DNA from: Crossaster papposus | Lineage: Eukaryota; Echinodermata; Asteroidea; Velatida; Solasteridae | Assembly (NCBI GenBank): GCA_037893245.1 | Contig: JBAIAA010000074.1 | Coordinates: 1,550,001 to 1,614,000, forward strand | Length of the DNA stretch: 64,000 nucleotides | Direction of reading: 5' to 3' | Shown here: positions 1 through 64,000 of the stretch, piece after piece | Position numbering within the stretch: the stretch's first letter is position 1 | Layout of the letters: every line of letters starts with the position of its first letter | Notes under the pieces: model-generated | What the model was told of the DNA's origin: nothing | What the model saw: only the letters and a program-made list of their open reading frames with translations | Database searches by the model: none | Program-made: the position numbers and the translations under genes

Positions 1-742
1 TTTTCTATTTAATTCAAAGCGGATATTTCAATTTGTGGCACTAATTTTGCAACATTTCTGAACAAAAAAGTGTTTCAAAAATATGTTGCCAATGAAATTT
101 CAGTTTGAAACTTTTACAAAACAATCCAAAGATTAGTATCAGCACAAATCCCCTCCCCCCCTCTCCTCTAAATCAAATCATCCCTTTGTAAATGTTGTAG
201 CTGTTTCTCCACTCCCAGCCCTACCCAATTCTCCAAAATGGGAGGGGCCCTGGATCTCTATTATATACTAAATGAAAGCTTACGTTGTGGGTTTTCTTAC
301 CATGTATATAATTCAATTTCATTTTTCCGCGACATAAGACACCTTTTTGTAGAGCCGGTCACATATACACGGTGTCCATAAAAAAAAAGATACCCATTTT
401 CAAAGTAATATTATTGTAAAACTCCTGAATTTTTCAGAAAAAGTAAAGGTCTGTGGGAAGGGTAGAATGTCCTCTATCAAATGGTACAATGTTCATTATG
501 CCATTGCCATGGATGACTGAACAAACAAGACATTTATGAAAGGCACTAAAATCGGCACTGTACGTGATTCACGCCTAGCCTACAAATTCACGTGCACAAC
601 TTGAGGTAATGGCGTCGCCATGCCGTTGCTAAAGTGGGTGGGGCTTATGGTCAAATCTGGATCGGTATATTGTGTTCATAATGTAAAAATGTTCACCATG
701 TCACATATAAGGTAAAATAAAAAACCTTTTTTCCCATTGTAG
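1..742 (+). other. Intron 3' part with a MITE fragment
   Basis: Noncoding sequence before the first exon. About 235-363 is the right half of the TGTGACC-type inverted-repeat element found whole at 2980-3402, ending GAGCCGGTCACA. A short poly-A lies at about 381-388. No other feature is recognised. Confidence 0.5.
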
Positions 743-893
743 CCGACAGGCATCGCATTTGGCAACTCCTGGCTATACAATGACGACTGTGCTAACCCGA
801 TTGAGCCAGAAACCATTAACATGGGCCCATGTGACAGCTTGAGTGCTGAAAAACGAAAAGAAGTCGAAAATTTCTGTTCTAGATTGTTGACAG
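743..893 (+). CDS. Unit A exon: C8 domain, first half
   Basis: Phase 0 to 1, 151 nt. AG at 741-742 and GT at 894-895. The peptide has the FGNSW signature that opens C8 in this family, followed by a CANP segment and three further Cys-containing stretches. Homologous to the exons at 48027 and 56446. The VWD exons of unit A must lie upstream of the window. Confidence 0.85.
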
Positions 894-3800
894 GTCAGTT
901 ACCATTCAGGCATTTTATCTTTGCATTCCTAATGTGGATTCCAAATCAAACAGTGAACAGCTTTATAAAGGATCAATATACCATTTGTCAGTTGTGCATT
1001 TTTATTGACTGAAGCAGCAAAAGTGTTCAAAAGTGCTCAAAATATTTTGAAAGGTGTTTGACAAACAACCTGATAACGTTTTTAGCTATCTGAATGCTGC
1101 ATAAGCAGAAAAAAACCCACCAATATTGTAAAATTTCGATTTTAATTCAAAATCTGCATTGAGGGCGCCAGCAGATTGCAGCTACTCGCGTGTCACGCAT
1201 TGAAATTACCAATAGTAGCGCCAACGTGTGCGTCACGCGTCATTCGAACACTTGCGCACTCTTTTTTGCAGAAATGTTCAAAAGTGTGTCTCTGAGATGC
1301 ATATTTGTGACACGATCAAGCGGAATGGGTCGGAAGTCGGGGAATTCCAAAAATGAAATGTGTTCTTTGTTGGTATTTAAACAAATTTACATAACTCGAC
1401 AACAAAACATCGTTTCAACATGGGGTTTTCAGTTTTTAAAACGTACAGATGCCCTTTTTATAACTACATGGAAACTCATTTTTTGACCGGGGCTAACATC
1501 CGACTCATTCCGCATGATCGTGTCACATTTAGAAATGGCATTCCTTTGTTATTTTATTCAAAATAACAGCTTGAAAGACGGAATATTTTCACAGCAAGTT
1601 TAAAATCAATAATATTTTTACAAGTAAGCTTTTCAACAGTATTTTGGTTGGTTACTTTTGGTTGGTTACAAAAAATATATTACCCCTGTAAGGGTTCTTG
1701 TTGATAGAAACCCTCTGACTGTCAGCAAATGTTTGCTGAATTCTAGCGTTGCTAAGGGACAACAGTCCGCGTTCGTTTGTAGCCGATGTTTACACATCGA
1801 GGCGATCGCCGATCGTGTGCCTTTGTTATTCTTATTCACCCAATGAATAATGCATTTGCTTCCGAAAACATTTAAATATTCACGGAGTTAGAGATCTTCT
1901 TTGTGCTTTCGTTTTTTTGCACACGAGCGCAATCTGTTCTGGACCAGGCGCGTGATTTTAGAATGATTGATTGGGGGGGGGGGGAATATACGAAGAGACG
2001 TGCGGAATGCGTGTTACTGGGTATTTTTAGACAAGCTATTATGTCATTAAAATAACAAGATTATGTCCAAGATGAGCCCATGCGTGGCTGAAGGCCTGCA
2101 CCAAGTGTGTATTGGTCACTTGTATCCAATCCAATCCAATCCAATCTGCATTTGTAAAGCGCCATCAATCTAGTTGCCTATTCCAAGGCGCTGCCAGGAA
2201 CACCGGGGCAAAGCCCCTCCTCTTAGCGATAAGTGTTACTGTGTTCTTTTACGTGTATTACACAACGCACGGGACCTCCAGCTTAACGTCCCACTCCCAT
2301 CCGAAGGACGAAGCAATAGTGGTTTAATTGCCTTGCTTATTAAGGACACACGTGTCGACACCGGGACTCAAACTCATGCTCTGTGGAACAGAAAACCGGG
2401 TTCTCTTAGGTAAAAAAAACCCTTACTTTTGTAAAAATCTATACTGTAAACAGATAAGGATTATCTACACAGCCACTAACAAATGGTTACATTATAATAA
2501 TGTATAGTTTGGAATTGGTACATTGTGTAGTACATCATCCACCTGGACCATGTGTGAAAAACATTCCCCACTTTGGGAAAGCATTTTTACACTTGTTAAC
2601 ACAATTTTCACACAAGTGGGAAAACCATTTTCACACCTTTTCACACAGGTGCGAACATTTACGTGCAAAATGGGAAAAGGGAATTTGAATGGGAATTAGA
2701 ATTCCTTTCACCCAATTTTCCATAACCATTCACAGTGTTAACTTTCAATTGCACTTTACTGTATCGATCTAGTGAAATAAAATGAGCGTAGCTGGCCAGC
2801 TCTATACCAATAGGCATAGCTAAACTCTGACAGGTACTTATGAATCGAAGATATGATCTACAGATTTAGTTTCACTCCAGTAGACTGTTATTGCTGCAGA
2901 CACCTGCTGTCTGACCTGAACACTTGCAATGATCAGTACAAAACTCTGCACATGCGATATTCTCACTAACGCCACCATTTGTGACCGGCTCTACAAAAAG
3001 GTGTATTATGTTGCCAAAATGAGTTATATACAAGGTTAAAAAAGCCCACATCGTAAGCTTTCATTGGGTATATAATATAGGGCATAGCCCCTTTTTGTGG
3101 AGATATGATGTGTTTATATATTGATTACTTCCTTGAGTTCAAATTACACAACCTAGAAAACAGGCTTTGAAATAGCCGGCTCTGTTGTACTACAACAGAA
3201 CTATGCACACAAAATGGTTGTTTTTTCAATCAAATCAACATTTCTGTGAATAAAACCTGAAACTGTAAGTATTAAAGATGTCATTCATGACAAAAAATGA
3301 AAATCACATTTTGATGAAATGTTCACCCTCTCAACGTTAAGCAGGCCATAACATGATAGTGCACAGCGCGACTTAATACACCTTTTTGTAGAGCCGGTCA
3401 CATTGTTTTTGAGTAGTTTGAAATTTGTATCCGTTCATTTCAGCACATATATTTTCACAGTTTGAATTTGTAAAGTTTTGAACTGACAATTCTCTCTGTG
3501 AATCTTTACAAACTGTGGTTTAATTATTCTGTTTTGTGTGAGAATACATGCATTAATTTCCGCTTGCAATTTATATAGAAAATAAAATAACAGTTGCCGT
3601 TTTATCACTCCATTTATTTTCTGTGTTTACCTCACAGGATCACTGGCTCCGTGTGGTACGCGAAGGACCGCAAACGCTTTTTTTATATTCTGTAACTTCG
3701 ATGTATGTGCTTCCAAATTGGACCCACGATTGTCCTGCATTCACCCAGCGAAGTATGCCTCGGTTTGCAGAAATAACGGCACCCAAATTGAACCGTGGAG

Positions 3801-6800
3801 GTCTGTTGATTACTGCCGTAAGTAGTAATTCTCATCATTGGGGGAACTTTTAGGTTTTTGAAAATGGAAATGAACAGTCGCAACATTTGTATTAAAGAAA
3901 CTAGCAAACCTAGCTTTTCAAATTAAAGGCAGGGTAGACTATTTGTTTGCCTGAATTATCAGGAATGGGTGGATTTGGGGGTTATATTTTATAGTAAATA
4001 TCGTTTAACTGACCTGTTTGAAGTTTTACAATAATGGATGCTAAGAAAAAAAGCAAAAAAAAACGGTGTTCCTTTTCAACTGGCATTAGGCTGTTGTTCT
4101 TGTTTTTTTCGCGATCGCTCTCCGGCAATCGCGAATTTTTACAATAAAATTCAATTTTTCGGAACAATTACAGGATATCTAGTGCAATCATTTTGCTGGA
4201 TGCTAGTTTTGTGCAAAAATATATGGTTATGTAATATATTTACTTGTGTCGACAGATGTCAACTCCGGCAGTTGGTAAAAGCTAATCACATTCCGTTCAG
4301 TTATTGGATCCAAGTCCCTGTTCACACTTTTCCAAAATCTCACGTGTTGGACTTGGGTCGAACTCCCCAAGATTCGTTCACAAGATTTGTTCCCATTTCA
4401 CAAGGACCCAGCCCGAATTCTGCATGGGTACAGTGCTCTAAACTGGTTAAATCGACTTCTGGTTAGAATTAGAGTTGAGATGCTTTGCCCAGTGGACATT
4501 AAAAATATATATAATTGTGAAATAGTGTCAAGTGCGAACATATACCTTGCCGACCTATGTTGAAATAGACCTAGTTTCGATAAACGTAAACTCATGTTGA
4601 TTTTATTGATTTAATGTGGGATGGCTTCTATAGAGGGTGGCCCAACAACACAGACAATCCTACTTTCACTACCCTGAGACCAACAAATACCTATACCAAT
4701 GGATGGAGAATCTTTCTAGAAGAAAAATGACTACCAAGATATCTCGATTTAGGCCAGTAGTTTTAGCTGCACATCCTGTAGCCAGAGGTCCTTTCGCACC
4801 AAGAAATAACTTAACCATGCCCGCGAATATAACATGACATAGGAATTAAATATTTTGTTATAATTTTCTTCTAGAAAGATTTTGCATCCATTAGTATCTG
4901 TAGTTTTTGCCTCAAGGTAGTGGACTCCAGGCGCGGTTCAGAGCCAATATTTTAGGGGGGCTAGACCTTTCGCACGTGTCGTCAACTTCTAACTTTCGCA
5001 GATCAGTATACTTGTTTTCAAAAATGTACTTTTTAGTCCCTTTTTTTTTGGGGGGGGGGGGGGGGGGGGGGGGCTAGACAAAAATTTGGAGCCCCCCCCC
5101 CCCATGATTGTCTGTGGGTTTTTGGGTGGGCCACCCTGATTACAAATACAAGCTATACAGAGTAAAGCCTGCTTGTCTTTTACCTCAATTTGGATGTTAA
5201 CGGTATATAATCTTCTTCGCATTTTTGCCACAGCTGTGGAATGCCCGGAGGGTTCCCAATACAACCCGCGTGCCTCGCCCTGCCCTGAAACCTGTGTTGA
5301 CTTCCGGCGTGGTGTGGAACAAGAGGGGAGAGTGGAAGCGTGCGAATGTAACGAGGGTCTCATTCTTAGCGGCACTGAGTGCGTATCGAAGGCACAATGT
5401 GGATGCTACGATGAGCCAACTGGAAAATATTACCATGTAAGAGTTCAGTCCGTGTTCCTGGCTTTACCATGGAGCAATAAACTAAAAGGAGTTAGAACCC
5501 CTCTTATCTTAATCCGATTAGCGCCCAGGCTCTCCACCGTAGAGAATGCACTGCGCCCAATCATGGCCCAATGCATCAACGGCCAGCCTTTGTGCACAGA
5601 GATGGCCACCGCGTTTTCACTGGTAACCTTACGACTCTCCAAAAGCTGAACCAGCGAATAAACTAGATCAGTAAGCACTGTAATGACAGAAAGCTGAAAT
5701 TGAAATGTTAGTTTCTGTATAATAATACATTTTTCAAAGATTTTAAAAGGCTGAAAAATAACTGAAGCAGACAATGTCGACATGAGGAAAATGGTGATAC
5801 ATGTTGCACTGCGAGCCAAGTAGAGCCAATTGGTGAAATGTGCGTTCTAAAAAACAATCCAACGCGACTGGAATTTCCCGACTTTCCCGCGAGGCCATGG
5901 TGGCGCGTAATCTGATTTAGTTATTTCGCTTTGTTTACTGAGCGAGCTTTGTGGTCGTAAAGCTCATATTGGTGGCCTTCTGTGTTTCCTTTTATCTTAG
6001 GTTGTTCTAACTCCTTCTAGTTTTGTGCTCCATGGCTTTAATAACAAACCTCTGTGCCATGGGTACGATCTAGCTGTGCTATGTTTTCCCATTAACCAGT
6101 TCGCGCTGGATGACGTATATAAACGAAAAAATTCCCCCAAATTCAAAACGGATGACGCATAAACACGCCAAGTTCAAGTTCGGAAATGTATGTCAGCAGC
6201 GCGCAAGGCCGGAAATGCGTGGGTGTGCTTCCCGGCACTATCAGCCTGAACACGCTTCGGATCGAGTTTCGTTAAAAATAATCCCGCCCGTCGGCTCGGC
6301 GATGTTAAAATAATCCCGGCGCGAACTGGTTAAGGGTTGCGCAATCTTAACCCCTGGAATTGTCTAATTTAAATGTGCCATATATTGGGACATTTAAATT
6401 AAGACTGCAGTCGATGCGTTTAATGAGTGCTTTCAGTGTAAACTTTTTTTATATTAATTACTTTTCAAATATTGTTCTTCGTCTCCTATTTTAATTAAAA
6501 ACAAACTCACATACATGTATACTTGTGGGAAAGACCTTTGTTACCCCATTGTAGGGAAGATAGTCTATTGTTCTATTGTATTAACATCGCCACAAGGCTA
6601 TGTGTGGAAGTACAATAATAGCAAATAATTCCAACATGAAATATTTTGCCTTATTTATATATTTTTTTCATTACTGCTTGTACATGTAGTTATCCAAGCT
6701 GACTTTGAACAACCATGAAAGGACCAGATTGAAAGGAACAGTGATGAAAAGGCGTTTTTCGCATTTTGGATACAAACTCGTCATATTGTGCATCACTATG

Positions 6801-9800
6801 TAGGCCTACATATAGCTGAGCCTGTTTTTTATTTAACCAATCAATCATACTGTCATAAACTGTGAGGCCCAAAGACCTTTGGTTGGAACGTGAAAAGTCC
6901 AATAGGCTCTCTATTTAACATTTAACAAGTGACAATGGGTTATCACAGTGATACAGAGTTGTCTCATTATTCGCCGGTTGCAATACTGAAACAAATTGTG
7001 TATCTTTTACAGAGGGATCAACTCTTCATCAACGAAGACTGCACCATGCAGTGCCAATGTAAGTCTGGTCTCCTGGCTTGCGAGGGACTCAGCTGTGATG
7101 AGAATGCTGAATGCACCGTGTCTGAAGGCAGACGAGGGTGTGAATGCTCAGACGGCTACCTGGGCAATGGCTTTGTATGCCAAGGTATGGATCGGTAGCA
7201 TCAACCCAACTCCCCCCAACTCCCCCCAACTCCCCCCAACTCCCCCCAACTCCCCCCAACTCCCCCCAACTCCCCCCAACTCCCCCCCAACACTCCCCCC
7301 CAACTCCCCCCCAACTCTCCCCCCCCCAACTCTCCCCCCCCCAACTCTCCCCCAACTCTCCCCCCCCCCAACTCCCCCCCAACTCCCCCCCAACTCCCCC
7401 CCAACTCCCCCCCAACTCCCCCCCAACTCCCCCCCAACTCCCCCCCCAACTCCCCCAACTCCCCCAACTCCCCCAACTCCCCCAACTCCCCCAACTCCCC
7501 CAACTCCCCCAACTCCCCCAACTCCCCCAACTCCCCCAACTCCCCCAACTCCCCCAACTCCCCCAACTCCCCCAACTCCCCCAACTCCCCCAACTCCCCC
7601 AACTCCCCCAACTCCCCCAACTCCCCCAACTCCCCCAACTCCCCCAACTCCCCCAACTCCCCCAACTCCCCCAACTCCCCCAACTCCCCCAACTCCCCCA
7701 ACTCCCCCAACTCCCCCAACTCCCCCAACTCCCCCAACTCCCCCAACTCCCCCAACTCCCCCAACTCCCCCAACTCCCCCAACTCCCCCAACTCCCCCAA
7801 CTCCCCCAACTCCCCCAACTCCCCCAACTCCCCCAACTCCCCCAACTCCCCCAACTCCCCCAACTCCCCCAACTCCCCCAACTCCCCCAACTCCCCCAAC
7901 TCCCCCAACTCCCCCAACTCCCCCAACTCCCCCAACTCCCCCAACTCCCCCAACTCCCCCAACTCCCCCAACTCCCCCAACTCCCCCAACTCCCCCAACT
8001 CCCCCAACTCCCCCAACTCCCCCAACTCCCCCAACTCCCCCAACTCCCCCAACTCCCCCAACTCCCCCAACTCCCCCAACTCCCCCAACTCCCCCAACTC
8101 CCCCAACTCCCCCAACTCCCCCAACTCCCCCAACTCCCCCAACTCCCCCAACTCCCCCAACTCCCCCAACTCCCCCAACTCCCCCAACTCCCCCAACTCC
8201 CCCAACTCCCCCAACTCCCCCAACTCCCCCAACTCCCCCAACTCCCCCAACTCCCCCAACTCCCCCAACTCCCCCAACTCCCCCAACTCCCCCAACTCCC
8301 CCAACTCCCCCAACTCCCCCAACTCCCCCAACTCCCCCAACTCCCCCAACTCCCCCAACTCCCCCAACTCCCCCAACTCCCCCAACTCCCCCAACTCCCC
8401 CAACTCCCCCAACTCCCCCAACTCCCCCAACTCCCCCAACTCCCCCAACTCCCCCAACTCCCCCAACTCCCCCAACTCCCCCAACTCCCCCAACTCCCCC
8501 AACTCCCCCAACTCCCCCAACTCCCCCAACTCCCCCAACTCCCCCAACTCCCCCAACTCCCCCAACTCCCCCAACTCCCCCAACTCCCCCAACTCCCCCA
8601 ACTCCCCCAACTCCCCCAACTCCCCCAACTCCCCCAACTCCCCCAACTCCCCCAACTCCCCCAACTCCCCCAACTCCCCCAACTCCCCCAACTCCCCCAA
8701 CTCCCCCAACTCCCCCAACTCCCCCCAACCCCCCAACTCCCCCAACCCCCCCAACTCCCCCACCCCCCAACCCCACCCCCCAACCCCCCAACCCCCCAAC
8801 TCCCCCCCCAACTCCCCCAACCCCCCACTCCCCCAACTCCCCCAACTCCCCCAACCCCCCCCAACCCCCCCAACTCCCCCAACCCCCCCAACTCCCCAAC
8901 TCCCCCAACTCCCCCAACCCCCCCAACTCCCCCAACTCCCCCAACTCCCCCAACTCCCCCAACTCCCCCAACTCCCCCAACTCCCCCAACTCCCCCAACT
9001 CCCCCAACTCCCCCAACTCCCCCAACTCCCCCAACTCCCCCAACTCCCCCAACTCCCCCAACTCCCCCAACTCCCCCAACTCCCCCAACTCCCCCAACTC
9101 CCCCAACTCCCCCAACTCCCCCAACTCCCCCAACTCCCCCAACTCCCCCAACTCCCCCAACTCCCCCAACTCCCCCAACTCCCCCAACTCCCCCAACTCC
9201 CCCAACTCCCCCAACTCCCCCAACTCCCCCAACTCCCCCAACTCCCCCAACTCCCCCAACTCCCCCAACTCCCCCAACTCCCCCAACTCCCCCAACTCCC
9301 CCAACTCCCCCAACTCCCCCAACTCCCCCAACTCCCCCAACTCCCCCAACTCCCCCAACTCCCCCAACTCCCCCAACTCCCCCAACTCCCCCAACTCCCC
9401 CAACTCCCCCAACTCCCCCAACTCCCCCAACTCCCCCAACTCCCCCAACTCCCCCAACTCCCCCAACTCCCCCAACTCCCCCAACTCCCCCAACTCCCCC
9501 AACTCCCCCAACTCCCCCAACTCCCCCAACTCCCCCAACTCCCCCAACTCCCCCAACTCCCCCAACTCCCCCAACTCCCCCAACTCCCCCAACTCCCCCA
9601 ACTCCCCCAACTCCCCCAACTCCCCCAACTCCCCCAACTCCCCCAACTCCCCCAACTCCCCCAACTCCCCCAACTCCCCCAACTCCCCCAACTCCCCCAA
9701 CTCCCCCAACTCCCCCAACTCCCCCAACTCCCCCAACTCCCCCAACTCCCCCAACTCCCCCAACTCCCCCAACTCCCCCAACTCCCCCAACTCCCCCAAC

Positions 9801-12800
9801 TCCCCCAACTCCCCCAACTCCCCCAACTCCCCCAACTCCCCCAACTCCCCCAACTCCCCCAACTCCCCCAACTCCCCCAACTCCCCCAACTCCCCCAACT
9901 CCCCCAACTCCCCCAACTCCCCCAACTCCCCCAACTCCCCCAACTCCCCCAACTCCCCCAACTCCCCCAACTCCCCCAACTCCCCCAACTCCCCCAACTC
10001 CCCCAACTCCCCCAACTCCCCCAACTCCCCCAACTCCCCCAACTCCCCCAACTCCCCCAACTCCCCCAACTCCCCCAACTCCCCCAACTCCCCCAACTCC
10101 CCCAACTCCCCCAACTCCCCCAACTCCCCCAACTCCCCCAACTCCCCCAACTCCCCCAACTCCCCCAACTCCCCCAACTCCCCCAACTCCCCCAACTCCC
10201 CCAACTCCCCCAACTCCCCCAACTCCCCCAACTCCCCCAACTCCCCCAACTCCCCCAACTCCCCCAACTCCCCCAACTCCCCCAACTCCCCCAACTCCCC
10301 CAACTCCCCCAACTCCCCCAACTCCCCCAACTCCCCCAACTCCCCCAACTCCCCCAACTCCCCCAACTCCCCCAACTCCCCCAACTCCCCCAACTCCCCC
10401 AACTCCCCCAACTCCCCCAACTCCCCCAACTCCCCCAACTCCCCCAACTCCCCCAACTCCCCCAACTCCCCCAACTCCCCCAACTCCCCCAACTCCCCCA
10501 ACTCCCCCAACTCCCCCAACTCCCCCAACTCCCCCAACTCCCCCAACTCCCCCAACTCCCCCAACTCCCCCAACTCCCCCAACTCCCCCAACTCCCCCAA
10601 CTCCCCCAACTCCCCCAACTCCCCCAACTCCCCCAACTCCCCCAACTCCCCCAACTCCCCCAACTCCCCCAACTCCCCCAACTCCCCCAACTCCCCCAAC
10701 TCCCCCAACTCCCCCAACTCCCCCAACTCCCCCAACTCCCCCAACTCCCCCAACTCCCCCAACTCCCCCAACTCCCCCAACTCCCCCAACTCCCCCAACT
10801 CCCCCAACTCCCCCAACTCCCCCAACTCCCCCAACTCCCCCAACTCCCCCAACTCCCCCAACTCCCCCAACTCCCCCAACTCCCCCAACTCCCCCAACTC
10901 CCCCAACTCCCCCAACTCCCCCAACTCCCCCAACTCCCCCAACTCCCCCAACTCCCCCAACTCCCCCAACTCCCCCAACTCCCCCAACTCCCCCAACTCC
11001 CCCAACTCCCCCAACTCCCCCAACTCCCCCAACTCCCCCAACTCCCCCAACTCCCCCAACTCCCCCAACTCCCCCAACTCCCCCAACTCCCCCAACTCCC
11101 CCAACTCCCCCAACTCCCCCAACTCCCCCAACTCCCCCAACTCCCCCAACTCCCCCAACACCCCCAACACCCCCAACACCCCCAACACCCCCAACACCCC
11201 CAACACCCCCAACACCCGGTCCCGATGCACAGCCCTACTAAAAGTTGTCCAAAGGCAAAGGTAACAACTTGGATTATTGCCATTATTGAAAAACCATTGA
11301 GTTGTAATTGTGTATGCATTGATGATGTTCTTGTTGTTTTTGCAGAGACCCCTTGCATTGGTGTGGTGTGTGGAAATAATGGAACATGTCTTCCAGGACC
11401 TAATGACCTGTATAGTTGCTTCTGCCCATCTGGATTCGCTGGGGAACACTGCGAAGTCGGTAAAGGTCTATTGTTTTGTGTACACATCAGAAGTCATCAC
11501 AAAAGTCCACCACAAGTGTCCACCACAAACGTCCACCACAAACGTCCACCACCAACGTCCACCACAAACGTCCACCACCAACGTCCACCACAAACCTCCA
11601 CCACAAAAGTCCACCACAAACCTCCACCACAAACCTCCACCACAAACCTCCACCACAAACCTCCACCACAAACCTCCACCACAAACCTCCACCACAAACC
11701 TCCACCACAAACCTCCACCACAAACCTCCACCACAAACCTCCACCACAAACCTCCACCACAAACCTCCACCACAAACGTCCACCACAAAGGTCCACCACA
11801 AAAGTTTACCACCAAACGTCCACCACCAAACGTCCACCACCAAAATCCATCACATTCCAGTGCACTCACAAGTCCTCTCAAAGGAAACAGGGGCAGGCCC
11901 GTCGCAAGGGGTTGTCCCAGTGTGGTTAGCCAGTTTTAATGTTTAAAACATATGGCATTATAACTATTCAAAGTGTCATAGACCAGACTTCATAGGAGTC
12001 CACATTTAATGTGACACTGAAAAGCGTTTAAAACTTGCTGGGCCCTGTTTTATCAGGCCATGTGTGACCAGTCGACCTATTTCTTTTGCGGTCAACGGGT
12101 CCCTCAACGACCACTTCCTTCATCCTTATTTGAAAACACTTTTACACATCATTCCGGTATCGATTAAATTCGATCCTCATGTCATAGCCCATTCAACCTT
12201 GTGTTAGTGCGCCCGCTGGCGATAGCGCTCCTGTATATAATACATTCCATTCTTTTTGAGTATCCCATTTAACTTTGTGATAGTGCGCCCTCTGGCGATA
12301 GCGCTCTTTATAAATTTGTGTTTGTAAATACATTCCTTACAGCGCTATGCAAATTTGCACATGTGCGCGATGCAAGCCGCATTGCGAATGCCATCCACGT
12401 TTTGTCACGTAAATTTAGCGTTAGTGTTTGTCTTCCATTTTTTTAGCAGCACTTGCGTAACATCATGCGTTGGCCAGGCACAAGCCTTGTGATAGAAATG
12501 CACAAGTTTAGGCAGAGCAGCTCCGAACTCCGTGAAGAGCACTTCAAAATACACTGGCTATTTTGCCTGCATTGCATATTGCAATATACATTGTGTATTC
12601 ACACTCGTTGTGAATATTGTTTTGCACTGCTGGTTGTGAAACCGCATGTGTATTTAAATTTACACTCGTAACGTCCTGAGTGTTGGTGCTGGCTTGTTGG
12701 CATCAGGAGTGGCACGGATCGTGGAAGGCTGCATGGTATGTTTCAACTTTATTTTTGTTTATATCGGTATTTTATAATGTCTTTCCATGTAAAAATAAAC

Positions 12801-15800
12801 AACAAAACAATATGAATGATACATGTACATCTTGTACGGTAGAGGGTACACATTTGAACATGTACGTGAGAATATTTGCATTTCCTTTATGTGTAGAAAA
12901 GCGGATTAGGTGTGGTAAAGCACCTTATGCATTTCAGGTTACACTTGTTACTATATTTTTATGAATATCTGTTAATAGTTTTGTTGTACATATTAAACAG
13001 TCATACATTGTCGTGAGTCGTTTCTAATAATGCAATTGTACTGTCACTGACATGTATTTGTCAGTTGAAGTAAGAGCATGTCTTGGTAAAATTTATTTCC
13101 CTGCTTTCATTTAATTAGGTACACAAAATTGTGCTCGTTAAAATTTACTCGTGAAAAAGCAGTAGCAATGTATCTTGGCCAAAGATTTGAAAACATAATA
13201 TTTTTGCTCTTGCATGAATTATAATTTATTCTCTGCAGCAAGGTAATAAAAGCTGTAGAATAGATTACACATGTAAAGAAACATGTTTATGTACATTTAA
13301 CTTAATACAGTGTACTTGCTCCCGTTTCATTTCAGTTGATTCCATCTTGGGACTCCGACTGCCACTGGGTTCTTGAGGTCACTTAGAGTCAATTACCATT
13401 ATAATTGACTGTCGTTTAGATACCGTTTAAGTGACGCTAAATCTGTACATGTACCTCAATTTAACTATTTTTGTATAGATCCACAACGAATATATTTTGG
13501 AATATTCTATTAAAATAAAAATTCTCTATTCAATTCTGGTTGCTCACTGGGTCTTCTCATTCTGTAGTGCTGTTTCCTAATAAAATAAATTTTACAATAG
13601 TACCACTTGGTTACAAAAATGGCGTAGTCGGCAGGATACGCTACAGAAAACCTTTGTGAGCAAACTATTTTTTTTTTGAAGCATTCTTGAATCTGAATTG
13701 AATAAGATAAACGACAGTCAATAATATTGTGGTTGTTGGAAGGCGGTGAAAGAGGTGACTCTTGGCCTAGCCCCACATCGGATGAGTGTAACCATCCAAC
13801 ATAGTCTTCCTGCGTCCTAGCCTGACAGAGGAGTGAGCCCCTCATCGGATGAGGCAACCCATCCAACATAGTCTTCTTGCATCCTAGCCTGACAGAGGAG
13901 TGAGCCCCTCATCGGATGAGGCAACCCATCCAACATAGTCTTCTTGCATCCTAGCCTGACAGAGGAGTGAGCCCCTCATCGGATGAGTTTAACCCATCCA
14001 ACATAGTCTTCTTGCATCCTAGCCTGACAGAGGAGTGAGCCCCTCATCGGATGAGTTTAACCCATCCAACATATTCTTCTTGCATCCTAGCCTGACAGAG
14101 GAGTGAGCCCCTCATCGGATGAGTTTAACCCATCCAACATAGTCTTCTTGCATCTTAGCCTGATAGAGGAGTGAGGCCCTCATCAGACAAAGCTCTACAC
14201 ATTATAGAACTGGCTAAGTTCTCCACTTTGAGCGAGGCTCTCGTCAGACGAGGTTGTATCGTAGTATTGTTAATATTTAAATAACTTTGTATTAAATTAA
14301 ATTAAATTAAGCATATATATATAGCACTGATTGACACAAGAGATTTTCGAATTGCATGTATTAGGAACATATATAATCATATTTATTACTCGTACTTATA
14401 GCACATTAAGAATATTTGGATATTGGGATAAGAGGTTCGTAGAGGAACAATATATACATATAATATATCATATTGAGTGACACGGTCGAAGGCCGTCTCT
14501 TTTTTTTTCCCTTCTACTTACTGCAGGTTGATATACATCTCGCAGCCGACCTCGATCCGTGCCACACCTACCTTCTTCCCAATCGTCTTGCAGCTGTTAT
14601 TGCTTGTTGTGACCTTGGTTCTGGAGCTGTTGTGAGCGCGTACATGTTGGTAAGAGTAAGCGCGTACATAAATGTAGGTGCGATAAACGTGTATTAATTG
14701 CAATAGACAAATATTAACCTTTTTTTTCCTCGTGACCAGCAGGTTTTTATAAATTGAGGATGGCGACTGGTGGTAGTGATTTAAGTGGTAGTAAGACGTT
14801 GTCTCCTGAGGCAAAACTATTGTTAGAGCAGTGTGGCAAACTGCAGGCGCTGTTTGACCAAGCATTACATTTGGATAAGACACCAACATTCTTGGTGATG
14901 CCAGGCCAGAAGAAACTACCGACCTTTTCTGGGCTTTCTGAGAGTAGGCTACATGATTGGATCTGTGACATGCGGTCCGCTCTAACTTCCCGACAATTAT
15001 CCAAGGTCGAGAAAGTAAATTTTATTTTCCAACATCTCAGCGGTCCGGCGAAGGAGGAGATTAAGTATAGAAGGTGGGATAGTATAGAGGTAGACGATAT
15101 TTTTGACATATTGCTTGAGGTCTTTGGAGATGACGGGTCTACAGTCCAATTGCAGCGTTCCTTCTTCGAGAGGAAACAGAAGGAGAATGAAAATCTTCGA
15201 GATTTTTCACACTCACTCTTAGATCTTTTCGAGAGGTCCTGTCGGAAATCTCCCCATCTCCGCCCCAGAAAGGAGCAATTGCTGAACGACCAGTTCGCGG
15301 ATGGGGTGTCGCAGCCACTTCTGCGAAAGCATTTGAAGAAGTGCATACGTGATGACCCGGAGGTAGACTTCTATACTTTGAGAGCTGAGGCCATAGAGTG
15401 GGCAGAGGAGGTGAGAACGAAACATGCAGGGGAGATAAAGACGAAATACACTGAGGCAGCGACCAAATATACAGACACATCAACTTCAAGTGCACAGGTA
15501 CAGGCGACAAAGGTAGCCGTAGAAAATCAGACGATGGTGGAAATCATGCAGAAACAACAGCATATGTTAGAAAAACAACAACAACAGATAGACCTCTTGA
15601 CTAAATCAGTACAACACCTCATAACTGACACTCCCTTAACTAAGCCCAAGGCACCTAAATGTTCATTTTGCAACCGGCTAGGACACAGCAAAGACAGGTG
15701 TTTTCAGCTTCAACTAAAAGAGGCCAAAGACAAGATCGCCGAGTTGACTAAGGAAAACTAGCACCTCTCAACTCAGAGGCTCCAACAGTTGAGAGGAAGT

Positions 15801-18800
15801 TTAGGAGCCCTCATTCTTGTACTCAGTCTTCTGTGGGAGCCCAAGAAACACATCTTATTGGAAGTTGTCCTATTTTATCAGTGAAGGCTGGTGGAGTGGA
15901 GATTCCTTGTCTAGTTGACACTGGTTCGATGGTCTCTACGGTGACAGAAGAATGTTTTAAGACATATTTTGAGCCAGCTGGGGCCACGTTGAAACGGGAT
16001 AATCTCTGGCTACGGATTACTACTTCTAATGGGTTGGAGATCCCGTACATCGGATATATGGAGTTGGATGTAGTTTGTGAAGGGTTGACTCTTCCAAAAA
16101 TGGGTTTTTTAGTTGTAAAGAATTCCATGGATGAGGAGAATCGACAGGAGAAACGTAGAGTGCCAGGATTGCTGGGAATGAATATCTTAGGTCCAGTAGT
16201 AGATTTAATGTCCGAAAAAGAGGCACCAGTATCACCTGTCTTAACTACCTTGCAGACTGTTCTCACTCTACAGTTAAGTGCCCAGACAAAGCTGAGTGAA
16301 GTTGTAGCCATGGTGAAGTTGGCGGCGGGTAACTCTATTTATATTCCACCTGAGTCGTCAGTAGTTGCGGAAGGGAGACCATCAAAGGCTGTTCCTTTCT
16401 ACACTGGAGTGGTCGAACCTTTGAGGAATAGTGACCACCTGCCAGCTGGTCTTCTAATCCCCTCTGTAGTAGTGGAAGTTGGGAAAACCTTCCCGATGCG
16501 AATCGACAATTTATCTTCTCGGGGTTTTATCTTAAAACCAAATACGAGGTTGGGTGTACTTCGAGGAGTAGATGGTGTGACAACTGATAGTGTGCCGAGA
16601 GTTGATTTTCAAATTTCTTGTAGTGAGATTCATGTTTGTAATATTGATGTTTCTCCAGTGCCTTCTGTGGTAACTGAATCTGTTCCAGTTGATTTAGCAG
16701 ACTTTGAAGGAGATGAGGTGCAGTTGCAGAAGATACATCAGCTCTTACATAGAAATAAGGACATATTTGCAACTCATGATTATGATCTAGGAGACACTGA
16801 CACAGTTAAACATACTATCAATACAACACATTCTGATCCCGTAGCTCAGACCTTCAGACGTATCCCTCCTAATCAGTACGAGGAGGTGAAGAACCATATA
16901 CAGCATCTTCTTGAACATGAAATCATTAAAGAAAGTCATAGCCCCTACTCTGCTCCAATTGTTTTAGCACGGAAGAAAGATGGTAGTCTTCGGATGTGTG
17001 TGGATTACAGACGTTTAAATGCAGTTACTAAGCGGGATGCCTTTCCTCTTCCTCGAATAGCGGAGCTTATTGATGCGCCAGTTGGAGCAAAGTTTTTTAC
17101 ATCACTTGATCTAGCTAGTGGTTACCACCAGGTCCGAGTAGATGAGGCCGACAGAGAAAAGACTGCTTTTGTGACGCCTATGGGTCTTTATGAATATGTT
17201 AGGATGCCATTTGGTCTCTGTGGGGCTCCGGCGACATTCCAACGATTGATGCAACGGTGTGTTGGCGACCTTATGTATCAGCTGTTGTTCGTCTATTTAG
17301 ATGATATCTGCATTTTTTCTAAAACATTCGATGAGCACTTAGCCCACTTGGACCTTGTTTTCACTCGACTTCGACAACATAACCTTAAACTTAAACCGGT
17401 GAAGTGTCATCTCTTTCGCAAGGAAATACAGTATCTAGGGCATACGTTGTCAGAAGAGGGTATAGCTACTAACGCAGACAAGACGCGTGCGATTACGGAA
17501 TGGCCTGTTCCCCGTACTGTCAAGCAGTTGCGTTCTTTCCTGGGATTTGCCAGTTATTACAGGCGATATATTCCTAACTTTGCGAAAATAGCTCGCCCTC
17601 TTCATTCCTTGGTTGGTGAATGTCATAAACACTCTCCTAAGTTCTTTCGTAATAGATGGGATGAGTCTTGTCAGAGCGCCATGGAGGAGCTGAAATCTAA
17701 GTTCATTACAACACCAATTTTGGCCTTTGCTGATTTTAATAAACCTTTCATCCTCGATGTCGATGCTAGTTTGTCTGGACTCGGTGCGGTCTTGTCCCAG
17801 GTACAAGACGGACATGAGCGAGTCATTGCTTATGCCAGTCGAGCTCTTAGAGACAACGAAAGAACCATGAAGGACTACAGTTCCATGAAGCTTGAACTCT
17901 TGGGCCTTAAATGGGCAATCACGGAGAAATTCAAGGATTACTTGTACGGATCATCTTTTACGGCCCGAACTGACAATAATCCTTTGAGTCATATTAGAAC
18001 TGCCAAGCTTGGGGCTACAGAGCAACGATGGGTAGCTAGTCTAGCCCCATTTGACTTCAAGATTGTATATCGTCCTGGCCGAGTAAACCGGAATGCAGAT
18101 GGCCTATCTAGGCAACATGAGTCCAATCCAGGTGATAGTTGCACTATTTCTGAAGTAGTAGCGAGATGTCAACCTTGTCGACAGTCAACTGGTGTCCCTC
18201 TAGGTCTTCAGGTAAAAATATCTAAGGGTGCCCTTGACTTAAGTGCAGCCCACATAGCAGCAGAACATTGTTCTAACATCACAGCCTTTCCCACACATAC
18301 TCGGGAAGAGATTCAGCACTTGCAACAATCGGATGCAGACATTGGAGGGTATTTGAAATATCACAAGTTTGAACATATTAGTGCCTCCCAACGCAAGTTA
18401 CAATCTAAGGCTGTTCAGTCTCTATTGCGGCAATCTAAACGCCTTTCCGTCATTGATGGTGTCCTTTACAGGGAAGTTCTCGATCCCAAGCTAGGAACAA
18501 TACACCAATTGGTGGTACCAGCATTGCTTAGAGCCAATATTCTCACCAGCCTACATAACCATTTTGGTCATCAAGGTGAAGAACGTACCATGTCTCTTGT
18601 TAGACGACGTTGTTTCTGGCCATATATGTATAAAGACATCAAACAATGGATACATAACTGCGAAAGGTGTTTAGTTTCCAAACGGCCGACACCTTCTGTC
18701 AGAAACCCTCTTGGGCATCTATGTGCATCACAACCTCTAGAAGTGATAGCAATAGATTTTACACTTCTTGAGCCAGCGTCAAATCATACTGAGAATGTGT

Positions 18801-21800
18801 TGGTCATCACTGATGTCTTCTCTAAATTCACTGTGGCTGTTCCCACAAAGGACCAAACTGCAAAAACAACATCTTGGGCCTTAGTGCAGCAGTGGTTCCT
18901 GAAATATGGTGCCCCTAGACGCATACATTCGGATCAAGGGCCACAGTTCGAGTCCAATCTTATCAAACATCTTTGCAGCATATACAATATCTCTAAAACA
19001 CACACCACACCATACCATCCACAAGGCAACGCACAATGTGAAAGGTTCAACAGAACAATGCATGATCTCCTTCGTACTCTTTCTGCCAAAGAGAAACGAT
19101 CTTGGCCGAAATTCCTTCCAGAACTGGTATTTGCATATAATGCCACAGAGCATGCCTCTACCGGTTTTGCACCATTTTATTTGATGTTCGGGCGTGAACC
19201 TTTACTACCTGTAGACATATTGCTGGCAGACGAAAAGTGTAATTTACAAGATAATTGGGTTGACCTTCATCAGGCACGATTGAAGGAAGCTTATCGCTTA
19301 GCACAAGCCAAACTGTCCAAGGAGCTTGCAAGGAGTAAATCGATTTTCGACCGGAGAACCAATCCAAATATTTTCAACATTGGTGACTTTGTTTATTTGC
19401 GTAAACACAGTAGAGGACGGGCGAAAATCCAAGATCATTTCTTCTCCGAAGTCTACAAAGTAGTAGGACATTTAGTAGACTCCTATGTTTACACAGTTCA
19501 ACTTGCTGATGGGACTGGCCCTACAAAGACAGTCAACTCCGCAGAACTGAAGTTGATACCGCGACATCTTATACATGCTATAGAGCCTAAGCCTTTGTCA
19601 CCAGTCAGAGTAGCAGAGGAAGTTGAAGATGTACTTTTGGAATCGGATTCCGATTCTGATATAGATATTGGCATTTTTGTTCCTGTCACAGACTTCTCTA
19701 ATGTTAGAACAGTCCTTGCAGACATTACGGAACCTGTACAACGTGAAACAGAGGTTGATTCTGCTCCTCCTCTTAGACGTTCTCGGAGAACTACCAAGGG
19801 CCAGCATAGTAACCCTTTCAAGTTGCCCCGCTCTGTTCTGTCTGCCGAACATTTTCTTGCCAGTAACAGCGACCGACGTCTATTGATGATGTTAGTTGGC
19901 CTAAACGTAGTTTGGGTAATGCACCTTCTTGTTGGGAATCTTAGTCCAAACTATGGAAACCTCCATTTGTTTGTGACCATCCCATCCATCTTCTTTGTAC
20001 TGCTATATCCGGAGAATATAAGCAAATTGTGGTTCAAACTTGTTTGGTTCTATTCTTGTGTGAAACAATGGATTGAAGAATGGTGGAGCAGTCAGTAACT
20101 TAAAACATACACATATTCTCTGGGTCTCTCTGCAAAATATTGTAACATCTTGACCCTTTTCGGCAAATATCCCTCATATAAAATAAACCACATAATTATA
20201 AATATAAACATAAACATAAATATTTCAAATAAACATAACACTTTTTCATTTCTTTTCTCAACCAATAATTTCCTGGGCCTATCCAATAATTGGTTCCTAT
20301 CTATCCATTGTTTTGGAAAACCTTTTTCTATCAAATCATGTACTTGTTGGATGAACATCTTGAAGTGATTTGTTTCCTTCTACACTTAAACATATCCCAC
20401 TTGGTGGAAACACGATGTCGTGGTAGGAATGGAGCGGATCCATAAAGAGATCAACTCGGTTCTAGCGAGATGCTAGAAATGGATTAAAATTCTTCTTCTC
20501 TTATCACATATTATTATATCCCTTGGTGAAGCTTTTTGCCTTGGATTTGTGGGTATACGCAATTCTTTGTATGCCATAGTTCACATAGAGATGATCTCTT
20601 TCCCAGTGATATACTGAGATGAACTGCTTGGCAATGTAGATTGCATATCATATTTGTAGATAGGTCTATTTCACCTTTGAGAAATACTTCATCTTTATAA
20701 TGACTGATTTCTTGTTGGTCTTATAAAACTTTTCTTCCTTCCAAAAAAAACCCCCCCCAAAAACCAAAACACAACAAACATGTCTATGACCATCCGTGGT
20801 TTAGAAAATTTTATCAATTTTCTTCTCTGTGATGAGTGTGACCAGTCGACCTATTTCTTTTGCGGTCAACGGGTCCCTCAACGACCACTTCCTTCATCCT
20901 TATTTGAAAACACTTTTACACATCATTCCGGTATCGATTAAATTCGATCCTCATGTCATAGCCCATTCAACCTTGTGTTAGTGCGCCCGCTGGCGATAGC
21001 GCTCCTGTATATAATACATTCCATTCTTTTTGAGTATCCCATTTAACTTTGTGATAGTGCGCCCTCTGGCGATAGCGCTCTTTATAAATTTGTGTTTGTA
21101 AATACATTCCTTACAGCGCTATGCAAATTTGCACATGTGCGCGATGCAAGCCGCATTGCGAATGCCATCCACGTTTTGTCACGTAAATTTAGCGTTAGTG
21201 TTTGTCTTCCATTTTTTTAGCAGCACTTGCGTAACATCATGCGTTGGCCAGGCACAAGCCTTGTGATAGAAATGCACAAGTTTAGGCAGAGCAGCTCCGA
21301 ACTCCGTGAAGAGCACTTCAAAATACACTGGCTATTTTGCCTGCATTGCATATTGCAATATACATTGTGTATTCACACTCGTTGTGAATATTGTTTTGCA
21401 CTGCTGGTTGTGAAACCGCATGTGTATTTAAATTTACACTCGTAACGTCCTGAGTGTTGGTGCTGGCTTGTTGGCATCAGGAGTGGCACGGATCGTGGAA
21501 GGCTGCATGGTATGTTTCAACTTTATTTTTGTTTATATCGGTATTTTATAATGTCTTTCCATGTAAAAATAAACAACAAAACAATATGAATGATACATGT
21601 ACATCTTGTACGGTAGAGGGTACACATTTGAACATGTACGTGAGAATATTTGCATTTCCTTTATGTGTAGAAAAGCGGATTAGGTGTGGTAAAGCACCTT
21701 ATGCATTTCAGGTTACACTTGTTACTATATTTTTATGAATATCTGTTAATAGTTTTGTTGTACATATTAAACAGTCATACATTGTCGTGAGTCGTTTCTA

Positions 21801-24800
21801 ATAATGCAATTGTACTGTCACTGACATGTATTTGTCAGTTGAAGTAAGAGCATGTCTTGGTAAAATTTATTTCCCTGCTTTCATTTAATTAGGTACACAA
21901 AATTGTGCTCGTTAAAATTTACTCGTGAAAAAGCAGTAGCAATGTATCTTGGCCAAAGATTTGAAAACATAATATTTTTGCTCTTGCATGAATTATAATT
22001 TATTCTCTGCAGCAAGGTAATAAAAGCTGTAGAATAGATTACACATGTAAAGAAACATGTTTATGTACATTTAACTTAATACAGTGTACTTGCTCCCGTT
22101 TCATTTCAGTTGATTCCATCTTGGGACTCCGACTGCCACTGGGTTCTTGAGGTCACTTAGAGTCAATTACCATTATAATTGACTGTCGTTTAGATACCGT
22201 TTAAGTGACGCTAAATCTGTACATGTACCTCAATTTAACTATTTTTGTATAGATCCACAACGAATATATTTTGGAATATTCTATTAAAATAAAAATTCTC
22301 TATTCAATTCTGGTTGCTCACTGGGTCTTCTCATTCTGTAGTGCTGTTTCCTAATAAAATAAATTTTACAATAGTACCACTTGGTTACACATGTTTTTAT
22401 ATGTTACCCTTGTGTTGGGTTCTCGACCAATAGGAATGGCTAAACTGTCTCAGGTACTTATGAATGAACTTCTTTACATCTAGCGATTCTGTGTATCCAG
22501 TGATGCTATTATCAACAATAGTGTTATTTTCTTTGCTTTAACAGAGGTCCGTCAGTGTCTTGTCTACGGCCTTCCCCACTACACTACTTTTTCATCGGTG
22601 TCATATGAATTCCACGGGGCGGGCCAGTATTACCTGACGAAACAATGCAACGAGTCTGCCGAGTCTTACTTTGAGGTCGTTGTCAAGAAGAAGAGGCTGC
22701 TGCAGAATCCAAGCTTTACCATAACCAAGGAAGTTTGGATCCGCTATCCGGACAACGATACGGATGGCCAGAATGTGATTATCATCGATTCTTTTCTCTG
22801 CCCATGTCAAATTAGCGACACTCGCTAGGAGCAAGTTCGATCAAGAACCCAATGTTTCACTAGTGGTTGGTTTGTGACGTACCAGTACCTACCAGTAGCG
22901 CAAGCACTATAAAGTTGCAGTGCAAACGACTCTTGTCAAACTTTTGTAGCGCTAAAACATCGTACTTACACTGACAAAACAATATTTCAACACGATATTA
23001 CCGTTAATTTACACCATCAATTTTGTAGTTTAGAATATCTTACCTAAACTGACGTTTTTATCGTTCAATATGGTGACAAATGTGACGGAATCACAAACTA
23101 ACATAGACAATTTACGCCATTATGGCAAAGTTTTATTGTCTGCCCTTCTTTTGCCGATAGTTGGTCCCCGCTGCACTATGCCATAAAAATGTTGCTATTG
23201 ATAACCAGCGTGACCAACCTAATAGTTGACTAGACTAGTCCAACCATTGTCTAATAGCCTGATTTTGATCAGAGTTAGTGAAACTACGGTTAACTATAGT
23301 CCTTGATCAAACCTGCCCTAGGCTTCTTGTGAACATGAGCATTCTACCGAGTGAACATTATTACGCTCGGTTCAGACAGGCATTCCACAGTCGCGCCGAA
23401 CCAAATTGAAATCAAGTCGCTCCTGAGTCGCTCTAACAACTCCAGCAGTGAATCGTTCGCCGTCTGGCGCGCCTTGTCGCCCTTTTTTGTTTCAGACGTC
23501 GGACTCAATTCACTCATTTTGTTCGGCGCTACTGTGGAACGCCTGTCTGAACCGAGCGTTAGTCATTCTAGATTTTTAAGTATCCCTACTATTCCTATTT
23601 TTTCCCATAAAATTCCAACTATTTTCTACATTTTTTGTCTCACAAATAAATAGAAGTCCGATTGCATATTTTTCATAAAATTGCTCTTTATGTCCTATAT
23701 AAATCACAAAATAAAGGGCCTGGTTCCAAAAGTATTATTATTACCCCTGCTTATAAAGCTGTTGAACATTCCAAAATACCATCTAAGCTCTCCGGGGAGC
23801 ATACAGCCCAATGCTGCCGGCCATTTTGGCATAATCTGCCAAATCCAACACAATAACCCCCTCTGTTCTCAGAGGTACCCATTTACTTCTGGGTGGGGTG
23901 AAACAATGAGCCACAAAGTACCTTGCCCAAGGCCACGTGCACCCCAATCCTAGGCTAGACTCGAGCCCGAGAACTGCGGTCAATTTCATGGAGCTGCTAA
24001 GCCAACAAATTTGCTTAGCATGATGAAAATTCTTCCTTGGCAAAAACAGGATTACAAACAACATTTTCAGATGATATTGTTTGTGACTGATCAGCTTGTT
24101 TTTGCTAAACATGAAAAGCACACAGTTACTAAGCAATTTTTGTGTTTTGTGCTAAGCAAATGTTGGTGCTTAGCAACTCCATGAAATTAGCCCCTGCAGA
24201 ATTACCCACAGACAACAACTCCAGTGCTCCTTCAATAATCCTTCGTTTCTCTTCTAATTGTTATTTTCTCGTCAACCACTCTCCAGGTAATCAGCCTCCA
24301 CCCAGGCCATGAATTCACGATGAACGGTCGTGATATCTGGCCGCCTTACAGCGACGACCAAGTGAAGATCTTCAAGCTGCACAACAGATTGGTGAGTGTT
24401 GCTGAATAGTGCTGAGCAAGTAGTGGAATTTGCCAGTCGAGAACTCAAGGAAATTACTCGAGAGTGGTCGAGTATTCGGGAGTAGTTGAGTACTTGTGAG
24501 TAGTTAAACGATTTGCACAACAGATTGGTGAGTGTCGCTGAATAGTGCTGGGCAAGTAGTGGATTTTTCTATTTAAGTACTCAGAAGGAAATTACTTGTG
24601 AGTAGTCAAGTACTCGTGAGTAGTTAACCTATTTGCACAACAGATTGGTGAGTGTTGCTGAATAGTGTTGTGCAAGTAGTGGATTTTTCTACTTGAGCAC
24701 TCACAAGGAAATTACTCGCGAGTAGTCAAGGGCTCATAAGTAGTTAACAGATTTGTCATAAGAGCAGAAAGAATGAAACACGTCAGTACATGTACAATGT

Positions 24801-27800
24801 AAAGTGACAACCCATTGTTCAGCAGTGGAATAACCTTTCTGTTAAACGTTTTGGGTCATTTACGTAAAGTTTATTTGTTGGAAGTGAAATCCTGGTGAGA
24901 GTGAGTTGCAGTAAATGATTCCTTGATTGCTAGCTTCATTTATAACATCCAGACAAAAGGCAGCTTTACTGCAAAAACTGCAGTATGCCCTTTTTTTTAT
25001 CAAGTCACACTGCAAACAAAATTGCTACTCAAGAGTACCTGCTCTACTTGTGCCTGGACTCGCCCAGCAGTATTGCTGAATAAACCCTGGTTTGATGAAG
25101 GCAGAGTTGTGTGTGTTCCGTCTTCGTTGTCTAGACTCTAGAGTTGTTAAAAAAAGACCATAGCATAATCACTGAAAAATGTTCCTATTTCCTGAATGTC
25201 CACAAATGCTAATTTCGTGCGAATCTCAGAATGTTGTTTTCTCAAAATTTGTTTAAATTTCGATAAGTCAAATCTCAAGGGAATGGATACCAATTTTGAT
25301 ATGAGATATCCAAAGTTCCAAGTTACGCAAAGATCGTGATTTTTCCAAGGTCAGGTACCGCCAATGTACATATGATGAATGGTTTTGAACACGTTAAAGT
25401 ACTTTTAACTCGATGCAAAACAGTTTTTTTGGCTCACCCTCCTTTATAAAATTGATTATTATGTAACGTGAGCACTTTTTCAAAGGATTAAAGCGACTAG
25501 TACAGTCGCTTTACGTCTTCGCCCTTCCTGTGTGGATGGTTGTCTGTTGCACCGCAGTAAATAGGCTGTTCCAACAGTAGTACTACAGACGCCAATAGCC
25601 TCTTTGTTGGCTTATTGATAATTGTAATAAATATATTTTGTTAAGAAATATTATGGATGTAGTGGAATAAAAGTGTTTTAAGAGAAAAAAATGGCATTTT
25701 TCCATATCACATGCACTAAACAAAAAAACTTCAAAGGCCATTGGGCCGTATGAATAAAAACTAGCATTTGCTTTTACTACCAATTTTCAAGCTTTTACTG
25801 GAATCTGTATAAATAAAAATGAAGCAAAAGGTTTTACTGGAAATTATTTGCTAAAGACTAAAAGTATTTACTTTTTAATTTCCAGCATTTGCTAGAATGT
25901 TATTATTGCTCCATTTGGTATGAATAAAAATGAGTAAATGCTTCAGATTTGCAGTATTTACTCGTAATTTATCAAGGTTGGGTCGGGGCTACCTTGAAAA
26001 AAAGAGAAGCAAATACTAATATGAAAAATAGGAGCTTTCGTATAATGTGGTTAGGCAGGAAAAGGTATAAACATGGAAGATGGATTGTCTAGGATTAAAA
26101 TACAAGCAGTTGTACTGAATTTGAGGAAGGAAATGAGACGTAGATGGCCGATAATTTCTTGCAATATTCCTGAGACAGAAAAGGGCATCATGACTGCGAA
26201 GCAGCAACTTGAGGTTCCGATTTCATTCAAAAACCTCTGTCAACGTGAGTGCCCTAATGCGAGTGTGTGTATCTTACACACTATACAGACTATATTGTTA
26301 TAAACCACTCGGCTGTGCAATCAATTGCAAGTAAAAAGCATTTACTGCTATTTCAGCCAGTAAATGCTAAACAGTAAAACTTTATTTTATTCATACGAAT
26401 TGAAGCATTTGCTTTTCCTTAATGCTTTTGCATCGAAGTAAATAGTTTTACTTTTTGCTTGTACATCCAAGCATTTGCTAGTTTTCATTCATACGACCCA
26501 TTGTACTTTTATGACATGTTAAATGCAAACTTTAAACAGACATAACTTGTTAACGGAGAGTCCAATTGAAGCGTAACAAACAGCATTGTAAGGTGAATTT
26601 TATCCACTTTTCTGGTGCCTGAGAACTCCCCTATTAAACTCTGCCCATACCAGTTTTGTTTCATTTTGCCAGAACCCCTTACAAATGAAGCAACTCCCTC
26701 CCCTTTCCCATAAAAACCACCTATTTACCTCCTATCCTTTGCAGATTGTGTCCTTGGACTTTGGTTTGACAGTGGAATGGGATGGTTTGCATTCAACCAT
26801 CGTGGTTCTGTCCACTGATTGGGCAGGCCAAGTATGTGGGCTTTGTGGGGATATGGACGGTCCCGTTGATGGTGAGATCAAGGATGCTCTTGCAAATCCG
26901 GTATGTTGAGCTTTTACACATTTGTCTATTGATATTATTTAGGGAATATCAGTGCGAGGACCCGGTCATTACTGCGTGATAATGACCAGGTTGGGGGATG
27001 ACCGCTGGTAATGGACCGAGCCGAAGGCGAGGTCTGTTACCAGCGCTCATCCCCAACCTGGTCATTATCACGCAGTAATTACCCGGTCCTCGCACTGTTA
27101 TTCCCTTTAATAAATATCTTTTTAACGAGAAAAATTGTAAAAATGCTCCAAATTTCGTCACTTTTCTTTTGGCGATATTTCCAGTGTTTTTTTGTTTCAT
27201 GTTCAGGGGCTATATTTTAGTTTATGCATGGTACCCTGTCTCTTCAATATGTGTTGTTATAATACCCATACTTTGAGACCAGACTAGCTGACTACTGATG
27301 CCCACCGTGCTTAGTAACGCGCGGGCGTTAACAAACGACACGCGCATTTTGAAAAATGCTGCGCGCATAGATACAAACGTTCTACACGTACATTTATAGC
27401 ACGCAGTATCAAGACTTGACGCGTCCTTGTTACAAGTTACCGTAGGACTGTGGCATTCGGCCAATCATAGGCTTACATGATGCTTGAATAATGCTGGTTC
27501 AGGGGACATTTGTTCGCTTCTTCTTGAAAGCCGGTCATTACTACAAAATAATGCCCTCCCCGTGATCGAGTCTCGACCAATCAGAAGCCGTCAACTCTCC
27601 TAGGTATTTATTAATGTGATTTCATTCAAGATTTTTGTTTTTTCAAAACCAAAGTATTCCACTGTAGCTCAAAAGCCTGAAGTATCCTGCAAAAAGAAAG
27701 ACAATGATAAGAAGTTTCAGCTAGGTTAAGTTTTTGAAGAAAATAAATATCTATAAATTCTACTTGCTTATATGGATTTTGATGAAACTTTGGATGCCGT

Positions 27801-30800
27801 GACCCTTGGGTGGGAAGACTCAATTCTCATGTAGGGGTCATTAGATGTCATTGTTCAAATATGCTTCATTTTGTTTTACAGAATTAGATGGATTTTTAAT
27901 GGGTGGGTGATTCTTGGGTGGGGGTTCGTCGCGTCTCTTTTGAAATCTGAAATCTGAGGTCAAAGGTCATCTGTGGTCATATGAGGTCATTGTTTTAAAA
28001 AGTACAACATTTAGGTCAAGGGTCATTTAAGGTCATTTAAGGACACAAAACATAAGGCAATCAACCACGGCAAACAATGCCACTCATGATCTGCGGAATC
28101 ACTTGTTCATCAATTTTGTATTTTTTTTGTTTCTGTTTTAGTATGGAATCGTCACCTTTGGAGACAAGAATATTGCCTATCCAGGAGACTGTCCCCCAGC
28201 CACAATGCCTCAGATAAAACCCGACTGTACCTCAGAGGAGGAGGAGGAAATAGCACCGTTTTGTTCACCAATAATTAACAATAGAGGTGGGTTGAATTCA
28301 CAAAGCAGAAGTAGTAGATAAGATCTACAATCAAATAATTGGGTGGTAAATCATCCTTCCTCGCAGCTGGGATGCTGAATTGCGAAGGACGCGGCTACAA
28401 CGTTGTCGAGTTGATGGCACGTTAAGGTGCCTCTGGCAGCCGGCCTTACAAGCCATATTTGACCACGAAGCACAGCCAAAGATCGTAAATGTTGATTTTT
28501 GCGGAGGAAAAAAACCCGGAGGACCCAGAGAAAAACCCTTGTGGCACAGGAGAGAATCAACGACTAATTCTACTCAATTATGGTCCGAGCCGGGAATCGA
28601 ACCCAGGCCACATTGGTGAGAGACAAGTGCTTTTACACACTTGCCACCAATCCTTGCCACCCACCTTTGCCACCCACCCCACCACTAACCCTTGCCACCC
28701 CACCACCCACCCTTGCCACCCCACCACCCACCCTTGCCACCCCACCACCCACCCTTGCCACCCCACCACCCACCCTTGCCACCCCACCACCCACCCTTGC
28801 CACCCCACCCTTGCCACCCCACCACCCACCCTTGCCACCCCACCACCCACCCTTGCCACCCCACCACCCACCCTTGCCACCCCACCACCCACCCTTGCCA
28901 CCCCACCACCCACCCTTGCCACCCCACCACCCACCCTTGCCACCCCACCACAGGGGTTGATTCACCTGTATGCTCCCTAGGGAGCTGAGATTGTCCTTGC
29001 AATGTTTTCATTGGCCCAATGATCGCAGGGTCATAATGATGTTGCATTCCGAGCACCGATACTGCTGGGATACGAATTATAAATACACCTGTGTGTTTTT
29101 TTTATCTGCATTGAGCGCATGTACATTTTTGTCTTGGGTTAAATTTTGGTTTATTCTGTTACTGACAGGTCCATTCCGAAATTGCCCACAAGAGCTACTT
29201 GATGAGGCATTCACGAGCTGCAAAGCGGACAGCTGTGCTCTATATCACGACAGGATGATGCCAATCTGCGAGTCCTTGTCCTTTGTTGCCAAACTCTGCC
29301 AGAGATTACAGTTTGACGTGGACCCGTGGAGGATAGATGAAGAATGTCGTAAGTAGAGAGGGGCTATTCTTATCAATGCACCGATCCAGTAGTAAGCCAC
29401 CCCCCTTTAAATAATTAACCAATCACAGGGCAGGAATTAAGGTTCGGCAAATGTGACTGGCTCCACAAAAAATTAAGTCACACTGTGCATTATCATGTAA
29501 TGGCCCACTCAACGTTGAGATGGTAAACATTTCATCAAAAAGTGATTTTCATTTTTTGTCATGAATGACATCTTTTACTTTTAGTTTCAGGTTTCATTCA
29601 CAGAAATGTTGATTTTGATAAATAAAGTGAAAAAAAGAATGACAATTTTGTGTGCATCGTTCTGTTGTTCTACATCACAGCCAGCTATTTCAAAGCCTGT
29701 TTTCTCAGTTGTATAAATTCAAACTCCAAGGGAGTAATCCATATGCAAACATGTCATATCTCCAGAACGGGAGGGACTATGGAGCTCTATTATTTACCAA
29801 ATAAAAGCTTACATTATGGGCTTTCCAACCTACATACCAATTTGTTGTGGAGCGGTGGTCATTTTGTCCTACAATACTTTTTAGTATTTTACATTTGTAT
29901 CTCTTGTATGCTCTGGTTTCTTTATCAACCTTTTATTACAGTCGTAGTTAAGCGGTGTTATGTTAATTGTGAATCTGACTTCTGGTATCCTGAAAAACAG
30001 GAAAAGATTGTGTTTGTTTTTAGTGAAGGCGGGATGGAGTGTGACGAAGCATTTATTATGTACGTGAAGTTGCGAGCCGGTTGCTGACAGATATTTTTGG
30101 CCTTTAGCGTGACATGTTTATCCGTCATCCGTTTTGATTTCCGTAAAAAAAATTGCCTGTATACGCGGCATCTGATGCGAACTGGTTAAGAGTCTGATTT
30201 TTTTATTTTTTTGATCTATCACAGCGGTGACTTGCCCTGAGAATGCTGTGTTCAAGAGCTGCGCCAATGCCTGTCAGAGACGCTGCGGCCAGGCGGTCAG
30301 GCTTGCAGCCGAGTGCCCTTACCACTGTGAGGAAGGCTGTGAGTGCAAGGAGAACTACGTCTTGGATCACGATGGAAGCTGTGTACAGTCAGAAGACTGC
30401 GGCTGCTTCGATGAAGGCTACTACCACTTGGTAAGAGTCAGGGCTCTTTCTTATATAAACACCTCACCAAAAGTAAGTCCCCCTCTCAACAGTTCGTCAT
30501 AACATTGTCAGGTAAAAATTTTACCGATCAAACTTAGTTAAAAATAATCCTATGACTGTTTCCTAAATGTTGTTTGAAAATAAAAGATGTCCATAACTTC
30601 ATGGCTGAATGAGCTCAAATTAATGACAAAAACTGCCCTTCTCAAAAGTCACAAAAGTTTATGAATGGCTTCTTACTAATGGAAAAAACACCTGTGGTTG
30701 AATGCAGTTTAAAATACCCACCAAGTGTACATTACTCTAATCTGTAATCAATTCAGGATCATTCAACCATGCAAATTTCTTTCTTGGCTCAGGGCTTAGC

Positions 30801-33800
30801 ACAGTGAGATGTAGGTGATCAGTCCCATTCCTTGTTTCAATACACCTTGCAGTTGACAAGCATAGGCCTACTGATTCTTTTTCGTGTTCTTAAATTAAAC
30901 ATTAGGGGCCTATGCCCAGACTGTCTGATCAAGACAGGGCCATTGCCATTGGTCTTTTACAGACTAATACCCCTGTGAAGCAGGTGGCAGATCAACTTTA
31001 GTGACTTTTGAGAAGGGCAGTTTTTGTCATTAATTTGAGCTCATTCAGCCATGAAGTCATGGACATCTTAATAAACAACAATGACGATGTTATGACGAAT
31101 TGTTGAGAGGGGGACTTACTTTTGGTGAGGTGTTTATAAGAAATAGGACTTGTTCAAGCAAAACTCCATAGCAACCATAGTATTTCCAACAGACGAATGT
31201 AAAATATAACCAAACTTTCGGATAGCATGATAACAAACTTTGTTCTGCGACTTGCTCTCAAAATTGTACGATTTCACCACTTTCCCATATTTTTTTAGAC
31301 AAAGGAAAAAACAACAACAAAACAAATAATGGGGTGAAACGTAATACTGAGCTTTGTGTCCACAGGAACTTTTAAACAATTGTCGGTAAAAACAGAGGTT
31401 TTTGTTGTTGTTGATATTTTGTGTGTGATAATCTTCTTGTTGATCAGCACAAAGAGAAATACTACCGCTCAGAGTGCCAGGAGACCTGCCGATGTGAGCA
31501 TGGGGAACCAGTCTGTGAATCGGTGAAGTGCCACGATAATGCCACGTGCGGTATCTACGACGGTGATTATGGATGTCACTGTAAACAGGAATACAGGGGC
31601 AATGGCACAGAGTGCGTGGGTAAGTATCCAGTACTTGAATATGTGACCTGCTCCCACAAAACCAGACATAAGTGGGTGTTTTTTTAGGTGAGATATTGTT
31701 ATTTCCATTTAGTACACATCTTCAGCTTTCATTTCATTTTATATAGGTAGGTTAGAGTGTAGTGTCGAAGAGAGTAGCGATAATCTATGGAAACTTTGAT
31801 GTATTTGGGAGATAAATTACCACTTTTAGGACACAGTTTGCCTCAATAAATGCATGATTTTAGTACTTTCTCATCAATAAAGTTGATTTTGTTGAACTGA
31901 GGGTTAAAGTATAGATATTAAATAACGAAAAACAAAAATCGATGTTTGCCGGATTTATTGAAACTTTGACGAGCTGTATCTCAAAATAGCCTGTGCGAGT
32001 TATGTCGGGTTCCGTAGGAGCGGGTCACATTATGTGATCTGCCATGGCATAATGAGGAATAACCCCCCCAACTTTGATTTTTGTTTGTTTTTTACACCAT
32101 AGTAAAAAACAACTCATTAGCGTTCCGATAATACCAACAGAAATATTGACCACAGGAAAGTTGACAGTGCGCCACCAAACTTTAACGATCTCATTTTGAG
32201 AATCTGGTGACGGCAGTGAAAAACAAATTGTAATTTTGTTTCAACATTTGAGGGTATTTTTTTGCAATCAAAATGCTGTGTGAATTTTGGATACCTTGGC
32301 AACTTAAAAAAAAAGAAAACTCAGAATCAATTTTGAAACGATTTTATATATGTGGCTTGCTCTGCAAAAATGAGTCTGGTGTCGCAAAATACATTTTTAC
32401 GTAAAGGGCTGTTTATTGTCTCGGAGGTGATTTTTCTTTCAACAAATAATATTTTTGTTTTAAAGGTAGGATACACCCTTTGCAGATATCGAAAATATTT
32501 ACTATCAAATTATTTAGAAATATCGTACTTATTTAAAAGTAACTAATGATTCTAGGCATCCAGCAAAATGATTGTGCTAGATATCCTGTAATTATTCCGA
32601 AAAATAAAATTTTTATAAATCGCAGATGGCAATCGCAAAAAATAATAATAACATAAGAATAACTGCCCGACGCCGGTTAAAAACGAACGCGGTTTTTCTT
32701 TCTTTTCTCAGCATCCACGATTGTGAAAACTTCAGACAGGTCAGATATTCCGACACCTATATATTTCAGATCTGATCGATTGAAAAGATTGTTTTGATCC
32801 CTAAATTAAATTTAATACAGGTTTTGTCATTCTCTTACCATAGCATCTGATGAAGCACTACAATTGTAAATCTTCATTTCTTTTCAAAGACATTTTGAAT
32901 ATAACTGGGAAAAAGCAAATTTTCCCAAAATCGTAAAAGACCGATGCATTACACTACAGAGTTGTGCCATATATCAAATAAAAGATTATTTTCTGCTTTT
33001 TCTGACCAACTGTAAAATTGAAAAAAACAAAACATTTTTAACACATCAGACTCATTTTTGCAGAGTGGGTCACATGTGTGGCCAAATTCAGGTGCCGATT
33101 ACTTAAAACAAGATTTTGGGGGACATTTTTCATTAATAGCCTTAGTAGGTCACATATTCCCATCTGTCAGAGTTGTAACGAGACACTGATTTTTGTGACT
33201 CGAGTCGAGTCATTTCAAAAAAGTGACTCGAATTGAGACATTATAGGTCAAGAAGGTTCAGTCGAGTCCGAGTCCAGTCAAGATATAGATACAGCTTTTT
33301 TCTAAGCTCCTGAAATTGTAATGCAACTGAATATGTATGAGATACAGTAAAACATAACATGGTTTTATTTTGGGTGGGTAGTCGATAATTATTAGCTTCT
33401 CTCGGTATTGGATGTTGACAAACTAGTTTCCGAAGCAAAGTTTGTCAACTTCCATTACCTCAAACCATGTTATATTTGTATAATGTGATATTTTACAAGT
33501 GTCTTAAAGGTAGGATCCACCTTTGGTAAATGCTTGAATTATCTTGAATGGGTGGATTTGGGGGGTTGTATGTTATAGTAAATATCGTTTAACAGACCTG
33601 TCCAAAGTTTTACAATCATGGATGCCGAGAAAATCAACGAAGAACAGCGTTTGTTTTCAACCGGCGCCGGACAGTTATTCTTATGTTATTATTGTTTTTT
33701 TCGCGATCGCCGTCCGGCAATCGCGAATTTTGTTTTATTAAATTTATATTTTTCGGAATAATTACAGGATATCTAGCGCAATAATTTTGCTGGATGCCTA

Positions 33801-36800
33801 GAATCATTATCTACTTCCAAATAAGTAAGATTTTTCTTAATAATTCGGTAGTAAATATTTTTGATATATGCAAATGGTGTATCCTACCTTTAAGAAGAAT
33901 CTTACTTGGTTTCTTGTTTTGGTTTACAGAGAATCCGTGCTATCCTAACCCATGCGAGAATGACGGCATTTGTGTCGTGACAGAAAATGAAGTGGCACCA
34001 TATAAATGTGTCTGTAAAGGACGATGGAAGGGAACACACTGTGACGAAGGTAACTCATTTTGTCCTCTCGTATTGTCTCGCCTAAAAGAAGTCCAGAAAG
34101 AGACTATGCAATCACTATATCTGTACGTTTTTGGTTGTAGTAGCAGCAACGACCTAAAGTATACTACAATGTACTATAGACACATAGGGCCAATTTCATA
34201 AAACATGTAAGCACACAAATTTGCTTAGCATGGAAATTCTTCCTTTAAAAAAACCCAAAGTTACAAATAAAATATTCAGGTGATGTTTATCGTTTGTGAC
34301 TGATATTTGAACAGCTGGTTTTTGCTTAGCATGAAAAGCACATAAAGTTTCGGCTGGTTACCTGTGTTATACATTTTTTGTGCTTGCGTGTTTTATGAAA
34401 TTGGCACCAGATACGATTAGAGGCAACATCCTCTCATCTTCTGGAATTCTAGAGGTTGATGCATGCCGTACCTTGCGAATAAATCTGGAAGTAATTTGCA
34501 ATAGCTTTTACAAATAACACAGAGCCAGATTGTGTGAATTTAATATTCAAAACACCAAAATAAGGTCGGTCGGAAATAAGAACCCCCCCCCCCCCCCAAA
34601 AAAAAAGGAATGCCCTACATGTAAGACAAATACAATTACAGTCAAACACCTTATAACAAGGTCCTTGAGTACTTTCTAAATACTTTTGTCTCAAAACTTT
34701 GAGCATCCAAAGTGGATGGCCGAGCGGTTAAGAGCACATGGACTCAAGCTCTGGTGTTTCTGATCAGCAGAGTGTGGGTTCGAGTCCCGGTCTTGGCATG
34801 TATGTCTTTAAGCAAGGCACTTAACCACTATTGCTTCGTCCTTTGGATGGGCTGTAAAGCTGTAGGTCCCGTGTGTTGTGTAATGCACGTAAAATAACCC
34901 AGTAGCACTAATCGCTAAGAGAAGGGGTTTACCTAGGTGTTCCTGGCAGTGGCTGCAAAGTATGCCACTGAAGCGCCAAGAGCGCCGTTTCACGACGGAT
35001 ACCGGCGCTATATAAGTATTCAATCATCATCAAAGTCCTATGTTATTTTGTTCTCTTACATTGATCTCATTTATTGTCTACTGTCAATGTTTGTCTCACT
35101 TTGTTCGCAACAAACAGCTCAATATTTGGTGGTTAACAAAGTAATCAAAAAGTACTCAACTACAACATTGTATTAAGTAAACTTGCCTTTTTCATCTTGT
35201 GTTGCAAAGGTATCAAATCCTGTTCCGTCAGTGGCCACACCCACTACGACAGGTTTGACGGTGAAGTCTTCAACTTCTACGGAACATGCAGTTACAGACT
35301 GGCCCAGTCCTGCGACGATTCCCAAAACTACTTCGTGGTGGTTCTGGAAAACGAACAGGATGACGAATTCCCAAACTTGCCTCGTATAGAGCAAGTTCAC
35401 ATCTACCTTAAGGACCATGTAGGCAATTTGTATTTACTTTATTAGGATTATTTTTAAATGAAATGACCACATTTAGGTAATAATACGGATTATGCAAATT
35501 TTCAAAGACACATTTGTGACCTGTTCCAACGAAACCCGGACAAAGTCAACTTTTTAGTTTTTCAGATTTTGCTTTTTTCAAATTCTCTAGGTTCTCAGCT
35601 TTAAAATGATGTATCATTTACATATGTACCCCCACCCTATCTTCCCTGGGATCTGGATTTAGTGATAAAACCCTGACAACCTAATTATGAGATAAACAGC
35701 TTTGAAGTTCAGAAAAGCGTATTATTTCTATACACAAATGTTTCACAAAATTGACAAAAAAACACACTTCTGGTAGACGGATTTTGTTCAAATTTGAGCA
35801 GATTGTAGATTAATAGTGAGTGACTTAGGAAAACCTAAAACCTCAAAATGGTAAAATCCATCCCGAAATGACTTCAGGAGTACATTGTGACAAAACACAT
35901 TGTGCGACTTGTCCGGGTTTCGTTGGAACAGGCCACATTTAATATTTGGTTTTCCCCCCTCACCGACGTATTCCTTCATAAACACTTGTATAATCGTAGA
36001 ATTTGTAGAATTTGAAACGAGTGTTGGCAATATAGGAGGCAATGTATACCTCGGTATCATTAGTCCTGATGCAAAATGTAAAGCCTTTTGGTCATTTGTG
36101 CAAGATTGCAGTTTTGTATTATTATTTATTAATTCTTTCTGGTAATAAAACAAAGAATCCCTCAAAAGTGCCCTCGTCACTGTAGCTCAGAAGAAACCTG
36201 TAGAGAGAAGACAATACTGAGAAGAAGGTACTGTTTTAGAGATGAGAGGAAAACTCCCAAAGAAATATCCCCGGGAAAACTCACGAAATCAAGCAGGGAC
36301 TAAAAACCCAATCCACATATTGACCCAGGTTGGATTGGAACCCGGGTCACAGCGGTGGAAGGTGGAAGGAAAGAACCGCTGCGCCAACTTGACTCTCCAA
36401 TTGATTTATTGTCTTTGCATCAGACCATTTTGATGAAGAAGGAGATGGAGTTTGAAGTCAACGGAGAGGAGCAACATTATCCCTTCATCCAGGAGGGACT
36501 TGAAATCAAGCAATATGGATGGATTGTGGTAAGACCTTTTTATGGATTTATCTCCTGTATCGGTCATTTGTGACCAGTCACCACGAAATGAGCTTAAAGT
36601 CAGAAAATGCCATTTTGCAGAACAGAGTGCGAGAGTCAACTTTTTGAAGAGGTGGTCAATTGTTTTTTTTTTTATGTGAACCCTAATCTGTAAGTCCTGT
36701 TTTACCTTTCTCCAATTTTGTTCTTCAGTCAAACATCTTTGAAACCTATTTCATCTCATTTTTATTATGTCGTCATTCATTCACTGTAAAGCGCCGGTCA

Positions 36801-39800
36801 CAACCCGCCGTACTTGCAAGTGCGTGCTGTCTACTTGCAAAAACGTGGGCAAAATTTGGGGATCCGTACGTGGTGAGTACCGCCTCAGTACAGATTTGGG
36901 AGCACGCAGACACGCCGTAGCACTTTTAGTGCACGAGGAACTTTCGCTGCGTTTGAGCTATGGATTCACCCCCAGTACGGGTGACGCGCGTGCCCTCTAC
37001 AGCCAATGAGCACACAATGCACTGACTCCATGAGTCTTTTTAAAAAAAATCACGGTCAGTTGCTCTACGGACGGCGCACTTAGCACGTGCGAGTGAGTAA
37101 GGATACCGTACGTGAGCAGCACGTGTAAGTACGGTCTCCGTACGATAACGGGCAATCACACGGAGATCGTACGTTGTAAGCACGTTGTAAGCACGTACAA
37201 CTCACTTACCACTTGCGCAACGTACGATGCATGCAACCGCTCACGGCCAGGCGTGGCGTGCGGGCCACGTACTTACACCTTGCGCAACCGTGAAACCGTG
37301 CGGCTGACCACACGTTTTCAGAAAAACGTGGCGGCCGTGGCCTCCCAAAAAAATGTACGGAATAAAAACACGCACGGTGGGTTGTGACCGGCGCTTAACA
37401 CAACGGTAGGATTTTAAATGCCATTTTTTTTAAGAATCAGTTTTACCACTTAAAGTATTTGGCTGGTCTGTATTTCCATTACTGAACTCGATACCCCTTA
37501 ATGATGTATACCTGTAGAAACTCTTGCTTATATGCAGAATCCAGGTATAATTCTGAAAAATTCCAACTTTGAGCTCATGTGGTATATCTCGACATCTTAG
37601 GGATGTATCACTGTTCACATTTAGTTTTCCCAACAGCAGCTCATGAAAGTGTGACGTGTGCATCTAAATTGATAGAATTGCCCTTGCTGTGTGGGTTCCA
37701 GTTTGATTAAGATGGGGAGTGTTCAGAGTTGGCTTTGGTTTAGTTTAGTTTGCTGGGAAGGGTCAGTTCCCGTATAGTGATTTAAGTATTTAAAGTGAAT
37801 CCTCACTGTTTGAGTTGTATGTTGTTTCTTATCTTGTATTGCAGAGGGTTTCCACTGATTTTGGTCTGGTGGTAGCCTGGAACGGCCGAGATCTAGTCGA
37901 TATCACTCTTCCATCTAACTACAATGAAGATGTCTGTGGCATCTGTGGCTCTGTCAACAATCAGGAGCCTGGCTTCGGGAATGTAAGAAGAATTTACAAA
38001 CACTGTTTTTTTATAACTGTATAGAAATATACAACTGAGAGTTAAAAAAAAAAACTAAAAAAAAAAATATCACATCAAGAAAAGAAGATCAGTTTTGTTG
38101 ACCAAATTAACCAGTTCGCTCTTGGATTATTTTGACATTGACCAGGCCCAGACGCGGGGTTGTTTTTCATGAACCTCGATCCTTGATGGGTTTAGGCCGT
38201 CATCTGTTGGTAGCACACCCTGATATTTCCGGCCTCGTTCGTGACGTGTTTATTCGTCATCTGTTTTGAATTCCAGAAAAACTTCACGGCACCTGATGCG
38301 AACTGGTTAAAAGGCATATATCTTATTTTTTTCCCACTTATTTCATAAAACTTAACAATGTATAAAACTCCATTCCTCGGGAAAACTGAGAACACAGATT
38401 CGTACATTACGCAAGTCGGCAACAATGACGGAAATAACTGTTATTGAAATTGAAAATGGAATGATGCCAATTATTTTCAACATTCTTTATTATTTATCCT
38501 CGATCCAACAGCATTCAAATTCTAATGACTATGTCGCAAACTGGGTCTATAACCCTGAAGACTGCCCGGATCTAGAAGAATACTACAAACCTTGTCACGA
38601 TAAATCCTGCAATCTACAAAAAGCTGTGGAGCAATGCGCCATTCTCATGTCACCATATGGTAGGTTGTTGAACCTTCAAAAAATTGTTTAAAAAAGGTTT
38701 ACCCTACAGGGTGCCCGACAGCCAGTTTTAACCCCAACTCCCTACCCCTTTATTTTTTGCACATACAATAAATCCTGCAAAATCCAGGGTTGTAGTCGAG
38801 TCCCTGCAAGTCCGTTCACAAGTCCTTTCGTGAAGCCAGTCACAAGTCCCTTTATAAAGGCAGTCACAAGTAACTGAATGAACAATGACAAAGGAATGCT
38901 TTTGTCAAAGCTGATTTGAATAGCTTGTGATTTGAATTTGAACTGAAGGACTTGTGATGGACTTGCAGGGACTTGCAGGGACTTGTGATGGACTCGACTA
39001 CATCTCTGGCAAAATCCTGCAACTCCAAAGTGTTTAAACTTCATGTAAACTAAATTCTCCAATATTTGTTACTGGTGACCACTGCCTGAATCCTGCAAAA
39101 TTCTCTGATGCATCAACTTCCAAGTGCCTTCAATCCTGCAAATTCCTCCATTTCGCAAAGATGATTTTTGAGGATTTTGGATGGTTAAGGTTATATGTAA
39201 CCGTTCTCTCAAAGGTCATTTGAAGGTAGTTCACTTGCTGGTGATTATCTTTGTCATTTGGCAGTTGCCTGTCCCACTGGGTGGTTCTCGCTGGACACGG
39301 AAGAGAAAGTTCACGCCTGTTACTACGTCTCGGAAGCAAGTGGTGGCCTGACCTACGCAGCGGCCCACCGCCAATGCCAGAGCAAAGGAGGCAGGCTGTA
39401 CGATCCCAGGACAGAGCTGGAAGCTTCGGGCTTCAGGAATCACACCGCAGAGTTGTTTGACAGCTCCTTTTGGCTGGGATGCACCGACGACGAATACGAG
39501 GGCCGCTGGAAATGTGGGAAGGAAGGCCACTTCTGGTCTACTACGGAAGAGAATGATGGGTACTGGGGTAAGTGTTCTTTCGCATCCGTGTCTAGTATGA
39601 AAAGGCCTTAATGCAGATTGTTTCAACTGCAATCTTAGATCTTCTCTGTACCCTCCTCTACTTAAGATTGCTCTTTCTTCATCAAGTTATAGATTATCTC
39701 CAAATATTTTGCCAAATTGAGGTTCCCAATTGTTCCCCCTGTTTTCTCCCTCAGCTTGGGACGAGGACCAACCCGATAATGGAGATAACGACTACATCAA

Positions 39801-42800
39801 GGAAAACTGCGCCCTGATCTTTGAAAACGAGAAGTGGCGAGATGTCTCCTGCAAAGCACGGGCCTCTGTGCTGGTCTGTCAACTGGAAAGCCGACGAGAA
39901 TATCTGAGTAGGTCTTGTTATAAATGATAATGTATCACCAACTGATAATGTAACAACAAAATGACAGATAGTGTAGTACATTTTTACTGCACTTTTAGTC
40001 ATGACATTATCTGTGAATCTGGTTGATAATCCTGCCTGATCAGTTCAGTCTAAGGTCCCAACTCCTTTGACTTAACGGGCAGCCTAGACCCCAAACGGTC
40101 TGGGAAGGAATTGGTATTTAATTGTCCGCTTAAACTTTGTAAAAGTTGAAGAACACACCTCGTCTTGTGTATCAATGTTGTTGTTTACCCATGTTCCATT
40201 TCTTTACTTCAGCACCATTCAAGAAATGCCACGAGGCCGTACCGGCCTATCCATACTTCATTAACTGTATCCAAAGCCAGTGCGCTACGCTACCGGATAA
40301 CGACAGACTGTGTTCATCCATCTCAGCGTACGAAGACGCCTGCCGACACAGTGGATCCTCTGTCGGACTGTGGCGAACCAGGCATTTCTGCCGTAAGAAA
40401 GTTGTTAATTCTGGAATATTGAAAGGAAGTAGTTTTGGGGGGTTGAGGTGGGAGTTGCAAGGAAAGTATTTTGCAACTCGGTGTCTATACTTAGAAAACA
40501 ACTTGGAAAACAAATTATTACATTGGGTTTTTATTTCTCAGCACTGGAATGTCCAGAGGGTGCCGACTTCAGCGAGTGTTCCAGTCCTTGCCCAGCGACC
40601 TGTGCTTATCCTGACAGATCCTGCGTGTTACCCTGCAAGCCCGGTTGCCAGTGTCGTGAGGGATGGGTACGCCAAGCAGACGATTGCATACGTAAAGAGG
40701 AATGCGGCTGCTTCGTAGAAAGCATGGGTCGGTTTATTGAGGTACAGTTACAATTACAAAAATTGACAAGATTTAAGATTTAGGGTTTAGTAAAGATTAT
40801 CTGTTGAACAGACTAAATCTTGGTTTAAGAAAGTCTTGTGCAGAGCAATTATACACACATTTGTATTACCTCATTATGGAAAAAAAAACTGATGTGGAGG
40901 TATTTTGGTGTGAATAACGTTTTAGCTATCAAAATTATTGTCAACTATAAAAGCCTGACCAAAGCCCACCCAAGCCCAAGTTGAAATCAGAAGACCACTT
41001 TGTAATTCCCATTCACGCACTGTTCAGAAATTGTTTCCCTCTCTGATGAATTCTGAGTAGATTCATTATCCACTTTAGGAGAAGGTTGTAGCAGATGCTT
41101 GAGGTAACCATTCATCAGTTGCCTTTTTCAATGTGACGTGGAGTGTCGTGGCCGGGCGGTTAAGAACCCGGCTTTCTGTTCCGCAGAGCGTGAGTTTGAG
41201 TCCCGGCGCGGTGTCGACACGTTTGTCCTTAAGCAAGGCAATTAAAACACTATCGCTTCGTCCTTCAGATGGGAAGTAAAGCTGGAGGTCCCGTGTGTTG
41301 TGTAATACACGTAAAAGTACCCAGTAACACTCATCGAAAGAGGAGGAGTTTTGCCCCGGTGTTCCTGGCAGTGCCTCGGTATAGGCAACTAGATTGATGG
41401 CACTTTACAAATGCAGATTGGATTGGATTGGATTGGACGTTACTGTGCAGCCTTGTTGTGGTTAAGAGACCCCAGGATTTCCTCATAAACCGACGCAAGC
41501 TGGTAACACTAGCTGGGTTCTCACTGTCCTGGAAAATTCTGGAAACAAGTTGTCATGAAAATTCATGAAAAAGTCATGGAAAAGTCATTGGAAATTGGGG
41601 GAAAATATGGAAAAGTCATAAATCAAGATCATCCATTAATTTTGATTGTCCGTTTTTGATGTTAAACAGAATATTGGATATTAGTTAAAACTTATTTCAA
41701 AAAAGCTAACAAATGGTGAGCCCAACATGAGCGGTTCATCAGGTTCATAATACCAAACAACTTTTTTTTTGCAAAATGGCGTTAAATGTCAAGGAAATTG
41801 TCGTATTTTTGTCATGGAAAGTCCTGGGAAAACCTTGGGAAAAGTTTACTGTGGGAACCCTGCCTGGTCACGGTTTTATTGACGGCCTATGAGGGCTGAT
41901 GTAGATTGCCTCCTGTTTCTTCCGTTACAGGACCTGCACCTGTCAGATCAAGACGGTGTGACCTGTGGACTTGCGGTCTGACTCAACCATTGTTCCTTCT
42001 TCTGTCTTGTTTTTGCAGCCAGGAAAGGCTATTTTCAAGTCTAACTGCATCGAGCTTTGCCACTGTCAGCCAGGCGGGGAACTGGATTGCGAGAAAGTCA
42101 ACTGTACTGATAATGCCAATTGTGTTGCCCGCGAGAACGGTCTCGGTTTTACCTGCCAGTGCAACCCGAGCTTCGTCTTTGAGGATAACGAATGTCAACG
42201 TAAGCCCAATTAACCTATATCCGTCCATGACCACTATCCAATCGTAGCGTCTGTTGAACATCGCACAATATTCCACATTAGCTTTAACCAGTTCGCATCG
42301 TGAATTATTTAAGCATCACCGAGCCAAGGCGCGGGATATTTTTTAACGAAACTGGATCCGAGGTGGGTTCAGACCGATGGTACCGGGAAGCACACCCACG
42401 CATTTCTGGCCTAGCTCGTGACGTGTTTATGCGCCATCCGTTTTGAATCTGGGAAAAACTTTGCAAGTATATACATCCTCCGGCGCGAACTGGTTAACAC
42501 ATTCAGACTCATTTTTGAGAGGTGAGCGCTTTACGCACCAGCCACCCATGCCACCTCAATCCTAACCTATTCCAACAAAACCTGGTGTTTGGAGTTTGAC
42601 CGGATGGGGAATGTTTATAGGGTTACATAAAATGTGTTTTTTTTTCTGCCTTTTGGAATTTTTCTTTGTCCCAGCGGATGCATGCGCTGGTGTGGAATGT
42701 GCTAATGGAGGGAGGTGCGTAGTCATTGATGAGGAAGAGTATAGCTGCTTCTGTGAGAGAGGCTGGGCAGGTGAACACTGTGAAGAAGGTAAAATAACAG

Positions 42801-45800
42801 TGTTTTTTTCCCCTAATTTTGTTGCCTTTTAGTACAAAATGGAGAACTGGAGTTCGTAAAACAAAATTGCAAGGGCCACTTTCGTGGAGCTGCTAAGTAC
42901 ACAAATTTGCTTAGCATGATAAAAACAGGGTAACACAAAAAAATGTTCAGGTGACGTACATTGTTTGTGACTAGTTATTCAGCTGGTTTTGGCTGAGCAT
43001 AAAAAGCACATAGTTTTGGCTGATATCTGATAAGGCTTTTTTTGTGATAGAAGATTTTTGTACTTAGCAGCTCCATGAAATTTGCCCCAGCTGTGAAGCA
43101 AAGTTTTACTATAGCTCTAAAGGGTGTGTTTAAAGGTTGTATACACCATTTGCTTTCACTGAAACTTTTTACTATTGATAGATTTAAAGTATAATTTATA
43201 CTAGATTTTTATATAAAATACTGTTAAAAGCTCTGTGTTCATAGATACTGAAGAAATAAAAACGAGCAAGAAAGGCTTTTTCTTGTAGTCTGGTTCCCTG
43301 ACTGCAATTTATAGACGTCGGGGAATTATTACCTTTCATTTTGTTTACACCGTGCATCATTTTGGCAAACAGTTAGTTACCTGTAAAAACTATGTTTCCC
43401 TGAGATCAAAGGGGGCATTATCTGTCGTTCAGGAGGTTTTACACCAAAGAGAAATACCTCTGCACCCAATCACAAATAAACCACGGGGTAACCATTATTT
43501 CCTGTGTCAATTTACATATGTACATGTAGGCATGACTGTGCACACGGCTGTCTGGTTGATCGCAATGCCTCTGGACATGTTTAATATTGCATAACACAAC
43601 GACCTTCAGGTCTGTACGTATTTGCATAACTGTCCATCATTATCACGTGATATGAATACTGCATACAGTTACCATAGTCTAGTCATGCCCCCGAATTGCC
43701 AAAAAAATCCAATAGGTTACTAAAGATGTAAAATCAATCGGCCTGTAACGTGCAAAAGTGTACAAAAACAATAGTAACGTCTTGAAACCAAGACTAATAT
43801 TGTATATGTGACCTGGTCTAGAAAACAAGTATACATGTATTATGTCGCAAAAAATTAAAAAATAGAGTTATATACATGATCGGAAAGTCCAGGATGTAAG
43901 CTTTCATTTGGCACCCTAACAACGTTGAGCGGGTCATTGCATGTGCATATCCCCTTTTCTGGTTCACATAATGTGTGGCATTCTGCATTGTAAAATAAGA
44001 CGGAAGTGGGCACAGGCCAAAGTAAAGAAAAATGCACTTTAAAAATAAATCGCGTGATTTAAAAAAAAAAATTATTAGATTTCTTTGTATTTGTAATTTT
44101 CGATATGTCTACTAGTACTACACGGGTTAGTATAAAATATGTGGAAAAAAGGTTCTTTTTATAGGAAATGTTTTTGACATCTTTCATTTTCATTAATACA
44201 AAACTTGAACCTTAGTAGGCCTTTATCTCAGGTTTCTGTTTTCCATATATGCAAACTTTAATCAGGCATAACGATTGAAGTGCAACAATAATTACTGTAA
44301 GAAGAATTGTATTATCCTTCCTAACACCCGCTATTTTGACACCCATTTTGACGTCTGCCCAGTTCTGCCCTTTGCCAGAATGCCTCACATATGTGACCCG
44401 CTCCAGGAAAAGGTGACATAAGTCGCAAAAACTTTTTAAAAGAGTTATGTACATGATTAAAAAGTCCAGGGTATAAGCTTTCATTTGGTACATAGTACAG
44501 CTTCATAGCCCTTCCCGTTCCGGTGATATGATGTTTTGCATATAAATGGCTTCCATGGAATTCAAAATACACAACTAAGAAAATTTACCCTATTAACTTT
44601 AACAGGCCATTACTTATAAATGTAGCGCGACTTATGTCACCTTTTCCTGGAGCGAGTCACATATTGCCTAATAAGCTAAAATTAGGCATTTCATACAAAC
44701 TTGACACTGTTTGATTACAGAGCAAGGGGTGTGCCAAGTCCACGGCTTCTCACATTACCGCAGCTTTGACGGTGAGAGCTTTGACTTCTATGGGGATTGT
44801 GTCTATTACCTGGCCAGCCACTGCAGAGAAGACATCAAGGAACCTCTATTCTCGATCCTGGAGAAGAAGGAAAAACACTTCCTGCAGAGGGACGTTGCTT
44901 CCCTGTATTATGTGGAGATCCGCTGGAAATTGGATCTGGTAAGGGTTTTTTACATGAGTAGCTGAGGCATATTCTGGGATAAACCAGTTCGGTATTCCTA
45001 CTGCACATGATGCTTCTCAGTATTATGTGGAGATCTGCTGGAAATTGGATCTGGTAAGAGTTTTTACATGAGTAGCTGAGGCATATTCTGGAATAAGCCA
45101 GTTCGGTATTCCTACTGCAATGGTTGCTTCCCTGTATTATGTGGAGATCCACTGGAAATTGGATCTGGTAAGGGTTTTTACATGAGTAGCTGAGGCATAT
45201 TCTGGAATAAGCCAGTTAGGTATTCCTACTGCACATGTATCTAAGGCATATCCTTGAATTCACTTAATTCTTAGTTACAGATGGCTTACACCCAACTCTG
45301 TTTATATAAAACTGTTAACCATGGCCAGTTCTCGCCGGGATTATTTTGACATTGACCGAGCCCAGACGTGATTGTTTTTCCTGAGCATCGATCTGAGACG
45401 GGTACAGGCCAGTCTTTGCCAAAGACCACTGTATAAACATTGCGTGTATACACGGCATCCAACGTGAACTGGTTAAAGGCAGAGTAGACCATTTAAAGCT
45501 ATCTAAAAGTTGTGCGAATTCCAGCAAAAGCTGCATGTAAAAAAAGTCATTTCTTTATATCTGAACTAAAGGTCATCCAACTGAAACGTGATCATGTCGT
45601 CTTCGTGAACGGCGTTCGTAGAAACCTCCCAGTAACGGCCTACGATGGAATCCGCATCGATTTGGTTGGAAACAGAGTGGTAGGTTGACAGAGGAAGATA
45701 TTTACTTTAATAAAAGTCTTAAATAGTTCCTCTGTTTTTGTCTCGCCTAAATGAAGTTCAGAAAGAAACTATGCAATCACTATTTCTGTACGTAGTCTGT

Positions 45801-48800
45801 ACAGTGTACATGTACGTCCGTCCTTATGTATGTGGCATTTTGGTAAAATTTGTCTTATATGCAAAACTGAAGTCCAATTGCAATCAAACTTGGGTCAAGA
45901 ATGTAATATTGTAACCTTCATAATTGTTGTGTTAAAGGTCAATTACTTATGTCAAAGGTCATTTGAGGTCAAGTTGTAAAATAGGCTGGAATTGTAAAAT
46001 TTGGTCTTATTTGAAAACTTGAAGTTTAGTTGCAATCAAACTGTTGGTTATACATGCAATATGGAAACCTGCATGCGAGTGTGACATCGAAGGTCATTTG
46101 AGGTGTCAAGTTGTAATATTGGAGTGTCGTGGCCGAGCGGTTAAGAACCCGGTTTTCTGTTCCGCAGAGCGTGAGTTCGAATCTCGGCCTCGACACCTGT
46201 GTCCTTAAGCAAGGCACTGAAACCACTATTGCTTCGTCTTTCGGATGAGACGTAAAGCTGTAGGTCCCGTGTATTGTATAATAATAATCATTATAATGCA
46301 CGTAAAAGAACCCAGTAACACTTATCGCTAAGAGAAGGGGTTTGCCCCGGTGTTCCTGGCAGTGCGTTGATCTTCACATTATTGAAGCTTCCGTTGCGTT
46401 AATGCCAGAATTGGTTACTGCAACGTACTCATACAGATACAGATACAGATTGGGTAATCATGAGAGCAGGCGAGACGTGGGGTTAAAGAACTATCCTTGT
46501 CTAAAATTATTGTCATTCCCCGTCCAGTCTTTGGGTAAAACACCACCATAAATAACACCACTGTACCAAAATGAAATTCTGTTTGCCAACTTGGAAGGAG
46601 TTCAACATTTTTTTCAACATTTGGTTTATTTAGTTTTTCTGCCTCTGTTTTGTTTTTTACTCAGGTTTTCCACTCGGATGGCTTGTATGCATCTTGGGAC
46701 GGCTACAGTAGCCTAAACATTCGCCTGGCAGAACGCTTCAAGAACCAGACTTGCGGTCTTTGCGGCAACTTTGACGGAGATCCCGAGAACGATTTGGTGC
46801 CCAAGAACTTAGACGAGGTGAGAGAGAATTGGACTCTGAATTGATGAAGGATTTGTGTGCGCAATCGCTGTTGAGCTATGTAGTCGAGTCCCCACTAGAC
46901 TATCACAAGTCCGACCACAAATCCCAAAGTCAATTAAAAAAACACGGTGGATAAATAATAACGCGGTTCTTTATGATGGGGATTTGTGACCCGATTGGGG
47001 ACTGAGTGACTTGCGAGGACTTGTGGACTTGAGAGAACTAGTGAATATTTGTGATAGACTTGTGATGGAATTAGGAGACTTGTTATGGACCTGAGATGAT
47101 TGGTGATTACTTGCAAAGACTTGTGGTCGACTTGTGAGTATTTGTGATGGACTTGTTATGGACCTGAGGGGATTGGTGATTACTTGCAAAGACTTGTGGT
47201 AGACTTGTGACTACTTGTGATGGACTTAAGAGGACTTGTTATGGACCTGAGAGGACTTGTTATGGACCTGAGAGGATTGGTGAGTACTTGCAAAGACTTG
47301 TGGTCGACTTGTGAGTATTTGTGATGGACTTGTTATGGACCTGAGAGGATTGGTGATTACTTGCAAAGACTTGTGGTGGACTTGTGGTGGACTTGTGGTG
47401 GACTTGTAAGTACTTGTGATGGACTTAAGATAGACTCAAGAAGACTTGTTATGGACCTGAGGGGATTGGTTATTACTTACAAGACTTGTGGTCGACTTGT
47501 GAGTAATTGTGATGGACTTAAGATAGACTCAAGAAGACTTGTTATGGACCTGAGGGGATTGGTTATTACTTACAAGACTTGTGGTCGACTTGTAAGTACT
47601 TGTGATGGACTTGTGAGGGACTTAAGAGGACTTGTTATGGTAATTGGTAATTAGTTGCAAAGACTTGTGGTGGACTTGTGAAGGACTTAGAAAGACTTGT
47701 TATGGACCAGAGAAGATTGGCGATTACTTGTGATGGGATTGTGATAGACTTGTTATGAACTTGTGAAGACTTGACTAAATACAAAATGTTGGCACATTTT
47801 AGCTTTTTCATGTAGCATAATTTTTTTTTTTTTGGGTGTTCTCTCTTTAAATCTTTTTTATTATTGATAAACTGCACTGGTCTGTCACTCGGAGGTTTTT
47901 ACTGCATTGTCTTTGCAGACCCATAATGCTGTTTCCAAAGTTAATACGAAACAAACAAATATATATGTATGTTTATTGAGATATGTTTTCTTTTTTTTTA
48001 CTCAATTAAAAAAAAACAATTCGCAGGTTGGGAGCCCAGCTGAATTTGGCAACAGTTGGTTGCAGAATGATGACAATTGTCGTCCCCACGAAGGAAACCT
48101 TGACCCGTTGTTTTCCCCTGAAAACTGCCACCGTGGGGCCACACAGACGCTGAGCCTCTGCAACAATCTCATGGGACATTTGCGTGGTAGGCAGTCTTTC
48201 ATAAACACTGCATTCTCCTTTGAAAATCGTTCTTTCTGAGTTTATGTGGACCTGTGAAAATACCGGCGGGGCCCGGGCCCTTAAACTGCAAGGGAAACGG
48301 CCAGCCTTGCGGGACCCATTCAGACAGGGTGCCGTGTGTCTGGGGGATCTTTCGTGGCCCGCCTTCCACGGGATTCTCCTGGAAAACTGCCTAGAATCAG
48401 TCTATCGTTACACTTCTATACAATAGTTCTTTCATTCTTTTGAAACGTTCTCATGCTTTTCCTTTGTGATAATTGTTCCTTCCGACACCAAGTTTTTATA
48501 TTCTCCACAGTTGATTGATTGTTTTTATTACTACCCATTGTCTTATATTTGTATACATTCCCGCCGTGAATATGGCCACTGATGCTGGCACGGCGTTAAA
48601 CCCTAAACTCACCCACTCACTGTTTCTGAGTTCACATATCGGAAATAATTTGGAATGAGTTTCATGCTTAAATGCCACTTATACGCCATCAAACACACAA
48701 ATTGGCACATTACTTTGTCCTTGAAGAGAGTACAAGCATAATGTGTTCCAAACTTGAAATCATCCAAAGTAAGATGGGTTTCTAGACCTTTTTGGGGGGT

Positions 48801-51800
48801 ACAAGTATCGTTCAAAAATCTGTCTATATGGACAGTCATATGTGACCTGTTCCAACGAAACCCGGACAAAGTCGACTTAGTTTTTCAGATTTTGCTTTTT
48901 TCAAATTCTCTAGGTTCTCAGCTTTAAAATGATGTATCATTTACATATGTACCCCCACCCTATCTTCCCTGGGGTCTGGATTTAGTGATAAAACCCTGAC
49001 AACCTAATTATGAGATAAACAGCTTTGAAGTTCAGAAAAGCGTATTATTTCTATACACAAATGTTTCACAAAATTGACCAAAAAAAACCACTTCTGGTAG
49101 ACGGATTTTGTTCAAATTTGAGGAGATTGTAGATTAATAGTGAGTGACTTAGGAAAACCTAAAACCTCAAAATGGTAAAATCCATCCCGAAATGACTTCA
49201 GGAGTACATTGTGACAAAACACATTGTGCGACTTTTCCGGGTTTTGTTGGAACAGGTCACATATTGTATATTACACTTAATGAGCACTTAGGGAGACAAA
49301 TTAGCGTAAGTTCTTAGGTAACAAGGAGACAGTGACACTTAGGGAGACATTTGAGTGTCTCCCTAAGTGTCTAGCTACCTTAAAAAAACCGATATTTGGG
49401 AGTTATTTTTGCTCTAGAACGACAGATTGGGGTCTAAATAGCATAAATCTCGAAGATCTTAGAGAAAAGGGTTAAGGTAAACAAGTTAGGACTGTTTTAA
49501 GTTTGTGTACATCCCTATGGGATTGTCTCCCTAATTTGTGCAAGATTGCAGTATTGAATTATTATTATATATATATTTCTGGTAATGAAACCAAGGATCC
49601 CTTAAAAGCACCCTCGGCACTGTAGCTCGTAAGCCTGAAAAAAACCTGTAGAGAGAAGATAATTTTATTTTGCAAGTGAACGTCCTAGGGTCTTGCTAGC
49701 ACTTAAACCCTGGATCCTAAAACTTGAGTGAATTTATAAACACAGCAGTTTTATCTAATCACAAGTTTCTATTTATTGTTAAAGTGCCATGACCAAGTGG
49801 TCTCGATCATTGAATTTGTGGTCTGCAGGTTGGGGGTTCAAGCCCAGCCTAGGCTAAGGCACTTCTACACATTTTATGGGTAGAGGCATTATTAATTCCT
49901 TGCTGTGGACTAGTTACCCACCCCAACCCTATTCATACTGTGAAGAGATCAGATTGTCTTGTTTCAGTGCGAGGGGCTGGTTCTTCCACACTTTCCTCTG
50001 GTAGCCCACACCTCAAGTGGCCTTTGGCCTTGTGATGGGCGATTTACATTAAAAATAAATAAATAAATAAACAATTGTTTTTTTAAATACTTTTAAGTGG
50101 AGAGAGGCAATCGTAGTAAAATGCCTTGCCCAAGGGCATGAGCACCATGTTCTCTGTCAGGGTTTGAACCCAAGTACTATTGAACATGGGTAGAACAGCA
50201 TTGCCACCGGACCACGGCGATCCACTGATTTTATTTCTTTCTTGTCCAGAACCGTGCGGCTCTGATTTCCAGCAGTGGTACATTGAACGCTGCAAGATTG
50301 ACGTTTGCCTACTCCAAGATCTTCACTACGGTTGTTCCTATGTCACTGCGGCTGTAGCGGAATGCAAGGCCAAAGGTGGTAGACCGGAACCGCGGGAAAT
50401 GCTGCCGGAATTCTGTCGTAAGTCCAGACATTTTAGTTTTTCTCAGACAAAGACACAATAGACCATTTTAAAGTCAAATACACCTAATAATTAGGGCATA
50501 ACAGGGTGAGGACCCGGTCATTACTGGGTGATAATTGACCGGGTTGGGCGATGACCAATGGTAATAGACCGAGCCAAAGGCGAGGTCTATTACCATTCGT
50601 CATCGCCCAACCCGGTCAATTATAATGCAGTGAATGACTGGGTCCTCGCCCTGTTATTCCCTTTAATAAATATCTTTTTATTTATGAAATAAACAGTGAA
50701 TTTGCTTCAATTTTTGAAAGCCCGGTCAATTACTGCGTGATAATGCCCTCCACGTGATCGAGTCTCGACCAATCAGAAGCTTTGAATTCTTCTAAGTATT
50801 TATTAATCTTGAATAGTAAATTACAAAGTACCAACATTACAGGAACGGGGAAAAAATGTCACACTTTGCAAAATGATCGAATCACCCTAAACTTGAGTCT
50901 TGTTTGACCTCTTTATTCGCAACTCCTCCCAGAGTATTGTACCCAGTGACGCCAAACGTGGTAGATATACTAAGTAGGCCACTGGGTATTTAACCAGTTC
51001 GCGCCGGGATTATTATAACATCACCGAGCCGAGGCGCGGGATTTTTAAAAACAAAACTCGATCTGAGGCGGGTTCAGGCCGATGGTATCAGGTAGCACAC
51101 CCATGCATGACCGACCTTGCTCGCTGCTGACAGACACTTACGGCCTTGCTCGTGACGTATTTATGCGTCATCCGTTTTGAATCTCGGAATTTGTTTTCGT
51201 GTATATACGTCCTCCGGCACAAACTAGTAAAATTTTTAATTAGGTTGCTAATTACCCCATTAATTAGAGTATGAGATTCATTCGCATACACGACGCCCTA
51301 CCTGTCAAAGCAATGGCCTTAGGGGGAAAGGGGGAACACCCTTATTGTGCAAGTAATAGTCTTAGAATATAAAAGATCTGCATCTTATACTGTGCAATGT
51401 CAACCTTCTGGATATAATTACTCAAACAAAAATACTAATACAGCATATACTGACTGTTTTTACGTGGCATAACCTTTTATGGCGACTCTTCCCAAATTAC
51501 CCGTGTTTATTTATGTTGTCAAATGCTGCCCAGGTGTGGAATGCCCTGACAATTCTGAATACAGCTTCTGCGCCAGTCCCTGCCCGCGAACCTGCGACGA
51601 TGTCCACAGGGACGCGGGGCGTGAAATGGTCGGAGAGGGGCGTCCATCATGCGAGGGAAAGCCTTGCGTGGAGGGCTGTCAATGCAAGGAAGGCTATGTA
51701 CAGAGCGGCCTGCACTGTGTACACGAAGACAAATGTGGTGGCCGAGATATCTTTGGTGGCGCCAAAGATATCCTTAATGGCGCTTACCATCGGGTAAGCT

Positions 51801-54800
51801 GTTCTAGTAGATCCAGTCCCGCATTAAAGTTCGGGCATTGCTGACCAGGGACCAATTTCATGGAGCTGCTAAGCACAACAATTTGCTTAGCACAAAAATG
51901 TCTTGCTCAGTAAAAACAGATTACCAGCCCAAACTCTAAAGTCCAAGCAAAAGTCCAACTGAATACCAGTCGCAAACAATTTACATTACCTGAACATTTG
52001 GTCTGTAACCCTGTTTTTGCTGAGAAAGTATTTTCATGCAGGCGATTTGTTAGCAGCTTCATGAAATTGCCCCCTAGTCTCTTTTGTCAATTTGTGTTTT
52101 TTACTGGAATACGTCTTGTCAATCGACTTGTGAGCAGACGACAGGTCTTCACGTTGCTAGTGAAGCATAATGTTGGCACGTCACTTTGTTTTCTATTATT
52201 TAATTCTATTATTTTCCCTACTTTACTTTTAGTGCAGTAAATAATTAATTATCATATTGCAAAGAGTTATCATAATTTGACAAAACCCACAATTTATCGT
52301 AAATGGGAACATGGTGCTTGTGTTCTTGGGCAAGACACTTTACTGCAATTGTCTCTCTACACGCAGGAGTATAAATGGGTACCTGTGAAGGTGGAGACCA
52401 AACTGCACTGATCTGGAGCTGCTGCAGAAATGTTCTCCTTCCTGATAAACAGAGATAATAATTAAAAGCAAATTTCAATCGATTTCTGGCTGTGCTTCGT
52501 GGTCAGATATAGGATTGTATGACGGCTGCCTATTTTCCATCATAGCAATTCAGCTTCTCAGCTGTGCACAAGGATGATTAGCCTCCCTGAATTATTATTT
52601 AAGGCTTATTTGTAACACAGACCTGAATCGCGACCATTGCGCTTCGGTTGTCGATGGAGCGAACCAGCGGCCGGATGACTGATCGCGATCCGAATCTTGG
52701 CAAAACAAACAGGCCCACAAATACTCATCAGGCTTTGTTTCTTTTCCCCAATCATTGAAGAATGACAAGAAATTTGTCCGTAGTGGCTGCCGTCAGGTGT
52801 GCGAATTTGACGACGGTGAAATAAGTTGCGAGGAGCTGGAGTGTCACTGTGATGCGGAGTGTAATGCTGATAGTTACGGCGAGTATGGATGTCACTGTCG
52901 ACATCCATTCCTTGGGGATGGTATAATCTGCGCAGGTAAACTAATGCCGTTTTCTAAACTCTGGCTTTGGCTTCATCCTTGGCTTCTGCCAATTGCTAAA
53001 CTAGCATCAATGAAGCCTAAAAAGTCATCTCAGATGTTGTTAATCGAAGACGACTTATTTTCTTCAACAACGACGTTTAAACAACTAAATTAGGGAAGTT
53101 TTAGCATACATTTAGGTATTCATAACTAATTACTACTTGCGTGTAGCGAGCGAGATATCCATTGCTTGTAGAAAGACCGCCAATAGTGAAAAACAGGGAA
53201 GTTCACATAAACTGATGACAAATCCGGTGAGCTCACCGTATCAGTTCGCATGCGAAACCTCTCTAATATCAACTTCAGTCTGGTAGTGATTTTTATATTC
53301 CAACCCGATGTTTTTCTCTTTTAATTTCAATTTCAGTTGACCCTTGCTACAGTAATCCCTGTGTTAACCGTGGAAAGTGCACAGTTTTCCGCAACGAAGA
53401 CCGCTACGGCTACGTGTGTGCCTGCTCGCCTGAGTGGACTGGCGTGAACTGCGAGAGAGGTTTGTCCTGAGTTTCTTCGTCATTTAGAAAAAAACCAAAT
53501 ATTAAAAATGATACGGCCTTGCGGGACCCATTTAGACAGGGTGCCGTGTGTCTGGGGGATCCTTCGTGGCCCGCCTTCCACAGGATTCTCCTGAAAAACT
53601 GTCTAGAATGAGTCTATCATTATACTTCTATACAAACGTTCTCATTCTTTTCCTTTGTGATAATTGTTCTGTTCCGACTTCAAGTTTTTATATTCTCCAC
53701 AGTTCACTGGATTGTTTTTTATTACTACCTATTGTCTTATATTTGTACACATTCCCGCCAAAAATATGGCCACTGATGCCGGCACGGCGTTAAACCCAAA
53801 ACCCACTCACTCACTCACTTAAAAATGATACCAAGATATCTCGTTTGAGGCTAGTAGTTTTAGCTCAAGAATATGCTTTGTGAAGCACAATCGGGGGTTA
53901 TTTCACACCGAAAAATAACTAAATCGCGGTTTAGTTATTTTGTATGTGCGAAAGAACCGATGACTTCACTTTACAAAATAGGATCTAGAGCTAAATCTGC
54001 CAACTCCCCAAATCGAGCTTTATTGGTAAAATTGGTTGTATCCATAGTTTTGGATTCAGTGTAGTGGAAGTATGCTTGGCCTTGAAATATTCTTGCTCGT
54101 TTTTGGTTTTTTTGGCCCCCCTGTATAACAAATGTTTGAAACTGATTTTGCTGTACCACCTACCAGAGCGAAAAGAGTGCAGTGTCTATGGCAGTCCCCA
54201 ACACTTCTCTACCTTTGACGGAGCCAACTTTAACTTCTTCGGCACGTGCACGTACACGCTGGTTGCAGACTGCTCAGAGGAGCCTCTGTTCTGGGTCTCA
54301 ATCCACAATGAGCCCACGGAAGGCAGACCTGGACTGACCAAAGTAGAGGAGGTCTTTGTGCGTATTGGCAGTGACGGACCCGTAAGTAGATATTTGGGAA
54401 TGAATGAATCTGGGTTTCATTCAAAATATTAGGAATGCAGGGGGGGGGGGGGTCTCTTTACAATGCTGTTTGTTGCGCTTCAATCAGACATTCCGAATAG
54501 CAATTGACTGTTTAAAGTTTGCATATCTTGCATCGCATATCTGCGCGATGCGTTTTAGTTTTTCGTCACGGTTCTTATTTTTACTTTGTTTTCAGGTATT
54601 TGGCCTTCATCAGCACAAGAAACTAACGGTCGATCAACGTCCAGTCAATTTGCCTCTCAGCTTGAATGGCGTCCTTGTTATTCCTGGCCAACACATGGTA
54701 AGTTCCTTTTCAGAAATGTCTCCCCATGTCCACCCCGCGTCCACCCTGCGTCCACCCCACTTCATTTTTAGCTTTAATGTTCTATTTTAGAATGTCACTA

Positions 54801-57800
54801 ATTTGTCGTCCCCCCCCCCCCCCTTCTTTCACTCTTCACCCTTCTTGCTTGTGTAGTTGTTGACGACTCCATTCGGCCTGACCGTCCGATGGAACGGCTA
54901 TTATGAAGTGGACGTCTGGCTGGACACAGATCTTCTGCGTAACATCTCGCTGTGTGGACTCTGCGGTAACGCTGACGGCGATCAAGACAACATTCTTGAC
55001 GCAACTCCGAACGGAGAGAGGGTGAGTCACTTCTTTTTCCCTGTGCACAGGGTTTCGACGGGTCATTGAAAGTCATCAAAAGAAAAGTTGTCCTGGAAAG
55101 TCATGGAATGAAAAGTTGTCCTGGAAAGTAATGAAATGAAAAGTTGTCGTGGAAAGTAATGGAAAGAAAAGTTGTCCTGGAAAGTCATGGAAAGAAAAGT
55201 TGTCCTGAAAAGTCATGGAAAGAAAGGTTGTCCTGGAAAGTCATGAAAGAAAAGTTGTCCTGGAAAGTCATGGAAAGAAAAGTTGTCCTAAAAAGTCATG
55301 GAAAGAAAAGTTGTCCTAAAAAGTCATGGAAAGAAAAGTTGTCCTGAAAAGTCATGGAAAGAAAAGTTGTCCTAAAAAGTCATGGAAAGAAAAGTTGTCC
55401 TGAAAAGTCATGGAAAGAAATGTTGTCCTAGAAAGTCATGGAAAGAAAAGTTGTCCTAGAAAGTCATGGAAATAAAAGTTCTCCTGGAAAGTCATGAAAA
55501 GAAAAGTGGTCCTGGAAAGTCAGGTATTTTTGGTAGGAAGGGAGGAGGCCATTATTAATTAAAATCTTATTTTCAAAAGCTAACAAATGCTTAGCCCAAC
55601 ATCAGCGGTTCATCTCAGTAGCATAATTGCAAACAACTTTGCTCTCCAAAATGGCGTTAAATGTCATGGAAATTGTCTTATTTTTTGTCCTTGAAGGTTC
55701 TGGAAAAGTTTTGGAATTTGTTTTCTCCGATTTTTGTAGGAATCCTTTATATCCAAATCCTATTCAAATTCAATTTGTTTTGCTCGTTGAACGCTATGGC
55801 TTTGTGCACATCCAGTATAAAATTAGTTGAGCATACTTTACACTGTGCACATGCAAATCAGTACGTCCTATCCACTGGCCTCTTCTAAGTGGTCGAAAAA
55901 TGCCGTCTCGTACATTTTACTGAGGTCAAATGTCATTCGTCAAATGTCAGTAGAGGGGTCATTGTTCAAGTATACTTAAAAATGTTCCTTTGACTACAGA
56001 TTTGGATGGATTTTCATGTAGCTTAAATGGAGTGATCCTTAGGTGGAGGTTAATCGGAACTCTTTCAGAATAGGTCATGGGTCATCTAGGGGTCATTTGA
56101 GATCGTCGTTTAAACAATTCACTATTTTATTTTTTGTACACAAACCTATAGGGATCGAGTGTGGGAAAAGGCGGCACACACGATCCGCGATTCGCTTGTT
56201 TTTTCAAAGTGCCTTGCGGGAAGCAGCCTTCCAAAAAATGACACAACTGTGAGGCTCGAAGACCTCAGCATGAATGGTGTCTAATATTCTGAAAGGGGGT
56301 AGTTCGATTGAGGATTACAAAAAAAATGGAGCAGAATTGGCCCGAAGGTGTTGTAGAAAGTGAATAATTTAAATAAAGGGCCTTTCAGGAGCTCCCCCTG
56401 GCTAGTCGCAGTTCTCTTTTAGGTTTTCTTTGTTTTTTTATTCAGGTCAGTAATTCAGTAGAATTTGGTAATAGCTGGAAGAAACCTGATGAGGAGTGTA
56501 CAGATCCTGGCGATGACTTACAGGATGCCTGCAACGGAGCCATTGAAAGGGCTGCAGCAACCTCAACATGTCAGATCATCCACCAGGAAAATGGTAATAG
56601 ACATGTGTAATCCAGACTTGTAGGCCGTGTCCAAAACGGGCTTCTAGTGGTACGGCTAAGTCTGTTGTCAGCCTGCTCATGCGTAGTTGTAATGGACAAA
56701 CACTTAGACAATAGCCATAGACAAGAGATTCTGACAGGGCCTCCCAATAGCCCCGCAAAATCACAGGTTCTTTTGGTACATAGCGTTATGAGAACAACCC
56801 ATAGGGTTTGTGTGTAAACTGAAATCTCTCTAATCTCAAACTCAGAACACTCAACAATTCTAAAATGTTCAGCATCACCCTAATTTGTCCTCTTCTACAT
56901 TTTCTTTCATTATACCCTATTAAACCCAATTTTACCTTGTTCTACCTTTACTGAACACCCAACGCGCTATGGGGACTTGAAAATGTCCCCACTACTCGGT
57001 CTGTCTTTTCCAAACAAAAGAGCCTGTCCCCCTAACGCAGTGAGTGCCTACCCAACTTATCCCTCAACTTATCCAACAACTGCACGGTATCACTGGGAGT
57101 ATATCTAATGTTATAAAGGCAGTGTGCACATGGAGAAACATAAACGAAATAAAAACACTTAATTAATACATAATATCTTACTTGACTGTAAGTGAATAAT
57201 ATAGCACCTGGTGTGCTGTCGTTTACAAGAAAATTTGAATTTTTGTTTCAATTTTCAATGATGGTTGCACAATTTTAATTGTTTCGACTGACAACAAAAT
57301 ATTTGAGGCGTTCTTGCGAAATGAGATGGAACGATGGGCACAGGCCACAGTGGAGAAAACTGAAAAAAGTCACTACTGGATGATTTTTGTTTACATTTTC
57401 TGATTTATTGATATTTGTAATCTTTGTTATGCCTATAAACTATGTTTTGTTTAGAAAGAGTATGGAAAAAAAAGTAGTGGAATAAAAGTGTTTTTAAGGA
57501 AATACAAATGTCATTTTTCCATATCACATGTACAAAACACGAAACTTCCAAGACCTTTTTCTCAATATTTTTCCTTTGCGACATGTTGATAAATGTGAAC
57601 TCTACAACTTGTTAATAGAAAGTCCGTTTGAAGCGCAACAAACAGCATTGTAAGGAGAATTTTATCCTCATTTCTGATACCTGAGAATCCTCATTTCAAC
57701 CTCTGCTTAGTTCCGTCTTATTTTGACTGAACCCTTCACATATGAGAACCATAGACAATTAAAAAAGAGACAGCCTTATCTTGAATACCCAGGGCCACTG

Positions 57801-60800
57801 ACCCAGCCGTTGATGTTTTCTTGTTCCTTTCTTAACCTTTCTTAACCCTTTAGGGCCGTTTAGTGAGTGTATCGTGGAGCTGGATCCCGCTATGTACCTA
57901 GATAACTGCATCTTCACTGCCTGTTCCTCAAGTGAAGCCACGGATAGATCCAACATCTGTAGCAGCCTGTTGACGTTGGAGTCCGCTTGCCTAGACCGCT
58001 CGCTGCCTGTCGGCTTCTGGAGAACACCCGGCTTCTGCGGTTGGTTGACAAGTTGATTTCAGGGTTCCCATAGTCATGGAAATCTAGAATTAATTTTAGA
58101 TGGGTCGCTTTTGATGTGATAACGGAATAATGGGTATTAATTAAAACATGCATGCAGGATTGTAAAACTACGGACAGGTCAGTTAAACGATATATTTACT
58201 ATAAGACACAAATTCACTCATTCCTGATAATTCAAGCACTTAACATGCGTAAGCGCTATTATTGATCGGTTTGGTGTGGGGCACGCGAGCAGCTGCAATC
58301 GGGTGAATGAAAACGTGCTCATTGTGGTCGCAATTAAAATTGAAAATTTAAATTTAAATTGAAATGTGCGATTATTGTTTTTTGGAATATACAGCATTTA
58401 ATACAGAGTTAACATTTCATCAGGTTAGTTGTTTAGCGCCATTCTTTATATTTTGAGATTTTGTGTAATTCTTATTAATATTATTATTATTAATTTTTTC
58501 TGGTATTGAAACCAAGGTTTCCGCAAAACGTTCCCTATGCACTGTAGCTTGCAAGCCTGAAGAAACCTGTAGAGAGAGGAGAGTTTTAGAGGTGGGAGGG
58601 AAACCCCAGAGGAATATCCTGGAGGAAATGCGCAAAATCAGGCTGGGACTGAAAACCCACTCCACATATTGGCCCCGGCTGGAAATCGAAACCCGGGTCA
58701 CAGCGGTAGAATGAGAAGAAAGATCCGCTATGCCAACCTGATTTCCAAGTTGCTTCAAATGATAAACATGCACAACTGACAAATGGTGTACTATCTCTTT
58801 AACCAGCTCGCGCCGGATGACGTATATAAACGCAAAGTTTTCCCCAGATTCAAAACGGATGACGCATAAACACGCCACGAAATGTCTTTCAGCAGCGAGT
58901 AAGGCCGGAAATGCGTGGGTGTGCTTCCCGGCACTATCGGCCTGAACCCGCTTCGTATATCTACCGTTGTGTTTTATAGTACCTCTTTGTATCTTTCAAC
59001 ATTTTCCAGAGCCTCGATGCAGAGGTGATTTCCAGTTTAAGCCCAGCACCCCCGCCTGTCCCCTTACCTGCCTGGAAGACATCCTGGAGCACAGCACACC
59101 TTGCCCCTTTCCCGATCAGGCTGGTTGTGTGTGCGGCCCACACCTTTACCTCAGCGGAGACGAGTGTGTGCCTAAAGAGCAGTGCGGATGCTTTTTTGAC
59201 GACCAGTATCGTAAGGTGGGTTCACTGACCCACAGTGTCTTCTCCTTTGTTGCCATCATGCATGTTCATTTGTTTTTATTTACTAAATGTTGAAATGAAG
59301 ATTTATAGGTTGCCTAGGTTGCCTGGCATGCGATCTGTGTGTTTTCTCTTGACGATTGGGTCAAACACGCTTTCCTTCTGCAAAATAAACATTTTATTTA
59401 AGCCAATACACAAGCAATCCAGCCCCAAGTCAGAACAGTGGAACGCCGCTATAACGAGAATTACAAGATCCACAGTTTTTGTTCGGTATATCGATCGTTC
59501 GCTATAGCGATTTTCAGCCGCCGGTCCATCGGGTTCCCAATTTTTCAAGATGACGTCTGTTCTTTTAAATAGCGACCCTCTTGTGCGGCCATACTTGCAG
59601 TTTGTGGCTTTAACACATTAGCGGCGCCCTCTTTTGACCATTGTTGGTGTAGTAGCATTTCTTACACCCCACGCAGAGTCACGAAACCACTGTCCATTCA
59701 TCTTTTCAATTCCGTTAGCAGCACATCTTAGTGGTTACTTAAAGATGACTTTGAAGAGGTGCTGACCATTGAATCATGTAATTACAAGTGTCTAAGCTTA
59801 TACATCACACTGAATTCTAAAGCAACTGTTGGATTTCCCTTTTATTCATTGGGGAAATAATAGCCTTCCATCTTAACAAATAGCACTTGCCTTTTGAGGT
59901 TCTGGAATTACACACGGCCTAAATAGTGTTTGACATGCCTAGTGGATTTTTACAAATCAGGTGACATAATTTCAACTGAAGCATGACAAAGGCGTCCCTT
60001 TGTTTTTTGCTTCATATTGCTTTTAATTGGATTAATACTTGGCTTGTGATCAACTAGTGAGTTATTTGCAATTGACTTGTGACCGACTTGCGACCGACTT
60101 GTGACCGACTCGCGACCCACTCGCGACCCACTCGCGACCCACTCGCGACCCACTCGCGACCCACTCGCGACCCACTCGCGACCCACTCGCGACCCACTGG
60201 CGACCCACTCGCGACCCACTCGCGACCCACTCGCGACCCACTCGCGACCCACTCGCGACCCACTCGCGACCCACTCGCGACCCACTCGCGACCCACTCGC
60301 GACCCACTCGCGACCCACTCGCGACCCACTCGCGACCCACTCGCGACCCACTCGCGACCCACTCGCGACCCACTCGCGACCCACTCGCGACCCACTCGCG
60401 ACCCACTCGCGACCCACTCGCGACCCACTCGCGACCCACTCGCGACCCACTCGCGACCCACTCGCGACCCACTCGCGACCCACTCGCGACCCACTCGCGA
60501 CCCACTCGCGACCGGGTAATATTAATATCTTTACATCAAGTAAGCTTTTGAACACAAATTTGGTTGGTTACTTTTTGAGTAGTTGCAAAAGGCATACTGT
60601 TCATTTTGGACCTACCTGTTTTAAAATTGGTTTCGATGTGATTTCCAACAGAAAGATGAGGTCTTCCTTATCGAGTCTTGTCAATATGAGTGTACCTGTA
60701 CGGATGATTGCCACCATGCCGGATGTGACCTGGAGACTTCCTTCTGTGGTGTCAAGGATGGAGAGTATGGTTGTCACTGCCAAGAGGGATTTGAAGATGA

Positions 60801-63137: not shown

Positions 63138-63243
63138 GTAAGTCAACGTTTCTGCTTTTGGGGGGGGGGGGGGGGGGCATGGAATTACTAGATGGATTGG
63201 CAGAGGGTGTTGAATAATTTCTTAGGGCCAATTTCATGGAGTT

Positions 63244-63720
63244 CAACGCCTCCAAAATGCCACTGCTCGCCTCATCACCTTATCCAGACGCACCACTCAC
63301 ATCACCCCCGTCTTAAAGTCCCTCCACTGGCTCCCCATCATTGATCGCATTGCCTTCAAGATCCTCCTTCTCGCTTTCAGGTCACGACAAGGAACTTCAC
63401 CGGACTACATATCTGACATTATCACGGAATATAAACCGTCACGTAGTCTTCGTTCAGTCAGAGCGCTACAGCTTACGGTTCCCCGTACCAATCACTCTTG
63501 GGGAGACCGGTCTTTTTCAAGCGCCGCTCCCGAACTCTGGAACAAATTACCTTTTGAAATTCGTCAGTCATCATCATTGTCTGTATTTAAATCTTCTCTA
63601 AAAACCCACATGTTTACCTTACGGTTTTGTGATTAAAAACAATCTGTATTGTGCGCCATGAGCGTCTTGCTTGGCGGATACCGGCGCCTTATAAATGTTC
63701 ATTATTATTATTATTATTAG
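63244..63720 (+). pseudogene. 5'-truncated LINE (RT C-terminus and 3' tail)
   Basis: An open frame from 63244 to the stop at 63634-63636 encodes the C-terminal domain of an L2/CR1-like reverse transcriptase: HITPVLKSLHWLPI, FKILLLAF, SPDYISDII, FSSAAPELWNKLP and a KSSLKTHMF end. The 5' part is absent, as usual for truncated LINE copies. A tail with GGCGGATACCGGCGCCTTAT and (ATT)n to 63719 follows. It interrupts a CAATTTCATGGAG repeat at 63224-63243. Confidence 0.85.
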
Positions 63721-64000
63721 TTCCTGAGGTTTTTTTTTCTTTTCTGTGGCACGCGAACGATTTGCAAAAGAAGGGGAATGCCGAAAAAATGGCAAAGTCA
63801 AACATTCGGAGAAGTTTTTTTCTGAATGTGTCGCGACAATGCAGTTTGTGCGTGGTTCTCACAACGTAGGTGCAAATGTCAAGTGTAGATTTGCCGAACT
63901 ATGGCCAGTCCACATACACGAAGAACATGCGACAAAACAAGAACAAAACAACATGAATGTTGCACGAATCTCAGGCAACATTCGTGCGGACATTTCGCGA
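63721..64000 (+). other. Intron after the first VWD exon of unit F
   Basis: No exon matching VWD part 2 is seen before the window ends. Confidence 0.4.

Follow-up and report, generated by a model that had tools for sequence, protein, structure and literature searches.

Predicted nesting of a C-type lectin domain within one C8 domain of a repeated D-assembly gene in Crossaster papposus

Exon shuffling usually adds whole domains between domains. The locus described here raises the question of whether a complete domain may also be placed inside another one: in a gene built of D-assemblies, the modules from which mucus, clotting polymers and marine glues are built, the exons of a C-type lectin domain (CTLD) lie in the intron that splits a C8 domain. 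The gene was found in a 64,000-nucleotide stretch of Crossaster papposus DNA (contig JBAIAA010000074.1, positions 1,550,001 to 1,614,000, forward strand), which is referred to as the window throughout.

This animal gene is large and rich in introns, and the part of it in the window repeats a VWD-C8-TIL-E-EGF unit: five C8s are present (units A to E, Table 1), and a sixth unit (F) starts at the right end. By Pfam profile search, unit C contains VWD, C8, TIL and E/TILa in D-assembly order. TIL scores above cut-off in all four other units (A, B, D, E), each of which has EGF as well, while TILa passes its cut-off in A and B, stays under it in D and has no match in E. For unit A, the window yielded no VWD exon. 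The GDPH autocleavage motif occurs once in the plus-strand frames of the window, at 62937 in unit F, and is absent from units B to E, so that the FCGBP-like presence of GDPH in VWD domains is not seen there. Within the explanation favored below, the product is a giant animal protein of the FCGBP/mucin/adhesive-protein type in which EGF domains connect successive D-assemblies (VWD-C8-TIL-E). It is probably secreted, although the part within the window shows no signal peptide.

Table 1. Exons and other features of the D-assembly gene, in window positions.
Feature	Position	Strand	Remarks
Unit A C8a	750..893	+	control
Unit A C8b	3638..3817	+	control; joined C8 41.8 bits
Unit B C8a	28142..28286	+	control
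Unit B C8b	29169..29348	+	control; joined C8 37.0 bits
Unit C VWD first exon	35210..35442	+	Pfam VWD 44.4 bits; 3' end approximate, no GT placed
Unit C last VWD exon	37845..37982	+	Pfam VWD 34.4 bits, on longer stretch 37794-37994
Unit C C8a exon (linker, first C8 helix, first conserved C8 Cys)	38512..38659	+	AG/GT boundaries, frame; ends in phase 1
Intron 1 of insertion	38660..39264	+	contains 226-bp palindromic element, 38784-39009
CTLD exon 1 (303 nt, 1-1; 5 Cys; WLGC...WKC)	39265..39567	+	Lectin_C 27.4 bits alone
CTLD exon 2 (153 nt, 1-1; 3 Cys; QPDN...ENC...WRDVSC...VC)	39755..39907	+	Lectin_C 15.7 bits alone (below cut-off); weak 3' donor
Unit C C8b exon (remainder of C8)	40213..40392	+	Pfam C8 61.0 bits; starts with 2 bases
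Unit C TIL exon	40542..40741	+	Pfam TIL 44.7 bits
Unit C TILa/E + EGF-like exon	42019..42199	+	Pfam TILa 27.9 bits
Unit C EGF exon	42675..42788	+	Pfam EGF 33.9 bits
Unit D C8a	48027..48186	+	control
Unit D C8b	50250..50417	+	control; joined C8 19.2 bits, the weakest, below Pfam cut-off of 23.7
Unit E C8a	56446..56593	+	control
Unit E C8b	57854..58039	+	control; joined C8 53.8 bits
Unit F open frame with first VWD exon, GDPH	62868..63188	+	

The C8 is split into two exons, C8a and C8b, in every unit, and in five of five the junction is at the same place and in phase 1, the phase that an earlier note on this DNA had stated for the units other than C. The gap between them measures 2744 nt in A, 882 in B, 1553 in C, 2063 in D and 1260 in E, and lectin sequence occupies it in one of the five units only, unit C. 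The two extra exons reported there are confirmed by frame and boundaries: both are preceded by AG and followed by GT. Joined, they encode 152 amino acids with eight cysteines (at 3, 19, 38, 73, 84, 120, 134 and 143), which would be expected to form the core cysteine pairs of a CTLD, and match Pfam Lectin_C (PF00059) over profile positions 3-106 of 107 with 42.4 bits (E 1.3e-10; curated cut-off 22.6 bits). The claim of a complete eight-cysteine CTLD with WLGC, QPDN and WRDVSC is thus borne out. When the joined C8a-CTLD-C8b product was compared with the whole window by tblastn, the only significant match to its lectin part was at 39264-39909; four further matches that reached into that part had E values of 0.55 to 6.6, and no further lectin exon was found in the window.

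The reading frame was also said to run from a first half of the C8 through the CTLD to a second half. The nesting in frame holds, but "halves" is an overstatement, because only the first conserved C8 cysteine (about profile position 8 of 68) precedes the insert, which lies in a loop of variable length. The last cysteine of C8a is where the Pfam C8 match begins, so 7-8 of the 68 profile positions come before the insertion. That the length of this loop varies is seen from the 10-13 residues it has across 14 counted copies (six from FCGBP, three from MUC2 and five from the window). With the insert removed, the C8 of unit C (PF08742) scores 62.7 bits over positions 1-67 of 68, the best of the five (Table 1), which argues that the host domain has not decayed; with the insert kept, it scores 55.3 bits over positions 8-67.

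Coding signal and most splice sites are consistent with genuine exons. The coding scores per codon of the lectin exons (0.409 for exon 1, 0.511 for exon 2) exceed the maximum of the 175 intronic ORFs tested (0.338), in a coarse test in which 18 of the 30 other exons surpass this value and 12 do not. Their GC content is 0.57 and 0.51, compared to 0.38-0.41 in three flanking introns. Splice sites were ranked, with the flanking sites excluded from training, among all 98 GTs and 91 AGs in 38640-40239: donors 39567 and 38659 rank first and second, acceptors 39755 and 40213 first and third, and acceptor 39265 fifth or sixth. The last donor, 39907, reaches 0.3 bits and is 31st of 98, and every one of the 28 other donors in the gene model, scored leave-one-out, lies higher (1.2-9.5). 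Intron phase, coding signal and profile matches, all read from genomic DNA, support a complete, symmetric CTLD nested in frame within a C8. Since the lectin exons stand in frame between two C8 exons, one repeat of the protein appears to carry a lectin knob in a loop. We therefore consider it probable that a two-exon CTLD was shuffled into the C8 intron of unit C and gives a nested lectin-fold knob when both exons are included; exon shuffling fits the symmetric phases.

The weak donor at 39907 suggests that inclusion of the lectin may be partial, although two other donors of the gene score nearly as low under leave-one-out (1.2 and 1.9). It also bears on the alternative that survives best, an optional cassette that most transcripts would skip, leaving a normal C8, while a minority carry the lectin. 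Both inclusion and skipping (38659 to 40213) keep the frame, and skipping restores the 62.7-bit C8; however, no acceptor or donor in the region ranks above 39755 and 39567, respectively. Predominant skipping is rather unlikely, and it overlaps with the explanation preferred here, which needs inclusion in some transcripts only. A still more tentative extension is a splice-switched lectin: one D-assembly of a secreted polymer would be made with or without the knob, in proportions governed by the weak last donor, and the stickiness or selectivity of the polymer would be tuned in this way. If true, a CTLD inside a C8 would here be seen for the first time, as far as titles and abstract openings of the literature searched tell.

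The sugar site bears on a second alternative. In sugar-binding C-type lectins, Ca2+ site 2 is built from the side chains of EPN or QPD, a Glu, and WND. Aligned to SP-D, the corresponding residues here read QPD...E...W-R-D: QPD and Glu are present, but the Asn of WND is replaced by Arg, and classical Ca2+-dependent sugar binding of this CTLD is therefore doubtful. The earlier note had spoken of a carbohydrate-recognition fold; the profile match upholds the CTLD, while carbohydrate recognition is weakened. Its interpretation thus stands in part: the symmetric nested CTLD is retained, "C8 first half" and "carbohydrate-recognition" are not. The replaced Asn, like the weak donor, might indicate that the lectin exons are functionless, as a relic or as an insert seldom used. 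Either is improbable, as the 456 nt have stayed open, all eight cysteines are retained and none of the intronic ORFs tested reaches their coding score.

Even less probable is retention of the intron after CTLD exon 2, which would yield a shorter protein ending soon past the lectin and lacking a nested domain. The frame does continue for six codons past the weak donor and then meets two stop codons, but the only AATAAA/ATTAAA between 38661 and 40215 lies at 38767, with none after the stop, and C8b downstream is intact. Finally, a separate nested gene or an assembly artefact, for which no supporting observation emerged, deserves hardly any weight, as the phase-1 donor needed upstream and the phase-1 acceptor needed downstream are both supplied by the neighboring exons, and the window holds no lectin exon beyond these two.

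In the preferred reading, a nested knob obtained by exon shuffling, a CTLD of two exons with phase-1 ends would have entered the C8 intron, which is likewise of phase 1, and some transcripts at least presumably include both exons. The C8 chain would then leave the domain core once past the first conserved cysteine, fold during this excursion as a self-contained lectin with its own eight cysteines, and return to complete the C8, provided that both domains fold as expected. One D-assembly would thereby display a lectin-fold knob from a C8 loop, which might contact proteins or glycans in a material resembling mucus, glue or matrix. A complete domain thus appears to have entered a disulfide-rich one via a loop-located phase-1 intron with the host sequence kept, and this would single out the C8 loop as a place where D-assemblies naturally accept grafts.

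Repeated D-assemblies, as here, are known from FCGBP (IgGFc-binding protein), gel-forming mucins and VWF. Among solved structures, the profile of the five C8s matches 18 distinct sequences, FCGBP (8rde, 8r0t) best, followed by MUC2, MUC5B, MUC5AC and VWF. The two cysteines flanking the insert site are 10-13 residues apart in the C8 copies counted from FCGBP (six) and MUC2 (three), whereas 164 residues separate them in unit C. The CTLD has 29 PDB matches, the best being SP-D (32.1 bits), and is a CTLD by sequence like those of collectins (SP-D, mannose-binding protein), Mincle and tetranectin. It differs from these CTLDs in having, by the SP-D alignment, QPD for EPN and Arg for the WND Asn, in its cysteines at WLGC and WKC, and in being nested in another domain. 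Protein searches returned no match for the 1847-aa exon-translation string over C8-CTLD-C8 (0 of 250 word-sharing candidates within E 0.001) or the 261-aa nested product (0 of 159 within E 1), results with no bearing on animals. Nor do the titles and abstract openings of the matches listed for lectin/D-assembly proteins, nested domains and lectin splicing report a CTLD inside a C8. The combination of CTLD and VWD-C8-TIL-EGF is already published in tandem order, and only the nesting appears new. One large published D-assembly protein has lectin-type and EGF domains, with DS, vWD, CTL, C8 and EGF listed in its table; the descriptions consulted call its lectin domains galactose-binding and mention no nesting. 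In flatworms, adhesive protein 1 (Mlig-ap1 in Macrostomum lignano, Mile-ap1 in Minona ileanae, with their homologues), as described by its domains, also combines one CTLD with VWD, C8, TIL and a series of EGF domains in one large protein. Going by the same descriptions, the VWD-C8-TIL-EGF unit is repeated in the Crossaster gene, unlike in the flatworm proteins, and the flatworm CTLD is a separate tandem domain followed by VWD, whereas that of unit C sits between two C8 exons.

Between the two exons that encode the C8 domain of unit C (C8a and C8b), one of the successive repeated domain sets A to F along the gene, lie two exons encoding a C-type lectin-like domain (CTLD). The simplest account using all of these exons would be that both lectin exons are spliced in between C8a and C8b, as their order and phases suggest. 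In agreement with the earlier note, units A, B, D and E have their C8a/C8b junction at the same position and in the same phase as unit C, and the complete eight-cysteine CTLD claimed there was recovered: the joined exons encode 152 amino acids with eight cysteines and one N-glycosylation motif, and match Lectin_C with 42.4 bits over profile positions 3-106 of 107. A PDB search, with a query containing one surplus residue at the exon junction, returned 29 distinct sequences with E no higher than 0.001 (top score 32.1 bits), SP-D, conglutinin, Mincle, mannose-binding protein and tetranectin being among the matches. A second lectin domain within the window gave no significant match, the four weak ones to the lectin part having E values of 0.55 to 6.6.

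Exon arrangement at the C8 domain of unit C
Feature	Position	Strand	Phase	Remark
Unit C C8a end	38659	+	1	
Lectin exon 1	39265-39567	+	1-1	
Lectin exon 2	39755-39907	+	1-1	
Unit C C8b start	40213	+		directly after lectin exons in exon order

On its forward strand the window carries part of an intron-rich gene, taken to be of animal origin from its introns and the kinds of domain; the gene continues beyond the right end, and its start is not in view. Its units follow the order VWD, C8, TIL, TILa/E together with an EGF-like segment, and EGF, and in unit C every part is matched by Pfam. The joined C8 exceeds the cut-off in units A (41.8 bits), B (37.0), C and E (53.8), and falls below it in D (19.2); TIL is matched in A (31.6 bits), B (48.1), D (46.7) and E (26.1), and EGF in the same four units. 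TILa lies above the cut-off in A and B and below it in D, with no match in E at E 0.01. Units B, D, E and F yielded VWD exons (middle ones left out), and the final VWD exon of unit E, at 20.8 bits, is below the cut-off; a VWD exon of unit A was sought and not found within the window. The E exon of unit E (60652-60820) is cysteine-rich and in register, without a Pfam match at E 0.01, whereas the E exons of A to D each have one. The VWD of unit F contains GDPH at 62937, which is absent from units B to E; part of a study of FCGBP discusses this autocleavage motif (PMC10880436).

A codon usage model trained on the gene's other exons scored the lectin exons at 0.409 and 0.511 bits per codon when read in frame, the two other frames reaching at most 0.117; the maximum among 175 stop-free intronic stretches of at least 45 codons, with repeats masked, was 0.338. 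This value is exceeded by 18 of the 30 other exons, the remaining 12 all being C8 or VWD exons. The Pfam C8 profile starts at the final cysteine of C8a; unit C scores 62.7 bits (profile 1-67) with the insert removed and 55.3 bits (profile 8-67) with it kept, and the lectin thus comes between the remainder of the C8 and the first conserved cysteine with its helix. The spacing from this cysteine to the next one is 10-13 residues in all 14 copies counted (six of FCGBP, three of MUC2 and five of the window, unit C without its insert), and 164 with the lectin; the count covers FCGBP and MUC2 among PDB sequences and leaves out negative-score rows (one in FCGBP 8rde, three in MUC2 7pov). The C8 region holds ten cysteines in unit C and nine each in A, B, D and E, the additional one being located in C8a (38512-38659).

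Splice matrices were trained on the gene's 30 other acceptors and 28 other donors, always excluding the lectin sites, and yielded leave-one-out scores of -3.9 to 12.4 and 1.2 to 9.5, respectively. Among the 98 GTs and 91 AGs of 38640-40239, for which the flanking sites were likewise excluded from training, donors 39567 (10.9) and 38659 (8.3) rank first and second, and acceptors 39755 (11.4), 40213 (6.7) and 39265 (5.7) first, third and sixth. A weak point of splicing both lectin exons into the C8 is the last donor, 39907, which scores 0.3 (rank 31), lower than all 28 training donors; the weak donors 40741 (1.2) and 56593 (1.9) come near it. It is nevertheless the top-scoring phase-1 donor at the end of lectin exon 2 upstream of the stop: the two further phase-1 GTs there, 39877, use of which would remove the last cysteine, and 39916 score -1.9 and -2.1, and GT 39873 reaches 4.4, but is in the wrong phase and likewise removes that cysteine. 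A serious alternative is that the lectin exons form a cassette, included optionally and skipped in frame, which fits the same anatomy as inclusion of both exons.

In C-type lectins, the Asn of the W-N-D motif is a Ca2+ ligand, and protein binding is common among CTLDs. Aligned with SP-D, the insert has QPD for EPN and W-R-D for W-N-D and retains the Glu preceding the ENC cysteine. Canonical sugar binding by the insert appears doubtful, because the Ca2+-ligand Asn is replaced by Arg.

In the intron that separates unit A from unit B, two 100% identical direct repeats of 1554 bp (12062-13615 and 20836-22389) flank a region with a PNMA/gag-like open reading frame (14736-15758, 37.2 bits), an arrangement resembling a recent LTR retrotransposon. 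A unit A intron carries a tandem array (7205-11217) of about 444 copies of the 9-bp CCCAACTCC (98% matches), which is open in several frames and could therefore mislead gene finders. Immediately 5′ of the lectin, the intron contains a 226-bp palindromic element (38784-39009; ends of 20 nt at 90% complementarity) with two short matches to a tandem array near 47037-47707, which might be a MITE. A dispersed repeat (41139-41437; copies at 2125-2404 on the minus strand, 34757-34954 and 46120-46365, 81-88% identity) looks SINE-like, judged by eye. The open frame 63226-63633, which we take to resemble the tail of a non-LTR reverse transcriptase, had no Pfam match at E 0.1.

In the structural account of FCGBP, as far as the sections used here extend, the two helices of C8 in other solved D-assemblies pack against the VWD sandwich, and the C8 of FCGBP D10 is positioned on top instead (PMC10880436); a mucin dimer disulfide is placed in C8 in part of another article (PMC11933400). 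Varied CTLD combinations are described for a ctenophore, none with C8 in the portions of that article considered (PMC11797021). The domain list of Sfp1, in the excerpt used, includes CTL (PMC7037938). Passages on flatworm ap1 proteins report a CTLD along with VWD, C8, TIL and EGF (PMC8621496, PMC6410801, PMC6745481), the order given in one of them being CTLD, then VWD, C8 and TIL (PMC8621496).
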